Assembly: GCF_001742225.1 (NCBI RefSeq)
Contig: NZ_CP017076.1
Coordinates: 248,001 to 312,000, forward strand
Direction of reading: 5' to 3'
Length of the DNA: 64,000 nt
Source of the DNA: Novosphingobium resinovorum
Lineage (GTDB): Bacteria; Pseudomonadota; Alphaproteobacteria; Sphingomonadales; Sphingomonadaceae
The notes beneath the pieces are model-generated. The model was not told the DNA's origin and searched no databases. It saw only the letters and a program-made list of their open reading frames with translations. The translations under genes were made by a program, and so were the position numbers. Positions 1 to 64,000 of the stretch are shown here, one piece after another (within the stretch, counting starts at the first letter, position 1; each line of letters opens with the position of its first letter).

Positions 1-1
1 G

Positions 2-31
2 CGCTTCTTCTCCGTCGACGACACCGAATAG
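2..31 (+). CDS. C-terminal tail of a gene cut by the window edge (putative)
   Basis: The first bases read in frame as RFFSVDDTE followed by TAG. This looks like the last nine codons of a rightward gene whose body lies outside the window. Nothing about its function can be read. The call rests only on codon-like composition and on the space left before the convergent MarR gene, so it is weak. Confidence 0.3.
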   Translation, partial: RFFSVDDTE

Positions 32-66
32 ACCAAGGCTTCCCGTCTGTTTCGGGGCGTGTGCTC

Positions 67-531
67 TCAATCCAGATTGTCGTAGAGCCGCCCCAGCAGA
101 TCCAGCATCTTCGAAAAGTCCGTGGCAGAGAACCCCCGGATGATCTGCTCGTAGAGCGGCGCGGTCACCTCGCGCGCTTCGCCCAGTTTCACGCGCCCCT
201 CGGCCGTCATGCGGATCTCGGTCACGCGGCCGTCCGATTCGCTGGGCGCCGTCTCGATCAGCCCCGCCTTGGTCATGCGCTCCACGATGCGCATCATGGT
301 GGAGAGGTTGATGACCGCCGACTTCGCCACCTGCCCGATCGCCAGCGGCTCGTGCTCGCCGAGAATCATCAGCACGCGCCACGTCGGAATGTCGATCCCG
401 ATCCCGCGCAGGCCCGACTCGATGACCACGTTGTACCGGCTCGCGGCCCGGTTCAGCAGATAGAACGGGTAGGCGTCGAGGCGGAAATCCTCCGATCCAG
501 GGTTACCGAAAGGGCGCAAATCCTCGCTCAT
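67..531 (-). CDS. MarR family transcriptional regulator
   Basis: A 154-residue protein of usual MarR length. A winged helix-turn-helix occupies roughly residues 45-115: the recognition segment includes NLSTMMRIVERMTKAGLI and the wing contains SESDGRVTEIRMT, both typical of the family. The ATG start at MSEDLRPF was chosen because it gives a normal MarR N-terminus; the reading frame runs on upstream across the operator and into the divergent gene. It diverges from the cyclase/indolepyruvate oxidoreductase operon, with a palindrome at 569-590 in the shared intergenic region. It is therefore inferred to repress itself and that operon, releasing on binding an aromatic-type ligand. The ligand is not known. 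Confidence 0.88.
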   Translation of the reverse strand: MSEDLRPFGNPGSEDFRLDAYPFYLLNRAASRYNVVIESGLRGIGIDIPTWRVLMILGEHEPLAIGQVAKSAVINLSTMMRIVERMTKAGLIETAPSESDGRVTEIRMTAEGRVKLGEAREVTAPLYEQIIRGFSATDFSKMLDLLGRLYDNLD

Positions 532-568
532 CCTAGGCTCCAAGGGCGATAAGCGCCCGGCATGACAT

Positions 569-590
569 TTTAGTTGCATATGCAACTTAA
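569..590. promoter_or_regulatory. Palindromic MarR-type operator
   Basis: A perfect 16-bp palindrome AGTTGCATATGCAACT lies at 572-587, flanked by further symmetric bases (TT...AA at 569-570 and 589-590). It sits between the divergent MarR gene (start 531) and cyclase gene (start 635). Size, symmetry and position fit a MarR dimer site that would overlap both promoters. Binding itself is inferred. Confidence 0.7.
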
Positions 591-634
591 TCCGATACTC
601 TTCGCCGTAATGGTCCAACAGGAGGCCCAAGTCC

Positions 635-1408
635 ATGACAGACGTTCTCGCTTCTCTCGCCCATGCGCTGACGGCCGGTGACATCACCGTCGTCGATCTG
701 ACCCAGACCCTCTCCGAAGACACCCCGCTGCTGGTGCTGCCCGAACCGTTCGGCCAGACCGCTGCCTTCTCGCGCGAGGAAATCTCGCGCTACGACGAGC
801 GCGGCGTCGCATGGCACTGGAACAACTTCACGGTGGGCGAGCACACCGGCACGCACTTCGACGCGCCGGTCCACTGGGTCTCGGGCAAGGACCTGCCGGA
901 CAACACCATCGACAAGGTGCCGCCGCAGAAGCTGGTCGCGCCCGCCGTGGTACTCGATTTCTCGGCCGAATGCGCCGCGAACCCGGACTTCCTCCTGACG
1001 GCCGAGCACATCAAGGTCTGGGAAGCCGAGCACGGCGCCATTCCCGCCGGCGCCTGGGTGCTGTTCCGCACCGACTGGTCGAAGCTGGACGTCGACGCCT
1101 ACACCAACCGCAAGGAAGACGGCGCCCACACCCCGGGGCCAGACGCCTCCGCGATCCAGTACATCCTCGACCGTGACGCGCTGGGCTTCGGCGTCGAGAC
1201 GATCGGCACCGATGCAGGCCAGGCGCATCTGCTTGAGCCGATGTACCCGGCGCACACGCTGCTCCACGGCGCGGGCAAGTACGGCCTGCAGTGCCTTGAA
1301 AACCTCGACAGGCTGCCCGCCACCGGCGCGATCGTGATCGCCTCGCCGCTCAAGATCCTGGGCGGTTCGGGCAGCCCGCTGCGCGTCCTCGCGCTCGTTT
1401 CGGAGTAA
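635..1408 (+). CDS. Cyclase-family metal-dependent hydrolase (kynurenine formamidase/isatin hydrolase-like)
   Basis: A 257-residue protein of the cyclase/arylformamidase superfamily, which hydrolyses amide or lactam bonds of aryl substrates with Mn or Zn. The family metal motif H-x-G-T-H-x-D-x-P-x-H is present at residues 70-80 (H70, H74, D76, H80). The C-terminal motif with LENL and SGSPLRVLA is also typical. The ATG is preceded by AGGAGG. Six bases separate it from iorA, so the two are one operon behind the MarR operator. Members include KynB and isatin hydrolases. Pairing with an indolepyruvate oxidoreductase suggests an indole or aryl-amide substrate, but this is inference. Confidence 0.85.
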   Translation: MTDVLASLAHALTAGDITVVDLTQTLSEDTPLLVLPEPFGQTAAFSREEISRYDERGVAWHWNNFTVGEHTGTHFDAPVHWVSGKDLPDNTIDKVPPQKLVAPAVVLDFSAECAANPDFLLTAEHIKVWEAEHGAIPAGAWVLFRTDWSKLDVDAYTNRKEDGAHTPGPDASAIQYILDRDALGFGVETIGTDAGQAHLLEPMYPAHTLLHGAGKYGLQCLENLDRLPATGAIVIASPLKILGGSGSPLRVLALVSE

Positions 1409-1414
1409 GGGCAA

Positions 1415-3559
1415 GTGGCGGAGCGTTCATTCAAGAAGGAAGTCCTCAAGCTCACCGCGGGTGAGGGCGAGGTCTTCACCGGCGAGGGCATCCTGGCGGT
1501 CACCAAGGGGCTGCTGCAGTCGGGCGTGGCCTATGTCGGAGGCTATCAGGGCTCGCCGATCAGCCACCTGATGGACGTCTTCGCCGATGCCAACGACTTG
1601 CTCGAAAGCCTCGGCGTCCATTTCGAGGCGAGCGCCTCGGAAGCCACCGCGGCGGCGATGCTGGCGGCCTCGGTCAACTACCCCTTACGCGGCGCGGTCG
1701 CGTGGAAATCGGTGGTGGGGACCAACGTGGCGTCGGACGCGCTGTCCAACGTCTCGTCGGGCGGCGTTACCGGCGGCGCGCTGGTGATCGTGGGCGAGGA
1801 CTACGGCGAAGGCTCCTCGATCATGCAGGAGCGCACGCATGCCTTCGCGATGAAGTCGCAGATGTGGCTGATCGATCCGCGCCCCAACCTGCCCAGCATC
1901 GTCGACTCGGTGGAGCAGGGCTTCCGCCTCTCCGAAGCCTCGAACACGCCGGTCATGCTGCAGCTGCGCGTGCGGTCCTGCCACATGACCGGTTCGTTCG
2001 TGGCGAAGGACAACGTGCGCCCGCCGCTGACGGTGGGCGAGGCGGCCGCCAGCCCGGTGCGCGATACCGACCGCATCGTGCTGCCCCCTGCGAACTTCCT
2101 TCACGAAGTCGAGAAGATCGAGAAGCGCTGGCCCGCAGGCATCGCCTATGTCCGCGACAACAAGCTGAACGAGTGGTTCGGGCCTGAGGAAAGCGAAGAA
2201 GGCATCGGCCTGATCGTGCAGGGCGGCCTCTACAACAACCTCAACCGCGCGATGGAACTGATCGGGCTGGCGGACTCCTATGGTGTCAGCAAGCTGCCGA
2301 TCTACTGCCTCAACGTCGTCTATCCGATCATCCCCGAGGAAGTCGCCGCGTTCTGCAAGGGCAAGCGCGCAGTGATGATCCTGGAGGAAGGCCAGCCCGA
2401 GTTCATTGAGCACGAACTCAACACGCTGATCCGCCGCGCGGAGCTGGACACCCGGATCGTCGGCAAGGACATGCTGCCGCGCTCGGGCGAGTACACCGCC
2501 GACGTGATCCGCAAGGGCCTGGCGAAATTCCTCGAAGCCTATGCGCCCGCGCTGGCCCCGCAACTGGAAGCGGCCAACCCGCTGCCCGCACCCGTGGCCA
2601 AGGAAATCCCGCAGCGCCCGGCGGGCTTCTGCACCGGCTGTCCGGAGCGCCCGATCTTTACCGCGATGAAGCTGGTGGAGCGCGAGCTTGGCCCCACCCA
2701 TGTCTCGGCGGACATCGGCTGCCACCTGTTCTCGATCCTGCCGCCGTTCAACATCGGCAACACGACGATGGGCTATGGCCTCGGCGCGGCGGGTGCCTCG
2801 GCGTTCAAGCCCAAGGAAGGTGAGGGGTCAAAGCGGTCGATCGCGATCATGGGCGACGGGGGCTTCTGGCACAACGGCCTGACCTCGGGCGTCGGCAATG
2901 CGGTGTTCAACAAGGACGACACCGTCACGATGATCATCGACAACGGCTATTCGGCGGCCACCGGCGGTCAGGATATCCTGTCGTCGCGCGCCGAAAACGC
3001 CAATCGCGTGACCAAGAACCCGATCACCAAGGCGGTGCGCGGTGTCGGCGCGAAGTGGGTGCGCGAGACGCATCGCACTTATGACCTCAAGGGCATGACC
3101 TCGATGCTGCGCGAAGCGCTGACGACCGAGGAGAAAGGCCCCAAGGTCATCGTCGCGCAGTCCGAATGCATGCTCAACAAGCAGCGGCGCGAGAAGAAGG
3201 CGACTTCGGCGAAGCTGAAGGCGGGCGAGCGCGTGGTGCGCGAACGCTTCGGCGTCGACAGCGACACCTGCACCGGCGATCACAGCTGCATCCGCCTGTC
3301 GGGCTGCCCGTCGCTGACGATCAAGCCCAACCCGGACCCGCTGCGGCAGGACCCGGTGGCACATGTCGAGAATTCCTGCGTGGGCTGCGGCCTGTGCGGC
3401 GAGGTGAGCCATGCGGCGGTGCTGTGCCCCAGCTTCTACCGCGCGCAGATCGTCGCCAATCCGGGCAAGTTCGAACGCTTCAAGGCGAAAGTCAGCGGCG
3501 CGATCATGGCCCGCTGGCAGGCCGGCGCCGACAAGGCCCGCGCGGCGCGGGCGTTCTGA
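1415..3559 (+). CDS. iorA: Indolepyruvate:ferredoxin oxidoreductase, alpha (TPP/4Fe-4S) subunit
   Basis: A 714-residue thiamine-diphosphate enzyme subunit that oxidatively decarboxylates aryl pyruvates to aryl-acetyl-CoA with ferredoxin. An N-terminal pyrimidine-binding domain (about 1-180) precedes the linker and a CTGCPERP motif near residue 406. The TPP motif GDGGFWHNGL...DN starts near residue 479. Two cysteine clusters lie at the C-terminus, CTGDHSCIRLSGCP near 618 and CVGCGLCGEV...CP near 655, for iron-sulfur clusters. The start is GTG. The beta subunit follows after a 164-nt gap filled by a repeat element. The first C-terminal cysteine cluster lacks plain CxxCxxC spacing, as in the proteobacterial branch of the family. 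Confidence 0.9.
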   Translation: MAERSFKKEVLKLTAGEGEVFTGEGILAVTKGLLQSGVAYVGGYQGSPISHLMDVFADANDLLESLGVHFEASASEATAAAMLAASVNYPLRGAVAWKSVVGTNVASDALSNVSSGGVTGGALVIVGEDYGEGSSIMQERTHAFAMKSQMWLIDPRPNLPSIVDSVEQGFRLSEASNTPVMLQLRVRSCHMTGSFVAKDNVRPPLTVGEAAASPVRDTDRIVLPPANFLHEVEKIEKRWPAGIAYVRDNKLNEWFGPEESEEGIGLIVQGGLYNNLNRAMELIGLADSYGVSKLPIYCLNVVYPIIPEEVAAFCKGKRAVMILEEGQPEFIEHELNTLIRRAELDTRIVGKDMLPRSGEYTADVIRKGLAKFLEAYAPALAPQLEAANPLPAPVAKEIPQRPAGFCTGCPERPIFTAMKLVERELGPTHVSADIGCHLFSILPPFNIGNTTMGYGLGAAGASAFKPKEGEGSKRSIAIMGDGGFWHNGLTSGVGNAVFNKDDTVTMIIDNGYSAATGGQDILSSRAENANRVTKNPITKAVRGVGAKWVRETHRTYDLKGMTSMLREALTTEEKGPKVIVAQSECMLNKQRREKKATSAKLKAGERVVRERFGVDSDTCTGDHSCIRLSGCPSLTIKPNPDPLRQDPVAHVENSCVGCGLCGEVSHAAVLCPSFYRAQIVANPGKFERFKAKVSGAIMARWQAGADKARAARAF

Positions 3560-3566
3560 AGCCATT

Positions 3567-3696
3567 CCTCCCCGTTGCGCAGCAATGGGGAGGGGGACCG
3601 CCGACGCAGTCGGTGGTGGAGGGGGCGGAACCCAGCCCGTCCCCTCCGTCAGCCCTGACGGGCTGCCACCTCCCCATCGCTTCGCGACAGGGAGGA
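3567..3696. repeat. Intergenic multi-hairpin repeat element between iorA and iorB
   Basis: About 130 bp made of consecutive imperfect inverted repeats: CCTCCCC...GGGGAGG (3567-3593), ACCGCCGAC...GTCGGTGGT, CCGTCA...TGACGG, and a final CCTCCCC...GGGAGG. It has no coding potential. Its GGGGAGGGGGACCGCCGACG style resembles repetitive extragenic elements common in sphingomonads. It fills the iorA-iorB gap and may tune the expression of the second gene. Confidence 0.65.
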
Positions 3697-3723
3697 TGAA
3701 GCAAGAGAGTGAGAGACACCACC

Positions 3724-5193
3724 ATGACGATCGCCAACGAAAACCGCATCACCATCGCCATCCTCGCCCTCGGCGGACAGGGCGGCGGCGTGCTGGCCGA
3801 CTGGATTCAGGAAGTCGCCCGCGCCGAGGGCTGGCTGGCGCAGGGCACTTCGGTCCCCGGCGTGGCGCAGCGCACCGGCTCGACCGTGTACTACGTCGAA
3901 CTGGCGAAGCCCGACGGATCGGGCCGCCTGCCGGTGATGGCGCAGATGCCGATGCCGGGCGACGTGGACGTGGTTGTCGCCTCCGAACTCATGGAAACCG
4001 GTCGCGCACTGCTGCGCGGGTTCTCCACCGCGGGGCGCACGACGCTGATCGGCTCCACCCACCGCATCTACGCCATCGGTGAGAAGCAGGCGATGGGCGA
4101 CGGCCGCGGCAACGGCGAAAAGATCATCGAGGCGGCGTACCAGCGCTCGAAGCGCTTCATCGGCTTCGACATGGACGCCGCGACTGACCGTTCGGGCAGC
4201 GTCATCAGCGCGATCATGTTCGGCGCGCTGGCGGGCAGCGGCGGCTTGCCCTTCGCGGCCGACACCTATCGCGCCGCGATCGAGCACAGCGGCATCGCCG
4301 TGAAGAGCAACCTCAAGGGCTTCCAGGAAGGCTTCGACCGCGCCCAGCAGCCCGTTGCCAGGCCGGATGAGATCACGCACGACCTCCCCGTGCCGACCAC
4401 CGAGCAGGGCCGCGCGCTCGCCGCGCGCATCGCCGCGAACCTGCCCCCGCCCGCGCAGGCCAACGCCCTGCACGGCGTCGCCAAGCTGATGGACTGGCAG
4501 GACGGCGCCTATGCCGCGCTCTACCTGGATCGCCTCGAATCCGTCGCCGCGCTCGATGCCGCGCCGTTCGAACTGACCGCCGAGACCGCGCGCCATCTGG
4601 CGCTGTGGATGGGTTATGAAGACACCATTCGCGTCGCCGACCTCAAGACGCGCGCCAGCCGCATCACCCGCGTACGCGGCGAAGTGAAGGCGGGCGACGA
4701 GCAGATCCTTTCGATCACCGAATTCATGCACCCGCGCCTGCAGGAAGTCTGCGAGACGCTGCCCGCCGGGATCGGCCGCCGCATCCTCGCCAGCAAGGGC
4801 CTGACGAAGCTGCTCGGCCGCTTCTTCACCGAAGGGCGCCATGTCGAGACGACCGGCTTGCGCTGGTTCCTGGCGCTGCGCACCGTTGCGGCGATGCGGT
4901 CGATCCGCCCGCGCTCGCTGCGCTACATCGAGGAGCAGGAGCGCATCGAGCACTGGCTGGAACTGGTGCGCACCGAGGCAGCCAAGGACCGCGAACTGGC
5001 GCTGGAACTGGTGCTCTGCCAGCGGCTGATCAAGGGCTACGGCGATACCTTCGAGCGCGGCCTCGGGAACTTCCAGCGCATCGTTGCCGAACACGCCCGC
5101 GCTCCCCGGGATGCGGCAGGCATCCGCACTTTGCGCGAACTGGCGCTGGCGGACGACAAGTCGAGCGGGCTGACCGAAGCCCTCGCAGGTTAA
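3724..5193 (+). CDS. iorB: Indolepyruvate oxidoreductase, beta subunit with C-terminal extension
   Basis: A 489-residue partner of the upstream alpha subunit. The N-terminal 190 residues form the gamma-type pyruvate:ferredoxin oxidoreductase domain with a glycine-rich LGGQGGGVLADW motif. The remaining 300 residues match the long C-terminal domain (DUF6537-like) of the proteobacterial two-gene form, so the protein is much longer than archaeal IorB (about 200 residues). The ATG at MTIANENR is preferred; a GTG 15 bases upstream is in frame but no better supported. A strong hairpin follows the stop. Confidence 0.85.
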   Translation: MTIANENRITIAILALGGQGGGVLADWIQEVARAEGWLAQGTSVPGVAQRTGSTVYYVELAKPDGSGRLPVMAQMPMPGDVDVVVASELMETGRALLRGFSTAGRTTLIGSTHRIYAIGEKQAMGDGRGNGEKIIEAAYQRSKRFIGFDMDAATDRSGSVISAIMFGALAGSGGLPFAADTYRAAIEHSGIAVKSNLKGFQEGFDRAQQPVARPDEITHDLPVPTTEQGRALAARIAANLPPPAQANALHGVAKLMDWQDGAYAALYLDRLESVAALDAAPFELTAETARHLALWMGYEDTIRVADLKTRASRITRVRGEVKAGDEQILSITEFMHPRLQEVCETLPAGIGRRILASKGLTKLLGRFFTEGRHVETTGLRWFLALRTVAAMRSIRPRSLRYIEEQERIEHWLELVRTEAAKDRELALELVLCQRLIKGYGDTFERGLGNFQRIVAEHARAPRDAAGIRTLRELALADDKSSGLTEALAG

Positions 5194-5198
5194 TGGCC

Positions 5199-5233
5199 GT
5201 ATCGGGGCGATCCTTGCGGGATCGCCCCGATAC
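5199..5233. terminator. Bidirectional terminator-like hairpin
   Basis: A perfect 14-bp inverted repeat GTATCGGGGCGATC / GATCGCCCCGATAC with a 7-base loop lies between the converging iorB and MFS genes. It has no T tract. The position fits a shared terminator. Confidence 0.7.
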
Positions 5234-5235
5234 GC

Positions 5236-6441
5236 TCAGTTCCCGGCCCGCTTCGCGCTGTCCCTGAAGGACAGCGCGAACACCACCGCGACCACGGCGG
5301 CCAGTGCCGAGGGGATCAGCCAGAAGCCGGTCCAGTCGACCTCGTGCCCGTTCGTGCCGCCGCTGTGCGCGACGTAGACGGCGTTCGCCAGCAGGCTGCC
5401 GATGATCGAGCCGACACCCCAGGTGACGAGCGCCAGGAACGACTGCGCGCGGCCCCGCGTCTCGGTCGGGAAGCGCTGGTCCACCCAGATCTGTCCGGCG
5501 ACGAGGAAGAAGTCGAAGCACACGCCGTGCAGCGCCAGCGCGACCAGCAGCATCGGCATATGCGGGCCGCCCGCGTCGAAGCCGAAGGCGAACAGCGCAT
5601 AGCGTGCGGTCCATGCCAGCATGCCGACGAGCAGCACCGTCTTCATCCCGAACCAGCGCAGGAACAGCGGCAGCAGCAGCAGGAAGCCGACTTCGGAAAC
5701 CTGCCCGATCGTCTGCACCCCCGCCGCCGCGCCGACGCCCACGCCGACCAGGAACGGGTTGGCATAGGCGTAGTAGAAGCTCAGCGGGATCATCAGCAGC
5801 AGCGAGCAGCCGATCAGCGCCCAGAACGAGCGGTCGCCGCCCTTGATCGCGTCCAGACCCAGCAGTCCGGCAAGGCCCACGCGCTTCGAGCTGGCGGCCG
5901 GAGGAGTGGCGGGCAGCGTGAAGGCATAGAGGCCGTAGAGCACCGAAACCCCGGCCGCCATGCGCAGGGGTAGCGCGGTCTCCTCCGCACCCAGCCAGCC
6001 GACGAGCAGGCCCGCCACGATCCAGCCGATGGTGCCCAGCACGCGGATCGCGGGAAACTCCTTCGCGGTGTCAGTCATCGCGGCGAAGGCGATCGCGTTC
6101 GACAGGGCTAGGGTGGGCATGTAGGCCAGCAGCACGCCGAGCGTCAGCGCGAAGACGAGGCCCGGGTCGCTCCCCGCAAGCGACAGCGCGAGCAGCGCGC
6201 CGCCGCCCGCGAGATGCAGCACGCCGACGACTTTCTGCGCCGAGAAGTAGCGATCCGCGATCGCCCCGACGAACAGCGGCGACAGGATCGCGGCCCAGCC
6301 TTGCGCGGAAAACATCGTGCCGATCCATGAACCCAGTCCGGCATGCATGAGGTAGCTGCCGAACGGCACCCACCACGCACCCCAGACGAAATACTGAAGA
6401 AACATCATCAGCGAGAGGCGCACTCTTGTGCCGATGTCCAT
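5236..6441 (-). CDS. MFS permease, nucleoside:H+ symporter (NupG-like) type
   Basis: A 401-residue, twelve-helix inner-membrane carrier. The N-terminal sequence RVRLSLMMFLQYFVWGAWW, followed by GSWIGTMFSAQGWAAILSPLFVGAIADRYF, is characteristic of the nucleoside:H+ symporter branch (NupG/XapB). It diverges from the GMC oxidoreductase pair across a 220-bp AT-richer intergenic region (6442-6661), so substrate import and oxidation may be co-regulated. The real substrate may be a glycoside or polyol rather than a nucleoside; sequence alone does not decide. The protein shares its terminator with iorB. Confidence 0.85.
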   Translation of the reverse strand: MDIGTRVRLSLMMFLQYFVWGAWWVPFGSYLMHAGLGSWIGTMFSAQGWAAILSPLFVGAIADRYFSAQKVVGVLHLAGGGALLALSLAGSDPGLVFALTLGVLLAYMPTLALSNAIAFAAMTDTAKEFPAIRVLGTIGWIVAGLLVGWLGAEETALPLRMAAGVSVLYGLYAFTLPATPPAASSKRVGLAGLLGLDAIKGGDRSFWALIGCSLLLMIPLSFYYAYANPFLVGVGVGAAAGVQTIGQVSEVGFLLLLPLFLRWFGMKTVLLVGMLAWTARYALFAFGFDAGGPHMPMLLVALALHGVCFDFFLVAGQIWVDQRFPTETRGRAQSFLALVTWGVGSIIGSLLANAVYVAHSGGTNGHEVDWTGFWLIPSALAAVVAVVFALSFRDSAKRAGN

Positions 6442-6661
6442 TGTCCGGTTCCCCTTTCTTGTTGCGACGCCAATCGTCTCTCCCGTGCCTGGCGCCGGGC
6501 ACCGGATATTCCGTCGATGGCACTGCGTTCATGCCAGCTCAAGCGGAAAGTGAATTCTGAATTGGCGTGAATGAGAATTTAGTTTATGACTGAATTATCG
6601 AGATCGAGTGGCGCCCCGTAAGCGACCCTGCCGGGGGTGGCGTGAGGGTGCAGGAGGTATA

Positions 6662-7288
6662 ATGCAGCTATCGAACGATGTCTTGTCGCATCTTGCGGGG
6701 CGGCCTCAAAATCGCCGTTCTGCGCTGCGTGCAGGACTTCTGGCGATGGAAGCGCTGGGCTGCGCGGCGCTGCTGGGAGGTGCGGCGGCATGCTCCGGAG
6801 AGGTTGCGGAGGGCGTCGAGCAGGGCGCGATGGTGGGCGTTCTGCTGGGACTGGTGATTCCCCAAGGGGAGACATCCGGAGCCGGAAACCAGGGCAATGT
6901 TGAATTCGTTTTGCGCGCGGTCGATGCCGGGCTCATGGGCACGCCGCGCGATACCCTTGCCCGCCTGGCCCAGGCGCTGGACGGCGAAGTGCCGGGGCTT
7001 TTTGCCACAGGCGGCTTCATGGACCAGTCACAGGCACGGCAGGCCGCGATCCTGGGCGAGTACGATCGCAAGGTCTTCGCCGCGCCGATCGCATTTCCGA
7101 GCCCCTGGTTCACGGCCAAGGCACTGATCCTGATGGCCTACTACACCTCCGAGGCCGGGGCGAGCGGCCAGCTCGATTACGAGATCGCTCCCGGTCGCTA
7201 CGACCGCGACGTGCCGGTGACGCCTGCCTTCAGGCCGCTGTCGAACGACTATTCCGCCAACTCCATCAAGAAGAAGATCGCCGGATAA
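6662..7288 (+). CDS. Gluconate 2-dehydrogenase subunit 3-like small partner of GMC oxidoreductase
   Basis: A 208-residue secreted small subunit. An RR-containing N-terminus (NRRSALRAGLL) precedes a hydrophobic stretch ending GGAAACSGE, so Tat export or a lipidated cysteine is possible. The body resembles subunit 3 of membrane gluconate/sorbose-type dehydrogenases, which chaperones and anchors the flavoprotein. The ATG is preceded by AGGAGG. The stop overlaps the start of the GMC gene by one base (TAATG), giving translational coupling and supporting a complex. A longer in-frame start 54 bases upstream is less likely because it lacks a ribosome site. Confidence 0.72.
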   Translation: MQLSNDVLSHLAGRPQNRRSALRAGLLAMEALGCAALLGGAAACSGEVAEGVEQGAMVGVLLGLVIPQGETSGAGNQGNVEFVLRAVDAGLMGTPRDTLARLAQALDGEVPGLFATGGFMDQSQARQAAILGEYDRKVFAAPIAFPSPWFTAKALILMAYYTSEAGASGQLDYEIAPGRYDRDVPVTPAFRPLSNDYSANSIKKKIAG

Positions 7289-8982
7289 TGAGCGGAGCAT
7301 TCGATGCCATCGTCATAGGCTCCGGGATCACCGGGGGCTGGGCGGCCAAGGAACTGACCGAGCGCGGCCTCAACGTCCTCATGCTCGAACGCGGCCGCAT
7401 GATCGAGCACCAGTCGGGCTACACCAACGAGACGACGCCGCCATGGGAACTGCCGTTCCGCGGCTTCGGCGACCCGCAACTCAACGCCAGCGACTACGCA
7501 GTGCAGAGCAAGGGCATGGGTTTCACCGAATGGTCGCGCGACCATTTCGTCAACGACCGTGAGAACCCGTACCAAACCACCGCAACGGACCCTTTCCAGT
7601 GGCGCCGCGCCTATCAGTTGGGCGGCCGCTCGCTGGTATGGGGGCGCCAGTGCTACCGCTGGGGCGACCTCGACTGGGGCGCCAACGCGCGGGACGGGCA
7701 CGGCACCGACTGGCCGATCCGCTATGCCGACATCGCGCCGTGGTACGATCACGTCGAAGGCTTCATCGGCGTTTCCGGATCGCGCGAGGGACTGGACCAG
7801 TTGCCTGACGGTGTGTTCCAGCCGCCGATGGAACTCAATGTCGTGGAGGCGGCGCTCAAGGAGCGGATCGCCGAACGCTGGCCCGAGCGGCGACTGATCA
7901 TGGGCCGCAGTTCCAACCTGACCGAGGCAAAGGGCGAACGTTCGCATTGCCAGTATCGCAACATCTGTTCGCGCGGGTGCTCCTACGGGGCCTATTTCAG
8001 CACGCAGAGTTCGACGCTCCCCGCCGCGCGCGCCACCGGGCGGCTGACGCTGGTGACTGACACGGTGGTCGACAGCCTCGAATACGATCCCGTGAACAAG
8101 CGTATCAGCGGCGTGCGCGTGATTGATGCGGAGACCCGCGCCCGCACGATTTACCGTGCCAACGTGGTGTTCCTGTGCGCGGGCAGCGTCAATTCGATCA
8201 GCGTCCTGCTGCGCTCCGCCGACGACGCCAATCCGCACGGCCTCGCCAATTCGAGCGGCACTTTGGGACGCTATTTCATGGACCATGCGCTGGCGATGTC
8301 GGTCGTCGCGCGCATTCGCGGCTTCGAGGGGCATGCTTATTATGGCAACCGCCCGGTGGCGATCGTCATCCCGCGCTTCGTCAATCTCGACGGGCAGGAC
8401 CGCGAGATGCTGCGCGGCTATTCCTATCAGGGCAGCGCGACGCGGCGGGGCTGGGCGGACGGTATCGGCACGCCCGGTATCGGCGGCGGCCTCAAGGCGG
8501 CGACCAGCCGTCCGGGTGACTGGACGATGCTGCTGGGCGCCTTTGCCGAATGCCTGCCGCAGGCGCACAACCGCGTCACGATCGACCATGGCAAGGTGGA
8601 CAGCCTCGGCATGCCGCAGACCCGCATCGATTTCGCCTATGGCGACAATGAGCGTAGGCTGGTGAGCCATGCTCTGGAAGAGGCCAAGGCGATGATCGGG
8701 CTGATGGACGCCGACATCCTCTCGGAATCGGCGGAGGTCGGCTCCGGCGGCGGTGCGGTTCACGAGATGGGCGGCGCGCGCATGGGCCGCGATCCGCGCA
8801 CTTCGGTGCTCGACGCGCACAACCGGGCGCACGATATCGCGAATCTCTACGTTACGGACGGCGCAGCGATGGCCTCCAGTGCGTGCCAGAACCCGTCGCT
8901 GACCTACATGGCGCTGACGGCCCGCGCGGCGGCGCATGCGGCGGAGCAGGTGAAAGGCGGGGCGCTGGCGGTTCCGGCCTGA
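7288..8982 (+). CDS. GMC-family FAD oxidoreductase, large subunit
   Basis: A 564-residue flavoprotein that oxidises an alcohol or sugar hydroxyl. A Rossmann motif VIGSGITGGWAAKEL...LMLERG spans residues 5-35. The C-terminal signature with HEMGGARMG and ACQNPSLTYMALTARAA is typical of the gluconate/choline dehydrogenase group. Coupled to the small subunit just upstream, it is likely a periplasmic or membrane dehydrogenase feeding quinone. The substrate is not readable. The neighbouring NHS-type permease suggests a glycoside or polyol. Confidence 0.88.
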   Translation: MSGAFDAIVIGSGITGGWAAKELTERGLNVLMLERGRMIEHQSGYTNETTPPWELPFRGFGDPQLNASDYAVQSKGMGFTEWSRDHFVNDRENPYQTTATDPFQWRRAYQLGGRSLVWGRQCYRWGDLDWGANARDGHGTDWPIRYADIAPWYDHVEGFIGVSGSREGLDQLPDGVFQPPMELNVVEAALKERIAERWPERRLIMGRSSNLTEAKGERSHCQYRNICSRGCSYGAYFSTQSSTLPAARATGRLTLVTDTVVDSLEYDPVNKRISGVRVIDAETRARTIYRANVVFLCAGSVNSISVLLRSADDANPHGLANSSGTLGRYFMDHALAMSVVARIRGFEGHAYYGNRPVAIVIPRFVNLDGQDREMLRGYSYQGSATRRGWADGIGTPGIGGGLKAATSRPGDWTMLLGAFAECLPQAHNRVTIDHGKVDSLGMPQTRIDFAYGDNERRLVSHALEEAKAMIGLMDADILSESAEVGSGGGAVHEMGGARMGRDPRTSVLDAHNRAHDIANLYVTDGAAMASSACQNPSLTYMALTARAAAHAAEQVKGGALAVPA

Positions 8983-8992
8983 CGGCTCCTGT

Positions 8993-9022
8993 CGCTGGAG
9001 GCGCCTCAGCGCCGCTCCAGCG
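8993..9022. terminator. Hairpin between converging GMC and MFS genes
   Basis: CGCTGGAG-GCGC, then loop CTCA, then GCGC-CG-CTCCAGCG forms an imperfect stem that overlaps the last codons of the leftward MFS gene. It could stop transcription from both sides. There is no T run. Confidence 0.4.
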
Positions 9023-10268
9023 TCTCGCGCTGTGCCAGCCATAGCACCGCCGCCAGCGAAAACGCCAGGCTCGCCGAGCCCATGGCGATGGTCATGCCGA
9101 GCTTCTGCGCCAGCGTCGCGGTGATGAGCGGCGCGAAGAAGCTGATGATCCGGCCCCAGTTGAAGATCGAGGCGGCGGTGGACTGCAGGTGCGGCGGGTA
9201 CAGTTCGGCCAGCCACGGTCCCCAGGTCACGCTCGAACACAATGCTGCGCCGTAGACCAGCCCGATCAGCTGCAGCATCAGCACGTCGGTGGGCGCCAGC
9301 AGGTAGGCGATGATCGCGGCGGCGGCGATCAGGAAGCCGATCGCATTGAAGCGGCGGCCGAAGCGGTCGGCCGTCCAGCCCCAGAAGAAGCCTCCGGCGA
9401 TGTTGCCCGCGAACTGCCAGGCCACCAGCTTTCCGGCCGTCGCCGCGTCGAACCCGCGTTCGCCCGAAAGATACGTGGTCAGCCAGCCGCTGTAGGCCGC
9501 GTAGCCGAAGAAGTTGAGGCCGGTCATCGCTGCCAGCATGAGCGTCTGGCGGCGCACGTCGGGCGCGAAGAGTTCGCCGATGGGCAGCTTCGCCGCGCGT
9601 TCGCTGGCCATGTCGATCGGCGACCGTGCAGGGATCAGCCACAGCACCATGAGCGCCAGCGCGAACGTCGGCAGGCCCCCGATCCACAGCAGCAGCTTCC
9701 AGTCTCCCGGCGCCACCGCGCCCATCGCCAGGCCGAGCGCGACGATCGAGAAGCTGAAGAAGGCGTTCATCGTCCCTGCCAGACGTCCACGCAGCGAGGG
9801 GCGGAAGAGGTTCACATAGATGCCCACGCCCACCGGAAAGCTCGCGCCTGCGAAAGCACCCAGCAGGAAACGCTGGACCAGCAGCATCGGATAGCTGCCG
9901 ACCGCCGTGCCCGCGATCAGCATCGTGCCGTAGCCGAGCACGACCAGCGCGAAGATCCGGCGACGGCCGAAGCGGTCGGCGATTTGCCCGATCAGCACCG
10001 CGCCGATCAGCGCACCTGCGCCTTGCGCCGAATAGGCCGATCCTGCCTCCAGCAGCGAGAGGTTCAGCGATGCGCGAATGAACGGGCGCAGCACGTCCAC
10101 CGTGTTCCAAGCCCAGCCGTAGAGGAATTCGCAGGCGAGCAGCAGCGCGAAGATCGCCACCTGCCGCCCCATGCCGGGCATGGGGAGACGCGCGGCCCGA
10201 TCGACCGGCTCGGCTTCGATGGCGACGTCAGGGGCGACGTCAGGCGCGAGGGGGGCGATGATGGGCAT
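9006..10268 (-). CDS. MFS transporter, sugar/acid symporter type
   Basis: A 420-residue carrier with twelve predicted membrane helices. The loop 2-3 motif GQIADRFGRRRIF is a textbook MFS signature, and a related GWTADRFGRRFNA follows in the second half. It resembles the aromatic-acid/metabolite:H+ symporters (AAHS/MHS-like), which import carboxylates. It lies downstream of and parallel to the SnoaL-like and hydrolase genes with a gap of about 80 bases, so it may be the last gene of that leftward operon. The proline-rich N-terminus repeats a short APDVAPDVAI segment. Confidence 0.82.
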   Translation of the reverse strand: MPIIAPLAPDVAPDVAIEAEPVDRAARLPMPGMGRQVAIFALLLACEFLYGWAWNTVDVLRPFIRASLNLSLLEAGSAYSAQGAGALIGAVLIGQIADRFGRRRIFALVVLGYGTMLIAGTAVGSYPMLLVQRFLLGAFAGASFPVGVGIYVNLFRPSLRGRLAGTMNAFFSFSIVALGLAMGAVAPGDWKLLLWIGGLPTFALALMVLWLIPARSPIDMASERAAKLPIGELFAPDVRRQTLMLAAMTGLNFFGYAAYSGWLTTYLSGERGFDAATAGKLVAWQFAGNIAGGFFWGWTADRFGRRFNAIGFLIAAAAIIAYLLAPTDVLMLQLIGLVYGAALCSSVTWGPWLAELYPPHLQSTAASIFNWGRIISFFAPLITATLAQKLGMTIAMGSASLAFSLAAVLWLAQRETLERR

Positions 10269-10347
10269 GCACGGCTCCGGTCATGGTTGGAGTGTGGCGG
10301 AAGTAGGGTCGGGGCCGCGCCTTGCACGCGGCCCCGGGGTGCTGAAC

Positions 10348-11493
10348 TCAGGCCGCCGCCTGGATCGCCGCCAGCTTGAGCTGCACCAGCATCGACAACT
10401 CGTCGTAGACCACCCATTCGTCGACGATCTTGCCGTCCTTCACGTGGAAGTGGGTCACGCCCATCACGAACAGGTGATGCCCCGTCGGCGCGCCGAGAGA
10501 GCCGTAGCCGAGGTGGTGGCCGTCCATCACCCAGCGTACCGCGTACTTGGTGCCGCCTTCCTCGCTGTCGACCGAGGCGATGTGCTGCGGCACGAACGAG
10601 CAGTCGGGCAGCAGCGCGACGAGGCGCATGGTCTGGTGCAGCACCGATGCCACGCCGTAGAGTTCGCGCATCAGCGGCCCGTGCCACTGGCAGTTGGGCG
10701 CGTAGATCTCGTGGATCTTGCCGAACATGCGCTTGTTGTAGATGTGGTGCAGCCATTCGAGCAGCTGCTCCTCGCCCGCATTGTGCGCGATCGACAGGTC
10801 GGCCTCGCTCTCGGGCGGGTACTGGCCGAGCAGGCGGCGGTTCTCGGTGAGGTCGAGCACGGTTTCGCCGAGATCGAACTTCTTCTGCGCGATCCCTTGC
10901 GCAAAGACGTGCGGATCGAGGCCGACCTGGATCAGCGGACCCATGTTGTCGCGCACGATCCACTCCTTGTAGATCTTGTTCTCCAGGATCATGCAGTCGG
11001 CGACGGTGCGGGTACAGTAGGTGCGGCCCGTCGGCTTGCCCCAGGAACCCGGCTCGGTGTGACGGCCCAGCCCATGCGTCATGTGGCTGGTGTAGAAGCC
11101 GTTCACATCGTCCCCGTTCCAGATCACCTGCTGCGCCATGCCGCGCCGGTCTGGGAATTCGACGAGGCGCTGGATGGTGTCGCGGATGTGCGTCTCGCGG
11201 TCGTACATCGTGCCCATCGTGGTGTAGGCGACGCAGTTATGCGTGTAGTGCGAATAGATCAGGCCGACGTCGCGCTCGTCCCAGATGCGGTGGGTGCAGC
11301 GGATGATGTAGTCGACGATGTCGGTGTAGCATTCGTCGAAACCGCGCATCGACTGCACGCGCTTGCGCCCCTCGGGCACAAGCTGGGTAAAGTCGCGCCG
11401 CTCGACCTGCAGGACGCGGCCCGTCTCGCCGTCGCTGGGAGCAATGTCGGTGCGCGGTGTTGCGGGCTTCTTGGGGGCTTGGGTATCAGTCAC
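10348..11493 (-). CDS. Tandem SnoaL/NTF2-like protein
   Basis: A 381-residue protein with two SnoaL-like alpha+beta folds. One spans about residues 45-185 (FDECYTDIVDYIIRCTHRIW... and a Tyr/His-rich pocket). The other spans about 215-360 (LEWLHHIYNKRMFGKIHEIYAP... DGHHLGYGSLG). Usual SnoaL proteins have one domain of about 130 residues, so this is a duplicated form. The GTG start is chosen because GGAGG precedes it by four bases; the frame stays open 93 bases further without support. It lies 29 bases after the alpha/beta hydrolase in one operon. Members act as cyclases, hydratases or isomerases on small hydrophobic substrates; no reaction can be assigned. Confidence 0.78.
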   Translation of the reverse strand: MTDTQAPKKPATPRTDIAPSDGETGRVLQVERRDFTQLVPEGRKRVQSMRGFDECYTDIVDYIIRCTHRIWDERDVGLIYSHYTHNCVAYTTMGTMYDRETHIRDTIQRLVEFPDRRGMAQQVIWNGDDVNGFYTSHMTHGLGRHTEPGSWGKPTGRTYCTRTVADCMILENKIYKEWIVRDNMGPLIQVGLDPHVFAQGIAQKKFDLGETVLDLTENRRLLGQYPPESEADLSIAHNAGEEQLLEWLHHIYNKRMFGKIHEIYAPNCQWHGPLMRELYGVASVLHQTMRLVALLPDCSFVPQHIASVDSEEGGTKYAVRWVMDGHHLGYGSLGAPTGHHLFVMGVTHFHVKDGKIVDEWVVYDELSMLVQLKLAAIQAAA

Positions 11494-11522
11494 GTGACCT
11501 CCGTGGGATGATCTTGATGATG

Positions 11523-12254
11523 CTATGCGAGCGTCCGCACGTGCGCCAGCCAGTCGGCCAGCGTGCGGGCGCACAAATCGGGACATTCGAGCGGCAGGAA
11601 ATGCCCTGCATCCGGCGCGATCACGAGTTCGGCATCGGGCAGGCCCGCCGCCAGTTCGCGCTGCAGTTCGGGCGGAGCGATGCGATCCTCGGCCCCGCCC
11701 AGCACCAGTGCGGGCATGCGCATGATGGGCAGCAGCGGCCGCTTGTCGGAACGGGTGAGGGCAACTTCGGTCTGCAGCGCCAGCGTGCAGGGCGGCTGGC
11801 TTTGCGCCATCGCCACGATCGTCGCCTTCAGCGCGCTGTCATGGCGCGCCCCGGCCGCGACCGAGCGCTCCCACAGCACTTCGCCGACCAGCACTCCCGG
11901 ATCGGTCGTGGCGGCGGCGCGGCGGTCGGCGTGATCTGCCTCCGGTACGTCGCGCCCGTTGGCGGCGATCAGCGCCATGGCGGTGATCCGCTCGGGCGCG
12001 AGGGCCGCCATCTCCAGCGCCACGATCGCCCCCAGCGAGAAGCCGACCGGAATGAAGCGCCCGGAAACCTGCGAAAGCGCCCGTTCGGCCAGCCCCCGCG
12101 CCGATGCCACGCCGGTCATGTCGTAATGGACCACCGGTCGCCCGGCCAGCGCCGCATGCCGCAGCATCGGCGCGAACACCCGCGCGTCGCACAGCGTTCC
12201 CGCAAGCAGGACGAGCGGCAGGCCGTCGGCATCGTTTCGTCCAGTGGCGGACAT
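11523..12254 (-). CDS. Alpha/beta hydrolase
   Basis: A 243-residue alpha/beta-hydrolase fold protein. The nucleophile elbow is GFSLGA, with the acid in the LVLGGAEDRIAP region and the histidine in APDAGHFLPLE, so the Ser-Asp-His triad is complete. Likely an esterase or C-C/lactone hydrolase. The ATG at MSATGRND was chosen over a TTG two codons upstream. It leads the operon with the SnoaL-like gene and diverges from the bicupin across the region that carries the 12361 operator, so it may share LacI control. Confidence 0.82.
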   Translation of the reverse strand: MSATGRNDADGLPLVLLAGTLCDARVFAPMLRHAALAGRPVVHYDMTGVASARGLAERALSQVSGRFIPVGFSLGAIVALEMAALAPERITAMALIAANGRDVPEADHADRRAAATTDPGVLVGEVLWERSVAAGARHDSALKATIVAMAQSQPPCTLALQTEVALTRSDKRPLLPIMRMPALVLGGAEDRIAPPELQRELAAGLPDAELVIAPDAGHFLPLECPDLCARTLADWLAHVRTLA

Positions 12255-12360
12255 GGTCAAGCTCAGCTCCCCGTGGGACCGTCTATCTGGTCCTCTCGAT
12301 CAATTTTCGTGCCGCAGGCGCGTCATGGCTTGCGCTGGCGGTGTCCATGACGTACCACGA

Positions 12361-12376
12361 TTGAATTCGAATGCAA
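12361..12376. promoter_or_regulatory. LacI-type operator copy 1 (bicupin/hydrolase intergenic)
   Basis: TTGAATTCGAATGCAA, a near-palindrome centred on the CG step of TTCGAA. It lies 71 bases upstream of the bicupin start and 107 upstream of the divergent hydrolase start. The reverse complement occurs letter-for-letter at 16046-16061, with close variants at 17353 and 22122. Central CpG symmetry is the hallmark of LacI-family sites. Confidence 0.7.
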
Positions 12377-12446
12377 GCGTGATTCATGAAATCCGAAAAG
12401 GTAGAGGAAAGCGCTCCGCATCGAAGACCCTATTGAGGAGTATGAC

Positions 12447-13481
12447 GTGACCGAGTGGACTCGCGAAGCGATGGCCCAGCGCCTCGTGCGCTACGCAGAC
12501 CTCGTGCCTTGCCGCACCGCCTTCATCGATACCCGCACGCCGGGTTCGACCGAGAAGGAGAACTTCACGATCATCGGCGCGGGCGTGTCCGAAAGCGCCG
12601 ACCAGTTCGTCCACATCACCGAGCCGCACGGCTTCAACGTCGGCGCTGCCCGCCAGCCAGAAGGCTGCGTCAACTCGCAGCACAGCCACGAGACGGCGGA
12701 AGTCTTCGTCGTCCACTCCGGCCACTGGCGCCTGATCTTCGGCCCCAACCGCGAGGACGGCACGCTCGACATCGCGCCGGGCGACGTCTGCTCGGTCCCT
12801 ACCCGCATGTTCCGCGGCTTCGAAAAGCTGGACGAGGGCGTCGGCTTCCTGTGGGTGGTGCTCGGCCAGGACGATCCCGGCAAAGTCACCTGGGCGCCCG
12901 CTGTGTTCGAATCCGCCGCCGACTTCGGCCTCAAGCTGACCAAGGGCGGCACCCTGATCGACACCAGCGACGGCGACTACACCTTGCGTGAGGCCGAACT
13001 GGAAGCCCCGCTGAGCGAGGACGACCTTGCACAACTTCGCACGCCCCCGCTCGAAAAGCTGGCCGAATGCATGGTGCGCTTCGCGGACGTCGCCGCCAAC
13101 CCGGCCTCGCCGCTGGCCGCACCCGGCGTCGAGGAAGCCGGGCTGATCGTCCCGGAGGCGACCGCAGACGGCTTCGCCCCCGGCCCGATCAGCGGTTGGT
13201 GGCCGCACGGCTTCAACTTGCGCCTGCTGACGCTCCAGACCGGCGCCTACGTGCCGCGCCACAGCCGCCGCGAAGTGGAAGTGATCTTCGTCCACTCCGG
13301 CACGCTGGAAGTGAGCTGGGACCACGGCGAGATCCTGATGGGCGCGGGCGACACCCTGACCGTGCCGGTAGGCCTGCCCCACGCCCTGCGCAACACCGCC
13401 TCGGTCCCTTGCGTGGCCTACGTGGTGCGCGGCGGCGAGGACGTCGCGCGGCCGCTGTTCGAGTCTGGCGCCGCAGCCTGA
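12447..13481 (+). CDS. Bicupin domain protein
   Basis: A 344-residue protein with two cupin barrels. In the first, the metal-site pattern NSQHSHETAEVFVVHSG (about residues 73-90) is followed by a distal motif around APGDVCSVP. In the second, VPRHSRREVEVIFVHSG (about 268-284) is followed by MGAGDTLTVPVGLPHALRN. Such bicupins are often dioxygenases or small-molecule-binding isomerases. The GTG start has GAGGAG six bases upstream. It is monocistronic, with an operator upstream and a hairpin downstream. The substrate is unknown; shared control links it to the HisD/TonB/aldolase genes. Confidence 0.8.
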   Translation: MTEWTREAMAQRLVRYADLVPCRTAFIDTRTPGSTEKENFTIIGAGVSESADQFVHITEPHGFNVGAARQPEGCVNSQHSHETAEVFVVHSGHWRLIFGPNREDGTLDIAPGDVCSVPTRMFRGFEKLDEGVGFLWVVLGQDDPGKVTWAPAVFESAADFGLKLTKGGTLIDTSDGDYTLREAELEAPLSEDDLAQLRTPPLEKLAECMVRFADVAANPASPLAAPGVEEAGLIVPEATADGFAPGPISGWWPHGFNLRLLTLQTGAYVPRHSRREVEVIFVHSGTLEVSWDHGEILMGAGDTLTVPVGLPHALRNTASVPCVAYVVRGGEDVARPLFESGAAA

Positions 13482-13539
13482 TTTTCAGGGAACACCCGCG
13501 TCGCCCGGTACATCTGCATGGGTCGGGCGATGTCTTCTG

Positions 13540-13573
13540 GCCTGCCCGGCGTCCCCATCCGCGCCGGGCAGGC
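13540..13573. terminator. Intrinsic terminator after the bicupin gene
   Basis: A 12-bp perfect stem GCCTGCCCGGCG / CGCCGGGCAGGC with a 10-base loop, followed by TCCTTGTT. It lies 58 bases past the bicupin stop. Confidence 0.7.
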
Positions 13574-13671
13574 TCCTTGTTGCCCTGCACAGGGCGGCTT
13601 CGGCCAGCGACGATCGCCCTTTCCGGAACTGGAGGGTGGTTTGCGGACAGAGACCTGCTAGGCATGCCGCG

Positions 13672-13986
13672 ATGAGCAACAAGCTAGCCGGCTGCGTCGA
13701 GGTCGATGGACTTCAGTATGAATGGGAACTCCGCAGCGAGCCGCAGTGGGGCGATGCCGATGGCTGGCGGGGGATGACCGTTGCCCTGCTGCGCAGGCAC
13801 ACCAAGCGCGGCGCCCTGCTGGAATTCCCGGCGCCCAAACGGCTGCTCAAGGGCATGCAACGAGGGCGCCTTCAGATCGGCGATGCGATCGTGGTGCGGG
13901 GTGTACGGGCCGCATTGCTGGCGGGATGGGACCCCGATTCCCGCGGCAAACCCATGGTGTTCACCGTCGATGCGGAAGGCAACTAG
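13672..13986 (+). CDS. Small conserved hypothetical protein
   Basis: A 104-residue soluble protein, MSNKLAGCVEVDGLQYEWEL..., rich in beta-strand pattern with two basic patches (RRHTKRG and KRLLKGMQRGRLQ). I do not recognise the family and see no membrane segment or signal. It has a plausible ATG and good sphingomonad codon use. It is followed about 100 bases later by another small gene in the same direction. The function is not assigned. Confidence 0.55.
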   Translation: MSNKLAGCVEVDGLQYEWELRSEPQWGDADGWRGMTVALLRRHTKRGALLEFPAPKRLLKGMQRGRLQIGDAIVVRGVRAALLAGWDPDSRGKPMVFTVDAEGN

Positions 13987-14091
13987 GCCGCGATTTCCCG
14001 CAGATCGCTCGAAGTCTGCAGGCTTCGCACCCGTGTTGCCTCGTTCGCAAGATCGGGTATGGCGGCATCGGCAAACCAGCAGGCGGATACA

Positions 14092-14346
14092 ATGGCAGCA
14101 CCTTCGATCGACGAGCAACGCGAACACTTCGCCTATTGCGTCCAGCTTTTTGGCGGCACCACGGCGTTCTCGCGCCGCATGGGCATAGACGAGCGGGCGA
14201 TCCGCCGTTTCATCAACGCCGAGCGTCCCCTCGGCGCCGGGCTTCTGGCGGATACCGCGAAGGCCTTGCGCAAGCTCGCGGCCGAAGCGGCCGCTGCCGG
14301 ACAGGAAATCGAAGCAGCGCTGGCTGCGGGGCCGGACGTTTCGTAA
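14092..14346 (+). CDS. Small helix-turn-helix-like protein
   Basis: An 84-residue protein whose segment AFSRRMGIDERAIRRFINAERPLGAGLLADTAKAL has the length and polarity of a Cro/XRE-type helix-turn-helix; that family call is tentative. The ATG was chosen because AGGCGGA lies eight bases upstream; another ATG 33 bases earlier is possible. It lies just upstream of the array of AAGGTGACACCTT palindromes (14463-14623), so it is an attractive but untested candidate binder of that array. Phage- or plasmid-type origin is possible. Confidence 0.55.
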   Translation: MAAPSIDEQREHFAYCVQLFGGTTAFSRRMGIDERAIRRFINAERPLGAGLLADTAKALRKLAAEAAAAGQEIEAALAAGPDVS

Positions 14347-14462
14347 CGGGTTCGCGGCGCGCGAACCGGGCATTTTCCTACAGCCGGGTGGGTACGGTAT
14401 TCGTCATGAATGCCGTTTTCCACTTCGCCCGAGCTAGCATGCCGCCTTCCGACTAGACCTTG

Positions 14463-14623
14463 CAAGGTGACACCTTCGAGGCCGCAAGGTGACACTTCCA
14501 GCGTTCAAGGTGACACCTTTTCCACACAAGGTGACACATCTGGCGCACAAGGTGACAGCTTCCGCCGCAAGGTGACGCCTTTTCCTCCAGGACTGTGTAA
14601 ACCGTGTAAACCCTGTCACCTTG
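14463..14623. repeat. Array of 21-bp-period AAGGTGACACCTT palindromes
   Basis: Six direct copies of CAAGGTGACA start at 14463, 14485, 14506, 14527, 14548 and 14568, that is every 20-22 bp or two helical turns. A seventh, inverted copy TGTCACCTTG lies at 14614. Copies 1 and 3 extend to the 6+1+6 palindrome AAGGTGACACCTT. The spacer bases differ, so only the palindrome is conserved. A direct repeat GTGTAAACC (two copies, 14595-14612) precedes the inverted copy. The arrangement resembles an operator, iteron or partition site. This 343-base stretch (14347-14689) holds no credible gene. Confidence 0.8.
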
Positions 14624-14689
14624 CGCGGCCGGACACGCGAAGGGCGGCCCCGGTCACCCGGAGCCGCCCTCACATCGCGACGGTGGGTG

Positions 14690-15985
14690 TCAGGCGGGCT
14701 GCTTCAGCCGATCGAAGCGGATTGCGGCGGCCTTCTGGTGGCCTTCGAGGCCCTCGCTGCCGCTCTGGCGGATCGCCGGCGGGGCGACGGCGGCGACGGC
14801 CTTGTCCTCCAGCCACTGGTGCGTGGCGATCTTGACGTAGGAGCCGACCCACAGGCCGCCGGTGTAGCGCCCCGCGCCCATCGTCGGCAGGGTGTGGTTG
14901 GTGCCCACGTTCTTGTCAGAATAGACCACGCTGGCGTTCTCGCCGATGAACAGCGAGCCGTAGTTGCGCAGCTTCTTGGCGAAGCCGTGCGGGTCGGCAG
15001 TGTGGACCTGAAGGTGCTCGGCCGCCACGAAATCGGAATAGGCGATCATCGCCGCCTCGTCGGCGCAGAGCACGACTTCGCCGTAGTTCTCCCAGGATTC
15101 CGCCGCGACCTTGGCGGTGGCGAGGGTCTGGAGCTGGCGCTCCACCTCGCGCACGGTCGCCTCGGCCAGCGCGCGGTCGGTGGTGATGAGGCCGACGCGG
15201 GTGCGCACGTCGTGCTCGGCCTGGCCCAGCAGGTCGCAGGCGATCAGTTCGGGATCGCCCGAGGCATCGGCGACGACGAAGATCTCGGAAGGCCCTGCCA
15301 GCTGGTCGATGCCGACGGGGCCGAAGACCTGCCGCTTGGCCTCGTTCACGAAGGCGTTGCCGGGGCCCATGATCTTGTTGACCTGCGGCACGCTCTCGGT
15401 GCCGTAGGCCATCGCCGCGATCGCCTGCGCGCCGCCGATGCGGAAGATGCGGTCGGCGCCCGAAAGGTGGCAACCCGCGATCATCGCGCGGTGGGCATTG
15501 GGCGGCAGGCAGGCGACGACTTCGGCGCAGCCCGCGACCTTGCCCGGAACGATGGTCATGATCGGCGCGGAAAGCAGCGGGAAGCGGCCGCCGGGCACAT
15601 AGGCGCCGACCCGGTCGATCGGGATCACCCGATGGCCGAGGTGCAGGCCGGGGATCGGCTCGATCTCCAGCGGCAGGATCGTGCCCAGCTGCGCCTCGGC
15701 GAAGCGGCGCACGTTGTCGATCGCGAATTCGGTGTCGGCGCGGGTCTGCGGGTCGAGTTCGTCGAGTGCGGCCTGACGCTCGGCAGGGCTGACCTCGAAG
15801 CGGTCAAGTTCGGCCTTGTCGAATTGCGCGGAGTAGCGGCGCACGGCGGCATCGCCTTCGGCGCGGACGTCGGCGAGGACGCGGGCGACCAGGCCGGCGA
15901 CGTCACCACTGTCGGTGATCTGGTCGCGCGCGGGCGCCTTGATGTAAGTTGTGGTCTCGGAAAATCCGTGCGGCGCATCGGTCAT
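14690..15985 (-). CDS. Histidinol dehydrogenase-family zinc dehydrogenase (HisD paralogue 1)
   Basis: A 431-residue NAD-dependent alcohol-to-acid dehydrogenase of the HisD fold. By comparison with E. coli HisD, the zinc ligands Gln255, His258, Asp357 and His416 and the catalytic pair Glu323-His324 are all present. NAD-binding glycines lie in PGGRFPLL and GPGNAFV. No other his gene is near. It faces a LacI regulator across a palindromic operator and sits beside a TonB receptor. This context argues for a catabolic paralogue, such as the sulfopropanediol dehydrogenase HpsN type, rather than histidine biosynthesis. The substrate should be a vicinal or amino alcohol; that part is inference. Confidence 0.83.
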   Translation of the reverse strand: MTDAPHGFSETTTYIKAPARDQITDSGDVAGLVARVLADVRAEGDAAVRRYSAQFDKAELDRFEVSPAERQAALDELDPQTRADTEFAIDNVRRFAEAQLGTILPLEIEPIPGLHLGHRVIPIDRVGAYVPGGRFPLLSAPIMTIVPGKVAGCAEVVACLPPNAHRAMIAGCHLSGADRIFRIGGAQAIAAMAYGTESVPQVNKIMGPGNAFVNEAKRQVFGPVGIDQLAGPSEIFVVADASGDPELIACDLLGQAEHDVRTRVGLITTDRALAEATVREVERQLQTLATAKVAAESWENYGEVVLCADEAAMIAYSDFVAAEHLQVHTADPHGFAKKLRNYGSLFIGENASVVYSDKNVGTNHTLPTMGAGRYTGGLWVGSYVKIATHQWLEDKAVAAVAPPAIRQSGSEGLEGHQKAAAIRFDRLKQPA

Positions 15986-16045
15986 GGAAGGGCTCCCGTT
16001 GGACTGGTCTGGATGGGTCGGTCTGGGCGACGGGATGCAGTTTTA

Positions 16046-16061
16046 TTGCATTCGAATTCAA
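16046..16061. promoter_or_regulatory. LacI-type operator copy 2 (HisD1/LacI1 intergenic)
   Basis: TTGCATTCGAATTCAA is the exact reverse complement of the site at 12361. It lies 61 bases upstream of the HisD1 start and about 98 upstream of the divergent LacI1 start, so it can control both. Confidence 0.72.
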
Positions 16062-16158
16062 ATGTCACGTAGCAAAACGAGTGGCGCTGTTGCGTTGCAT
16101 TTGCGGTGCCGCCTTTACGTCGCTAGACCGTGGTTTCGCGCCAAGTTACGGACGTTCC

Positions 16159-17205
16159 ATGCCAAAGCCTCGATCGACCAAGAAGCTCAAGTCCACCGGA
16201 ATGGAAGACGGTCGCCGTCCCACGTCTTACGACGTGGCGCGCATCGCGGGGGTTTCGCAGTCAGCCGTATCGCGCTGCTTCGCCCCTAACGCGTCGATCG
16301 CGCCTGCCAAGCGCGAACTGATTCTCAAGGTCGCGGCGGAAATCGGGTACAAGCCCAATGCGCTGGCACAGGCTCTGATCTCGAAGCGGACCAACATCGT
16401 GGCGGTCATCATCGCTGCGCGCACGAACCTCTATTATCCCGAAGTCCTGGCCGAAGTGGGCGCGCGGCTGAGCGAGAAGGACTTTCGCGTGCTGCTCTTC
16501 GCATTGTCGCAGGAGAGCGAGGTCGATGGCGTGCTGGACCAGATCTGGCGACATTCGGTCGATGGCGTGATCTCGGCGGCGCGCCTGTCCACGGCGCAAG
16601 TCGCGCAGTTCGCCGAGCATCGCGTGCCGGTCGTCCTCTATAATCGCGTTGCCAGCGGTGCCGCCTCGGTACGGTGCGATTCGGGGGAGGGGGAGCGCGA
16701 TCTGGTCGGGCGCCTGCTCGCGGCGGGGCATCGGCGCTTCGGCCTGATCTCCGGCCCGCTGGACAACTACGTCGGCGAGGAGCGCCGCAGCGCCGCGCTG
16801 ATGGCGCTGTCTATGGCCGGGATCACCGAGGTGCCCGAAGTCCGCGGCGACTTCACGTACGAGAGCGGCCATGCGGCGATGGCAGAACTTCACGCCAGAG
16901 GGTGCGAGGCGATCATCGCCGTCAACGACATGATGGCTATCGGCGCAATGGACGCGGCGCGAATCGATCTGGGTCTGTCGGTGCCGCAGGACTTGTCCAT
17001 CGTAGGCTTCGATGGTTCGGGTGCATCGAGACTCGGTGCATACGACCTCACTACGGTCCGTCAGCCCGTGCGCCGGATGACCGAGGCGGCCATCGAGCTT
17101 CTAATAAAGCGTATCGAAGATGCCTCCGCTCCGCCTGAACAGCGATTGTTCAGCGGTCAGATGGAGGCGGGAAGCAGTGCGCGAATTGCCGTAGAAGGCT
17201 ATTGA
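16159..17205 (+). CDS. LacI family transcriptional regulator 1
   Basis: A 348-residue regulator. The N-terminal helix-turn-helix (TSYDVARIAGVSQSAVSR, residues 22-39) and the hinge helix (KPNALAQALISKRTN) are canonical, followed by the periplasmic-binding-protein-like effector domain. The ATG at MPKPRSTKK gives a slightly long basic N-terminus; a second ATG at 16201 gives the standard LacI length. It diverges from HisD1 over an operator, and its recognition segment SQSAVSR is identical to that of LacI2. It probably represses HisD1, the TonB receptor and the distant bicupin and aldolase genes until a sugar-like ligand binds. Confidence 0.9.
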   Translation: MPKPRSTKKLKSTGMEDGRRPTSYDVARIAGVSQSAVSRCFAPNASIAPAKRELILKVAAEIGYKPNALAQALISKRTNIVAVIIAARTNLYYPEVLAEVGARLSEKDFRVLLFALSQESEVDGVLDQIWRHSVDGVISAARLSTAQVAQFAEHRVPVVLYNRVASGAASVRCDSGEGERDLVGRLLAAGHRRFGLISGPLDNYVGEERRSAALMALSMAGITEVPEVRGDFTYESGHAAMAELHARGCEAIIAVNDMMAIGAMDAARIDLGLSVPQDLSIVGFDGSGASRLGAYDLTTVRQPVRRMTEAAIELLIKRIEDASAPPEQRLFSGQMEAGSSARIAVEGY

Positions 17206-17352
17206 ATTATCATTCATTACGGAAGTGATATATTTTGATATTTCGATTGATGTACCGATAATACCTCAAGTTTTTATAAAACATCGTCAAATATCGCATC
17301 TTGTCTTACTTAAGGTAAATGGTTCTCAAGTATATACCCGCTCGATCACGAA

Positions 17353-17368
17353 ATGACTTCGAATGCAA
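17353..17368. promoter_or_regulatory. LacI-type operator copy 3 (upstream of TonB receptor)
   Basis: ATGACTTCGAATGCAA matches the 12361 site at 14 of 16 positions, keeping the TTCGAATGCAA half intact. It lies 62 bases upstream of the receptor ATG in an AT-rich leader (17206-17430), at the same distance as at HisD1. Confidence 0.62.
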
Positions 17369-17430
17369 AAATTCATGGACAGAGGGGCGGGTCGCAGATA
17401 CCTTTCCTGGAGTTCGAGGGCATTTGAGGG

Positions 17431-19746
17431 ATGAATATGCACACTCGTTTGATCCAGGGAGTTTCGTTGGCGGCGCTGGTTTTCGCGGCGGCGCCCGTCA
17501 TGGCGCAGGACGCCAAAACCACCACTACCGTGCCTGCGGCGGATGAATCCGCGAATTCGGCGGGCGATATCGTCGTTACCGCGCAGCGGCGCAGCGAGCG
17601 TCTGCTCGACGTTCCGGTTGCCGTCACCGCGCTCTCGGGGGATGCCCTGCAGCGGCTAGGCGCGCAGAACGTGTCCAAGGTGGAACTGGCGACGCCGGGC
17701 TTCACCTGGGGGTCGCAAGGGTCGGACTCGTTCCCGGCGATCCGCGGCGTGCGCACCAGCCTCGTCAGCGCGCAGACCGACCCGGTCATCGGGTTCTACC
17801 TCGACGGCGTCTACCAGAGCCGCACCCAGCAGCAGAGCATTCCGCTGTTCGACATCGCCCGTGTCGAGGTCCTGCGCGGCCCGCAAGGCACGCTTTACGG
17901 ACGCAACACCTTCGGCGGCAACATCAGCGTCGTGACGTCCGATCCGACTGACGAATTCGCGGCCGGGGTCAACCTCGACAGGGGCAACTTCGATTCCGCC
18001 CGCATCGACGGCTTCGTCAACATTCCCGTCAGCGACACCCTTCAGGTGCGCGTGGCCGGGGTGTTCCAGCGCCATGACGGCTACGTCAAGTCGACGACCC
18101 CGGGCATCGTGCTCAACGACCTGAACGAGAACGCGCAGCGGGTCTCGCTCAAGTGGAAGCCCGACGACCGCCTCGAGGTGACCATCCATGCCGGGACCTG
18201 GCGCCGCGACGATGCAGGCGCGGGCTCCTACGGCTACAAGACCGCCGGTACGCTCATCAACACGTCCACCGGCTACCAGTCGATCAATGGATCGGGCGTG
18301 GCGGTGAACCCCTCCGTCCCCAATGGCAGCCCGAACCTGGCGGGCCGTGACGTGGGCACCCCTGTGACCGGCGGCGCCTGGACCAACGACTGGGATTACC
18401 AGCCGTTCGAGCATGTCGCCGAAGACTACGTTTCGGGCAAGATCGCCTATGACCTCGGCTTTGCCACGGTCAGTTCGATCACCGGCTACACGCACTTCAC
18501 CGCTCACCGCAGCGCCGACAATGACCAGTCCAGCAAGGTCTTCGAAGCCTATGGCTACGGCTCGGGCATCCAGGAGCCGAAGACCCGCTCGAAGGCGTTC
18601 TCGCAGGAAGTGCAGCTTGCCTCGAACAGCCGCACGCCGCTGGAATGGATCGTCGGGGCCTACTACCTCAAGGACGACATCTTCGAGACGTACCAGCAGA
18701 AGGTCACCGCGCCCGGCGCTACGACCAACGGCTTCCGTGCGGACTCCGACATCGGCGTCGAGGCGCTCGCCTTCTATGGCCAGGCCAGCTACGCGATCGT
18801 GCCTGACAAGCTGAAGCTGATCGGCGGCATCCGCTATTCGCACGAGAAGAAGAGCTTCGTCTTCTCCGACTTCGCCGACGCGCCGCCGAACACCTACGAT
18901 TTCACGACGCCTTATGTCGTCACCAGCGGCTCGCCCAGCTTCAACAGCTGGACCTGGCGCGCGGGCCTGCAGTACACCGTCGATCGCAACACGATGATCT
19001 ACGCGACGGCATCGACCGGCTTCGCATCGGGCGGCGTCAACGACAGCGGCGGCAATCCGCTGATCCCGCAATCCTACGCGCCGCAGAAGGTGGACGCCTA
19101 CGAAGCGGGCTTCAAGAGCCGCATCCTGGGCGGACTGGGCCAGTTCGAGGCCTCGGTGTTCTACAACAAGTTCAGTAACCTGCAGATCAACATCTACACG
19201 CCGCTGGTCTCGTACTTCGGCTCTGCCGGCAAGGCGCGCAGCTATGGTGCCGAGATGGCGCTGCGGCTGAATCCGGTACAGGCGCTGCACATCGATGCCA
19301 CGGCGGCGCTGATGAATGCCGAGTACACCAGCTACATTAGCGGCAACAACTTCTACGGACTTTCCGATGGCACCGATCCGGTGTCGCTCAACCTGAAGGG
19401 CAACCGCATTCCGCAGTCGCCCAAGCTGAAGACGACGCTGGCGGTATCCTACGACATCGATCTGGGCACGGCGGGCATGTTGTCGCCGATGGGGTCGTGG
19501 CTGCATTCAAGCAGCTACTACACCACCGACCGCAACACCGTGCTGGACCGTCAGGGCAGCTACGACAAGTTCGACGCCTCGCTGCGCTGGAGCAGCCCGG
19601 ACGATCGCACCTACGTCGAAGCCTATGGCGACAACCTGAGCAACCAGGCGGTGCTGCTGAGCGGCGTGATCGGTCGCCGCCAGCGCATCCAGGTGTCCTA
19701 CGCGGCACCGCGCACGTACGGCATCCGCGTCGGCACCAAGTTCTGA
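17431..19746 (+). CDS. TonB-dependent outer-membrane receptor
   Basis: A 771-residue protein. A signal peptide (cleavage near VMAQDA, residue 25) is followed by a linker and the plug domain beginning DIVVTAQRRSERLLDVPVAV. The 22-strand barrel ends in the aromatic-terminated strand YGIRVGTKF. Plug landmarks RVEVLRGPQGTLYGRNTFGG and the NPLIPQSYAPQKVDAYEAGFKS barrel motif are typical of sphingomonad catabolic receptors. It imports a bulky or scarce substrate using TonB energy. The ATG follows TGAGGG. The nearby HisD, LacI and operator genes point to a regulated catabolic substrate rather than siderophore uptake. Terminated at 19797. Confidence 0.92.
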   Translation: MNMHTRLIQGVSLAALVFAAAPVMAQDAKTTTTVPAADESANSAGDIVVTAQRRSERLLDVPVAVTALSGDALQRLGAQNVSKVELATPGFTWGSQGSDSFPAIRGVRTSLVSAQTDPVIGFYLDGVYQSRTQQQSIPLFDIARVEVLRGPQGTLYGRNTFGGNISVVTSDPTDEFAAGVNLDRGNFDSARIDGFVNIPVSDTLQVRVAGVFQRHDGYVKSTTPGIVLNDLNENAQRVSLKWKPDDRLEVTIHAGTWRRDDAGAGSYGYKTAGTLINTSTGYQSINGSGVAVNPSVPNGSPNLAGRDVGTPVTGGAWTNDWDYQPFEHVAEDYVSGKIAYDLGFATVSSITGYTHFTAHRSADNDQSSKVFEAYGYGSGIQEPKTRSKAFSQEVQLASNSRTPLEWIVGAYYLKDDIFETYQQKVTAPGATTNGFRADSDIGVEALAFYGQASYAIVPDKLKLIGGIRYSHEKKSFVFSDFADAPPNTYDFTTPYVVTSGSPSFNSWTWRAGLQYTVDRNTMIYATASTGFASGGVNDSGGNPLIPQSYAPQKVDAYEAGFKSRILGGLGQFEASVFYNKFSNLQINIYTPLVSYFGSAGKARSYGAEMALRLNPVQALHIDATAALMNAEYTSYISGNNFYGLSDGTDPVSLNLKGNRIPQSPKLKTTLAVSYDIDLGTAGMLSPMGSWLHSSSYYTTDRNTVLDRQGSYDKFDASLRWSSPDDRTYVEAYGDNLSNQAVLLSGVIGRRQRIQVSYAAPRTYGIRVGTKF

Positions 19747-19796
19747 CGATGGCAGGGAAGGGGGAGGCGGGAGCCTTCCCTTTCACGGCGTGAAGA

Positions 19797-19836
19797 GGCG
19801 GCGCTTTCCCGGCGGGGAAGGCGCCGTCTTCCTTGT
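19797..19836 (+). terminator. Intrinsic terminator of the TonB receptor gene
   Basis: GGCGGCGCTTTCCC-ggc-GGGGAAGGCGCCGTC forms a strong stem about 50 bases after the stop and is followed by the T-rich TTCCTTGTTT. Confidence 0.7.
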
Positions 19837-19871
19837 TTGCCGGGTTGCGAATGCCCTGCCTGCTCACCGTT

Positions 19872-19948
19872 CGTCATTGCGAGCGCAGCGAAGCAATCCA
19901 GGGCGGCTCAAGACTGCTCTGGATTGCTTCGCTGCGCTCGCAATGACG
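19872..19948. repeat. Long perfect inverted repeat, extragenic palindrome family A
   Basis: Two 30-bp arms (19872-19901 and 19919-19948) beginning CGTCATTGCGAGCGCAGC are exact reverse complements around a 17-base loop. Shorter relatives occur at 25655 and 27612. It lies between the converging TonB receptor and amidase genes and can act as a bidirectional terminator. It belongs to a widespread type of alphaproteobacterial extragenic palindrome. Confidence 0.85.
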
Positions 19949-20002
19949 AGGGGCGGGGCGAGGGGTAGGGCGAACCTCGATCGGCGACCAAAGCGCGTTC
20001 GG

Positions 20003-21361
20003 TCAAGCCTGCTCGATCATGCGGGCGAGATCGAACAGCAGCTGTTCGCGGCCCGTCGGAGCCAGCAGTTCCACACCGACAGGGCAGGTCTGCGCGCCCG
20101 CCGGAACGCTGATCGCGGGCCAGCCGGTGCGAGGCGCCAGTTCGGGAGCCCAGCCGACCTTGGGATTGCCCAGACCCTCGGGAATGACGCGCAGGGTCGG
20201 GTGGAACAGCCCGTCGAGGCGGTGCTCCGCCATGGCCCGCAGCAGGGTGTCGGTCAGGCGGCGATGAGCGGCAAGGACAGCCTGCGCCTCTTCCGCGCTG
20301 CGCGACAGGCGATCGAGGATCACCGGGCGGTATTCCGGAAGGAATCGGCCGCCTTCGAGCAAGGCGGCGAGGCTTTGCGGTGCGGTCCCGGCCACGAAAT
20401 TGCGGGCAAGATACGCGTCGAACGCGGCCGCGAATTCGACGTCGACGATATGCGGACCGGCCAGCATTTGCGCGATATCGGGGATCGCGAAAGGATCGAC
20501 GAGTTCGGCCCCGCCGTCCGCCAGTTTTCGCAAGGCGCGTTCGCAGGCGGCGATCACCCTCGGGTCGGTGCCGAAGGCGGCGCGCAGCACGCCGATGCGC
20601 GGCGGCGCCCCGGTTTCTCCCGCAGGGATCTTGCCGCCCATCGCGAGATAGAGCCCGCGGGCATCCTCGACCGTGCGGGCGATCGGGCCGATGGTGTCGG
20701 TGGATGGGGCCAGCGGCGCGACGCCGTCCAGCGGCAGCATGCCATGCGCGGGACGCAGTCCGACAAGGCCATTGCAGGCCGCCGGAATGCGGATCGAGCC
20801 GCCGGTATCGGTGCCGATCGCGGCGCTCGCGAAGCCGCGCGCGACTGCGACCGCCGATCCGCCGCTCGATCCGCCCGCCGTCGTGGCCGGGGCAAAGGGG
20901 CTGAGGACGTCGCCGCCGAGCGAACTGCGCGATCGCACTTCGAAGGAGAACTCGGACAAGTTGGTCTTGCCGACGATGACGGCCCCGCCATCGACAAGCC
21001 GGTCGATCACCGTGGCATTGGCGAGCGGCATCGCGGCTTCGAGCGCGAGGCATCCCGAACTGGTCGCCATCCCTGCGATGTCGATGTTGTCCTTGATCGC
21101 CAGCACCATGCCGTGGAGCGGCCCCACCGGCATCCTTCGGCGCATGGCCGCGTCCGCGTCGCGCGCCGCCATGCGGGCGTGCGGGTTCAGCGCCAGCATC
21201 GCATTCCAGCGATGATCCTCGGCGCCGATGCGGTCGAGGCAGGCGTCCAGCCTTGCCTCCACGTTGCCTGTCGCGGGATCAGGGCCTGTCGCGAGATCAG
21301 ACGGCAACGGACCGGCGCGCCCTGTCGAGAAGGTCTGCGGCGCCCTGCAAAAGGAAGCCAT
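20003..21361 (-). CDS. Amidase (amidase-signature family)
   Basis: An enzyme of up to 452 residues that hydrolyses amide bonds with a Ser-cisSer-Lys triad. Numbered from the longest start, Lys90 lies in VLAIKDNIDI, the cis-serine in TAGGSSGGSA (165/166), and the nucleophile Ser189 in GTDTGGSIR. It overlaps the upstream aldolase gene by 65 bases if started at 21361. A GTG at 21262 (419 residues) would remove the overlap and is quite possible. It is the second gene of the operon behind the 22122 operator, so amide cleavage is likely a step of the same pathway. The substrate is unknown. Confidence 0.85.
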   Translation of the reverse strand: MASFCRAPQTFSTGRAGPLPSDLATGPDPATGNVEARLDACLDRIGAEDHRWNAMLALNPHARMAARDADAAMRRRMPVGPLHGMVLAIKDNIDIAGMATSSGCLALEAAMPLANATVIDRLVDGGAVIVGKTNLSEFSFEVRSRSSLGGDVLSPFAPATTAGGSSGGSAVAVARGFASAAIGTDTGGSIRIPAACNGLVGLRPAHGMLPLDGVAPLAPSTDTIGPIARTVEDARGLYLAMGGKIPAGETGAPPRIGVLRAAFGTDPRVIAACERALRKLADGGAELVDPFAIPDIAQMLAGPHIVDVEFAAAFDAYLARNFVAGTAPQSLAALLEGGRFLPEYRPVILDRLSRSAEEAQAVLAAHRRLTDTLLRAMAEHRLDGLFHPTLRVIPEGLGNPKVGWAPELAPRTGWPAISVPAGAQTCPVGVELLAPTGREQLLFDLARMIEQA

Positions 21362-22118
21362 GGTCGGAGCCGAGCAGGAACAGGCTGGCGCCGCGTTCGT
21401 GCCAGTGGGTCACGTCCTCGATCCGGCTGAGGAACATGCCGACCGCCCGGCCATTCCTGCGCCCCGCGTCGCAGATGCGCTCGACGGCGGCGACGACGCG
21501 TTCATGGTCCTGGCTGGCAAGGCCGTAGCCCACCGTCAGGTCCACGCGGCCGACGAACAGGCAGTCGATGCCGTCGACGCGGGCGATCTCGTCGATGTCC
21601 TCGACCGCTTCGGGGTCTTCGATCTGGGCGATGGCCACGGTTTCGCGCTCGCTCAGGCGCAAGTGGTCGGCCATTGGGCGCGTCGTGTAGCAGGCCGCGC
21701 GGGTGGAGCCGGCATAGCCGCGCCCTCCGGCGCCGAAGCGGCAGGCGCGGGCGAAGGCGGCGGCTTCTGCGGCATTGCGGATATGCGGCGCGACGACACC
21801 GGTGGCGCCGCAATCCAGCGCATTGAGCACTTGCTCCGGCGTCGCTACCGGAATCCGCACGAGGCTGGGCATGCCGATGGCGCGGGTCATGGCTACGCAG
21901 CCGTCGATGGTCGCGCGGTCGAACGGCGCATGCTCGGCATCGAGGCAGAGGCAGTCGAGGCCGGTGAGCGACAGCACTTCGGCGACGATCGGCGAGGGTG
22001 TCTTGACGAACGTGCCGACCAGCAGTTCGCCCGAGGTCAGCCGTTCACGGAACGCGGGCGTGTTCAAGACAGAGCCCGGTGGCATTCGCGGTGCGGCGTT
22101 GCAGTTCCCATGGATCAT
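21297..22118 (-). CDS. HpcH/HpaI-family aldolase
   Basis: A 273-residue class II pyruvate-type aldolase. Family marks are GTFVKTPSPIVAEVL at the N-terminus, LDAEHAPFD, the GRGYAGSTRAA loop, and the metal-binding region AQIEDPEAVEDID with CLFVGRVDLT. It would split a hydroxy-acid into pyruvate (or a 2-oxo acid) and an aldehyde. It is the first gene of an operon with the amidase. Its ATG at 22118 sits four bases from a perfect 22-bp palindrome, so repressor binding would block initiation. Another in-frame ATG (MPPGSVL) lies 33 bases downstream. Confidence 0.86.
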   Translation of the reverse strand: MIHGNCNAAPRMPPGSVLNTPAFRERLTSGELLVGTFVKTPSPIVAEVLSLTGLDCLCLDAEHAPFDRATIDGCVAMTRAIGMPSLVRIPVATPEQVLNALDCGATGVVAPHIRNAAEAAAFARACRFGAGGRGYAGSTRAACYTTRPMADHLRLSERETVAIAQIEDPEAVEDIDEIARVDGIDCLFVGRVDLTVGYGLASQDHERVVAAVERICDAGRRNGRAVGMFLSRIEDVTHWHERGASLFLLGSDHGFLLQGAADLLDRARRSVAV

Positions 22119-22121
22119 TCT

Positions 22122-22143
22122 CCGATGAATTCGAATTCATCGG
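22122..22143. promoter_or_regulatory. LacI-type operator copy 4 (upstream of aldolase/amidase)
   Basis: CCGATGAATTCGAATTCATCGG is a perfect 22-bp palindrome. Its central 16 bases match the 12361 site at 13 of 16 positions and represent the idealised symmetric form. It lies immediately upstream of the aldolase ATG. Confidence 0.78.
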
Positions 22144-22195
22144 TAAGCCCGAGGGCTTGCCCGGTCAATGGATTTGCTGCCAATCAGATTTGCGG

Positions 22196-23209
22196 TCAGG
22201 CGCCGACCGGGCGGGTGCTGCCGCGCACGACGAGGGAGCCTTGCGCGACGACCTGCTCGTGCCGGTCGGCATCGGTGCGCAGGGACAGGATCAGGCGCAG
22301 GGTCTCCGCCACCATGAAGGCCGCGGGCTGCGAATAGCTGGTGAGCGAGAAGCCGGGCCATGCCGCCATCGGCACGTCGTCGTACCCGGCGATCGAAATC
22401 TCGCGGCCCACGTCCAGCCCGAATTCGTGGCGGGCGACGGTGATCGCGGCCAGCGCCATGGTGTCGTTGGCGCAGAAGATCGCCTCGGGCCGGTCCTTGC
22501 GCAGCAGCAGGCGGCGGGTGGCGGCCATCGCGGTATCGAAATCGAAGGCGCCATCCTCGCGGATCGGGGCCGGTGCGCCCCGCTCGGCAAGGTATTCGGT
22601 GAATCCCGCCTCGCGCTGGGCGTTGGTGGAGGAATCCGCGGTGCCCGCCATGAAGGCGAAGCGGCGGTGACGCCCGGCCAGCAGGTGCGCCGCGATCGCC
22701 CTCGCGCCTGTCTCGTTGTCGCCCACCACGCAGGAGGCATCCTGCGCGGGGGTGGTGCGGTTGTAATGGATCACCGGCACCTGCGCGCGGCGGCACTGCT
22801 CGGTCAGGGTGGAGGAGGGGCTGACGGACAGCAGCACCAGCGCGTCGATCCGGTAATGCAGGATTTCGTGGATGGAGGGCTCGGGCCGGGTACTGCCTTG
22901 CGCCGGGAACAGCATCAGGCGCAGCCCGGCGCCGTCCAGCGCGTCGGACAGCAGTTGCAGGGTCTGGGTGAAGAACGGATTGGTGAGGTAGCCCACGCCG
23001 ACGCCGACGATGTTAGAGCGCCCGCGAAGTAGCGAGCGGGCCAGCGGATTGGGCCGGTAACCCAATTCCTCGGCGGCGGCGATGATCCGCTCGCGCTTGT
23101 CCGCGGCGATGCTCGCGCCCGGCGTGAAGGCGCGCGACACCGCCGATTGCGACACGCCGGCCCTGCGCGCGACGTCCAGGGACGTGATCGCCTCTTTCTC
23201 GATTTCCAT
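22196..23209 (-). CDS. LacI family transcriptional regulator 2
   Basis: A 337-residue regulator. The helix-turn-helix TSLDVARRAGVSQSAVSR (residues 9-26) and hinge RPNPLARSLLRGRSN are followed by a sugar-binding-protein-like effector domain. The ATG at MEIEKEAIT was chosen because AGGAAA precedes it and it gives the classical LacI N-terminus. Its recognition segment SQSAVSR equals that of LacI1. It sits between the aldolase/amidase operon (same strand, downstream) and the divergent HisD2/SDR operon, so it probably controls both. A weak TTCGAA-centred site lies near 23317-23330. Confidence 0.9.
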   Translation of the reverse strand: MEIEKEAITSLDVARRAGVSQSAVSRAFTPGASIAADKRERIIAAAEELGYRPNPLARSLLRGRSNIVGVGVGYLTNPFFTQTLQLLSDALDGAGLRLMLFPAQGSTRPEPSIHEILHYRIDALVLLSVSPSSTLTEQCRRAQVPVIHYNRTTPAQDASCVVGDNETGARAIAAHLLAGRHRRFAFMAGTADSSTNAQREAGFTEYLAERGAPAPIREDGAFDFDTAMAATRRLLLRKDRPEAIFCANDTMALAAITVARHEFGLDVGREISIAGYDDVPMAAWPGFSLTSYSQPAAFMVAETLRLILSLRTDADRHEQVVAQGSLVVRGSTRPVGA

Positions 23210-23438
23210 GCCGTTTCCTATCGAGTGGTCATGGGGGAGGTCAACGGCGTTACGCGGGGGGTGGAGTACGTTCAGTGAATGCATGATCATAGGTTAATGC
23301 GGCGATATAATGGCCATATGTTCGAATATTTTGCATATTGTGCATATATAGATGAATATGTATTCAAACACCAATCGGTGTCCGATTCCCAGGCGCCGCA
23401 GAGCAAGCGGGCAGACCGCCCGGGCAGGAGCAGGACGA

Positions 23439-24770
23439 ATGGCGATCTATCTCAAGCGCGGCGCGACCGCAGAGGCGAAGGCGGATGCGGACCGCAAGGT
23501 GCGTGACATCGTCGAGGCAGCGCTGGCCGATATCGAGGCGCGCGGCGACGTCGCCGTGCGCGAGATGAGCAACCGGTTCGACAACTGGGACCGCGAGGAC
23601 TACCGACTCTCGCAGGCCGAGATCGACGCCTGCGTGGAATCGCTTTCGGCGCAGGAGCGCAAGGACATCGAATTCGCGCAGGCGCAGGTGCGCAATTTCG
23701 CGCAGATCCAGCGCGACAGCATGAAGGACGTCGAGGTCGAGACGCTGCCCGGCGTCGTGCTCGGCCACAAGAACCTGCCGCTGAACTCGGCGGGCTGCTA
23801 CGTGCCGGGCGGCAAGTATCCGCTGCTGGCCAGCGCGCACATGTCGGTCATCACCGCGAAAGTCGCGGGCGTTAAGCGGGTCATCACCTGTGCGCCCCCG
23901 TTCCAGGGCAAGCCCGCGCGCGCGATCGTCGCGGCGCAGGCGATGGCGGGTGCCGATGCGATCTATGCGCTGGGCGGCATCCAGGCGGTGGGCGCGATGG
24001 CTCTGGGCACCGAGACGATCGACCCGGTCGATATCCTCGTCGGCCCCGGCAACGCCTTCGTGGCCGAAGCCAAGCGCCAGCTCTACGGCCGCGTCGGCAT
24101 CGACTTGTTCGCAGGACCGACCGAAACGCTGATCATCGCCGACGAGATCGGCTGCGACCCCGAGATGGCCGCCACAGACATCCTCGGGCAAGTCGAGCAC
24201 GGCCCGGACAGCCCCGGCGTCCTGCTCACCAATTCGGAGAAGTTCGCGCGCGAGACGATGGCCGAGATCGAGCGCCTGCTGCAGATACTGCCCACGGCCG
24301 ACCATGCCCGCAAGGCGTGGGAGACCTTCGGCGAGGTGATCGTGGCGGACAGCTACGAGGAAATGGTCCGCGTTGCCGACGAGATCGCCTCCGAACACGT
24401 GCAGGTGATGACCGCCGACCCGGACTATTTCCTGCAGCACATGACCAATTATGGCGCGCTGTTCCTGGGCAATCGCACCAATGTCAGCTTCGGCGACAAG
24501 GTGATCGGCACCAACCACACGCTGCCCACCAGAAAGGCGGCGCGCTACACCGGCGGGCTCTGGGTCGGCAAGTTCATCAAGACCTGCACCTACCAGCGCG
24601 TCCTCACTGACGAGGCCTCGGCGCTGATCGGCGAATACTGCAGCCGCCTCTGCGCGCTGGAAGGCTTCGCCGGGCATGGCGAGCAGGCGAACATCCGCGT
24701 GCGCCGCTTCGGCGGGCGTGACGTGCCTTATGCCGGGCAGGCGGAGCCGACCCCGGCGACGGCGGCCTGA
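23439..24770 (+). CDS. Histidinol dehydrogenase-family zinc dehydrogenase (HisD paralogue 2)
   Basis: A 443-residue HisD-fold NAD-dependent dehydrogenase. Zinc ligands Gln251, His254, Asp353 and His413 and the catalytic Glu319-His320 pair are conserved. The sequence is clearly different from paralogue 1, so this is not a recent duplication. The N-terminus [20 protein letters not shown] resembles sulfopropanediol dehydrogenase (HpsN)-type proteins rather than biosynthetic HisD. The ATG follows GCAGGAGCAGGA. It pairs with an SDR gene 93 bases downstream and diverges from LacI2. It likely oxidises a polyol-like intermediate twice to an acid; the substrate is not known. Confidence 0.84.
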
Positions 24771-24863
24771 TCGGTCATGAACGGGGTGGACAGGGCGGCA
24801 GGGGCCGTCTCTGTTGGCCCCGTTCGCCGATGCGGCGATTTGGAAAGACATGAGGACGATGCG

Positions 24864-25628
24864 ATGACCCTGCCCAGAACTCCCAGCCTACGCCTCGACG
24901 GGCGGCGCGCGGTCGTCACCGGTGCGGGCCGGGGCATCGGCCTTGCCGCCGCCGCTGCGCTGGCCGAAGCGGGGGCGGATGTCACGCTGGTGGCGCGTAC
25001 CGCAGGCGAGATCGAGGCAGCTGCGGCGCAGATCACCGCGCTGGGCGGCAAGGCGCAAGCCGCAACGCTCGACGTGTCGGACCTTGCCGCAGTCGATGCC
25101 TTCTTCGCCGGGCAAGAGCCGTTCCACGTCCTCGTCAACAATGCCGGGACCAACCGGCCCAAGCCGATGTGGGAAGTGAGCGTCGAGGATTACGACGCGG
25201 TGCTCGACCTCAACGTCAAGAGCGCCTTTTTCGTGGCCCAGGCCTGCGCGCGGCGGATGATGGCGGCGGGGGAAACCGGCAGCCTGATCCACATGGGATC
25301 GCAGATGGGCCATGTCGGCGGCCCGAACCGCTCGCTCTACTGCGCCTCGAAATGGGCGCTGGAGGGTATGAGCAAGGCGATGGCGCTCGACCTTGCGCCC
25401 CGCGGCATTCGCTCCAACACGATCGCGCCGACCTTCATCGAGACGCCGCTCACCCGGCCGTACTTCGAGGACGCGGCGTTCAAGGCCAGCGTCCTGGCGA
25501 AGATCAAGATCGGCCGACTGGGTCAAGTGGAAGACCTGATGGGAGCGGTGCTGTTCCTGTCGTCGGACGCCTCGGCGCTGATGACCGGGACCAGCCTCGT
25601 CGTGGACGGCGGCTGGACCGCCGACTAG
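24864..25628 (+). CDS. Short-chain dehydrogenase/reductase
   Basis: A 254-residue classical SDR. The cofactor motif TGAGRGIGLA, the NNAG motif (VLVNNAGTN), and the catalytic Ser...Tyr-x-x-x-Lys (HMGSQMG...LYCASKWAL) are all present. The ARTAGE segment after strand 2 suggests NADP(H) preference; this is weak. The ATG at MTLPRTPS was chosen because a GAGGACGAT site precedes it. It is in one operon with HisD2. Together they could interconvert a hydroxyl and ketone and then oxidise a primary alcohol. A C-terminal MTGTSLVVDGGWTAD is standard for the FabG-like group. Confidence 0.88.
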   Translation: MTLPRTPSLRLDGRRAVVTGAGRGIGLAAAAALAEAGADVTLVARTAGEIEAAAAQITALGGKAQAATLDVSDLAAVDAFFAGQEPFHVLVNNAGTNRPKPMWEVSVEDYDAVLDLNVKSAFFVAQACARRMMAAGETGSLIHMGSQMGHVGGPNRSLYCASKWALEGMSKAMALDLAPRGIRSNTIAPTFIETPLTRPYFEDAAFKASVLAKIKIGRLGQVEDLMGAVLFLSSDASALMTGTSLVVDGGWTAD

Positions 25629-25654
25629 GGTGTTGTCGCCCTACCGTGTTTCGT

Positions 25655-25673
25655 CGCTGCGCTCGCAATGACG
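25655..25673. repeat. Half copy of extragenic palindrome family A
   Basis: CGCTGCGCTCGCAATGACG matches the right arm of the 19872-19948 element; the left arm is missing. It lies 26 bases after the SDR stop. The rest of 25629-25825 shows no gene. Confidence 0.6.
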
Positions 25674-25825
25674 AAGGGTGGAGTAATCAAACCTCCCCTT
25701 ATGGGGCAGCCATTTCTGCTCCAGAGTCCCGCCGTAAGCCTCGCATGGCAGCGACGAAGGCCCCATATCGAATTTGAAAGCAGGAAACAGAGCGCGTTTC
25801 ACCTGCGGGCTGGCAGAATGGGGCC

Positions 25826-26896
25826 ATGACAAACGCAGACACACCTATCGACGACACCGCGGACGATCCGCGCTGGGCGCAAGTCGTCGCCCGCGACAAG
25901 AGCGCCGACGGCACGCTGTGGTACTCGGTCGCGACCACCGGCATCTATTGCCGCCCCTCTTGCCCCTCGCGGACCGCCAATCCCCGCAACGTGACGCTGC
26001 ACGACACGCTGGCGAGTGCCCGCGCGACCGGGTGCCGGCCCTGCAGGCGCTGCAACCCGGAAGGCGCGTCGCAGGACGCCGGGAATGCCGCGCTGGTCGA
26101 GCAGGCCTGCCGCCTGATCGAGGCGTCGGACGAGCCGCCTTCGCTCGATGACCTGGCGGCGGCGGTGGAACTGAGCCCCGGCTACTTCCACCGCCTGTTC
26201 AAGGCCCAGACCGGCCTGACCCCCAAGGCTTATGCGAGCGCCCATCGTGCCCGCAAGGTACGCGACACTCTGGCCGCAGGAGGCCGGGTGACGGACGCCA
26301 TCTACGACGCCGGGTTCAATTCCAACGGCCGGTTCTACGAGCAGTCGGGCGCGATGCTGGGCATGACGCCCGGCCGCTACAGGAACGGCGGGGCCGACGA
26401 GGTGCTCCACTTCGCGGTGGCGCAATGTTTTCTGGGCGCGATCCTGGTGGCCTCCAGCGACAAGGGGGTGGCATCGATCCTGCTTGGCGATGACCCCGAG
26501 GACTTGGTCCGCGACTTGCAGGACCGCTTTCCCCGCGCGGAACTGGTCGGCGCCGATGCCGGTTACGAGCGGACGGTGGCACGGGTCGTCGGCTTCGTCG
26601 AGGCGCCGGACATCGGCCTCGACCTGCCGCTCGACGTGCGGGGCACCGCCTTCCAGCAGCGCGTCTGGCAGGCGCTGCGCGAAATCCCGGCGGGCGAGAC
26701 CGTCACGTATGCCGAAGTCGCGCGCCGCATCGGCTCGCCCAGCGCCACGCGCGCGGTTGCGGGAGCCTGCGCGGCCAATCGCATCGCCATCGCCATCCCC
26801 TGCCACCGGGTCATCCGCAATGACGGTTCGCTGTCGGGCTATCGCTGGGGCGTGGAGCGCAAGCGCAGGCTCATCGAACTGGAAGGCGGGGCGTGA
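25826..26896 (+). CDS. ada: Ada: methylphosphotriester/O6-methylguanine-DNA methyltransferase and activator
   Basis: A 356-residue complete Ada. The N-terminal zinc domain has Cys42, Cys46, Cys73 and Cys76 (YCRPSC...CRRC); Cys42 corresponds to E. coli Cys38, which accepts methyl from phosphotriesters. An AraC-type DNA-binding domain follows (about 88-185, SPGYFHRLFKAQTGLTPKAY). The C-terminal methyltransferase domain carries the acceptor Cys326 in IPCHRVI. Self-methylation turns Ada into an activator of its own operon. The downstream oxygenase start overlaps its stop by four bases, so both are induced together. An unrelated half repeat precedes the promoter region. Confidence 0.95.
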   Translation: MTNADTPIDDTADDPRWAQVVARDKSADGTLWYSVATTGIYCRPSCPSRTANPRNVTLHDTLASARATGCRPCRRCNPEGASQDAGNAALVEQACRLIEASDEPPSLDDLAAAVELSPGYFHRLFKAQTGLTPKAYASAHRARKVRDTLAAGGRVTDAIYDAGFNSNGRFYEQSGAMLGMTPGRYRNGGADEVLHFAVAQCFLGAILVASSDKGVASILLGDDPEDLVRDLQDRFPRAELVGADAGYERTVARVVGFVEAPDIGLDLPLDVRGTAFQQRVWQALREIPAGETVTYAEVARRIGSPSATRAVAGACAANRIAIAIPCHRVIRNDGSLSGYRWGVERKRRLIELEGGA

Positions 26897-27606
26897 GCGC
26901 TTTTCCGAGTACGCGGATCGACGCCTACGACTGGGATGCGATCGCGGGCGATCTCGACCGGGAAGGCTGGGCGGTGCTGCCCGGCCTGCTCGCAGACGCC
27001 GAATGCGACGCCGTGGCTGGTATGTACGGACCAACAGGCGCCTTCCGCAGCCACGTCCACATGGCGCGGCACGGGTTCGGCAAGGGCGAGTATCGCTATT
27101 TCGCCTACCCGCTGCCCCCGCTGGTGGAAGCGGCGCGCATCTGTCTCTATCCCCATGTCGCGCCGATCGCGAACAGGTGGAGCGAACGAATGGGCATGGC
27201 GGCGCGCTTCCCCGCCGATCACGCGAGTTTCCTCGCAAGGTGTCACGAAGCGGGCCAGAGGCGGCCGACGCCGCTACTGCTGGAATATGGCGAGGGCGAC
27301 TACAATTGCCTGCATCAGGATCTCTACGGGGATCACGTGTTTCCGCTGCAGGTCGCCGTGCTGCTGTCGCAGCCCGGCAGGGACTTCACCGGCGGCGAGT
27401 TCGTACTGACCGAGCAGCGTCCGCGCATGCAATCACGCGCATCGGTCGTGCCGCTCGGCAAGGGCGACGGCGTCCTGTTCGCGGTGAACCAGCGCCCGCA
27501 GCGGGGCACGCGGGGCGACTACCGTGTCACGCTGCGGCATGGTGTCAGCACGCTGCGTTCGGGCAGGCGTCACACGCTGGGGATCATCTTCCACGACGCG
27601 GCCTGA
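26893..27606 (+). CDS. 2OG-Fe(II) oxygenase, Oxygenase-NA (COG3826) family
   Basis: A 237-residue non-heme iron dioxygenase. The facial triad is His141-x-Asp143 in CLHQDLYGD and His216 in LRHGVSTL, with arginines about ten residues later (GRRHTLGIIF) for 2-oxoglutarate. The sequence fits the family described as acting oxidatively on damaged nucleic acid, which is distinct from AlkB. The GTG start overlaps the ada stop (GTGA), giving tight coupling. By operon it replaces alkB as the dealkylation partner of Ada; that biochemical role is inferred from context and family naming. Confidence 0.85.
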   Translation: MSAFPSTRIDAYDWDAIAGDLDREGWAVLPGLLADAECDAVAGMYGPTGAFRSHVHMARHGFGKGEYRYFAYPLPPLVEAARICLYPHVAPIANRWSERMGMAARFPADHASFLARCHEAGQRRPTPLLLEYGEGDYNCLHQDLYGDHVFPLQVAVLLSQPGRDFTGGEFVLTEQRPRMQSRASVVPLGKGDGVLFAVNQRPQRGTRGDYRVTLRHGVSTLRSGRRHTLGIIFHDAA

Positions 27607-27611
27607 CGCTT

Positions 27612-27641
27612 CGTCATTGCTTCGCTACGCTCGCAATGACG
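27612..27641. terminator. Short copy of palindrome family A acting as terminator
   Basis: CGTCATTGC and GCAATGACG form 9-bp arms around a 12-base loop TTCGCTACGCTC, which is a contracted version of the 19872 element. It lies between the ada operon and the converging LuxR-type gene. Confidence 0.6.
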
Positions 27642-27679
27642 GCGGTGTGGGGGCAGGCGGCCATGCTCCGGCAAAGCGA

Positions 27680-28381
27680 TCAATTCCCCATCGAGGGCGC
27701 CGTCATCGTCGCATCGAGGGTGGGCACGCCGTGCGTGGTCGCCCACATCGCCGCCTGTGTCCGGTTCGCGACGTTTAGCTTGCGCAGGATCGCCTTCACG
27801 TGAACCTTGACCGTCGCCTCAGTCACGAAGAGCTTGCGGGCGATGCGCTTGTTGGAATAGCCGGCCATCAGGCAGCACAGCACGTCGTTTTCACGCTGGG
27901 ACAGCTTCGACCCACCGCCGTGGCCGGTGTTCTGCAGGCCGGTCAGGTCGTCACGCGCCTCGGGTATCGCGATCCGGAAGTCCTCGCGCCGCAGCATGTC
28001 GGCGACGTCCGGCGGGATGACTTTGTGCCCCAGTGCCGCCAGGCGCAGCAGCGCGATCAGGGTGTCGCACGGCATGTCCTTCACGGCATAGCCCTGCGCG
28101 CCATGGTCGAAGCAGTTGAGCATGGACGAGAGGTCGAATTTCTCGGCCAGGATCAGCGCGCTCACGGTGTCGCGGCTGGCCAGCCGTTGCAGCGAATCGA
28201 GCTGGTCGGCCAGGCTGGGCATGTCGACCAGGACCAGATGATCGCTGCGGTCGGGCAATTCGGGCAAGTCATCGACGCTGGCGGAAGTCGATACGACCTC
28301 GATGCCGCCATCGAGGATGATGCGTCGGAGCCCCTCGCGAGAAATCGAACTGGGGTTGATAATAGAGACTGAAATACCCAA
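27680..28381 (-). CDS. NarL/LuxR-type response-regulator-like activator of the polysaccharide cluster
   Basis: A 233-residue protein. The N-terminal half (1-120) is receiver-like, with Asp53 at the phosphorylation position (LVLVDMPSL) and a conserved Lys (GYAVKDM). The acidic pair normally at the end of strand 1 is absent (SIINPSS), so phosphorylation may be lost. The C-terminal GerE/LuxR helix-turn-helix (about 165-220, LSQRENDVL...VTEATVKVHVKAILRKLNV) is intact. The start is TTG, preceded by GGAAGGG at good spacing. It lies at the edge of the exopolysaccharide genes and is the only cluster-linked regulator, so it is the likely activator. No kinase gene is nearby. Confidence 0.85.
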   Translation of the reverse strand: MGISVSIINPSSISREGLRRIILDGGIEVVSTSASVDDLPELPDRSDHLVLVDMPSLADQLDSLQRLASRDTVSALILAEKFDLSSMLNCFDHGAQGYAVKDMPCDTLIALLRLAALGHKVIPPDVADMLRREDFRIAIPEARDDLTGLQNTGHGGGSKLSQRENDVLCCLMAGYSNKRIARKLFVTEATVKVHVKAILRKLNVANRTQAAMWATTHGVPTLDATMTAPSMGN

Positions 28382-28878
28382 CGGTCACCCTTCCGAGTCC
28401 CAACCCGGGCATCGATTCCTCAATGCCCGGAGTGTTGTTCAAGTGCGGCCTTTCGAGGTCAGTCCTGTCAATCGACGGTACAAGACGACATCCGGCGTCC
28501 CAAATATTCAGGCGCGGCTTTCTCCCAAATCCATTATGTACTTTTTTCAGGTCCTCAAAATACCCATGGCCGGTTGAGGCCGATGTATATCTTTCGAAAG
28601 CTGTTTACGTACATAACCATATTTGGTCTTGCTGGGTGGCTACATTGGCATTTTTCAGTGTTTTGAGCGATTCACGTCGAAATTGCCGATATTTGCGATG
28701 AACGGTTCATCGCGGGACACTCGCAGCCTGTTTGGAAATTCGTTGGAAACGAATTTCGCGGCACCGGCCCGCTCCCCCTCCCGACCGCCCGCAGGATACT
28801 GCCGATGGGCGGTCGGGAGGGGGAGCGGGCCGGTGCCGCTTACGAAATGCCCTTCCGGGCATTTTCGCAAAGAGCCTC
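28382..28878. other. Intergenic region with three consecutive hairpins
   Basis: No gene is credible in these 497 bases. The part next to the LuxR-type gene is AT-rich and would hold its promoter. The part next to the Wza-like gene has three stems in a row: a 10-bp perfect repeat (28735-28757, GAAATTCGTT arms, 3-base loop); a 33-bp perfect repeat (28758-28790 and 28807-28839, 16-base loop); and CGAAATGCCC/GGGCATTTTCG (28843-28867). The last one is placed to terminate the leftward Wza-like gene. Confidence 0.7.
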
Positions 28879-29484
28879 TTAGAGCATCGATTCATTCACG
28901 GTGATGGTGTCGCCGGGCATGATGATCAGGGCCGGATCGCCGACGACGACCTTGCGGCCTCCGCCCCAGCTCTTGCGCAGGACGACGACGGTGGCCTTGT
29001 TCGCGCGGGGCGTGAAACCGCCCGCCTTGGCGATCGCTTGCAGCAAGGACATCTGCCCGGCGTAGGTATACTCGCCCGGCTTGCCGACTTCGCCGAGGAT
29101 GTAGAACGGCCGGTACGACATGACGTCCACCGCGACATGCGGGTTCAGTACGTAGCCGCCCTGGGTCAGCTTGGCGGTGATGGCCCCTGCCATCTGGTCA
29201 GGCGTGCTGCCGGCGGCCGCGACGTCGGCGATGAGCGGCATCGTCACCGCGCCTGCGGTGCCGATCTCGTACTCGCCGGTCAGTGTCGGCTCGTCGAACA
29301 CGGTCACGCGCACTTTGTCGCCGGCGTCCAGGCGCATGCCCTGGCTGGCCCGTGCGTTCGCCTCGGACACGTCGACAAGCGGATAGTTCTGAGTCGCGCA
29401 TCCGGCGGCCAGCACCGTCGCCAGCAAAGCCGCGGAAATATGCGTGGAGCGGCGTGTGCGAGGCCTGAAAAGTTCCTGGATCAT
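28879..29484 (-). CDS. Wza/GumB-like polysaccharide export lipoprotein
   Basis: A 201-residue outer-membrane polysaccharide export protein. A signal peptide ends in the lipobox LAAGC (lipidated Cys about residue 29). A polysaccharide-export domain follows (RLDAGDKVRVTVFDEPTLTGEYEIGTAGAV; strands to residue 115). A SLBB-type domain FYILGEVGKPGEYTYAGQMSLLQAIAKAGGFT precedes a C-terminus that lacks the long helix of E. coli Wza. The ATG is chosen for the perfect AAGGAGGGTGAA in front. It is separated from, and divergent to, the ExoY/Wzc operon with which it should form the export machine. Confidence 0.9.
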   Translation of the reverse strand: MIQELFRPRTRRSTHISAALLATVLAAGCATQNYPLVDVSEANARASQGMRLDAGDKVRVTVFDEPTLTGEYEIGTAGAVTMPLIADVAAAGSTPDQMAGAITAKLTQGGYVLNPHVAVDVMSYRPFYILGEVGKPGEYTYAGQMSLLQAIAKAGGFTPRANKATVVVLRKSWGGGRKVVVGDPALIIMPGDTITVNESML

Positions 29485-29606
29485 TTCACCCTCCTTGCGA
29501 GATCCCCGGCTCAAAGTCGGGGTGAGAGGCAATCCTATCCAAGTACCGTCGCGGTTCCATACCTCTTAGGTTGTGAAGAAAAATCAGTAAGTTCCGGGCC
29601 GATAGT

Positions 29607-29620
29607 CCGAAAGGGGTAGG
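29607..29620. promoter_or_regulatory. Candidate cluster motif CCGAAAGGGGTAGG
   Basis: CCGAAAGGGGTAGG lies in the shared region between the Wza-like gene and the ExoY-like gene, 135 bases before the latter. Similar strings occur at 38617 (CCGAAAGGGCTAA), 48102 (CCGAAGGGGTAGG) and, inverted, at 48567 (CTAACCCTTTGG), all upstream of cluster genes. A regulator site is possible but unproved. Confidence 0.4.
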
Positions 29621-29754
29621 TGGGTTTACGTCTTATGACCGTTTGCCTGCCGGCCATCGATGCCGTCACTCTGACAATCGTGATCAGTTCTCTTTGTACG
29701 GATACGAAAAGAGATCCGGTCCTTCGGTTATCGCGACGCAGAGAGGTATCTTCC

Positions 29755-30522
29755 ATGGATGGGAATTCGGCCGGGACTCAGGCTCGGATACACGAATCCT
29801 TCTCGGATGCGTATTCGCCGAGTAGCACCGAACGGGAGGAAGCGACACAGCTGGCGCCCATCGTGCCGGGCGCCCGCTCGCGTTGGGACTGCTGGGACTT
29901 GCTGGCGCAGCCCGATCACGTGCTGGCGCGGCCGTTCGACATCGCCATCGCCTCGCTGGCGATCATCGCCTTCCTGCCGCTGTTCATCATCGTCGCCATT
30001 GCGATCTGGGTCGACCAGCCGGGGCCGGTGATCTTCGCCCAGCGCCGGGTGGGCCGCAACGGGCGCGGCTTCCCGTGCTTCAAGTTCCGCTCCATGCAGC
30101 TCGACGCCGAGCGCAGTCTCGACGGTATCCTGCGCGAGAACCCGCATCTGCGCGCGCAGTGGGAGCGCGATCGCAAGCTGCCGAACGACCCGCGCGTCAC
30201 CCGCGTCGGCCGGATCATCCGCGTCACCAGCCTCGACGAGCTGCCGCAGCTGTTCAACGTTCTGCGCGGGGAGATGAGCATCGTCGGACCCCGCCCGATC
30301 GTGGTGGACGAGATGCCGCGTTACGGGCGCTACATCCATCACTACCTTGCCGTGCGGCCGGGTCTGACCGGGTTGTGGCAGGTCTCGGGGCGCAGCAGCG
30401 TGACCTATCGCCGCCGCATCGCCGCCGACATTCGCTACACCCGCGCGCGAACGCTTGCCTACGATGCCCGCATCCTTGCCGCGACCATCCCCGCCGTCGC
30501 TTCCGGGCGAGGGTCCTGCTGA
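29755..30522 (+). CDS. ExoY-like initiating sugar-phosphate transferase
   Basis: A 255-residue polyprenyl-phosphate sugar-1-phosphate transferase that starts repeat-unit assembly on undecaprenyl phosphate. One membrane segment (DIAIASLAIIAFLPLFIIVAIAIW, about residues 62-85) precedes the catalytic domain with KFRSM, DELPQLFNVLRGEMS, IVGPRP and RPGLTGLWQVSGRS. It is the short (ExoY) type without the WbaP N-terminal helices. The ATG was chosen because GAGAGG precedes it; the frame stays open upstream. It heads the rightward operon; its stop overlaps the next start (TGATG). Confidence 0.9.
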   Translation: MDGNSAGTQARIHESFSDAYSPSSTEREEATQLAPIVPGARSRWDCWDLLAQPDHVLARPFDIAIASLAIIAFLPLFIIVAIAIWVDQPGPVIFAQRRVGRNGRGFPCFKFRSMQLDAERSLDGILRENPHLRAQWERDRKLPNDPRVTRVGRIIRVTSLDELPQLFNVLRGEMSIVGPRPIVVDEMPRYGRYIHHYLAVRPGLTGLWQVSGRSSVTYRRRIAADIRYTRARTLAYDARILAATIPAVASGRGSC

Positions 30523-31790
30523 TGCGGTTGGCATTTGCGCCAACCGGTCTGGGGCGAAAACGCTTCCAGCGCGCCGCCGCGCTCTGGCTCACCGGATCGT
30601 TCGTGCCCGCGTTCCTGTCGGGCACCGCGCGGGCACAGGACTATCCGGTGGAAGTGCCCGAATCGGTGGTCGAGCAGACCGATGCCGAGGGCATCCGCAT
30701 CGGCACGATGAAGGTGCTGCCCCGGGTCAACTTCGACCTGCGCTACGACACCAACATCTATAACCAGCGCAGCAAGATAGACGACGGTGTCGCCGTGGTG
30801 CGCCCCAGCGTCAGCCTGCAGAGCGACTTTTCCCGCCACGCGCTGCACTTCGACGCCGCCGCCGAGGGCCGCCGCTACCTCGACACCAGCGCCGAGAACA
30901 GCAACCAGTGGTCGCTTTCGGCGGGCGGGCGACTGGACTTCGCGGACCGCTTCGTGCTCGACGGCGACTTCGGCGTCGCGCGCAGGATCGAGCGGCGCGG
31001 CACCTTCGGCGACCAGTTCTTCACCGACCGCCCGGTATCCTACAACGAGTACGGCGGCGGCCTGCGCCTGTCGCGCGGCGGCGGCATCATCGAGTGGCAG
31101 ATCGGCGTCAGTTCGCGCAAGCTGGACTATAACGACGCGCGCCAGAACGGGCTCCCGGTCGACCAGTCCTTCCGCGACGTCAGGCGCGATGCCGTGACCT
31201 TCCGGGTCGATTATCGCCGCTCCGACACCTTCGGTCTGTTCGTGAGGGCGACCGGTAACCGGCTGGCCTACGACATCGGCACCGGCCGCAATTCCAAGGG
31301 CTTCTCCGTGGTCGGCGGCGTCAGCTACCGGATAACGGACCTGGTGACGGCGGAAGCGGCGCTGGGCTACGTCAAGCAGGACACCCGCGATCCGGCCCGC
31401 CCGGACATCGGCGCGATGGACTACCACGTCAGCGTCAAGTGGACCCCCACCGCACGCACCCGCTTCGAACTGAAGGGCGAGCGCACGGTGGAGCGCAGCC
31501 CGCTGATGCTGGGCTCCGCCGTCCTGCAGTCCACGCTGGTCGGCAACGCCTCCATCGCGCTCGGCAGCCGGACGCTGGTGGGGATCGAGGCCGGGTTCCT
31601 GCGCAACGAATACGAAGGCTTCGACCGCCGCGAATCGCGCGTCTTCGGCGAGGCTACCGTGACCCGCACGATCTCCACCCGCATCGCCGCCTTCGTCGGC
31701 GTGAGTGCGCGGCGGCAGCGCGGGTCAGGCATCAATCCAAGGGAATACGACGGGGCAGCCGTTCGAGTGGGAGCCCGGATCGCGATCTGA
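30522..31790 (+). CDS. Outer-membrane beta-barrel protein of the polysaccharide cluster
   Basis: A 422-residue secreted protein. The signal peptide ends TARAQDYP (about residue 36). Alternating-hydrophobic strands with many aromatic girdle residues (FDLRYDTNIYNQRS, RYLDTSAENSNQWSLSAGGRLDF, FRVDYRRSDTFGLFVRATG) continue to the C-terminus VRVGARIAI. It resembles the outer-membrane barrels found in Wzy-type sphingan or PEP-type clusters. The ATG overlaps the ExoY-like stop. It probably assists export or anchoring; direct function is unknown. Confidence 0.8.
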   Translation: MRLAFAPTGLGRKRFQRAAALWLTGSFVPAFLSGTARAQDYPVEVPESVVEQTDAEGIRIGTMKVLPRVNFDLRYDTNIYNQRSKIDDGVAVVRPSVSLQSDFSRHALHFDAAAEGRRYLDTSAENSNQWSLSAGGRLDFADRFVLDGDFGVARRIERRGTFGDQFFTDRPVSYNEYGGGLRLSRGGGIIEWQIGVSSRKLDYNDARQNGLPVDQSFRDVRRDAVTFRVDYRRSDTFGLFVRATGNRLAYDIGTGRNSKGFSVVGGVSYRITDLVTAEAALGYVKQDTRDPARPDIGAMDYHVSVKWTPTARTRFELKGERTVERSPLMLGSAVLQSTLVGNASIALGSRTLVGIEAGFLRNEYEGFDRRESRVFGEATVTRTISTRIAAFVGVSARRQRGSGINPREYDGAAVRVGARIAI

Positions 31791-31831
31791 GGCGCCACCA
31801 TCTCCAGCGGCCGGAAGGGCAGGAGCAGACA

Positions 31832-33973
31832 ATGAACAGTGCACACCAGATTATCAGTGCCGGTCCCGATCCGCGCGATCTTGCGCTGGCGCCCGGGCAA
31901 TCGCTCATGCTGCCGTCGGCGCGCGTCGACCTTGGCGGGTCGATGGCGTTCTTCCGGCGCCGATCGGGGCTGATCGCGCTGGTCACGGGGGCGGCGCTGG
32001 CGATCGGCGCGGCGGTGACCTTCTCGATGCCGATCACGTACACGGCCGAGGCGGTCGTCAGCCTGCTGGCGCCGACCGACACGCCTGAGGCCGCGGCAAG
32101 CGCCGGGCGACAGGCCGGGCCTTCGCCGAACAGCTCTTATGTCGATACGCAAGTGGAGACGCTGAAATCGCGCGACCTTGCGCAGCGTGTCGCTTCCGCA
32201 CTCGGCGTCCTCGACGGCAAGAGCGCGGCCCAGCAGGCCGAGATCGTCACCACGTACCAGAATAACGTTTCGGCCGTGCGCAGCGGCGAGAGCTATGCGC
32301 TCAAGGTCGCGTTCAAGGCGCCGAACGGGCAGGACGCGGCGAAAGTCGCCAACATGTATGCGCAGCAGTTCACCCAGATCGAGGTCAAGGCCGCGCACGA
32401 GAGCAACACCGAAACCGCCAAGCTGGTCGCGCCCCGGCTCGAGCAACTGCGCCAGCAGGCCCACGCCGATACCGAGCGGCTGCAGCGCTACCGCATCGCC
32501 AACGGCCTCTTGAGCACTTCGGGTGCCTCGCTGACCGAGCAGGAGATTTCCAGCTACAACCAGGAAGTCACCAAGGCCCGCGCCGAGGCGGCCGAGAGCC
32601 AGGCGCGGCTCGCGACGGCGCAGGCGCAGCTGCGCTCGGGATCGGCGGGCGACGACGTGGGCGAGGCGCTCGGTTCGGGCGTGATCGGCTCGCTGCGCGC
32701 GCGGGAATCGCAGATCGGCGGCGAGGTCGCCAACATGCAGGCGCGCTACGGCCCCAATCATCCCCAGCTCGTGCGCAGCCGGAGCGAACTCGCCGAAGTG
32801 CGCAGCGACATCAGGAACGAGATTACCCGCATCATGTCCAACCTGCAGGCGCAGCGCGATGTGGCGGACCAGCGCCTCGCCTCGCTCAGCTCCAGCCTCG
32901 GTGCGGCGCGCGGGAACCTTGCGCGCAACAACGCGGCAATGGTGGGCCTCGATGAACTGGAGCGCACCGCGCAGTCCTCGCAGGCGATGTACGAGACCTA
33001 CCTCAACAGCTACCGCCAGCTGATCGCGCAGGACGGCACCCAGCGGCCGAACGCCCGCGTGCTGTCGCTGGCCGAAGTGCCGCTGCTGCCAAGCTCGCCC
33101 AACATTCCCATGAACATGCTGCTGGCGCTGGTGATCGGCCTCGGCGCCGGGCTTGCCGCCGCTTACGTCGCCGAGGCGCTGTTCCGCGGCGTGACGACGT
33201 CGGACGAAGTCGAGCAGGGACTGGGCAGTCGCTACCTCGGCGCGATCCCGCTGCTCGCTTCGGTCAGCCGCAAGTCGCGGCGCGAGGTGCCAGCGATCAC
33301 GCAGGAACCGCGCTCCGCCTTCGCCGAATCGTTCCGCTCGCTGCGCACCTCGATCGAGCAGGCGGTCTATGGCCCGGCGCAGATCATAGCGGTGACCTCG
33401 GCGCTCCCCAAGGAGGGCAAGACGACGGTGGCCTCCTGCCTCGCGCAGACGCTGGCGGTCAGCGGGCGCGGCGCGATCCTCGTCGACTGCGATTTGCGCG
33501 GGCGCGGTGTCAGCAAGCTGCTGCGCCTCTCGCCCGAGCATCCCGGCCTGATCGAAGTGCTGGAGGGCAAGGTTTCGCTCGCCGATGCGCTGGTGACCGG
33601 GGAATCGGGGCTCTGTGTCCTGCCGGTCAAGCCTTCCGACCTTGCCCATGACACGCTGCTGACGGGCGAGACTTTCACCCGGTTGCTGCAGGAATTGCGC
33701 GCCTGCTTCGATTATGTCGTGCTCGACCTGCCGCCGGTGCTGCCGATCGCGGCGGGCCGCACCCTCGCCGGAATGGCCGACGCGACAGTGCTTGTGGTGC
33801 GCTGGCGCAAGACGATGAAGGGGGCGGCGCGCTCGGCCCTGGGCATGCTGCCGCGTGAGAGCGTCAACGTCGTGGGCGTGACGATCAACCGGATGGACAT
33901 GCGCCGCAAGCGCCTCTTCGGCTACTCCGACCCGGCCTACTTCTACCGTGAATACAAGGCCTATTACGCATGA
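31832..33973 (+). CDS. Wzc-like polysaccharide copolymerase and tyrosine autokinase
   Basis: A 713-residue inner-membrane protein combining a Wzz domain and a BY-kinase. Two membrane helices (about 48-68 and 427-448) bracket a periplasmic coiled-coil region (about 180-400). The kinase domain has Walker A near residue 522 (LPKEGKTTVAS), Walker A' (ILVDCDLRGRG) and Walker B near 627 (YVVLDLPPVLP). The C-terminus FGYSDPAYFYREYKAYYA holds six tyrosines for autophosphorylation. It sets chain length with the Wzy and Wza-like proteins. The ATG follows AGGAGCAG. It overlaps the next gene by four bases. Confidence 0.92.
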   Translation: MNSAHQIISAGPDPRDLALAPGQSLMLPSARVDLGGSMAFFRRRSGLIALVTGAALAIGAAVTFSMPITYTAEAVVSLLAPTDTPEAAASAGRQAGPSPNSSYVDTQVETLKSRDLAQRVASALGVLDGKSAAQQAEIVTTYQNNVSAVRSGESYALKVAFKAPNGQDAAKVANMYAQQFTQIEVKAAHESNTETAKLVAPRLEQLRQQAHADTERLQRYRIANGLLSTSGASLTEQEISSYNQEVTKARAEAAESQARLATAQAQLRSGSAGDDVGEALGSGVIGSLRARESQIGGEVANMQARYGPNHPQLVRSRSELAEVRSDIRNEITRIMSNLQAQRDVADQRLASLSSSLGAARGNLARNNAAMVGLDELERTAQSSQAMYETYLNSYRQLIAQDGTQRPNARVLSLAEVPLLPSSPNIPMNMLLALVIGLGAGLAAAYVAEALFRGVTTSDEVEQGLGSRYLGAIPLLASVSRKSRREVPAITQEPRSAFAESFRSLRTSIEQAVYGPAQIIAVTSALPKEGKTTVASCLAQTLAVSGRGAILVDCDLRGRGVSKLLRLSPEHPGLIEVLEGKVSLADALVTGESGLCVLPVKPSDLAHDTLLTGETFTRLLQELRACFDYVVLDLPPVLPIAAGRTLAGMADATVLVVRWRKTMKGAARSALGMLPRESVNVVGVTINRMDMRRKRLFGYSDPAYFYREYKAYYA

Positions 33974-35109
33974 CACTGAACCTGGCCGAACCCCCGATGG
34001 CGGGACGGCACACCCGGTTCAGCGAACCGCGCGTCGCCATCGTCCATTACTGGCTGGTGTCGATGCGCGGCGGGGAGCGGGTGCTGGAGCGGCTGCTCGG
34101 CCTGTTCCCGGGCGCGGACGTCTTCACCCACGTCTACGATGAAAGCCGGATGTCGGAGAGCATCCGCAAGGCCAACGTGACGACGACCTGGATCAACGGC
34201 TTGCCGTTCTCGCGCCGGTTGTACCAGTATTACCTGCCGCTGATGCCGATGGCATTGGAGCATCTCGACCTGACCGGCTACGACCTCGTCATCAGCAGCG
34301 AGAGCGGGCCGGCCAAGGGGGTGATCACCAGCCCCCATGCGCAGCACTTGTGCTACTGCCACTCGCCGATGCGGTATCTGTGGGATCACTACCACCTCTA
34401 CCGCAAGGACGCCAATCCGATCGCCCGCGCGGCGATGCCGCTGATCTACCACCGGATGCGGCAATGGGACATGTCGTCCAGCGCAAGGGTGGACACGATC
34501 GTCGCCAACAGCAGCTTCATCCGCGAGCGCGTGCGCAAGTTCTGGCGGCGCGAGTCCGAGGTCATCCACCCGCCGGTCGATACGCGCATCTTCACCCCCA
34601 GCCTCGACGTCGATGATCACTACCTGTGGGTCGGCCAGATGGTGCCCTACAAACGCCCCGACCTTGCGGTGGAGGCGTTCAACCGCACCGGACTGCCGCT
34701 GCTCATGGTGGGGGACGGCGGGATGCTCGCCAGGCTCAAGCGCGTCGCCGGGCCGAACATCCGCTTCGTCTCGCGGCTGGGGTTCAACGAGTTGCGGCAG
34801 GCTTATGCGCGGGCGCGGGGCCTGGTGTTCACGGCGGAGGAGGACTTCGGCATCGTCCCGGTGGAGGCCATGGCCTCGGGCCGCCCGGTGCTGGCCTACG
34901 GGCGCGGCGGCGTGCTCGACAGCGTGGTGCCGGGCGAGACCGGCCTGTTCTTCGAACGACAGACGGCGGACTCGCTGGTCGACGGGATCGAGCGGTTCGA
35001 GCGCTGGCTTCCCGAATTCGACCCGAGCGTCGCGGTCGCGCAGTCCAACCGCTTCGCGCCCGAGCATTTCGATCGCAAGATCCTTACGGCGGTGGGGCAA
35101 CTGTCATGA
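33970..35109 (+). CDS. Glycosyltransferase family 4 (GT-B)
   Basis: A 379-residue retaining GT-B enzyme. The N-terminal domain opens VAIVHYWLVSMRGGERVLERL, and the donor domain begins near residue 217 (HYLWVGQMVPYKRPDLAVEAF). The E-x7-E motif is in AEEDFGIVPVEAMASG. It adds a sugar to the lipid-linked repeat unit on the cytoplasmic face. Its ATGA overlap with the Wzc-like gene and with the next gene shows one translational unit. Donor and acceptor cannot be read. Confidence 0.88.
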   Translation: MTLNLAEPPMAGRHTRFSEPRVAIVHYWLVSMRGGERVLERLLGLFPGADVFTHVYDESRMSESIRKANVTTTWINGLPFSRRLYQYYLPLMPMALEHLDLTGYDLVISSESGPAKGVITSPHAQHLCYCHSPMRYLWDHYHLYRKDANPIARAAMPLIYHRMRQWDMSSSARVDTIVANSSFIRERVRKFWRRESEVIHPPVDTRIFTPSLDVDDHYLWVGQMVPYKRPDLAVEAFNRTGLPLLMVGDGGMLARLKRVAGPNIRFVSRLGFNELRQAYARARGLVFTAEEDFGIVPVEAMASGRPVLAYGRGGVLDSVVPGETGLFFERQTADSLVDGIERFERWLPEFDPSVAVAQSNRFAPEHFDRKILTAVGQLS

Positions 35110-36578
35110 GCTTCACTTTCGTCGGCCTCGTGCAGCTGGTGATCGGCTTCGTGCTGCTGTTCCGCTCGATGCCCGCGATGCTGCTGTTCCTGATGGCCTC
35201 GGGCCTGTTCGGCGGGGCGGCGGCGCTGACGGTTCCGGCGCTGGGCAACAGCTCGATACCGCCGATCCAGTTCGCGCTGGTCTTCGTCTATCTGCGCGTG
35301 CTGATGCCGAGCGGCGGCTATTTCGAACTGTGGCGCGACGGGGTGAAGGACAACTTCCCGCTCGTGCTCTTCACGCTCTACGGCATGGTTGCCGCGCTGG
35401 TCGCGCCGCGCATCTTCGCCGGGCAGATCGATGTCGCGCCGATGCGCTTCGATGATGCGCGTAGCCTGTTCGATACGGTGCCGTTGAAGCCGACTTCGCA
35501 GAACATCACAGCCTGTGTGTACCTCTTGGGTGCCCTTATGGTCACGTTGAGTGCCTATGTGGCGGTGCGTACGGCGGGCGGAATCGAGGCTCTGGTCAAG
35601 GGCGGCGTCGTCATCGGCTGGGTCCACGCGCTGACCGGCCTGATCGCCTCGCAGACCAAGGGCACCTGGGTGCAGGACGTCTTCGCGCTGTTCCGCAACG
35701 GCGCCTACGCCCAGCTTGATCAGTCTTATCAAGGATTTAACCGGGTGGACGGGCTTTTCCCCGAAGCCTCCGGCTGGGCCGCCTTCGCGCTCGGCTGGTT
35801 CGTGTTCAACGCCGAGTGCTGGTATCGCTCGGTCTGGGCACGCCACACCGGCACGGCCGCGCTCCTGCTGGGCGGGGTCCTGTTCCTCAGCACCTCCAGC
35901 ACCGCCTACGTCGGCCTCGCCTGCTACGCCGCGTTCTTCGCCGGGCGCGCCGCATTGTTCCCGGCCGGAGCGCAGCCGCAGCGGCTCCGGCAGGCCGCCG
36001 CCGCGCTCGTCGCGCTGGTGTTCCTGGTGGCGGTGGCAATCGCGGTTGTGCCTGGAATGGCAGCGAAAATCGGGCAGATGGTCGTCCACATGACCGTCGA
36101 CAAGGGCGCCAGCACCTCCGGCCAGCAGCGCCTGTTCTGGGCCATGCAGGGGGTGACCGCCTTCATCGCCTCGGGCGGTCTCGGCATCGGGCCGGGCAGT
36201 TTCCGTTCGTCGAGCCTGTTCATGGCGATCCTTGGTACGATGGGCGTGATCGGGATCGGCACTTTCGTGTGGTATCTCATCAGCGTGGTGCGCCCGATCG
36301 GCGCCACCGTGGCCGCAAGTGGGCACGAGGCGATGATCGCGGTGATGCGGGCCTGCGCGGTGACGGCACCGATCATCCTGATCCCGGCAGCGGTGTCCTC
36401 CCCCAACAGCCACCCAGGCACCAGCTTCGCGATCTTCGCAGGCGCCGCGCTCGGCCTCAGGCGGATGATCCCGCACGTGGTGAGGAAGCCCGACCTGGCG
36501 ATACTGGTCAGCCGCAAAATCTCAGGGTCGCCGCCGCAAGCCGTTGCAACTGCACGATCTTCCGGAGGTTCCGCCTGA
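35106..36578 (+). CDS. Wzy-like O-antigen/exopolysaccharide polymerase candidate
   Basis: A 490-residue polytopic membrane protein with about ten to twelve hydrophobic segments and a large loop in the middle (near WVQDVFALFRNGAYAQLDQSYQGFNRVDG). Late in the protein, GIGPGSFRSS fits the O-antigen polymerase/ligase (Wzy/WaaL) pattern. No other polymerase candidate exists in the cluster. The real start is the ATG overlapping the GT4 stop; the frame is open far upstream only as a shadow. It probably joins repeat units in the periplasm. Confidence 0.78.
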   Translation: MSFTFVGLVQLVIGFVLLFRSMPAMLLFLMASGLFGGAAALTVPALGNSSIPPIQFALVFVYLRVLMPSGGYFELWRDGVKDNFPLVLFTLYGMVAALVAPRIFAGQIDVAPMRFDDARSLFDTVPLKPTSQNITACVYLLGALMVTLSAYVAVRTAGGIEALVKGGVVIGWVHALTGLIASQTKGTWVQDVFALFRNGAYAQLDQSYQGFNRVDGLFPEASGWAAFALGWFVFNAECWYRSVWARHTGTAALLLGGVLFLSTSSTAYVGLACYAAFFAGRAALFPAGAQPQRLRQAAAALVALVFLVAVAIAVVPGMAAKIGQMVVHMTVDKGASTSGQQRLFWAMQGVTAFIASGGLGIGPGSFRSSSLFMAILGTMGVIGIGTFVWYLISVVRPIGATVAASGHEAMIAVMRACAVTAPIILIPAAVSSPNSHPGTSFAIFAGAALGLRRMIPHVVRKPDLAILVSRKISGSPPQAVATARSSGGSA

Positions 36579-37513
36579 TGCATTTCCGCTCGATTAACGA
36601 CCTCTACCGCGATGTCTGGCGTGGCCTTTCCCGGCTGCCGCACGACATCGACCTCGTCGTGGGCGTGCCTCGCAGCGGGATGCTGCCCGCCTCGATGGTC
36701 GCTCTCGCGCGCAACCTGCCGCTGGCGGACATCGATGGTTTTGCGCAAGGGCGGCTGCTCTCCTCCGGCCATACCCGGCGCGAGGAAGGCGCCGTCTCCC
36801 GGTTCGCCCACGTCCTCGTTATCGACGACAGTTGCCGCACCGGTGCCTCCATGCAGGAGGCGCGTGCGAAGCTGGCACACCTCGATTGTCGCATCACCTT
36901 CGCGGCGGTCTACGGCGTGCCGGGCAAGTCCGGCGGCGCCGACTTCGTGTTCGAGACCGTCCCGGAACCACGCGTTTTCGAGTGGAACGTGCTGCATCAT
37001 CCGATCGTCTCGCGCTCCTGCTTCGACATTGACGGCGTGCTCTGCGTCGATCCGACCGAGCGCGAGAACGACGACGGCGCCCGCTACCTGAACTTCCTCG
37101 CCAGCGCCGTGCCGCTCCATCGACCCCGCCGAGAGATCGCGATGCTGGTGACCAGCCGGCTGGAGAAGTACCGTGCGCCGACCGAGGACTGGCTGGACCG
37201 TCACGGCGTCCGTTACGGCCAGCTCCGGATGCTCGACCTCCCCGACGCCGCCGCGCGGCGCCGCCTGCGGGCACACGGCAGTTTCAAGGCGGAAGTTTAT
37301 CGCGAAGCCGCCTGCGACCTGTTCGTGGAGAGCGAACTGCCGCAGGCCCGCGACATTGCGCGGCTGTCCGGCAAACCCGTGCTCAGCCTTCAGGGCCCGC
37401 AGATGCTGATGCCGGGGATGATGAACCCGCAGGCGATCCGCCATACGCTGGCTCCGCGCCGGTTCCGCGCGCGTGTCGGCCGGATGGTCTCGCGCGTGCT
37501 GCGAGCGGGGTAG
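36578..37513 (+). CDS. Phosphoribosyltransferase-HAD fusion protein
   Basis: A 311-residue two-domain protein. Residues 1-130 match type I phosphoribosyltransferases, with a PRPP loop VLVIDDSCRTGASM and an early VVGVPRSGMLPA. Residues 140-300 start with FDIDGVLCVDPT, the DxD nucleophile motif of HAD phosphatases, and continue with MLVTSRLEKYRAPTEDWL, a HAD motif II-like segment. It sits between the polymerase and pyruvyl transferase genes (one-base overlap, GGAGG site), so it probably makes or edits a phosphorylated sugar or nucleotide for the polymer. No such step is established. Confidence 0.75.
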   Translation: MHFRSINDLYRDVWRGLSRLPHDIDLVVGVPRSGMLPASMVALARNLPLADIDGFAQGRLLSSGHTRREEGAVSRFAHVLVIDDSCRTGASMQEARAKLAHLDCRITFAAVYGVPGKSGGADFVFETVPEPRVFEWNVLHHPIVSRSCFDIDGVLCVDPTERENDDGARYLNFLASAVPLHRPRREIAMLVTSRLEKYRAPTEDWLDRHGVRYGQLRMLDLPDAAARRRLRAHGSFKAEVYREAACDLFVESELPQARDIARLSGKPVLSLQGPQMLMPGMMNPQAIRHTLAPRRFRARVGRMVSRVLRAG

Positions 37514-37515
37514 CG

Positions 37516-38613
37516 GTGAAGCACCAGCCGGTGATCGACGCGGGGAGCGAAGGGGCCGCGACGCCTCGCCATTCGCACCGGCGACAGGTCTTCGTACCGG
37601 GTGACCTGCACAATCTCGGCGACCTCAAGCTGGTGCTGCAGAACCTTGCGGTTTCGCGAGGGGAGGGCGGGGCGGTGCGGTACTGGGCGCGGCTCCCCGC
37701 AGCGATCGTCAGGCAGGTCGAGGAGGCAGGCGGCGAACTCACGCCGGGCAAGCGCCTGCTTCACTTCGCGGGCCGGGCCTTCGGGACCGATCTCGTGATT
37801 GGCGGCGGCCAGATCGTGCGGGACAACGTGTCGATCGCGTCGATGTTCGGCCTTGCACTGGCCGCCGTAAGCGCACGCGCTGGCGGCGGGCGCGTGGTCA
37901 CGCGGGGGCTTGGGGTGAGTGTGATCCGTTCACGCTCCCGGCGTTTTCTCTGGCGCATGGTGCTGCGACGCTGCGCCGTGGTGAACGTGCGCGATGCGGC
38001 TTCCGCGCGTAATCTGGCCGATCTGCTGCCGGGCAAGGCGGTGGCGGTCCTCGCCGACATGGTGTTCCTGCCAACCGGCGCGTATGTCGAAGCCGAACGC
38101 GAGCCGGTCGCGCGCTGGATCGTGGTGGCGCCTTGCGACGACGGCAGCGAGCGCCGCTCGCTTGACGGCGCCGCGCTCGATGCGGTGCTGGATGCAGCTC
38201 AGGCGGCATTGCCCGACGCGCGGGTCGCCATTGCCTGCCACGACCCGCGCGAATCGATGGACAAGGCGTCCGCTGCCCGTCTCGCAAGCCGTTGGCAGGG
38301 GCGTGAGCCCCATGTCTTCGACAGTTTCGAACTGGAAACCCTGACGCAGCTCTATCGCGACGCCGCTCTGGTGGTGACGAACCGGCTGCATTCGCTGATC
38401 TTCGCGATCCTTGCCGATGCGCCCGCGCTGGCGATCGAGGACGGCACGGCCAAGGTCCGTGTCGTGGCCGACGACTTCGCGATCCCCCTGATCGGCCGTG
38501 AAGAGGCAGCCAAGGCCGGAGCCAAAGTCGCGGCGGCGTTGGCGTTCGATGGCGCGGCCCGGGCGCAAGTCAGGCAGGAACTCGGGCGCCGGGCGGCGCT
38601 CAACCTCGATTGA
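37516..38613 (+). CDS. Polysaccharide pyruvyl transferase family protein 1
   Basis: A 365-residue member of the family that transfers pyruvate from PEP to form ketals on sugar residues. Characteristic segments are GDLHNLGDLKLVLQNL near the N-terminus, DLVIGGGQIVRDN, NVRDAASARNL, and the C-terminal VVTNRLHSLIFAILADAPALAIED. The GTG start lies two bases after the PRT-HAD stop. A second, divergent family member is at 46666-47970, so the polymer may carry two pyruvyl sites, or one copy may act on another acceptor. Confidence 0.83.
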   Translation: MKHQPVIDAGSEGAATPRHSHRRQVFVPGDLHNLGDLKLVLQNLAVSRGEGGAVRYWARLPAAIVRQVEEAGGELTPGKRLLHFAGRAFGTDLVIGGGQIVRDNVSIASMFGLALAAVSARAGGGRVVTRGLGVSVIRSRSRRFLWRMVLRRCAVVNVRDAASARNLADLLPGKAVAVLADMVFLPTGAYVEAEREPVARWIVVAPCDDGSERRSLDGAALDAVLDAAQAALPDARVAIACHDPRESMDKASAARLASRWQGREPHVFDSFELETLTQLYRDAALVVTNRLHSLIFAILADAPALAIEDGTAKVRVVADDFAIPLIGREEAAKAGAKVAAALAFDGAARAQVRQELGRRAALNLD

Positions 38614-38616
38614 TAC

Positions 38617-38629
38617 CCGAAAGGGCTAA
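38617..38629. promoter_or_regulatory. Candidate cluster motif CCGAAAGGGCTAA
   Basis: CCGAAAGGGCTAA lies just after the pyruvyl transferase stop and upstream of the SleB-type gene. It matches CCGAAAGGGGTAG at 29607 except at two positions. It may mark a separate promoter for the hydrolase genes; evidence is the similarity only. Confidence 0.35.
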
Positions 38630-38766
38630 TCCCGCTGCGCCGCTGCTCGCCCGCCGTGGCACTTTCCGTCCAGGCGGGAAGACGGCATCACGGCACCGTG
38701 CAGTATCCCGCTGCCTCGACATCGGCGCGGCCGTCAGGCCCTGCACGATTCCCGGTGGTCCGGGTG

Positions 38767-39906
38767 ATGCGCGCGATGACGGCGATCGTCGCAGCTGTCG
38801 GCCTGTGCTCCTATGCACTGCCTGCCGCCGTGCGCGCGCCGGTCTCCGTGACGGCCCGATCCGGGCCGGTGATGCTCCGCAATCCGGTCGTAAAGCCGCC
38901 GTTCGGTTCCGCCGCGCCGGCCGCCGATACCGCCGGTTCACCCGAAAAGGCGCACTTGCTCAACGATGCGCGGCGTTTCGATGCGCCTCCGGGCCTCGCG
39001 AGGCCGTTCGCCTTCGCGGGCGGCGAGCAAGACCATCTGCGGGCGCTGACCTGCCTCGCTGCGGCGGGCTTGTACGAGGCGGGCGACGATGCCGCCGGGG
39101 AGCGTGCGGTGATGCAGGTGGTGCTCAACCGCGTGCGCCACGGGGTCTACCCGGCGAGCGTGTGCGGCGTGGTGTTTCAGGGGTCCGAACTATCGACCGG
39201 CTGCCAGTTCACCTTCACCTGCGACGGCGCGATGACGCGGCGGCCAGCGCCCGAAGCCTGGCGGCGTGCGCGGGTTCTCGCAGCGGCGGCGCTGTCCGGA
39301 GCGGTGGACCCGGCGGTGGGCGATGCTACGCATTACCATGCGGACTACGTCTATCCCTACTGGGCGCCGAGCCTCACGAAAGTCGCGCAGGTCGGCGCGC
39401 ATGTGTTCTACCGGTTCGCCGGAGGGCATCTTGTCCGCCCGAATGCGCCGGAGCCCGTGATCGAGCGGCTCGGGGCACTCATGGGATCGGAACAGGCAGA
39501 AGTCGAAACCACCGCAGCGTCCTTGCCTACCGTCACGGAGCCCGCATTTACCGCCGCACATCCGTCCGTCATGGCAGGGAACCCCGGCGGTGTTCAGGGT
39601 GATGCGATACTCCTCGCCATCGATCCGGCGACACCTCCGGGACGGTGGGCAATGGATGCGCTCTCCCGCTGCGCGGGCAAGGCCAATTGCCGTGTCGTTG
39701 CCTGGCCCTCTCCCGCAATGCTGGAGGCCAACCGCCTGCGGTCGCCGTTCCAGCGCGACCTTCCGGTCTTCGTCTTCATCCGCGACCCGGCGAGCCACCG
39801 CGACCTGGCGCTGTGGGATTGCTCCGCCGTGACCCGTCCGGATATGCGGCAATGCCTGCCGCCCGACCGCGTCGCCGTCCAGAGACTGCTCCATACTCCG
39901 CTTTAA
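38767..39906 (+). CDS. SleB-type cell wall hydrolase
   Basis: A 379-residue exported protein. From the chosen ATG the N-terminus MRAMTAIVAAVGLCSYALPAAVRA is a clear signal peptide; a GTG 111 bases upstream would add a non-signal extension. The SleB/hydrolase_2 domain spans about 95-215, with catalytic-type motifs EAGDDAAGERAVMQVVLNRVRHG, CGVVFQGSE and ATHYHADYVYPYWA. The C-terminal 150 residues are unassigned. It likely cuts peptidoglycan so that the polymer machine can pass, or it remodels the wall. It is the first of two secreted hydrolases at the end of the operon. Confidence 0.82.
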   Translation: MRAMTAIVAAVGLCSYALPAAVRAPVSVTARSGPVMLRNPVVKPPFGSAAPAADTAGSPEKAHLLNDARRFDAPPGLARPFAFAGGEQDHLRALTCLAAAGLYEAGDDAAGERAVMQVVLNRVRHGVYPASVCGVVFQGSELSTGCQFTFTCDGAMTRRPAPEAWRRARVLAAAALSGAVDPAVGDATHYHADYVYPYWAPSLTKVAQVGAHVFYRFAGGHLVRPNAPEPVIERLGALMGSEQAEVETTAASLPTVTEPAFTAAHPSVMAGNPGGVQGDAILLAIDPATPPGRWAMDALSRCAGKANCRVVAWPSPAMLEANRLRSPFQRDLPVFVFIRDPASHRDLALWDCSAVTRPDMRQCLPPDRVAVQRLLHTPL

Positions 39907-40044
39907 GGTTAAGAAACCGTCAGATTTCCTGCTCCCGTGCGGACCGGCGCAAGCCCGGGGCCGCGCGTCCCGTTGCGCCTTCCGGAGGGTATGATCGCCC
40001 GATATGCGGCCGATCCGGATTCGCCCTCTGGAGCAACGACAATA

Positions 40045-40977
40045 ATGTCCGAATACGGTTTCCCTCTCTCTCGACGTCACCTGATCGGCGCGCTTGCGAC
40101 CGCTCCCCTCCTTCCTTCCATCGCACGGGGCGCTACCCCTTCCATCAGCCGGCTGATGGTGCAGGGGCGTCCGCAAGACACCCAATCGCCCTACAAACTG
40201 GCTAACATATTGCCTGCGCTCGACAAGCTGGGCGGCGTGCGCAAGATGCGCTGCCGCGAGCCTTACAGCGGAACCGCAGGCTGGGCGACTTACGTGGGCC
40301 TCGCAAGGGCGGGCGTGCGGTTCTGCTTCACGCTTTCGGTGCGGGACATCCGCAAGAGCATCGCCGACATGAAAGCGTTCGTGGCGACCGTTCCCAATTC
40401 GATCTTCGCCATCGAGTTTCCCAACGAGCCGGATCTCAATCCGGTCACCTACAATGGCGTGACCGACAAGCGCATGGGCTTCCGCACCGGTAATGCACCG
40501 GCCCTGATGGCGTTCATCAAGGACTTCCATGCCGCCATCAAGGTGGACCCGGTGCTGCGCTCGATCCCGCTGGTCGCCAGCAACGACTTCATGCAGGCAC
40601 AGCAGGCGCCGTACACCGACTTGGCCAATTCCCACATCTACCCGACGCCGCCGTCCGACGTCGCCGGGCGCGTGGCGGGGTTCAAGCAGAAGGTGGTCGA
40701 GAGCAAGACCACCCAGGGCATCATCACCGAGTGGGGCCGCACGACGGGGGGAAGCGCCAGCAACAATACCTCGCCGCCGGTCACGATCGCCCAGCAGGCG
40801 ACGTTGCTGGCGTCCGACGTCAAGACCGCGATGGCGCAGTCCTACGTCCACACGATCAGCATCTACGAGCTGTTCTGCTGGAAGGGCACGAGCGAGATCA
40901 CCAATTTCGGCCTGTTCAACACCGACCTGACACCGCGCCCGGCGGTGGCGGCGATCCGTTCCGCGGTAGGCGCGTGA
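40045..40977 (+). CDS. Tat-exported glycoside hydrolase-like protein
   Basis: A 310-residue protein. The twin-arginine signal SRRHLIGALATAPLLPSIARG is near the N-terminus. The rest is TIM-barrel-like with clan GH-A marks: a candidate acid/base Glu in EFPNEPDLN and a candidate nucleophile Glu in IITEWGRTT. The ATG at MSEYGFPL was chosen because it places the RR motif properly. As the last gene of the operon it could trim or release the exopolysaccharide in the periplasm. The exact GH family is not clear. A hairpin just past the stop ends the operon. Confidence 0.75.
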   Translation: MSEYGFPLSRRHLIGALATAPLLPSIARGATPSISRLMVQGRPQDTQSPYKLANILPALDKLGGVRKMRCREPYSGTAGWATYVGLARAGVRFCFTLSVRDIRKSIADMKAFVATVPNSIFAIEFPNEPDLNPVTYNGVTDKRMGFRTGNAPALMAFIKDFHAAIKVDPVLRSIPLVASNDFMQAQQAPYTDLANSHIYPTPPSDVAGRVAGFKQKVVESKTTQGIITEWGRTTGGSASNNTSPPVTIAQQATLLASDVKTAMAQSYVHTISIYELFCWKGTSEITNFGLFNTDLTPRPAVAAIRSAVGA

Positions 40978-40980
40978 GGA

Positions 40981-42480
40981 TCAGGCCCCGGTTATCGCCG
41001 GGGCCCTTCGCCCTTTCCTGAAGCGGGCGATCGCGGTGCGTGCGAGGCCGAGCAGTTCGGCCTCCGCGCCCGCGCTTCGCCCGCTGCCGATCCACAGCAG
41101 GTGGAGCATGCCGAGGTAGGTCAGCGCGCCCAAGGGTGCGAGCACGGCGATGCGTGCGATGGGCATCGCACCGACTTGCAGCAGTTCGTGATCGGCCGCC
41201 AGTACCGCCGCCGCCATCACGACCACGGCCAGGATGGTACGCCGATGCGCCTTCATCTGATCGAGAATGGGGAGTCCGGTCAGCTTCGTGACGAGCGCGG
41301 ACGTGATGAACAGGCCCAGCACCGAACTCAGCAGCCGTCCCCAGACCAGCCCCATCAGGCCCCAGCCCATAAGCCCGACCGTCACGCAAGGGACGCGCAG
41401 CGCCAGTCCCCAGACGTCGCGCACGAAGAGCGTGCGGGTGGCCCCTTCGGCCATGGCCAGGGGGCGCGATCCGGTCACCAGCGTCTGCAGCGCGTAGCTG
41501 AAGCCGATCACCTGGATCAGCGGCACCGTTATCAGCCATTTCTGCCCGAGCGCCACGCGCACCATCGGGTCGGCGAGCAACATGAAGCCGACCGCGATCG
41601 GCAAGGCGACGATGCCGATCGCGCCTTGCGCGGTCTGGTAGGCGGTGCGCAGCCGGGCCCGGTCGCCCTGCATGCGGGCGAAGCTGGGAAACAGGGTCTG
41701 GACCAGCGGCGTCGTCGCCTCGCGGCTCGGGATGGCGGAGACGTTGTCGGCCATCGAATAGGCGCCCAGCTGCGCGGTCGGCAGGAACAGGCCGATCACC
41801 AGCTGATCGAAGCGCCAGTTCACCACGTTCATCACCTGGCCGAGGAACAGCCAGCTGGAGAAGCCCAGCAGGTCACGTGAACGCGAGAGGGTGAAGCGCG
41901 GCCGGTAAGGCACGACGAGGTAGCTCAGCACCGTACCCAGCGCGCCGCCGATCGCCGATCCCACCACGATAGCCCAGTAGTTGCGCAGCCACAGCGCCAG
42001 CCCAACGGAGATCGCCAGCGCCGACAGCTTCTGCACGATCTGCAGCATGATCATCGGCCGGAAATTCATCGCCCGCATCCGCAGCGAAACGAGCGGATTG
42101 GTGAGCCCCGCCAGTGCGCCGGTGATGCCCGACAGCACGAAGAGCGGCGCCAGCCTGTCGTCGCCGTAGAGCCGGGCCAGCGGTTCGGACGCCAGCGCGA
42201 AGCCGCCGGCAATGAGGGCCGCGCGCAGCAACGACATGGTCCAGGCGCTGTCGATGTGCGCGGGCGTCACCTCGTCGCGCTGGATGAGGGCCGATCCGAC
42301 CGAAAGCTCGGTCAGCGCGACCAGTACGCCCAGCACCGTCGTGCAGATGGCGACGAGGCCGAAGTCCTGCGGCGTGAGCAACCGCGCCAGCACGACCAGC
42401 GCGCCGAGATTGGCGAGGTTGGTGGCGATCCGCGTTGCCCCGAGGGCTGCGGCGCCGCGCGCTACACCGACCTTGCTCAT
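40981..42480 (-). CDS. Wzx-like lipid-linked polysaccharide flippase
   Basis: A 499-residue MOP-superfamily exporter with about 12-14 hydrophobic helices. The start GAAALGATRIATNLANLGALVVLARLLTPQDFGLVAI is characteristic of the polysaccharide-transport (PST) branch. It moves undecaprenyl-linked repeats to the periplasm. The ATG overlaps the upstream GT2 stop by four bases (ATGA). It is the last gene of the leftward operon, three bases from the opposing operon's stop. Confidence 0.88.
   Translation of the reverse strand: MSKVGVARGAAALGATRIATNLANLGALVVLARLLTPQDFGLVAICTTVLGVLVALTELSVGSALIQRDEVTPAHIDSAWTMSLLRAALIAGGFALASEPLARLYGDDRLAPLFVLSGITGALAGLTNPLVSLRMRAMNFRPMIMLQIVQKLSALAISVGLALWLRNYWAIVVGSAIGGALGTVLSYLVVPYRPRFTLSRSRDLLGFSSWLFLGQVMNVVNWRFDQLVIGLFLPTAQLGAYSMADNVSAIPSREATTPLVQTLFPSFARMQGDRARLRTAYQTAQGAIGIVALPIAVGFMLLADPMVRVALGQKWLITVPLIQVIGFSYALQTLVTGSRPLAMAEGATRTLFVRDVWGLALRVPCVTVGLMGWGLMGLVWGRLLSSVLGLFITSALVTKLTGLPILDQMKAHRRTILAVVVMAAAVLAADHELLQVGAMPIARIAVLAPLGALTYLGMLHLLWIGSGRSAGAEAELLGLARTAIARFRKGRRAPAITGA
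40984..41005. terminator. Hairpin at the convergence of the two polysaccharide operons
   Basis: GGCCCCGG-ttatcg-CCGGGGCC forms an 8-bp stem directly after the glycoside hydrolase stop and inside the last codons of the Wzx-like gene. It is positioned to stop both operons. Confidence 0.55.
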
Positions 42481-43385
42481 GCGGCGCTGGCCGGGCGTGG
42501 CTGGCGCAGGTCGTCCCAGATGCCGCGCGTGGTGCGCCAGCCGACCGCCAGAGCGCGCTTGCTGGGGGCCTGAAAAAACGAGCGCAGGATCAGCCACAGC
42601 GCCGCGCCGTTGCTGCCGAAGCGGCGCTTGATGTCGGCTTCCACCAGCTTGTGCTGCGACCGGATGCGCGCCCGTTCGCCCGCACGCTCGACGTCGGCGA
42701 GGAGGTTGGCGAAGATGGCGCGGTGGCCGGAGAGCACCTTGTTCATATTGGTCGTGATCCGCTCGTGCGGGCCACAGTTGAACCGCACCAGCGGCAGGCG
42801 CGCAACCCCCATGGGTCCGATACGGCGCAAACGGAACCACAAGTCCCAGTCCTGGCAGCTGGGCAGCTCCGGATTGAACCCGGTTGCCTCCTGCAGCGCC
42901 GATCGCCGGATCACCGCGCCCGACGTGCTGCCGAGGCCATTGGCGCAGCGCAAGTCGAGCAGCGAGGGGTTGTCGCGCGGCCGGTGGATCTTCTCCACCT
43001 TGATGCCGACGAGGCGAAATCCGCAGAACAGGCCGACCAGATCGGGCCGTTCCTCCAGCAGCGCGAACTGGCGCTCCAGCTTTTCCGGCTCCCACGCATC
43101 GTCGGAATCGAGGAAGGCGACCCATTCCGACTGCGCCCGCGCGATCCCGGCATTGCGCGCGACATTGGCGCCGCCGTGCTGCATCTCGACCAGTTCGATC
43201 GCCGGATCGTCCTGCGCCAGCGTGCGGACCCATTCGATCGTGCCGTCGGTCGAGCCGTCGTCGACGATGAAGATCCGCGCGACCGGCAGGGTCTGCGCCT
43301 TTATGCTGGCGATGGCCTCGGGCAGCAGGTCCCGGCGGTTGTAGGTCGGGATCACCACGTCGATGGTCGGGCCTGCGTGCTTCAT
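42477..43385 (-). CDS. Glycosyltransferase family 2 (GT-A), copy 1
   Basis: A 302-residue inverting GT-A enzyme. VVIPTYNRRDLLPEAIASI, IVDDGSTDGT and the metal-binding DxD-type motif FLDSDDAWEP are conserved. The later CQDWDLWFRLRR is the usual catalytic-base region. It overlaps both neighbours by four bases in the leftward operon. The sugar is unknown. Confidence 0.9.
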   Translation of the reverse strand: MKHAGPTIDVVIPTYNRRDLLPEAIASIKAQTLPVARIFIVDDGSTDGTIEWVRTLAQDDPAIELVEMQHGGANVARNAGIARAQSEWVAFLDSDDAWEPEKLERQFALLEERPDLVGLFCGFRLVGIKVEKIHRPRDNPSLLDLRCANGLGSTSGAVIRRSALQEATGFNPELPSCQDWDLWFRLRRIGPMGVARLPLVRFNCGPHERITTNMNKVLSGHRAIFANLLADVERAGERARIRSQHKLVEADIKRRFGSNGAALWLILRSFFQAPSKRALAVGWRTTRGIWDDLRQPRPASAA

Positions 43386-44476
43386 CGCGGCTGTCCTCCT
43401 GAAACCTGTTTGATGACGTCCATCAGGCCCGAGCCCGCCGCCTTCCAGGTGAAGCGCGCGGCGCGGCGGCGACCCTGTGCGATCTTGAAGGCGCGCAGGG
43501 CTGGATCGTTGCGCAGGCGCACGATAGCCTCGGCCCACTCGTCCGGGCGGTCGGTGCCGGCGTAGATCGCGGCGTCTCCGCAAGCCTCGGGGATCGCGCC
43601 GGCCGGGCTGGCGATGACGGGGCAGTCGCACAGCATCGCTTCGAGCGGGGGAAGTCCGAAGCCTTCGGTGCGCGAGGGAAACAGGATCGCCACTGCGCCG
43701 CCGAGAAGACTCTTGAGTTCGCCGTCATCAGGCCGTCCGGCAAAGATCGTGCCCTCGGGCGGACGGAGCCCCGCCGCGGCGAGCGCCTCGCGCTGCGGGC
43801 CGACGACCACCAGCCGGGTCGGGGCGGCGGCGCCGGAGGAGAAGGCGTCGAAGACGACCGTGTTGTTCTTGTAGGCCTTGGGACTGCCGAACAGGACGGC
43901 GTAGCTCCCCGGTATCAGGCCAAGGCGTTCGCGCAGGCCGTTGTCCTCGGCCGCATCGAGGATGTGGTCGGCCCCGTTGGCGATGACGCGCGTGCGCCCC
44001 TGATCGGCGATGGCATGCTGATGCAGCAGGCGGCGGGAGAATTCCGAGACGGTCAGCGTCGCCTTGCTCGATCGCCCCAGCAGCGGCGTCAGCCAGCGAT
44101 AGCCGATCCGCTGGCGGGCCGGATAGCCGCAGTCGGAGAACAGGAACTGCACGTCATGGATCATCGTGATCTTGTTGCGGTGGGCGATCGGCGCGAGGTT
44201 GGCGAGGTTCACCAGCACCCCGTCGCGGCTCGCCAGCGGCAGAATGACCTGTTCCCAGAACTGGTCGGTTCGCGCGTAGTCGCGTCGCTCTATGGCTTGT
44301 AGTGGCGGCACCCAGTCGGCTTTTGTCGCCGTCATCAGATAGGCGCGGGGCCGGTGTTCAAGGGGGATCAGCGCCAGCATGCGGTCGCACTCGCGGATCA
44401 GCCGGTCGGCGACGCGGTGGACGCCGTTCAGCCCGCCGGAATAGAATTTGCCGTTGAAGTAGATGGGGCGCGGCAT
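43382..44476 (-). CDS. Glycosyltransferase family 4 (GT-B)
   Basis: A 364-residue GT-B enzyme. The N-terminus is IYFNGKFYSGGLNGVHRVADRL; the donor domain has VLFGSPKAYKNNTVVFDAF, and the E-x7-E motif appears in SRTEGFGLPPLEAMLCDCPVIAS. The ATG at MPRPIYF is annotated. A GTG two codons upstream would give the four-base overlap with the preceding gene that the rest of the operon shows, and is equally plausible. Confidence 0.88.
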   Translation of the reverse strand: MPRPIYFNGKFYSGGLNGVHRVADRLIRECDRMLALIPLEHRPRAYLMTATKADWVPPLQAIERRDYARTDQFWEQVILPLASRDGVLVNLANLAPIAHRNKITMIHDVQFLFSDCGYPARQRIGYRWLTPLLGRSSKATLTVSEFSRRLLHQHAIADQGRTRVIANGADHILDAAEDNGLRERLGLIPGSYAVLFGSPKAYKNNTVVFDAFSSGAAAPTRLVVVGPQREALAAAGLRPPEGTIFAGRPDDGELKSLLGGAVAILFPSRTEGFGLPPLEAMLCDCPVIASPAGAIPEACGDAAIYAGTDRPDEWAEAIVRLRNDPALRAFKIAQGRRRAARFTWKAAGSGLMDVIKQVSGGQPR

Positions 44477-44478
44477 GG

Positions 44479-45342
44479 TCACATCGTCTCGACGCGGCGC
44501 GGATCGATGCGGCCGGTCATGAGGTCGCGAAGCGCGATGAGGTTGCCCAGCAGGCGCCCGCGCCGGTCGATGTGCGGTTCGGGATAGAAGCTGCGCAGCG
44601 CGTTCGAGGCAAGGTTCTGTACCAGTAGCCGCTGGCCGAGGTTGGGCTGCATCGTACCCTTGCGCCACAAGTGGACGAGGTTGGCGACTTGCGAATAGCC
44701 CAGCCGCTTGCCCGGCGACCGGGCGCTGCGGGTGCCGAGGTGGATGCCGGTCAGCCGATCGCCCGACACCAGCCTGCCGCGCTTGCCAAGCTGGTGGGTG
44801 AAGTCGATGTCCTCCTGCCAGCCGTAAAGCGGCAGCGCCTCGTCGAACCACAGCCCGTCGATGGCCGAAGCGCGCACGGCCATGTTGCAGCCGTAGAGCG
44901 CCTGTCGCGGCCGGAGCGGAGTGAAGGCGGGCAGGGTGTGGCCGTCCAGCCTCAGCGCGGCGGCGTCGAAGGGGATTTCCTCGCCGTGGATGCCGTCGGC
45001 CAGCAGGTCCCCGGTCGCCCCGACGATGCCCTGGTCGGCGAACGTCTCCTCGATCACCGCGAGGTAGTCGTTATGGACGACGAAATCGTCGTCGAGGAAC
45101 ACTATCACGTCGGTCTTGTCGCTCAGGTAACGCAAGGCCGCGTTGCGCTGGCGGCACAGGCCCTTGTCTCCTAAGATCACGCGGGCGGGCATGCGTGCCC
45201 GATCGATGCCCGCTACGTCGTCCGGTCCGGTGGCCGATACGAGGATGCCGTCCGGCAGTCGGCTTTGCTCGGCAATGCGGTCCACCGTGCGGGCGAGCAG
45301 TGCGGCACGGCCGACGGTGGCGAATACGACGTGGATGCGCAT
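44479..45342 (-). CDS. Glycosyltransferase family 2 (GT-A), copy 2
   Basis: A 287-residue GT-A enzyme. MRIHVVFATVGRAALLARTVD, a DxD-type motif VIVFLDDDFVVH and the downstream LYGWQEDIDFTHQLGKRG are conserved. It lies four bases after the upstream GT4. It is one of four glycosyltransferases that this operon supplies, suggesting a repeat unit of several sugars when combined with the other arm. Confidence 0.87.
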   Translation of the reverse strand: MRIHVVFATVGRAALLARTVDRIAEQSRLPDGILVSATGPDDVAGIDRARMPARVILGDKGLCRQRNAALRYLSDKTDVIVFLDDDFVVHNDYLAVIEETFADQGIVGATGDLLADGIHGEEIPFDAAALRLDGHTLPAFTPLRPRQALYGCNMAVRASAIDGLWFDEALPLYGWQEDIDFTHQLGKRGRLVSGDRLTGIHLGTRSARSPGKRLGYSQVANLVHLWRKGTMQPNLGQRLLVQNLASNALRSFYPEPHIDRRGRLLGNLIALRDLMTGRIDPRRVETM

Positions 45343-45346
45343 GGGA

Positions 45347-46669
45347 CTATACTCCCCCGGCCGCGCGGCGGTCGCGGAATGGCAGGATGATGGCGGTCGG
45401 GGGGTATTCGGGGGCGTCGCTCACGCTGCGCCGCACCGCCGCGAGAAGACCGGTGCGGCCGTCGTCGAGGAGCCCGGCGTAGCCATCGAGCAGGGCGTCG
45501 ATCCAGCGATTGGGCGACAGCGCGAGGGCGCGGGTGGCGCGGTGCGCGTTCTCGCTCATTTCGCGTGCCCGCGCGTCGTCGGCGAAGATCGCACCGAGAC
45601 CGGCGGCGAAGGCGCCCATGTCGCGCGGATCGACGGCAAGGCCGGCGCCCGCCGCTACGATGTCCGGCGCGATCAGCGCATCGCGTGAGGCGATGACGGG
45701 CAGGCCGCTCCACAGAGCTTCCACGGCGGCGAGGCCGAACGGCTCGATATGGCGGCTGGGCATGACGACTACTCGGGCATCGCGGGCGAACTGGCCGATT
45801 TCCGAAGGCTTGCGGCGGCCGAGCCAGGCCATCTCCGGGTAACGGCGGCGCAAGTCGGCAAGCATGTCGCCGTCGCCGATGGCGGTCAGCCGCACTCCGG
45901 CGCGGCGGCAGGCTTCGGCCGCCAGGTCTATACCCTTGGTCGCTTCCATGCGGCCGACGAACAGGACGCCCCGGTTCTCCTCGGCGGGTATGCGCTCGGG
46001 AGTCCACGGGACGACCGGATTGGGCAGTACCGCCATGTCGCGCTCCGTCAGACCGGAGCGCGCGAAAAATCCGGCCATGCCGCCGTGGATCAGCAGCACG
46101 GGAGGCGGCTGGTCACCGATGACGCCGTTCTGGATGCCCTGCCGGGCGCTGCGCCACAGCTTCGAGACTTTGCCGCGCCGGTCGCAGGCGGAGGTAAGGC
46201 AGGCCGCGCTCATCGGCGTGGCGGGGCAGGGCGCGTCCCGGCCGAAATGGAACATCGCGCCGTTGGGGCAGGTGAGGAAGAAGTCGTGCGCGTGGACCAG
46301 CATGCGCTCGCGGACTGGCCGCATCGCTGCGAACAGCGCGGGCGAGAGGATCTGCGACCAGCCGTGGATATGATAGACCGTTCGCGGGGTGTCGTGGCTG
46401 GCGATCCATTGGGCCACCATTGCCGCTGCGGGGCGATTGTAGAGGCCGTGTACCATTGCCTTGGCTCGGCTGCCCTCCAGCAGCCGTCCATGGCCGAGGG
46501 CGACGACCTCGATGCCATCGGCCTCGAGATCGGGGTTGCCGCCGGAGCCGCACAGCAGCGTCACCTTCTGTCCGCGCCGCGCGAACTGCACCGCTGCCTC
46601 CAGCGCAAGCTGCGAAGCGCCGCCCTTGGCGTGGGCAAGGTCGTTGATGATGACGATGCGGTCGATCAT
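45347..46669 (-). CDS. Glycosyltransferase family 4 (GT-B) with cysteine-rich insert
   Basis: A 440-residue GT-B enzyme, longer than its neighbours. It opens IVIINDLAHAKGGASQLALEAA; VLFVGRMEATKGIDLAAEAC starts the donor domain, and E-x7-E lies in SRHIEPFGLAAVEALWSG. The middle contains DFFLTCPNGAMFHFGRDAPCPATPMSAACLTSACD (cysteines at 5 spaced positions), a feature seen in one GT4 subgroup. Its ATG overlaps the pyruvyl transferase stop by four bases. Confidence 0.87.
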   Translation of the reverse strand: MIDRIVIINDLAHAKGGASQLALEAAVQFARRGQKVTLLCGSGGNPDLEADGIEVVALGHGRLLEGSRAKAMVHGLYNRPAAAMVAQWIASHDTPRTVYHIHGWSQILSPALFAAMRPVRERMLVHAHDFFLTCPNGAMFHFGRDAPCPATPMSAACLTSACDRRGKVSKLWRSARQGIQNGVIGDQPPPVLLIHGGMAGFFARSGLTERDMAVLPNPVVPWTPERIPAEENRGVLFVGRMEATKGIDLAAEACRRAGVRLTAIGDGDMLADLRRRYPEMAWLGRRKPSEIGQFARDARVVVMPSRHIEPFGLAAVEALWSGLPVIASRDALIAPDIVAAGAGLAVDPRDMGAFAAGLGAIFADDARAREMSENAHRATRALALSPNRWIDALLDGYAGLLDDGRTGLLAAVRRSVSDAPEYPPTAIILPFRDRRAAGGV

Positions 46670-47970
46670 CCGGCCACCGCAAGCTGGCCGGTCAGCGCAT
46701 GAATGGCATCGGTCGCGCCTTGCAGCAGGTCGGTATGGACTTTCTCGTCGACGCCCTGCTCGATGGCCGTCACCGCAAGGTCGGCGACGTGCATCGGGCT
46801 CGTCTCACGCGGGTCGATGACGAAGGCGCCGCGTCCGGTCAGTTGGAAGAAGCTGCGCAGCTTGCTGTCCCAGGCAAAACCTATCGTCGGCACCCGGTAG
46901 GAATAGGCGACGATGCAGGCATGGAGGCGATGGGCGAGCACGCAGTCGAAACCGGACAGGGCATGGGCAAGTTCACGCGGCTCGGCGAAGTCGGGGGCGA
47001 AGTCGATGCCCGGCTCGCGGCCGATCCGGGCCTTCAGGCGGTCGCGGAACAGGCGGTCCTCCGGACTGCCGTTGGTGAACAGGACGACGTCGCGCCGAAG
47101 CGCCGTCAATTGGCGCGCCACGGCGCGCATCCATGCTTCCAACTGCCCGTCGTCGTGGGCACCCTCGTGATGAAGGCGCAGGGCGATAGGGGCCGTCACG
47201 CAGAGCCCGACGCGCGGCGGCCCGGATATTCTCGGTGTACCGTAATGTCGGGCGCTGAGAAGGCCGGGGTCCGGTGCGATCGTGGCCGGTCCGATGCCTT
47301 GGGTGCCCATGGTCGCGCGCCAGGTTTCGGCGGAGAGGTCGTCGCGAACCGATATGTGCAGCAGACGCGCCGCCCGCAGTTGCTCGGCCAGCCGTGTGCG
47401 TCCGGCGGTGGACCATTCCGCAGAGACGCCGACGCTTGCGATCGCCACCGGCAGTCGGCGGGCATTGGTCAGCTTGAGGGCTTCGGCGATCTTTACCGGA
47501 AAGTTCTGGTCGACATCCTGGAACAGCGCACCGCCGCCGATGATCACGCCGTCGCAGGCGGCCAGCGCCGTCTTCCAGCGCGGCGCAAGGCGATAGCGTA
47601 CCAGCACCAGCAGCAGAGCGGGAACGAGCAGGGCACGCAGACCGGCCGGGAGGCGCTCGATGATCGATAGTGCAGTCGTACGGCGGCGCCCATGAGCGGC
47701 GCTGAAGCGGGTGCGCCCGGCGAGGTCGATCGAAACCGGCTCCATGCGCGGCCGGGCGCGGCGCAATTCGCCTTCCAGGCATTCCGCGATGATCCCGTCG
47801 CCCAGGTTCGGGCTGTACTTGACGTTCAGTATGGCGACGCGGGCGGCCGCAGGGGTTTCATCGGCGGAATGGTCGATGGTTTCCTCCGGCTGATCGGGGG
47901 TGTCTGGCGGATTCGAGAGGTGTTGAGCGTCGCGCGGATCGTCGAGCATCAATCGTTCGGCGGCTTCCAT
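46666..47970 (-). CDS. Polysaccharide pyruvyl transferase family protein 2
   Basis: A 434-residue protein heading the leftward glycosyltransferase operon. Family marks are VAILNVKYSPNLGDGIIAECLEGEL, DGVIIGGGALFQDVDQNFP, SVRDDLSAETW and LAHRLHACIVAYSYRVPTIGFAWD. An acidic, proline-rich N-terminal 40 residues is unusual for the family. It differs strongly from copy 1 (37516). The region in front (47971-48135) contains a CCGAAGGGGTAGG motif and is the likely operon promoter. Confidence 0.84.
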   Translation of the reverse strand: MEAAERLMLDDPRDAQHLSNPPDTPDQPEETIDHSADETPAAARVAILNVKYSPNLGDGIIAECLEGELRRARPRMEPVSIDLAGRTRFSAAHGRRRTTALSIIERLPAGLRALLVPALLLVLVRYRLAPRWKTALAACDGVIIGGGALFQDVDQNFPVKIAEALKLTNARRLPVAIASVGVSAEWSTAGRTRLAEQLRAARLLHISVRDDLSAETWRATMGTQGIGPATIAPDPGLLSARHYGTPRISGPPRVGLCVTAPIALRLHHEGAHDDGQLEAWMRAVARQLTALRRDVVLFTNGSPEDRLFRDRLKARIGREPGIDFAPDFAEPRELAHALSGFDCVLAHRLHACIVAYSYRVPTIGFAWDSKLRSFFQLTGRGAFVIDPRETSPMHVADLAVTAIEQGVDEKVHTDLLQGATDAIHALTGQLAVAG

Positions 47971-48101
47971 GGACGATCCTGTTTCCGGTTGCGGACAGAC
48001 TGCATCCCGCGGCGCGGATCGGACGACCGCGACTGCACTGCAACAAGGCCAAGAGTATGAAATCGCAGCGCTCTGGCGAAGAGGTGCGAATGGGGGGCTA
48101 C

Positions 48102-48114
48102 CGAAGGGGTAGGG
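48102..48114. promoter_or_regulatory. Candidate cluster motif CCGAAGGGGTAGG
   Basis: CCGAAGGGGTAGG with a symmetric CTACC five bases to its left (CTACCGAAGGGGTAG) lies upstream of the pyruvyl transferase-led operon. It resembles the motif at 29607 on the opposite operon's promoter. Confidence 0.4.
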
Positions 48115-48135
48115 CGGGGCACGGTGTGCGGATGG

Positions 48136-48420
48136 TCAGGACAACGGCCTGCCGTATTCTACCAGATCGGCCAGCGCGCGTAGCTGCTCGGGCAGTTCGG
48201 CGGACAGTCCGAAGCACTCGTAGAAGTTCACCGTAGCGCCCAGCATGGCGACCGCGACGGTGCTGGCAGGCAGCCCGCGCTCCGCCAGTCGCGCGTAAGT
48301 GGCGGCGAGCTGGTGCGACACGGGCGCGAAGTCGCGGTAGTCGATGTCGGCGCTGGTACGCGCGAGGCGATCAAGGCAGTCCCTGACGGTGTCGCGCTCG
48401 GTTTTTGAAGTATCGTGCAT
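48136..48420 (-). CDS. Small hypothetical protein
   Basis: A 94-residue helical protein, MHDTSKTERDTVRDCLDRLARTS..., with no signal or membrane span. The ATG was chosen because GGGG lies seven bases upstream; the frame is open further upstream without a site. It stands alone between the pyruvyl transferase operon and the GMC pair. I do not recognise the family. Gene-like codon use supports that it is real. Confidence 0.5.
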   Translation of the reverse strand: MHDTSKTERDTVRDCLDRLARTSADIDYRDFAPVSHQLAATYARLAERGLPASTVAVAMLGATVNFYECFGLSAELPEQLRALADLVEYGRPLS

Positions 48421-48589
48421 ATCGACCCCTTCGAAAATCCGTCTTGTGAATCGGAAAACCAAGGGACGCGCCGCGTAGCTGCGCCCACTGCGTTGTATCG
48501 GGTCATCAATTGTCCGAAGCCAATTCTATGAAGTCGTCATCATTTCGCGCCGCCCGAGGCATCGCACTAACCCTTTGGAGGGAGACGGT

Positions 48590-49027
48590 TTACCCCAACT
48601 GCGCGAAAGGGTTGCTGCAGGGGTTGTCCGCGAAGAGCCCGTGGTACTCCAGATGGCCGGGATCGTCGGACCCGTCGTGCCTGGTGGCGAGGACGAACTC
48701 CGTCAGCAGCTTGCGGTCGAAAGCATCGAAGCGCTCCGCGATCCCGGGTTGCCGCAGCGCGAACCACCTGGCGCCGCCGAAGACTTCCAGCAGGTGCAGC
48801 GCTCCGGCTTCCATGTAGCCCAGATACCCGTGGCGGGCGCCGAAATCCTTCGCGAAAAGGGCGAAGTCGGCGTCGCTCATGGTGAAGGGGCCGGCCAGGC
48901 GGTGGAGGACGGCGCGCAGCGCAGCGCCGCTACCGCCGCGGGCGACGAGCCCCGCGACCCCGCCGGTGATGCCGACGCCCGCAATGCCTATGCCTGCCAG
49001 CGCGGTGCGGCGCGTGATTTCGGTCAT
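48590..49027 (-). CDS. Tat-exported small partner of a GMC oxidoreductase
   Basis: A 145-residue protein. The N-terminus MTEITRRTALAGIGIAGVGITGGVAGLVA is a Tat signal. The body is compact, with a tail HLEYHGLFADNPCSNPFAQLG. It overlaps the upstream GMC gene by four bases (ATGA). By size, signal and pairing it resembles the small subunits of periplasmic GMC dehydrogenases, but the sequence is distinct from the one at 6662-7288. It may carry the flavoprotein across the membrane. Confidence 0.7.
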   Translation of the reverse strand: MTEITRRTALAGIGIAGVGITGGVAGLVARGGSGAALRAVLHRLAGPFTMSDADFALFAKDFGARHGYLGYMEAGALHLLEVFGGARWFALRQPGIAERFDAFDRKLLTEFVLATRHDGSDDPGHLEYHGLFADNPCSNPFAQLG

Positions 49028-50481
49028 GCCAGCACCTGCCGCGCGGCGCGGATCGACATGGCGGCGACCGTCAGGCTGGGGTTGCTGGCCGAACAGGTCG
49101 GAAATACGCTCGATCCCACGACGACGAGATTGCGCAGCGTGTGATGGACCTGTCCGCCATCGACCACGGAATCGCCCGGGTCGGTGCCCATGCGCAAGCT
49201 GCCTTGCAGATGGCTTTCAGTCGGCCGGACGGAGCGGCGCTCTATGCGCTCCACCGGAATGCCGGACAGGATATCGGGGAGTTGTTCGAAGGCCCGCTCG
49301 GCGCCCGCCACTGCATAGGCTCCAGGTTCGCCGCCGACGACCTTGGCCCGTCCGTCAGTATCGATCTCGACCGCGCATCTTTCGTCCGGCAGTTCCTCGG
49401 CGACGATGACGATCGGCAAGCTCTGACGCCAGCGGCCCGGCTCCGTCCTGAAGCCGAATTTCCAGCGATTCTCGAAATAGAGCAGCGCCGCGCCGGACGT
49501 CTTGCGGAACGGGCCGTCGTAGGCGCCATAGTCCAAGCCCGTGGTGATCGTGCTGCCATCGAAGTTGTCGATCCCGTCGAGCATGGCTTCCACCTCGATG
49601 CCGTAGGCTTCATGCAGGCCCTTGCCGACCGGCCCCTGCTCGATTCCGGATCGCAGCAGGATGGCGGGCGAGTGGATGGCGTTGGCGCCCAGCACGAAAA
49701 GGTCGCCGTGCACCGTGAACTCCCGTCCCCCGGAGCGGAACTGCGCCGAGCGCACCACCCCGCCGGAAGCGTCTAGATGGGTGACCTCGGCGCCGGGGCA
49801 GACTGTGACGGAGGCGTGCTGGAAAGTGTCCATCAGCCCGTTGTTGGCGGTGAACTTCGCATCGACCGGACACAGCGAGCAGCGATGGTTGGCGCAGCAG
49901 GACGGCCGGGTCGCCGTCGCCACGCGGGCGCGGGCGGTCGGCATGACGAAGTGGAGATCGGGCCGGGCACGTTTCAGCCGGGCGTCCGGCGTCGAGGGAT
50001 GATGCGGCGGCTGGGGGAAGGGCCGCGAGCGGGGCAGGACCCGGCCCATCGCCTCGTCGCCGGAGATGGCCATGATCTCCTCCGCCTCGCAGTAGAACGG
50101 TTCGAGCTGCGCGTAGTCGAACGGCCAGTCGCGTGCCGTCCCGTACAGCGAGTGCAGCCGAAAGTCGCTCGGGTGGAAGCGGGGCGTTTGCGCGAACCAG
50201 CAGTTGGTGCCCCCGCCGAAGCCGATCGTGAAGTTCCACGGGTGATCGCCGGTATTGGCGAAGGTCGACCCGGGCGCGATACGGCTTTGTCTGCCGTCTT
50301 CCCACTGGTCCGCATGGCTGCGGATCTCGCCCCATTCCAGCACCAGAACCCTACCCGTGCGCGCGTGGCGCAGCGCTTCGTGGAGAAAGAAGCCGGAGCC
50401 GAAGCCGGAACCGATGACGACCGTATCGAAGTGATGACCGGCGATATCTTCCGCGCGGACCTGCGTTTGCAGCCTGGTCAT
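49024..50481 (-). CDS. GMC-family oxidoreductase in the polysaccharide cluster
   Basis: A 485-residue flavoprotein. The FAD motif FDTVVIGSGFGSGFFLHEAL...VLVLEWG spans residues 18-50. Four closely placed cysteines occur near SCCANHRCSLCPVDAKF. The C-terminal part with VVDGGQVHHTLRNLVVVGSSVFPTCSASNPSLTVAAMSIRAARQVLA is typical of the family. It has no signal of its own, so export would depend on the Tat partner. The substrate may be a sugar or alcohol linked to the polymer; this is only suggested by location. Confidence 0.82.
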   Translation of the reverse strand: MTRLQTQVRAEDIAGHHFDTVVIGSGFGSGFFLHEALRHARTGRVLVLEWGEIRSHADQWEDGRQSRIAPGSTFANTGDHPWNFTIGFGGGTNCWFAQTPRFHPSDFRLHSLYGTARDWPFDYAQLEPFYCEAEEIMAISGDEAMGRVLPRSRPFPQPPHHPSTPDARLKRARPDLHFVMPTARARVATATRPSCCANHRCSLCPVDAKFTANNGLMDTFQHASVTVCPGAEVTHLDASGGVVRSAQFRSGGREFTVHGDLFVLGANAIHSPAILLRSGIEQGPVGKGLHEAYGIEVEAMLDGIDNFDGSTITTGLDYGAYDGPFRKTSGAALLYFENRWKFGFRTEPGRWRQSLPIVIVAEELPDERCAVEIDTDGRAKVVGGEPGAYAVAGAERAFEQLPDILSGIPVERIERRSVRPTESHLQGSLRMGTDPGDSVVDGGQVHHTLRNLVVVGSSVFPTCSASNPSLTVAAMSIRAARQVLA

Positions 50482-50840
50482 GCAGGCGTGCCCGTGTCCG
50501 GCGCGGCTACGCTATTTACGAAGTGAGGGACGATCTTCGGTCCGGACCTGTCCACGATGTGTGCATCCTTGTCGAAGTACCGCAAGTCGATGAAATGAAT
50601 TGCTTAGGAAAGTTTCCATAGTTCTGTCGGCCTCGCAAATGGACATGATTGATTAATCCGATCGGATAGCGGGTTTGGCATTTGGACAAATCACAAACTA
50701 ATCTCGGCATTCTCACTCGAGAAATTGCGAGCAGCTTCGGCTGCGCAAATTGGGGGTAATCCCAATGGTGCAATTGGAGCAGTCGCCCGGATGCGCGATT
50801 TTGTCTGGCCAGACACAAGGCGGCAACATGGGGGCATGTA
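50482..50840. other. Intergenic leader with palindromes and a TTCG hairpin
   Basis: No gene is credible. The AT-rich stretch holds a perfect 12-bp palindrome ATCCGATCGGAT (50656-50667); a hairpin with a TTCG tetraloop (TTGCGAGCAGC-TTCG-GCTGCGCAA, 50725-50748, two-base bulge); and ATTGGG...CCCAAT (50749-50766). The last two fall in the likely 5' leader of the glycosyltransferase gene. Confidence 0.5.
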
Positions 50841-52097
50841 GTGGCGAGCCAGGCATTGATCGACGCAAATCCAGGCATCGGCGTTTCCCATGCTCCGCGA
50901 TCGCGCGGCGCGGCACCGGCGCGCCGCCTGTTCATCAATGGCCGCTTCCTCGTCCAGCAGGCGACCGGGGTACAGCGCGCGGCCCGCGAGATCACGGTCG
51001 CGCTGGACCGGATGCTGGGCAGCGGGGGTATCGTCGCCGACGTCACGCTGCTGGTGCCGCCGGGACCATGGGTCCAGCCCCTTTCCCTGGATCACATCAG
51101 GGTCGAGACGGTCGGTCGCCACACCGGGGTGCAGTGGGAGCAACTCGACCTGCCTCGCCATGCCCGTAGCGGTACTCTGCTGTGCCTGGGCAACAGCGCG
51201 CCAGCGCTGGCGCTGATCGGGCGCGAGGCCGACGTGGTGGTGATGATCCATGACGTCTCGTTTCTCGACCATCCGCATGCCTACAAACTCACGTACCGTG
51301 TGGGTCACCGGTTGATACTGCCGCTGCTGATGCGCGGCGCGCGCGCCATCGTCACGGTTTCGGAAACCGAGCGCGAGCGGCTGGCACGGCTGGCTCCGGC
51401 TGCGGCGCCGAGGATAAGCGTCGCGCCCAATGGTGGCTGGAGCGCCGATGTCGTGCCATCCTCCGGTCAGGGGAAAGTAATGCCGCCGCCTGGCTACGGG
51501 CTCTACGTCGGCTCGCTGTCGCACCGGAAGAATTTCGCGCGCACGCTGGAGGCCGCCATTCGCCTTGCGCGTGAGGACGGGCTGCATTTCGTCTTCGTCG
51601 GCTCGTCGGGCAGGGTGCTGCGCCGGCCGCGATGCGAAGTGCCTGCCGATGTCGCGGGCCAGATCCACTTCGTGGGCCAGGTCAACGATGCCGCCAGTCT
51701 TGCGCTGATCTACCGTGACGCGCGTTTCCTGCTGTTCCCTTCGCTTTACGAAGCGTGCCCGCTGCCGCCAGTCGAGGCCGCGCATTTCGGCTGTCCGGTG
51801 GTGGTCTCCAACATCCCCTCGATGTGGGAGCGCTGCGGGCGGGGGATGACCTATTGCGACCCGCTGTCGGTCGATTCCATGCTGCGTGCGGTGCGCAGTG
51901 TGCTGCCGGATTCCGCGTGGCGAGACCGCGCGATCGCAGCCGGACATATGATGGCGCAGCGTCGATGCTGGCAGGATCAGGCGGCCTTGATCTGCGTCGC
52001 GGCACTGGGCGCGAATTGTCTTGCGGACCGGGCCTTGGGGGGTGGGGCCACGGTGGCGGCGGCGGAGTTTCAAGGCTCCGTCGCCGTCTCAGTCTGA
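50841..52097 (+). CDS. Glycosyltransferase family 4 (GT-B)
   Basis: A 418-residue GT-B enzyme. RRLFINGRFLVQQATGVQRAAREI opens the fold, MIHDVSFLDHPHAY is a typical mid-domain motif, YGLYVGSLSHRKNFARTLEAA starts the donor domain, and E-x7-E is in SLYEACPLPPVEAAHFGCPVVVS. The GTG start has GGGGG ahead; an in-frame start further in cannot be excluded. It stands alone, separated from the main operon by the GMC pair, and converges with the aminotransferase gene. Confidence 0.86.
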   Translation: MASQALIDANPGIGVSHAPRSRGAAPARRLFINGRFLVQQATGVQRAAREITVALDRMLGSGGIVADVTLLVPPGPWVQPLSLDHIRVETVGRHTGVQWEQLDLPRHARSGTLLCLGNSAPALALIGREADVVVMIHDVSFLDHPHAYKLTYRVGHRLILPLLMRGARAIVTVSETERERLARLAPAAAPRISVAPNGGWSADVVPSSGQGKVMPPPGYGLYVGSLSHRKNFARTLEAAIRLAREDGLHFVFVGSSGRVLRRPRCEVPADVAGQIHFVGQVNDAASLALIYRDARFLLFPSLYEACPLPPVEAAHFGCPVVVSNIPSMWERCGRGMTYCDPLSVDSMLRAVRSVLPDSAWRDRAIAAGHMMAQRRCWQDQAALICVAALGANCLADRALGGGATVAAAEFQGSVAVSV

Positions 52098-52103
52098 CCG
52101 GGT

Positions 52104-53387
52104 TCAGGCCGTAGCGGGCACCGAAGCGCAGTCCGGGAACGGGACATCCTCCACGGCTGCCGTGCGGAGCCGTTCCGTCTTGATCACCGCCACCACGCGG
52201 GCGATTTCCGCCGATGCCAGCCCGGAACCCATGGGCAGTCCGAGCAGTGAGCCGGAAAGGCTTTCGGTGACCGGCAATGCGTCGCGGGGGGCATCGGCGA
52301 GGTGGTCGTGCAGGTGCAGGCCGCGACCGTACCAGAACCGCGTCTCGACGCCCGCTAGGTCCGTTGCCGATTGCAGGGCTTCGGCCGTTGCCGCATCGGT
52401 GCAGCGGTGGATCACGTAGTTCGATGCGACATGCGGCGTCGTCAGCAGGTCTTCGGCGGGCAGCCCGGCCTGTGCGAACGCTGCCTGATAGGCCCTTGCG
52501 GCGCGCCCGAAATCGGCGCGCTTGGCCGACCAGCCGTCGAGTTCGGCGAGGGCTACGGCAGCGTGATACTCGCTCATCTTGCCGTTCAGGCTGGCGCTCT
52601 GACTGTTGCGCGATCCCATGAAGCCGAAGTTGGTCGCCTGCGATGCCTTGGCGGCCAAAGCCGGATCGGGCCACAGGACGCAGCCTCCTTCGCCGCAGCC
52701 GAAAGCCTTGGTGGCATGGAAACTGAGCGCGAGCGGTACTCTTGCGTCGCATGTCATCGCGCCGTCGGCGACGGCCTCGATAGCGGCGGCGGCGTCGATG
52801 ACCACCTTCACGCCGGTATCGCGCTGGAACTGCGCCCAGCGCGCCACGTCGATCGCGCGGCCATAGGCGCTGACCGGGATCACCACGCCGAACCGTTCGA
52901 GCAGAGGGTGATCGGCCAGCCGGTCCGGGTCGAGCGTCCAGCTCTCTTCGCAGACGTCGGCAAGATAGGGCTGGTAGCCGCACTGGCTCGCCCCCGCCGC
53001 CGTCGCCACGAACGTATAGGCCGGGCATACGGCGTAAGGGCGCTCCGCGGTCGCGGTCCCTGCATGCGCCATGATCGCGGCGACGAGCGCCGCAGTGCCG
53101 GAACTGGCGGTGACGACGCTGCCGTCGACCAGCCCGAAGGACGATTGCAGGCGCGTCTGCAACGACCTGACCAGCGGTCCCTGGTTGGAATACATGCGGG
53201 CCTGGTCGATCTGGCGCAGATAGGGCGCCACCGCATCGGTCGTGGGCAGGCGCGGTTCATAGGCCAGCAGGCGCCGGCGCCCTTTGGGCGCGAACGCCGT
53301 CAGCCGATGGGAAAGCGCGTCCGGCGCGGCGGCGTCGATCATGCGCAAGGGACCGAAATCCCCCGGCACATCGGGATCGTCGACCAC
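52104..53387 (-). CDS. DegT/DnrJ/EryC1-type PLP aminotransferase
   Basis: A PLP enzyme that makes an amino sugar from a keto sugar nucleotide (427 residues from the first canonical start, GTG). The internal aldimine lysine is in SFHATKAFGCGEGG; SNQGPLVRSLQTRL and TASSGTAALVAAIMAH are family marks, and VIDAAAAIEA binds PLP. No ribosome site precedes the GTG. Upstream in frame, GGGAG lies eight bases before an ATC that would begin (M)GLFKPIALSAP, the LFKP-type start usual in this family, so the true start may be a rare ATC at 53423. It probably supplies an aminated sugar to the polymer. Confidence 0.85.
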   Translation of the reverse strand: MVDDPDVPGDFGPLRMIDAAAPDALSHRLTAFAPKGRRRLLAYEPRLPTTDAVAPYLRQIDQARMYSNQGPLVRSLQTRLQSSFGLVDGSVVTASSGTAALVAAIMAHAGTATAERPYAVCPAYTFVATAAGASQCGYQPYLADVCEESWTLDPDRLADHPLLERFGVVIPVSAYGRAIDVARWAQFQRDTGVKVVIDAAAAIEAVADGAMTCDARVPLALSFHATKAFGCGEGGCVLWPDPALAAKASQATNFGFMGSRNSQSASLNGKMSEYHAAVALAELDGWSAKRADFGRAARAYQAAFAQAGLPAEDLLTTPHVASNYVIHRCTDAATAEALQSATDLAGVETRFWYGRGLHLHDHLADAPRDALPVTESLSGSLLGLPMGSGLASAEIARVVAVIKTERLRTAAVEDVPFPDCASVPATA

Positions 53388-53447
53388 GGGCGCACTGAGC
53401 GCGATGGGCTTGAAAAGGCCGATGACGGTATCTCCCTGTTTTGTCCG

Positions 53448-54473
53448 TTACGGCCGTACTGCCGGGTTGAGCGCGAACTGGCGGGCACGGCCGCTGCCGG
53501 ATTCGCGGATCGTGCCCTGGTATGCGCGGCGGATCGCCCTGACCGCTGCGCCCGGGGTGACCAGCAGCGGCACCGCGAAAGCCCAGAAGCGCGGCAGCGC
53601 GAAGTATCGGCGCAGCAGGTAGAGCCCCGCCAGCAGAGCGTCGCGCGCTGTCGTGCCTTCGGTCTTGGCATTGACGATGCGAGCAATGACATGTGTGTCG
53701 AAGATTCGCCGGGCCATGGCGCGGCGGACGCGGGCATCGTCAGGGAACAGGAGCTGCGCGATCTCGTCATAGGCGCGCACATCGACTTTCAGCCGCTCCA
53801 GCCATCCGACCCGGCGCTTGAGCTGGTCGTTGCCCGACCGGAAGCCCACGCAGGGCTCCTCGACCACGCCCCAGCGGCCTCTCGCGCCGACCGCAAGGCC
53901 CGCGATGTAGACTTGCGAGTAGAGGTTCGTCATCGCCCTGGCACGCGGATCGGCGGCCGCCGCCGCCCAATGGGTGCGCCTGATCAGCGTCGCCGAGATG
54001 AAGCCGAGCAGTTCCGCCAGATGGCTGAATGCCGGTCCGACCCCAGTGAAGCACTGGGTCCGCGGCATCTTCCTGATGCCCGTCATACGGCGCATCGTCA
54101 CGTCGTAGTCGACCACGCCGACGGTGAGGGCGATGGCATCCGGCCATGCCGACAGCGCGGAGAGCACGCGTCGGATGCCGCCTCGCTCGATCCGGTCGTC
54201 GTCACCCATCAGCCAGACGTAGTCTCCCGTCGCGCGGGCGGCCACGGCGGCGATGTTGCCGTCCACCCCGACGTTGACGGGGTGGCGGAAGTACGTGAAG
54301 CGGGCGAGGCGGTCGGCATAAGTCGCAGCCACCGCCTCGGTATCGTCGGGAGAGGCATCGTCGCCGACCACCACTTCCACGTCCGCGCTGTTCTCTGCGA
54401 GGATGCTGTCGAGCAGTTCCGCCAGGCAGGCAGAGCGATTGTAGGTGGGAATGCAAATCGAAAGCGTCGGCAT
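53448..54473 (-). CDS. Glycosyltransferase family 2 (GT-A), copy 3
   Basis: A 341-residue GT-A enzyme. LSICIPTYNRSACLAELLDSI, VVVGDDASPDDTEAV and the DxD-type motif YVWLMGDDDRIERGG are conserved. It starts an operon of two with the aminotransferase downstream; the gap is short. The 225-base region in front (54474-54698) is AT-rich, has ATTGTAAACAAT (54586-54597) and no gene. Confidence 0.88.
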   Translation of the reverse strand: MPTLSICIPTYNRSACLAELLDSILAENSADVEVVVGDDASPDDTEAVAATYADRLARFTYFRHPVNVGVDGNIAAVAARATGDYVWLMGDDDRIERGGIRRVLSALSAWPDAIALTVGVVDYDVTMRRMTGIRKMPRTQCFTGVGPAFSHLAELLGFISATLIRRTHWAAAAADPRARAMTNLYSQVYIAGLAVGARGRWGVVEEPCVGFRSGNDQLKRRVGWLERLKVDVRAYDEIAQLLFPDDARVRRAMARRIFDTHVIARIVNAKTEGTTARDALLAGLYLLRRYFALPRFWAFAVPLLVTPGAAVRAIRRAYQGTIRESGSGRARQFALNPAVRP

Positions 54474-54698
54474 ACGATTTCCAGAATGTGAGGCCGGGAA
54501 TGTGAGGTTGGGCCTCCTGTGCAGGAAAATACATCATATGCGGCAACCGGCGTCCAGATGGGCGCGGCATTAGTATTACTGCGTTATTGTAAACAATGGC
54601 CGATTTGCAGGACTTGGGATTGATTGTATTGGTATCGAGAGCATAGTTTTCTCTCCCGATTTATCGGAATGCACAGGGCGCCGTGCGAGCGCGCGTGA

Positions 54699-55433
54699 TC
54701 ATTGTGTCTCGCCTTCCGGTAGCCGTCCGACACCGGGCTGAAAGGTGCGCTCGATCGCGATGCGGAAGGGCGCACGCCGGACGATGCGCACCTGCTGCGG
54801 GTCCAGACCCGCTTCGGCGAGCCTGGCGGGCCATTCGCCGGGCCGCATCGAGCGGGCGATGGAAAGCTGCCCGTCCTCGCGCACGATGCGGTGGACGCCC
54901 ATGACACGGGCCAGCAGCGGGAAGCCGTAATAGGCGAAGCGGTGGCGATGGAGATCGCAGATCAGCCATCCCCTGCGCGCCCTGATTTCCATGTGGCGCA
55001 GGAAGCGGCCAAGCTGATCGTCGCTCATGTGATGGGCGACCTGGCTGCTGACGATGAAATCGAAGCTCTCCGGCTGGTCGGCATAGTCGCCGGTGCGGTA
55101 CTCTACGCTCAGCCCCGCCGGTGTCGCTGCGCGGGCGAGACCCTCGCTGGCGGGATTGAGGTCCACGCCCACGAGCGTCGCGGTGATCCCCCGCCCGGCC
55201 GCCCATTTCGCCACCGTGCGCAGCAGGTCGCCATGGCCGAAACCGACGTCGAGCAGGCTGAACGAGCGGGCCTCGCCGAGGGCGCGGTTCAGGAACGCGG
55301 TCGTCGAACGGGTGGTGAAGGTCCAGCGGTTGACCCGCGCCAGATCGCGCAGCACCTCGGCATATATGAGCGGGTCGAGGTCCGATGCATCCATTTGCTC
55401 TTCCCGGCGTGACCGGGTGGACAGGTCGTTCAC
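54699..55433 (-). CDS. SAM-dependent methyltransferase of the polyketide cluster
   Basis: A 244-residue class I methyltransferase. Motif I is LLDVGFGHGDLL (about residues 60-71), the acidic residue after strand 2 is in LVGVDLNPAS, and post-I motifs follow (FDFIVSSQVAHHM). The GTG start overlaps the cupredoxin stop (GTGA). It was preferred over a downstream ATG because the STRSRREEQMDASDLDP segment matches the conserved start of methyltransferases paired with type III PKS genes. It likely methylates the PKS product. Confidence 0.82.
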   Translation of the reverse strand: MNDLSTRSRREEQMDASDLDPLIYAEVLRDLARVNRWTFTTRSTTAFLNRALGEARSFSLLDVGFGHGDLLRTVAKWAAGRGITATLVGVDLNPASEGLARAATPAGLSVEYRTGDYADQPESFDFIVSSQVAHHMSDDQLGRFLRHMEIRARRGWLICDLHRHRFAYYGFPLLARVMGVHRIVREDGQLSIARSMRPGEWPARLAEAGLDPQQVRIVRRAPFRIAIERTFQPGVGRLPEGETQ

Positions 55434-55858
55434 TGAACCACGATCTCGCCGGTCATGCCGAACGTGCTGTGCATGAGGTGGGTGCAGCGCACCTTGTAGC
55501 TGCCGGCGGCGGGCGCGACGAGATGGACGTCGATGCTCTGGCCGGCATCGAGCGATACCTTGCCGCCGGTGATCCTGGCCCGGTCGCCGTCCATGACCTG
55601 CGCGGCCGCGAAGAATTCCCGGGCCGCGAAATCATGGCCGCCCGACGACACGTTCGTCAGGTGCAGGTCGTAGGTCTGGCCCTGCTTCATCGTGATGGTG
55701 GAAGGCGCGAACTTGAAGCTGGAAAGCTCGACGGCCAGCGTCTCGGCATGGCTCCAGTCTGCTGCGGGCGGACCACCTTGCGATGCCGCTTCCAGCGGCG
55801 CCAGCATCAGGATGGCGACGGCGACCAGACGAACATCGGTCATGCGAAAGGCGATCAT
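55430..55858 (-). CDS. Exported cupredoxin-like copper protein
   Basis: A 142-residue protein. A signal peptide (about 1-26) precedes a cupredoxin fold. Candidate type 1 copper ligands are His75 (SGGHDF), Cys125, His130 and Met135 (CTHLMHSTFGM), with azurin-like spacing. It probably carries electrons in the periplasm. It is translationally coupled to the methyltransferase and faces the ACP/PKS operon over a 193-base divergent promoter. Its role in a polyketide cluster is not established. Confidence 0.8.
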   Translation of the reverse strand: MIAFRMTDVRLVAVAILMLAPLEAASQGGPPAADWSHAETLAVELSSFKFAPSTITMKQGQTYDLHLTNVSSGGHDFAAREFFAAAQVMDGDRARITGGKVSLDAGQSIDVHLVAPAAGSYKVRCTHLMHSTFGMTGEIVVQ

Positions 55859-56051
55859 GTTCCCATCTCCGGAAAGCCGGTCGAGTATCTCACCTTTCGA
55901 GGCCGGATTGAAGCGATATCGCTGTTGTCTTTCGAGACTTGCCGGGGCTGGAAAAAGCGCGCAGTCTCACGAAGATATCGCGTGGGGCCGGCACTCCAGA
56001 GCCAGCCAAACCTTCACGCCGCGACTGAACCTGCATCAAGGAGAAACGTGG

Positions 56052-56282
56052 ATGACCTGCGACGATATTCTGGCCCTGATCGCGCAGGAAACAGGACTTC
56101 CGATCGAACGGCTTCAGCCTGACGAGACGCTGGGCACGCTCGACATTTCCTCCATCGATCTGGTTTCCATGCTCTTCGAACTTGAGGACCGTTACGGGAT
56201 CGAACTTCAGCCGGAGGAACTCACACGGGAGATGACCTTGCGGCAGTTGTTCGACCGCATCGGTGTTCCCCTGCCTCAATGA
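56052..56282 (+). CDS. Acyl carrier protein of the PKS cluster
   Basis: A 76-residue ACP. Four-helix pattern; the phosphopantetheine serine is most likely Ser34 in LDISSIDLVSMLFEL, where the usual DSL reads SSI. This is a small deviation from the consensus. It ends EMTLRQLFDRIGVPLPQ. AAGGAGA precedes the ATG. The ketosynthase follows after ten bases. The ACP probably holds the starter or acyl chain delivered to the type III PKS. Confidence 0.82.
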   Translation: MTCDDILALIAQETGLPIERLQPDETLGTLDISSIDLVSMLFELEDRYGIELQPEELTREMTLRQLFDRIGVPLPQ

Positions 56283-56292
56283 CGGCCGCGCA

Positions 56293-57510
56293 ATGAGAAC
56301 CCGCGTGCTGGTAACCGGCTTGGGCTGCGTGAGCGGGCTCGGGCGCGGCGTTGCTGCAAACTGGGAGCGCGTGCGGCAAGGCGACGGTGCGATCCGCCCA
56401 CTCCAGCCGCCCGCGCCCGACGGCATCGCGGCATGGGCGGATGATGAGACCGGCGCACCCTCCCTGCTCGGCACCGTCGATCCGGAGCGGTTGCGGCGGC
56501 TGGGGAAGCTCGACCGGCTTTCCGCCTTCGCGCTCGAGGCGGGACTTGAGGCGGTGGCCGATGCGGGCCTGCTCGAACACCCGTCGCTGGCGCGGCGAAG
56601 CGCCATCCTCCTCGGCTGCGGCAGCGGCGGGAACGCCACGATCGAGACCGCCTACGAGCGGCTGTTCGGGGCGGGGCAGCGCAAGGTCCATCCACAGACG
56701 ATACCCAGTTCCATGGTGGCGGCGCCGGCTGCGCAACTGTCCATGCTGCTCGGCGTGCATGGGCCGGTGCTGACGTTCTCCGGCGCCTGCGCCTCCTCGG
56801 CGCAGGCGCTTGGCGAGGCGATGCACATGATCCGTGCCGGGCGAGCGGACGTCGTCATCGCTGGCGGCGCAGAGGCGTGCCTGACGCGCGGTTCCCTCAC
56901 GGGCTGGCAGTCTCTCGGCGTGCTGGCGTCCGATACGTGCCGCCCCTTCTCGCGCGATCGGCGCGGCATGGTGCTGGGCGAGGGCGCCGCGGTGCTGGTG
57001 CTGGAGAGCGAACGCCACGCGCTGGAGCGCGGCGCCCGGATCCATGGCGAACTGGCGGGCTACGGCGCATCGAGCGACGCCTCCCACATGACCGCGCCGG
57101 ACGTGGAGGGCATCGCCGCCGCCATCCGCGCCGCGCATGAGGACGCCGGTATCGGATTCGACACTTCAGCGCTCGTTTCCGCGCACGGCACCGGCACCGC
57201 GCTGAACGACCCCGCCGAAGCGGCCGCGATGCACCGGGTCTACGGCCCGGCGCTGGCGCATCACCGGGTCATCGCGACGAAATCTGCCCACGGCCACATG
57301 ATCGGCGCCACCGGAGCCATCGAGTTCCTGCTCGGCCTTGTCGCGCTTAACGAAGGAATCGCCCCTCCCGTGCTCAATCACCTCGGTCCCGATCCCGACT
57401 GCGACCTACCGCTCGTCCTTGCAGCGCAGGCGTTCGCGCCGGAGGTTCTGGTATCGAGCAGCTTCGCCTTTGGCGGGCTCAACGCCGTGTTGGTGGGCCG
57501 CCGCGCATGA
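56293..57510 (+). CDS. Beta-ketoacyl-ACP synthase (KAS II-like)
   Basis: A 405-residue condensing enzyme. The catalytic Cys166 is in SGACASSAQ, His298 in AHGTGT and His335 in KSAHGHMIGATG, with Lys330 nearby, so the FabF-type triad is complete. It elongates an acyl-ACP. The ATG at MRTRVLVTGLG lies just after the ACP; its stop overlaps the type III PKS start by four bases. It is distinct from housekeeping FabF by context; it likely makes the starter chain. Confidence 0.86.
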   Translation: MRTRVLVTGLGCVSGLGRGVAANWERVRQGDGAIRPLQPPAPDGIAAWADDETGAPSLLGTVDPERLRRLGKLDRLSAFALEAGLEAVADAGLLEHPSLARRSAILLGCGSGGNATIETAYERLFGAGQRKVHPQTIPSSMVAAPAAQLSMLLGVHGPVLTFSGACASSAQALGEAMHMIRAGRADVVIAGGAEACLTRGSLTGWQSLGVLASDTCRPFSRDRRGMVLGEGAAVLVLESERHALERGARIHGELAGYGASSDASHMTAPDVEGIAAAIRAAHEDAGIGFDTSALVSAHGTGTALNDPAEAAAMHRVYGPALAHHRVIATKSAHGHMIGATGAIEFLLGLVALNEGIAPPVLNHLGPDPDCDLPLVLAAQAFAPEVLVSSSFAFGGLNAVLVGRRA

Positions 57511-58595
57511 CCACAACGATCGCCCGCATCAATCGCATCGGCACCGCCAATCCGCCGTTCGAGGTGCACGACGCCTTCCTGCGCTTCGTCATATCCGGCA
57601 TCGCGGACGAGCGCACGCGCCAGGTGTTCGAACGCATGGCCGCGCGTTCGGGGATCGAGCGCCGCTTTTCCTTCCTCGAGCCGGTGACGCTGCAGGACGG
57701 CACCGTCACGGACACGGAAGGCTTCTACGGCAGCGGCCCATGGCCATCGACCGGCAGTCGCATGGAGCGTTACGAGCGCGATGCGCCGCGCCTTGCGCTC
57801 GATGCCATTGCGGCGCTCGGCCTCGATATCGCGCGGGAGGGTATCACCCATCTGATCGTCGCTTCGTGCACCGGGTTCATGGCGCCCGGCCTCGACCAGG
57901 CCATCGTCGCGGGGGCGGGGCTCGATCCCGGCGTGGAGCGCACCGTGGTTGGCTTCATGGGCTGCTATGCGGCGGTGAATGCGCTGCGGCTGGCGCATCA
58001 CATCGTCCGGTCCGAGCCTGTCGCGCGCGTCCTCGTGGTGACGCTGGAACTGTGCAGCATTCATTTCCAGCGCAGCGACGACCTGCCGAGCCTGCTCTCC
58101 ATGCTGCTATTCGGCGATGGCGCCGCTGCGGCGCTGGTGACGGCGGAAGGAGGCGGCATCGCTTTACGGGACTTCCGGGCAGTCACTATCCCGGGCACGA
58201 CCGATGCCATCACCTGGAACATTCGCGATCAGGGGTTCGACATGCATCTGGGCGGGGAAGTGCCCGCCCGCATCGCGGCCGCGCTTGCTTCCGAAGTGAA
58301 GCGTGGGGACACGCACGGCCTTTTGCGCGGCGGATCGCCGGACGACTTCGCGCTGTGGGCGGTCCATGCGGGCGGGCGCACCGTTCTCGACGCGGTGGAG
58401 CAGGGGTTCGGCCTCGGCGCCGAAGCGCTCGCGCCTTCGCGATCGGTGCTGCGTGATCGGGGCAACATGTCGTCCGCGACGCTGATGTTCATTCTGGCGC
58501 AGATGCTGTCCAGCGGCGCGCAGGGGCCGGGTCTGGCGCTGGCCTTCGGTCCGGGAATGGCGGCGGAGAGCTTCCGCTTCACGATCGAGGGTTAA
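57507..58595 (+). CDS. Type III polyketide synthase
   Basis: A 362-residue chalcone-synthase-fold enzyme. The triad is Cys153 (GFMGCYAAVNAL), His287 (WAVHAGGRTVL) and Asn320 (DRGNMSSATLMF). It condenses malonyl-CoA units onto a starter and cyclises the product to a pyrone or resorcinol. It overlaps the ketosynthase gene by four bases and is followed one base later by the FAD enzyme. It resembles bacterial alkylresorcinol/alkylpyrone synthases. The starter may come from the clustered ACP/KAS, which is uncommon. Confidence 0.9.
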   Translation: MTTTIARINRIGTANPPFEVHDAFLRFVISGIADERTRQVFERMAARSGIERRFSFLEPVTLQDGTVTDTEGFYGSGPWPSTGSRMERYERDAPRLALDAIAALGLDIAREGITHLIVASCTGFMAPGLDQAIVAGAGLDPGVERTVVGFMGCYAAVNALRLAHHIVRSEPVARVLVVTLELCSIHFQRSDDLPSLLSMLLFGDGAAAALVTAEGGGIALRDFRAVTIPGTTDAITWNIRDQGFDMHLGGEVPARIAAALASEVKRGDTHGLLRGGSPDDFALWAVHAGGRTVLDAVEQGFGLGAEALAPSRSVLRDRGNMSSATLMFILAQMLSSGAQGPGLALAFGPGMAAESFRFTIEG

Positions 58596-58596
58596 G

Positions 58597-59691
58597 ATGA
58601 CCGATGCCCTGATCCTCGGCGGCGGGCTGGCGGGCAGCGCCGCCGCCTGCCTGATCGCGCGCGGGGGAGGCGACGTGCTTCTGCTCGAGCGCGAGACCGG
58701 GGCGCACCACAAGGTCTGCGGCGAATTCCTGTCGGTCGAGGCCGTGGCCCATCTGCGGCAGCTTGGAGTCGAGCCGCTGGATCTGGGCGCAGTGCCGATC
58801 CAGCGCATGCGCCTTGTGTGGGGCGACCGCGCGGTAGAGACTGCGCTGCCGTTCGCTGCGCTGGGCCTCAGTCGCCATGCCCTCGATGAAGCGCTGATCG
58901 GCCGGGCTGCGGCAAGCGGGGCGCGCATCGAACGCGGGGTGCGCGTGACGGGGCTGGATGGGCACACGGCCCGCACCAGCGTCGGTGAGCATCATGGGCG
59001 CCATGTTCTGGTCGCCACCGGCAAGCTGCCGATCCGGGGCGAAAGACCTGCCGCGCGCATCGCGAACGGGCATGTGGGTTTCAAGATGCACTATCGCCTC
59101 TCTCCGGCCGCGATGCAGCATCTGGCGGGAGCGATCGTGCTGGTGCTGCTGGAGGGCGGCTATGCGGGCCTTCAACTGATCGAAGACGGCCGGGCCAACT
59201 TGTGTCTGGTGCTGCGCGCCGATGCCTTCGCGCAGCTTGGCGGCGACTGGCAGGGCGTGCGAGCATGGCTGGAGGGCACCGGGTTCCTCCAACGGGTTCT
59301 CGCCGACGCGCAGCCGTTGTTCGAGCGGCCGCTTGCCATTGCCAACCTAAGCTATGGCCCGCCGCCCCGAGGGCATGCCACGGGCACGGCCATGTTGCTG
59401 GGTGATCGGTGGGCGATGACCCCTTCGCTGACCGGCGACGGCATGGCGATCGCCTTGCGCAGCGGCTTCCTTGCGGCGCGCTGCGTGTTGGCGGGCCGTG
59501 ACGCGGGGACCTATCACAGGTTGCTGGCGGGCCAGACCGGCCGCCAGATCATCCGTGCCACAGTGCTCCAGAACGGGCTGGAGTCCCCTGCCTTTCGCCG
59601 TGCGGCCTATTGGCTGGCGCGCATGCATGCCCCCGTGCTTGCTTATGCGGCGCGGGCGACACGGTTGCCGGACTGGCGGGAAAATGCGTGA
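58597..59691 (+). CDS. FAD-dependent oxidoreductase (geranylgeranyl reductase-like)
   Basis: A 364-residue flavoprotein monooxygenase/reductase. ALILGGGLAGSAAACLIARGG is the FAD dinucleotide motif, KVCGEFLS is the PxxYxWxFP-like/reductase group mark near residue 40, and LLGDRWAMTPSLTGDGMAIAL is the second FAD motif. Enzymes of this kind pair with type III PKSs in sphingomonads and tailor the product by hydroxylation or reduction. It is the last gene of the ACP-KAS-PKS operon. Confidence 0.87.
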   Translation: MTDALILGGGLAGSAAACLIARGGGDVLLLERETGAHHKVCGEFLSVEAVAHLRQLGVEPLDLGAVPIQRMRLVWGDRAVETALPFAALGLSRHALDEALIGRAAASGARIERGVRVTGLDGHTARTSVGEHHGRHVLVATGKLPIRGERPAARIANGHVGFKMHYRLSPAAMQHLAGAIVLVLLEGGYAGLQLIEDGRANLCLVLRADAFAQLGGDWQGVRAWLEGTGFLQRVLADAQPLFERPLAIANLSYGPPPRGHATGTAMLLGDRWAMTPSLTGDGMAIALRSGFLAARCVLAGRDAGTYHRLLAGQTGRQIIRATVLQNGLESPAFRRAAYWLARMHAPVLAYAARATRLPDWRENA

Positions 59692-59707
59692 TGGCGCACC
59701 TGGCCGT

Positions 59708-60580
59708 TCAGGGTTCCCTGCAAAGCATGCGCAGCCGCGTCGTCGGTCCGGGCAGGCCGGGGCCTTCCACCTTGATGCGCAAAACCGCGCCGGAGCGAGG
59801 CGCGTCGGCATTGCCGCCGGTGCTCACGTAGAGCCAGTCCGGGTCCGCGCTGCCGAAAGCGACGCTGACCACGTGCGGATACGGCAGCCGCATTTCTGCG
59901 GTTTGCGTCCCATCGGGGGCGAAACGCAGCAGGCGGCCGGTGCTCCAGCAAGCCGCCCAGAGGTTTCCGGCGGCATCCAGCGTCAGCCCGTCGCCGTCCT
60001 CCAGTTCGACGAGCAACACGCCAGGTCCGGGCAGTCCGCTCGGTAGCAGCGGGTAGCGCCAGATGCCGCGCGTGGTTTCCATGTGATAGAGCCATGTCCC
60101 GCAAGGGCTTGCCGCGATGCCGTTGGATGCGACGACGTCGCGGCGCAGCACCGTGACTTCACCGTCGCCGGACAAGTGGAAGAACAGGCCGGGGGAAGGC
60201 TTCTTGCCGGTTTCGAAGATCGCCTCGAAATCGATGGTGCCCGCGAAAAGGCCGCCGCGTCCATCGCCCTCCATGTCGTTGACCGCGACGAGGGGCGCGC
60301 CCTCGATCCGCGTGAGGACATCGCGCGTGGTGCCGGTCGCCGGATCGAGCGCGACGATGCCGCCGCGCCCGCTGCACAGCACGTCTCCGCCGTCGTCGAA
60401 CACGATCCCGCCCACCCACAGACGGCCCGGCAGCATCAGTTCTGTCGCGTATCCCGGCCGCTTGCGGTACACGCCCGTAGCGGTGAGATCCGCAAACCAG
60501 ACCGTTCCATCCGCCGAGACGCGCGGCGCCTCGATGAAGTCGTAGCCATCGGCGACCACTTCATACGGGGGCAGGCTCAT
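59708..60580 (-). CDS. SMP-30/gluconolactonase-like lactone hydrolase
   Basis: A 290-residue six-bladed beta-propeller enzyme. Blade repeats with metal-binding residues are visible: DFIEAPRVSADGTVWFAD (Glu), VNDMEGDGRGGLFAGT (Asn/Asp), ASNGIAASPCGTWLYHMET (Asn) and DGLTLDAAGNLWAACW (Asp). It hydrolyses lactones. The ATG at MSLPPYEV was chosen as it starts the propeller; the frame is open upstream through the SnoaL gene as a shadow. It follows the SnoaL-like gene by 22 bases in one operon. Confidence 0.85.
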   Translation of the reverse strand: MSLPPYEVVADGYDFIEAPRVSADGTVWFADLTATGVYRKRPGYATELMLPGRLWVGGIVFDDGGDVLCSGRGGIVALDPATGTTRDVLTRIEGAPLVAVNDMEGDGRGGLFAGTIDFEAIFETGKKPSPGLFFHLSGDGEVTVLRRDVVASNGIAASPCGTWLYHMETTRGIWRYPLLPSGLPGPGVLLVELEDGDGLTLDAAGNLWAACWSTGRLLRFAPDGTQTAEMRLPYPHVVSVAFGSADPDWLYVSTGGNADAPRSGAVLRIKVEGPGLPGPTTRLRMLCREP

Positions 60581-60602
60581 GCTGACCGCTCTTGACCAGA
60601 CG

Positions 60603-61013
60603 TCAGGCGGTTTCCGCCTTGGCTGCCGCTGCGGCGTGGAAGGCGGCGGGGTCATAGTAATAGGGCTTGATCTCGCAGCACTTGCCGTCGCGGAAGCGGA
60701 ACATCTCGCACAGTTCGGCGGGCTTGAGCGAGGGATCGGCAAAGCGCATCGTCAGCACCGCGATCGCGCTGTCCTTGCCGGTCAGCAGGTCGCTGCGGTC
60801 GAGCCCGACGACGTCGGCCATGCCCATCGCCTTCGCGAACAGGTCCTTGAGGCCGTTCTTGCCGCGATAGGCGCCTGCCATCGGCAGGGCATCGGCCTCA
60901 TAAGCCACGAAGTCGTCGGTGAGCATCGCGTTCGCCGTCTCCCAATCGCCGGCGCCTGCGGCAGCGTAGAGGGCATCGACAAGCTCGGCGATCGCTTCGG
61001 GGGACATGCTCAT
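60603..61013 (-). CDS. SnoaL/NTF2-like protein
   Basis: A 136-residue single-domain SnoaL-fold protein, MSMSPEAIAELVDALYAAAGAGDW..., with the typical cone-shaped pocket sequences TDDFVAYEADALPMAGAYRGKNGL and FRFRDGKCCEIKPYYYDP. AGCAGGA precedes the ATG. It heads the leftward pair with the lactonase gene and faces the reductase gene across 110 bases. Function may be isomerisation or hydration of a ring intermediate; not assigned. Confidence 0.78.
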   Translation of the reverse strand: MSMSPEAIAELVDALYAAAGAGDWETANAMLTDDFVAYEADALPMAGAYRGKNGLKDLFAKAMGMADVVGLDRSDLLTGKDSAIAVLTMRFADPSLKPAELCEMFRFRDGKCCEIKPYYYDPAAFHAAAAAKAETA

Positions 61014-61123
61014 GAATCCTGCTCCACATCTGTTTGCCCGGGAGTTTGCCTCCCGGTCTCGAGACACGAACCTAGCGTTTAGAACAGCCTTCCGCTCGGG
61101 CCCGGCGCGGGTAAGCAAGGGGG

Positions 61124-62131
61124 ATGGGAAAGGTAAGACAGATATTGCTGGCGCGGCGCCCCGACGGGATGCCGGTGCCCGAGGACTTCACACTCGCGGA
61201 GGCGGAGATGCCCGAGCCGGGTGACGGTGAGTTCCTGGTGGCCATGCGGGTCGGGTCGGTGGACCCGGCGATCCGCGGCTTCCTCGACGACCGGCCCAGC
61301 TACATCGAGCCGGTCGCGCTGGGTGCGCCGATCAACGGCATGTCGCTTGGCGAGGTCGTGCAGTCCAACAATGCGGATTACCCGGTCGGGACGTTTGTGC
61401 GCGCCTTCGCCACGTGGCAGGATCACTATATCCTCTCGGGCGAGAGCTGGGGGCTGGAGACGGTGCACCAGCAGCCGGGCACGGATCTTCACCACTACAT
61501 GGGCGCCCTCGGCCCGGTCGGCCTGACCGCGTGGGTGGGCCTCTTCGCGGTGGGTGAGGCCAAGGCGGGCGAGACCGTGCTGGTCAGCGCCGCCGCCGGG
61601 GCGACGGGTTCGACGGTGGGTCAGATCGCCAAGGCCAAGGGATGCCGGGTGATCGGCATCGTCGGTTCTCCGGAGAAGGCCGAAGTCATCCGCGAACTCG
61701 GTTTCGACGCCGCGATCGACTATCGCGCCACGCCCGACATCGCCGCCGAGATCGCGAAAGTCGCGCCCGAGGGGATCGACGTCTATTTCGACAACGTCGG
61801 CGGCGAGATGCTGGAAGCGATCCTGCCGCTGATGCGCCTCCACGGGCGCGTCGCGGTGTGCGGCATGATCGGCCAGTACAATGATGCCGATCACCCTTAC
61901 GGCGTCAAGACGCTGTGGCAACTGGTGGTGAACCGCATCAAGATGCAGGGCTTCATCACGTACGATTATCCGCAGGTACTGGCCGAGGCGCAGGCGGAGC
62001 TGGACCAGTGGGTGGCCGAAGGAAAGCTGCGCCCTCTCGCCAATCTGCGCGACGGGTTCGAGAACCTGCCCGCCGCCTTCATCGACCTCATGTCCGGCCG
62101 TACCATCGGCAAGACGCTGGTTTGCATCTGA
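61124..62131 (+). CDS. NADP-dependent MDR-family reductase (zinc-independent)
   Basis: A 335-residue enoyl/curcumin-reductase-type enzyme. The cofactor loop VLVSAAAGATGSTVGQIAKAKG and VGSPEKAEVIRELGFDAAIDYR bind NADP; there are no zinc-ligand cysteines. It reduces a conjugated double bond of an aldehyde, ketone or ester. GGGGG lies before the ATG. A Rieske gene follows 12 bases later and a SnoaL-like gene after that. Confidence 0.87.
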   Translation: MGKVRQILLARRPDGMPVPEDFTLAEAEMPEPGDGEFLVAMRVGSVDPAIRGFLDDRPSYIEPVALGAPINGMSLGEVVQSNNADYPVGTFVRAFATWQDHYILSGESWGLETVHQQPGTDLHHYMGALGPVGLTAWVGLFAVGEAKAGETVLVSAAAGATGSTVGQIAKAKGCRVIGIVGSPEKAEVIRELGFDAAIDYRATPDIAAEIAKVAPEGIDVYFDNVGGEMLEAILPLMRLHGRVAVCGMIGQYNDADHPYGVKTLWQLVVNRIKMQGFITYDYPQVLAEAQAELDQWVAEGKLRPLANLRDGFENLPAAFIDLMSGRTIGKTLVCI

Positions 62132-62143
62132 GTTCTGGATACG

Positions 62144-62503
62144 ATGGCTACCATGAGCGAAACCTTCCACTCCGTCATCGCCGAGGCCGACTTTCCCGAG
62201 GAAGGCAAGGCGGCGATCATGCTGGGCGGCTGGAGCGTGCTGATCGTCAAGGTCGAGGACGGCTTTCGCGCCGTGAACGACCGCTGCACCCATCAGGCGG
62301 CGCTGCTCTCGCCCGGCCGCGTGCGCCGCGGGGCGATCATGTGCCCGCTGCACGGCGCGCGCTTCGAAGCCGCGACCGGACGCTGCATCGGCGGCGCCTA
62401 CGCGGACCTGCGCGTGTTCCCGCTGCGGATCGAGGGCGGGATGATCGAGGTGGCCGTGCCGGACGAGGCGCCGGGGCCGAACGAACGGCCGGTGGGGGCG
62501 TAA
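62144..62503 (+). CDS. Rieske [2Fe-2S] ferredoxin-like protein
   Basis: A 119-residue single-domain Rieske protein. Cluster ligands are in DRCTHQAALL (C-x-H) and IMCPLHGARF (C-x2-H). It probably carries electrons to an oxygenase, which is not in this window, or serves as a reductase-side ferredoxin. The ATG at MATMSETF is annotated, and the second ATG three codons later is equally possible. It is in line with the MDR reductase and the SnoaL-like gene. Confidence 0.86.
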   Translation: MATMSETFHSVIAEADFPEEGKAAIMLGGWSVLIVKVEDGFRAVNDRCTHQAALLSPGRVRRGAIMCPLHGARFEAATGRCIGGAYADLRVFPLRIEGGMIEVAVPDEAPGPNERPVGA

Positions 62504-62580
62504 TTACTCGCACAAGGCATAGTTTCGCGCGCCGGAGCAGGGGCTAGCATCTGCCTGAAACGATTTGGGAGAATACTGAA

Positions 62581-63009
62581 ATGCCCTTCACCGGCCCGTC
62601 CGAGGACCGCCTCGCCATTCGTGAACTGCTTGAGACTTATGCCGATGCGGTGACCCGCCGTGATGCCGAAACCTGGGGCGCGACATGGGCCGAAGATGCG
62701 GAATGGTCGCTGCCGGACTATCCGGAACTCGGCACCACCAAGGGCCGTCCGGCGATCGTCGCGATGTGGATAGAGGCGATGAAGGCTTATCCCGGCATCA
62801 TGTTCGAGGCATGGCCCGGCTCGGTCGAGGTCAGCGGCGATAGCGCGGTGATGCGCAGCTACACCTCCGAGGTCTACGACCAGGACGGGATCACCATGCG
62901 CGATCGCGGCGTCTATGAGGACACTTGCGTCAAGATCGACGGCAAGTGGCTGTTCAAGAGCCGCTCGTTCCGCAACATCCACCGCCAGCACGCCCCGCGC
63001 GGGGTTTAG
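62581..63009 (+). CDS. SnoaL-like (NTF2 superfamily) protein
   Basis: A 142-residue SnoaL_4-type protein. The pattern DRLAIRELLETYADAVTRRDAETWGATWAEDAEW is the usual opening of these domains. The rest is a curved sheet ending WLFKSRSFRNIHRQHAP. Related proteins are small subunits of ring-hydroxylating dioxygenases or stand-alone lyases. It lies 77 bases after the Rieske gene. No large oxygenase subunit is adjacent, so the role is open. Confidence 0.82.
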   Translation: MPFTGPSEDRLAIRELLETYADAVTRRDAETWGATWAEDAEWSLPDYPELGTTKGRPAIVAMWIEAMKAYPGIMFEAWPGSVEVSGDSAVMRSYTSEVYDQDGITMRDRGVYEDTCVKIDGKWLFKSRSFRNIHRQHAPRGV

Positions 63010-63036
63010 GAACCGCTGGCTCTGAACCTTTTCCTT

Positions 63037-63121
63037 GTCATTCCCGCGAAGGCGTGAACCCATCTGACGACATCGCAAGTTGCACCAGCATCAGATGGGT
63101 CCCCGCCTTCGCGGGGATGAC
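63037..63121. repeat. Extragenic palindrome, family B
   Basis: Two 31-bp arms (63037-63067 and 63091-63121), beginning GTCATTCCCGCGAAGGCG on the left, are reverse complements with three mismatches and a 23-base loop. This is a common alphaproteobacterial extragenic hairpin type. It separates the converging SnoaL and M13 peptidase genes and may terminate both. Confidence 0.8.
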
Positions 63122-63167
63122 GGATAAAGCGGGCGGGGTGTTTGTTTCCACTCCCGCCCTTTTCACA

Positions 63168-64000
63168 TCACCACAGCTTCACGCGCTTTTCGGGCGGCAG
63201 GTACAGCTTGTCGCCCGGCTTGATGTCGAACGCCTTGTACCAGGCATCGATGTTGCGCACGGTCAGCGCGCGGTACTGGCCCGGGGCGTGAGGGTTGCCG
63301 ATGACCTGACGGCGCAGCGCGCCTTCGCGGGTCTTGTCGCCCCAGCTCTGGGCGAAGGCGATGAAGAAGCGCTGGTCGCCGGTGTAGCCGTCGATCACCG
63401 GCAGTTCCTTGCCGCCCAGCGCTTCGCGGTAGGCATCGTAAGCGGCGGCGAGGCCGGCGACGTCGGCGCCGTTCTCACCCAGTTCCAGCTTGCCGTTGAG
63501 GCGCAGGTCGGGGAACGGCTGATAGGCGTCGTACTGCACGACCAGAGCCTGCGTCTGCGCCTCGAAGTGGGCGAGGTCTTCCTTGGTCCACCAGTCGCGC
63601 AGGATGCCGTTGCCGTCCACCGCCGCGCCGCTGGCGTCGAAGCTGTGGCTGATCTCGTGCCCGATCACCGCGCCGATTGCGCCGTAGTTGGAAGCAAGGT
63701 CGGCGGCCGGATCGAAGAACGGCTTCTGCAGGATCGCGGCGGGGAAGTTCAGCGCGTTCTGCACGGGCAGGTTCACCGCGTTGACGAGCTGCGGCGTCAT
63801 CCACCACTCGCCCCGGTCCTGCGGCTTGCCTAGCTTGGAAATCTGCTGGAGCGTGTAGCCGTGGATCGCCGACATGCGGTTGGCGTAGGCCTGCCCCGGC
63901 TTGATGATGATCATGGAGGTGTCGGGCCACACGTCGGGATAGCCGACCGCGACGACCATGCCTTCCAGCTTGGCCTTGGCCTCGGTACGCGTCGCCGGGC
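63168..64000 (-). CDS. M13-family zinc metallopeptidase, C-terminal part (truncated by window end)
   Basis: The visible 277 or so codons are the catalytic end of a neprilysin/PepO-type endopeptidase. The zinc motif HEISH is in AVIGHEISHSFDASG, the third ligand Glu is in GENGADVAGLAAAYDA, and the substrate-binding VNAVNLPVQNALNFPAAIL precedes it. The frame continues through the window edge upstream of the internal ATG at 63959, so the gene starts outside. The C-terminus ends EKRVKLW, close to the usual CxVW end but lacking the cysteine. It is probably a periplasmic peptidase, unrelated to its neighbours. Confidence 0.9.
   Translation of the reverse strand, partial: PATRTEAKAKLEGMVVAVGYPDVWPDTSMIIIKPGQAYANRMSAIHGYTLQQISKLGKPQDRGEWWMTPQLVNAVNLPVQNALNFPAAILQKPFFDPAADLASNYGAIGAVIGHEISHSFDASGAAVDGNGILRDWWTKEDLAHFEAQTQALVVQYDAYQPFPDLRLNGKLELGENGADVAGLAAAYDAYREALGGKELPVIDGYTGDQRFFIAFAQSWGDKTREGALRRQVIGNPHAPGQYRALTVRNIDAWYKAFDIKPGDKLYLPPEKRVKLW

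Follow-up and report, generated by a model that had tools for sequence, protein, structure and literature searches.

Sister LacI-family regulators at a catabolic cluster in Novosphingobium resinovorum: one recognition helix, probably two operator centres

Introduction

Comparative genomics has been used to reconstruct local catabolic regulons of LacI-family proteins (Ravcheev et al. 2014, PMC4052901). The sites in those regulons are mostly 140–30 bp upstream of start codons, and in some of the even palindromes the central pair is not CG. The system that we describe here resembles them in its even palindrome with a central CG, its local regulon, and its predicted autoregulation. The main text of that paper uses "histidinol" and "sphingomonad" 0 times, and we did not find the present operator or gene set in it. 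Francke et al. 2008 (PMC2329647) described correspondences between LacI-family proteins and their operators: G at operator position −6 is matched by an arginine in the recognition helix, and a central CG goes with a leucine in the hinge. Both operator classes discussed below have the Arg/G pairing at −6. In contrast, we found no correspondence between the residue equivalent to Tyr7 of LacI and the base beside the central CG in the available part of that article. Our literature searches (for the gene set, the motif, and LacI operators) gave no account of the regulon of LacI1, judging by titles and the openings of abstracts.

Here we analyze a window of 64,000 nucleotides from N. resinovorum that encodes two LacI-family proteins, LacI1 and LacI2. 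From the arrangement of the predicted sites, we think it likely that LacI1 controls the surrounding cluster via four palindromes, while LacI2 controls its own lacI2-hisD2 unit via another centre. Coordinates are window positions unless a contig or locus is named, and palindromes are given without a strand.

The genes of the cluster

An MFS transporter (9006..10268, −; Pfam MFS_1, 5.9e-39), a double SnoaL-like protein (10348..11586, −; PF07366 in two stretches, 3.6e-25; the orthologue is annotated as "ester cyclase"), and an alpha/beta hydrolase (11523..12260, −; PF00561, 5.2e-15) are divergent from a bicupin gene (12447..13481, +; PF07883 in two stretches). The MFS gene, whose position is conserved in orthologous clusters, is presumably the last gene of the hydrolase-SnoaL-MFS set. 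Next, hisD1 (14690..15985, −; PF00815, 8.5e-134) is divergent from lacI1 (16159..17205, +; 348 amino acids). These are followed by a TonB-dependent receptor (17431..19746, +; PF00593 and PF07715), an amidase (20003..21361, −; PF01425, 4.7e-79), an HpcH/HpaI-type aldolase (21297..22118, −; PF03328, 3.2e-28), lacI2 (22196..23209, −), a second dehydrogenase gene of the HisD fold, hisD2 (23439..24770, +; PF00815, 7.6e-134), and an SDR dehydrogenase (24777..25628, +; PF13561, 6.4e-55). The start codons of both lacI genes were checked, and both proteins have the LacI helix-turn-helix (PF00356) and a periplasmic-binding-protein-like domain (PF13377) above cut-off.

HisD1 and HisD2 alike match TIGR00069 above its cut-off, so both have the HisD fold, and in the public records of relatives, the key enzymes of the locus are annotated as histidinol dehydrogenase. 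The gene context is catabolic, and we saw no his genes in the neighborhood in the window and in related clusters. The best PDB match of HisD1 is an (R)-DHPS (sulfopropanediol) dehydrogenase (8wwe, 1.5e-100). DHPS dehydrogenases are its closest kin among solved structures and take the top two places (340 and 296 bits), with a HisD close behind (289 bits). To our knowledge, none of the surrounding genes (SnoaL, bicupin, aldolase, hydrolase, or amidase) belong to DHPS pathways. Comparing the bicupin and the SnoaL-like protein to PDB gave weak matches only, with no substrate indicated.

Four palindromes in the cluster

A 16-bp palindrome occurs four times in the window: at 12361..12376, between the divergent hydrolase and bicupin genes; at 16046..16061, in the divergent region of hisD1 and lacI1; at 17353..17368, before the TonB receptor gene; and at 22125–22140, before the aldolase gene and within a perfect 22-bp palindrome (22122..22143). 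As originally predicted, the first two copies are exact reverse complements of each other, and the other two have 14/16 and 13/16 identity. All four have a central CG. Allowing up to 3 mismatches, there were 7 strand-matches at these 4 places in the window; the mean was 0.24 in shuffled sequences, and 0 of 100 shuffles reached 7.

We also searched the 6.9-Mb genome, using patterns with allowed mismatches and a control pattern instead of a matrix scan. Exact matches to WTGMMTTCGAAKKCAW were at the 4 window places only, and across the genome the motif is limited to the cluster. There were 4 further places with 1 mismatch. With 3 mismatches, the search is uninformative (779 matches per strand, versus 160 for the control). 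TTGMATTCGAATKCAA with up to 2 mismatches matched the 4 places and one more (C2:1530007), while the reversed pattern matched 0.

The sites do precede the genes named in the original prediction, but the spacing of 4–71 bases needs correcting: the gaps to the start codons are 70 (bicupin), 60 (hisD1), 97 (lacI1), 62 (TonB receptor), and 6 bases (aldolase). The aldolase probably starts near 22067, because its annotated orthologue has 249 amino acids and homology begins at residue 22–23; with the start codon at 22067, the gap would be 57 bases. The prediction also missed the divergent hydrolase-SnoaL-MFS set, which begins 100 bases from the 12361 site, and another site, at 23352, which is discussed below.

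A weaker pair of half-sites, TTGAAT-TATC-ATTCAT, is at the stop codon of lacI1 (17202..17217; matrix score 17.8). It is possibly an auxiliary site. We considered that it might be of the LacI2 type, but its centre, TATC, matches neither class. A related site is found just past lacI1 in genome G030 (L081:12771). We also considered the GMC oxidoreductase and permease genes at 5.2–9 kb as members of the regulon, but the best matrix score near their starts was about 10 (at 6567), which is at background level. A promoter scan yielded nothing useful.

Related clusters and the separate lacI2-hisD2 unit

In seven orthologous clusters from the same genus (three of which, from G015, G027, and G081, are near-identical), the sites are in the same places, and the fetched stretch holds no LacI homologue other than LacI1. 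The sites before lacI1 and before the receptor are kept in 7/7 of these clusters, and the equivalent of the 12361 site is kept in 6/6 of the clusters that have the bicupin start. In G030, there is a site before the aldolase (L081:17525), with no lacI2 in the fetched stretch. The consensus across LacI1 clusters is TTGCAT-TCGA-ATGCAA. Around 80 LacI1 homologues, we found 194 sites, versus 2 control hits, with a matrix that was built partly from sites of this same group. The conserved sites support the proposal of one local operator set for the catabolic cluster. Both Alphaproteobacteria and Gammaproteobacteria carry versions of the LacI1 locus.

The other proposal, that LacI1 and LacI2 compete for the four operators and respond to different inducers, now seems unlikely. 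It was suggested by the recognition helices, which are indeed identical: VSQSAVSR is present in LacI1 and LacI2 alone among the genome's 14 LacI-family matches, all of whose helices we read. Furthermore, the outer half-sites are common to both classes, lacI2 adjoins the 22125 site, and three of the four LacI1 sites are also hit by a LacI2-type pattern when 2 mismatches are allowed, so cross-binding is possible. However, the seven clusters keep their sites with LacI1 as the one LacI homologue of the stretch, and where lacI2 is found away from LacI1, the centres differ. Specifically, lacI2-hisD2 stands alone in G035 and is on another contig in G030. At both lacI2-hisD2 loci, the outer half-sites are as in the LacI1 class, with another centre, and TCGA sites are absent (with up to 1 mismatch). 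The identical helices would then fit the common outer half-sites and not the centre. Because clusters whose only LacI homologue in the stretch is LacI1 keep the TCGA sites, and separate lacI2-hisD2 units have other centres, we think it most likely that the cluster is controlled by LacI1 and the hisD2 unit by LacI2.

The proposed LacI2-type operator in the window is ATGAAT-ATGT-ATTCAA (ATGAATATGTATTCAA; 23352..23367). It lies between lacI2 and hisD2, is weaker than the LacI1-type sites, and overlaps the beginning of the mechanical hisD2 ORF. The LacI2-type pattern WTGMATAYGTATKCAW matched exactly at 23352 only; with up to 2 mismatches, it matched 9 places on the forward strand and 11 on the reverse strand (control, 3 and 2). 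Three genomes (that of the window, G035, and G030) keep TATGTATTCAW around lacI2-hisD2 while the DNA has otherwise diverged. The hisD2 of the window and the lacI2-linked copy in G035 share 94% identity and group together in the tree, with support of just 85.

It is quite improbable that LacI2 is decayed or accessory, with LacI1 alone running the whole region including hisD2 and the 23352 site being a relic. For this reading, the LacI2-type sites in these three genomes no longer have a CpG in the middle (centres ATGT, AGGT, ACAT, and GCAT), and at locus L101, where lacI1 is the only lacI match seen, there are two TCGA-type sites between the aldolase and hisD2. Against it, lacI2 is open across its full length beside hisD2 in three genomes, the kept TATGTATTCAW argues against a relic, and G035 has lacI2-hisD2 with no LacI1 orthologue at E 1e-40.

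Operator centres and the Tyr7-equivalent residue

We compared operator centres more broadly. Across 118 loci, a search that was blind to the centre found 277 sites, versus 14 for the control; the counts by type cover the 115 loci with one type of regulator. At the 84 LacI1-only loci, TCGA (139), CCGA (26), and GCGA (13) together make up 178 of the 220 sites, with ACGC at 1 and ACGT at 0. At the 31 LacI2-only loci, 25 of the 44 sites have ACGT (15) or ACGC (10); ACGA accounts for 5 and TCGA for 1. So LacI1 loci have mostly TCGA-type sites and LacI2 loci mostly ACGT-type sites, and the two regulators are not associated with one operator class. A central CG, which LacI-family operators typically but not always have, is present in 189/220 and 32/44 sites, respectively, while the proposed LacI2 site in the window has a central TG. 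Within ORFs of at least 150 amino acids, which cover 89% of bases, are 83/188 T-class and 29/52 A-class sites, a rough count because the mechanical ORF starts are overextended.

At the position of LacI's Tyr7, the alignment has Tyr in LacI1 and Leu in LacI2, and the base beside the central CpG tracks this residue, with one lineage excepted. For Tyr loci (n = 84), T outnumbers A at position −2 in 66 and A outnumbers T in 0 (15 have no site and 3 are ties). For non-Tyr loci (n = 40), A outnumbers T in 29 and T outnumbers A in 2 (5 have no site and 4 are ties). These counts omit 4 loci that have two or more LacI proteins, including the window, and 29 loci whose helix failed the helix pattern. Two of those 29, L208 and L226, do carry the helix, exactly or nearly so (VSQAAVSR, VSQSAVSR); their half-sites at −2 are mostly A in L226 and equally A and G in L208. 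The other 27 have 5 sites altogether. The sole TCGA site at a LacI2-only locus is the single site of L092, whose LacI has Tyr; neither of the two matches in that genome at E 1e-40 is a LacI1 orthologue. At a Roseibium locus that came to light later and played no part in deriving the rule, the LacI is non-Tyr, and A is found at 4/6 half-sites of the three sites.

This co-variation is present in the sequences themselves; that the residue acts on the base, we infer. The independent events behind it are few: in the tree, the residue changes 3 times, 2 with a change of operator and 1 without (to His, L133/L136; sign test, p = 0.5). Residues other than the Tyr7 equivalent also separate the two clades. 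We also considered the hinge, which fits less well: position 72 is Ser in both classes, and at position 79, the LacI2 of the window has the LacI1-like Asn. CcpA has Tyr at the Tyr7 position as well, and its operator is not known to keep a fixed base at the equivalent place, so the rule does not extend to the whole family.

Proposed roles of LacI1 and LacI2

We propose that LacI1 acts locally, and most likely as a repressor that is released by a compound of the pathway. By binding the four palindromes, it would jointly control lacI1 itself, hisD1, the bicupin, the hydrolase-SnoaL-MFS set, the TonB receptor, and the aldolase and amidase. Its sister LacI2 would belong to a distinct lacI2-hisD2 unit, which is elsewhere in relatives and beside the cluster here. 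With the same helix and the same outer half-sites, LacI2 would prefer an ACGT-like centre (ATGT here) and control lacI2-hisD2. The 4-bp centre would be the main insulation between the two proteins, and the preference for it would accompany Tyr or Leu at the Tyr7-equivalent position. More tentatively, we speculate that across the VSQSAVSR group, this residue, which lies outside the recognition helix, sets the base by the central CpG and so insulates sister regulators that have the helix and the outer half-sites in common, and that the LacI1 branch governs a widespread and so far undescribed catabolic pathway in Alpha- and Gammaproteobacteria, with a HisD-type dehydrogenase, a SnoaL protein, a bicupin, a hydrolase, and a pyruvate-type aldolase.

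LacI1 and LacI2 would be a concrete case in which a common recognition helix does not imply a common operator. The difference between them may be narrowed to the 4-bp centre and one candidate residue, and the motif could be used to detect this widespread catabolic locus in further genomes.

Operator sites and genes of the LacI1 cluster

The original prediction held that two LacI-family repressors with the same recognition helix (VSQSAVSR), LacI1 and LacI2, compete for four shared operators in one catabolic regulon. The four 16-mers are present as claimed, at 12361, 16046, 17353, and 22125, and all are intergenic. They are above chance, with 7 strand-matches versus a mean of 0.24 in shuffled sequences. 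Across the 6.9 Mb host genome (5 contigs, with the window in C2), exact matches to WTGMMTTCGAAKKCAW occur at these four sites only, and one mismatch adds 4 places; TTGMATTCGAATKCAA with up to two mismatches adds one place, C2:1530007, and control matches numbered 0. With a matrix built from the four sites, they score 25–29, and the next-best scores are for TTGAATTATCATTCAT at 17202 (17.8) and ATGAATATGTATTCAA at 23352 (16.8). Below these two, no score exceeded 13.2. The 17202 site (17202–17217) overlaps the stop codon of lacI1 at a distance of roughly 150 bases from the operator of the TonB receptor, and in the related genome G030, GTGAATTCGAAGGCAA lies directly after lacI1 (L081:12771). The 17202 site is a possible auxiliary operator.

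Pfam and NCBIfam searches gave the order of genes. An MFS transporter, a double SnoaL protein, and an alpha/beta hydrolase (minus strand) are followed by a bicupin (plus), hisD1 (minus), lacI1 and a TonB receptor (plus), an amidase, an HpcH/HpaI aldolase, and lacI2 (minus), and hisD2 and an SDR (plus). The site at 12361 is flanked by the hydrolase set and the bicupin, so the predicted list of controlled genes missed one divergent gene set. We revised the start codons of lacI1 (16159), lacI2 (23209), and hisD2 (23439), and the aldolase probably starts at 22067.

HisD1 is labeled "histidinol dehydrogenase" in the public record, with a GO term for histidine biosynthesis. As a statement of function this label is doubtful, since HisD1's two best matches among solved structures are DHPS dehydrogenases, with a HisD close behind. 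Plausibly, the HisD enzymes would oxidize an alcohol to an acid and the aldolase would release pyruvate.

Other genes lie nearby. At 5236–8982, a nucleoside-H+ symporter-type permease, a gluconate 2-dehydrogenase subunit 3-like protein, and a GMC oxidoreductase, which have no operator, look like a separate sugar-oxidation set. At 25826–27606, an Ada-type methyltransferase/regulator is followed by a PF09859 protein (the "oxygenase, catalysing oxidative methylation of damaged DNA" family).

Conservation of the proposed LacI1 regulon

Among 20 fetched stretches, we found the LacI1 cluster in seven genomes of the same genus (G015, G026, G027, G030, G045, G081, and G088). As LacI1 is near-identical among G015, G027, and G081, these amount to nearer five independent clusters. 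(The LacI1 match in G088 had one in-frame TGA in one search and none in another match.) We counted a site as TCGA-type if its centre was TCGA, or CCGA on one strand. Such a site is upstream of lacI1 and of the TonB receptor in 7/7 clusters, of the bicupin in all 6 clusters whose bicupin start is complete, and of hisD2 in all 6 where hisD2 is present at that place; G030 instead has one upstream of the aldolase. In all seven, LacI1 is the sole LacI homologue in the fetched stretch. The cluster has relatives in Novosphingobium rosa NBRC 15208, Novosphingobium sp. FSW06-99, MD-1, and EMRT-2, and a Sphingomonas metagenome-assembled genome (L101), among others.

A search of 84,980 species genomes confirmed at least 581 relatives of LacI1, and we analyzed the 80 best. 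Since the helix AGVSQSAVS served as one of two search patterns, selection partly explains why these 80 share the helix. A matrix scan of their surroundings gave 194 sites with scores above 15, versus 2 with the reversed matrix; the matrix was built in part from sites of the scanned group, and 3 of the 80 loci come from genomes already among the 20 stretches. By tblastn (E 1e-8), these loci have relatives of SnoaL (63), aldolase (62), hydrolase (58), bicupin (56), TonB receptor (56), hisD2 (54), MFS (28), hisD1 (14), amidase (13), and SDR (10). Some of the loci span little sequence, and low-scoring TonB matches could represent other receptors. In 6 of the 80 (L168, L169, L175, L176, L179, and L180), only LacI was matched. 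The record titles span Sphingomonadales, gammaproteobacterial, and burkholderial genomes, which argues for an old operator and pathway with a wide distribution. At a locus of the same kind, an RraA-like aldolase adjoins the SnoaL gene (L138:6651–7361), hinting that the pathway may end with differing pyruvate-forming aldolases.

LacI2 as a separate unit

Judging from sequence comparisons, LacI2 is a unit separate from the LacI1 cluster. G035 has lacI2-hisD2 without the LacI1 cluster, and G030 has them on different contigs (C16 and C64). No TCGA site with up to one outer mismatch was found in the LacI2 stretches of either genome; L082 has a single poor TCGA-centre match (TTGAGATCGAACGCAA at 11837, with 3 outer mismatches). 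Instead, TATGTATTCAW is kept in the lacI2-hisD2 gap in all three genomes (ATGAATATGTATTCAA in the window, GTGCATATGTATTCAA in G035, and ATGATTATGTATTCAT in G030). A second site is closer to lacI2, with centre AGGT in G035 and GCAT in G030. At 20 more distant LacI2 homologues, the centre is ACGT-, ACGC-, or ACGA-type at 15 loci and different at 1, and 4 have no site. The only exact copy of WTGMATAYGTATKCAW in the host genome is the one at 23352. Allowing 2 mismatches picks up 3 of the 4 LacI1 sites as well, so the two operators are closely alike.

In L101, which has a lacI1 match only, two TCGA-type sites lie between the aldolase and hisD2. The window's lacI2 occupies this position, suggesting replacement of the older hisD2 end by a lacI2-hisD2 unit. 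In a tree, the window's hisD2 clusters with the G035 copy, with modest support.

Operator centres and the Tyr7 equivalent

A centre-blind pattern (WTGMAT-N4-ATKCAW, 1 mismatch) found 277 sites at 118 loci, versus 14 for the reversed pattern. The 84 LacI1-only loci (15 without a site) had 220 sites, with centres TCGA (139), CCGA (26), GCGA (13), GCGC (5), CCGC (4), ACGC (1), ACGA (1), ACGT (0), and a few others. The 31 LacI2-only loci (8 without a site) had 44 sites, with centres ACGT (15), ACGC (10), ACGA (5), ACAT (2), TCGA (1), and a few others. The outer half-site is tied to the helix, as 27 loci with other helices held 5 sites in total. According to Francke et al. 2008 (PMC2329647), the helix arginine pairs with G at -6, and this G is present in both operator classes here.

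LacI1 has Tyr and LacI2 has Leu at a residue that aligns to the tyrosine of "TIYDVA" in CcpA and that we take to be equivalent to Tyr7 of Lac repressor. We compared this residue with the second base out from the centre, after adding 39 further loci of the window's class. By half-site, Tyr loci have T in 341/442 and A in 11, and non-Tyr loci have A in 85/142 and T in 20. By locus, T outnumbers A at 66 Tyr loci and the reverse holds at 0 (3 ties, 15 without a site); A outnumbers T at 29 non-Tyr loci and the reverse holds at 2 (4 ties, 5 without a site). In a tree of ligand domains only (131 proteins, both traits in 99), the residue changed at least 3 times and the operator class twice. Three independent pairs, too few for significance, comprise 2 that agree and 1 with no difference. 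The telling case for a proposed residue-operator link is L092, which is in the LacI2 clade by ligand domain and has Tyr and one TCGA site; no LacI1 orthologue was among the two matches in its genome.

Exceptions to the rule are L133 and L136, which have His with TCGA-type sites. In a Roseibium plasmid locus that was found later, hisD1, amidase, and SnoaL adjoin a LacI with VSQSAVSR and Val at this residue, and a sugar-type ABC transporter is added to the gene set. The sites of this locus are ATGCAT-TCGT-ATGCAA, TTGCAT-AGGT-ATGCAG, and ATGCAA-GCGT-ATGCAA, with A beside the centre in 4 of 6 half-sites, T in 1, and G in 1. A distant LacI1-like protein, L296 (G1054:C7), has Gln; about 50 bases upstream of the matched part of its gene is TTGAAT-AATT-ATTCAA, with A beside the centre and no central CG.

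Proposed regulation

Local regulators of the LacI family are mostly repressors. Most likely, LacI1 would repress its cluster and its own gene until relieved by a pathway compound, and LacI2 would control lacI2-hisD2. Because the outer half-sites are nearly common to both, cross-binding is possible, above all at 22125. The scheme for LacI1 matches the usual local LacI regulons as described by Ravcheev et al. 2014 (PMC4052901), where 72% are autoregulated, a central CG is typical, and over 75% of sites are 140–30 bp upstream. The LacI1 cluster fits a known class, the local LacI regulon. Judged by titles and abstract openings, our literature searches found no account of the LacI1 operator or the cluster.

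Comamonadaceae bacterium G21597-S1 (L174), which we excluded from the counts, has two LacI1-type matches and one LacI2-type match, hisD2, and several sites. It is a natural test case for insulation.
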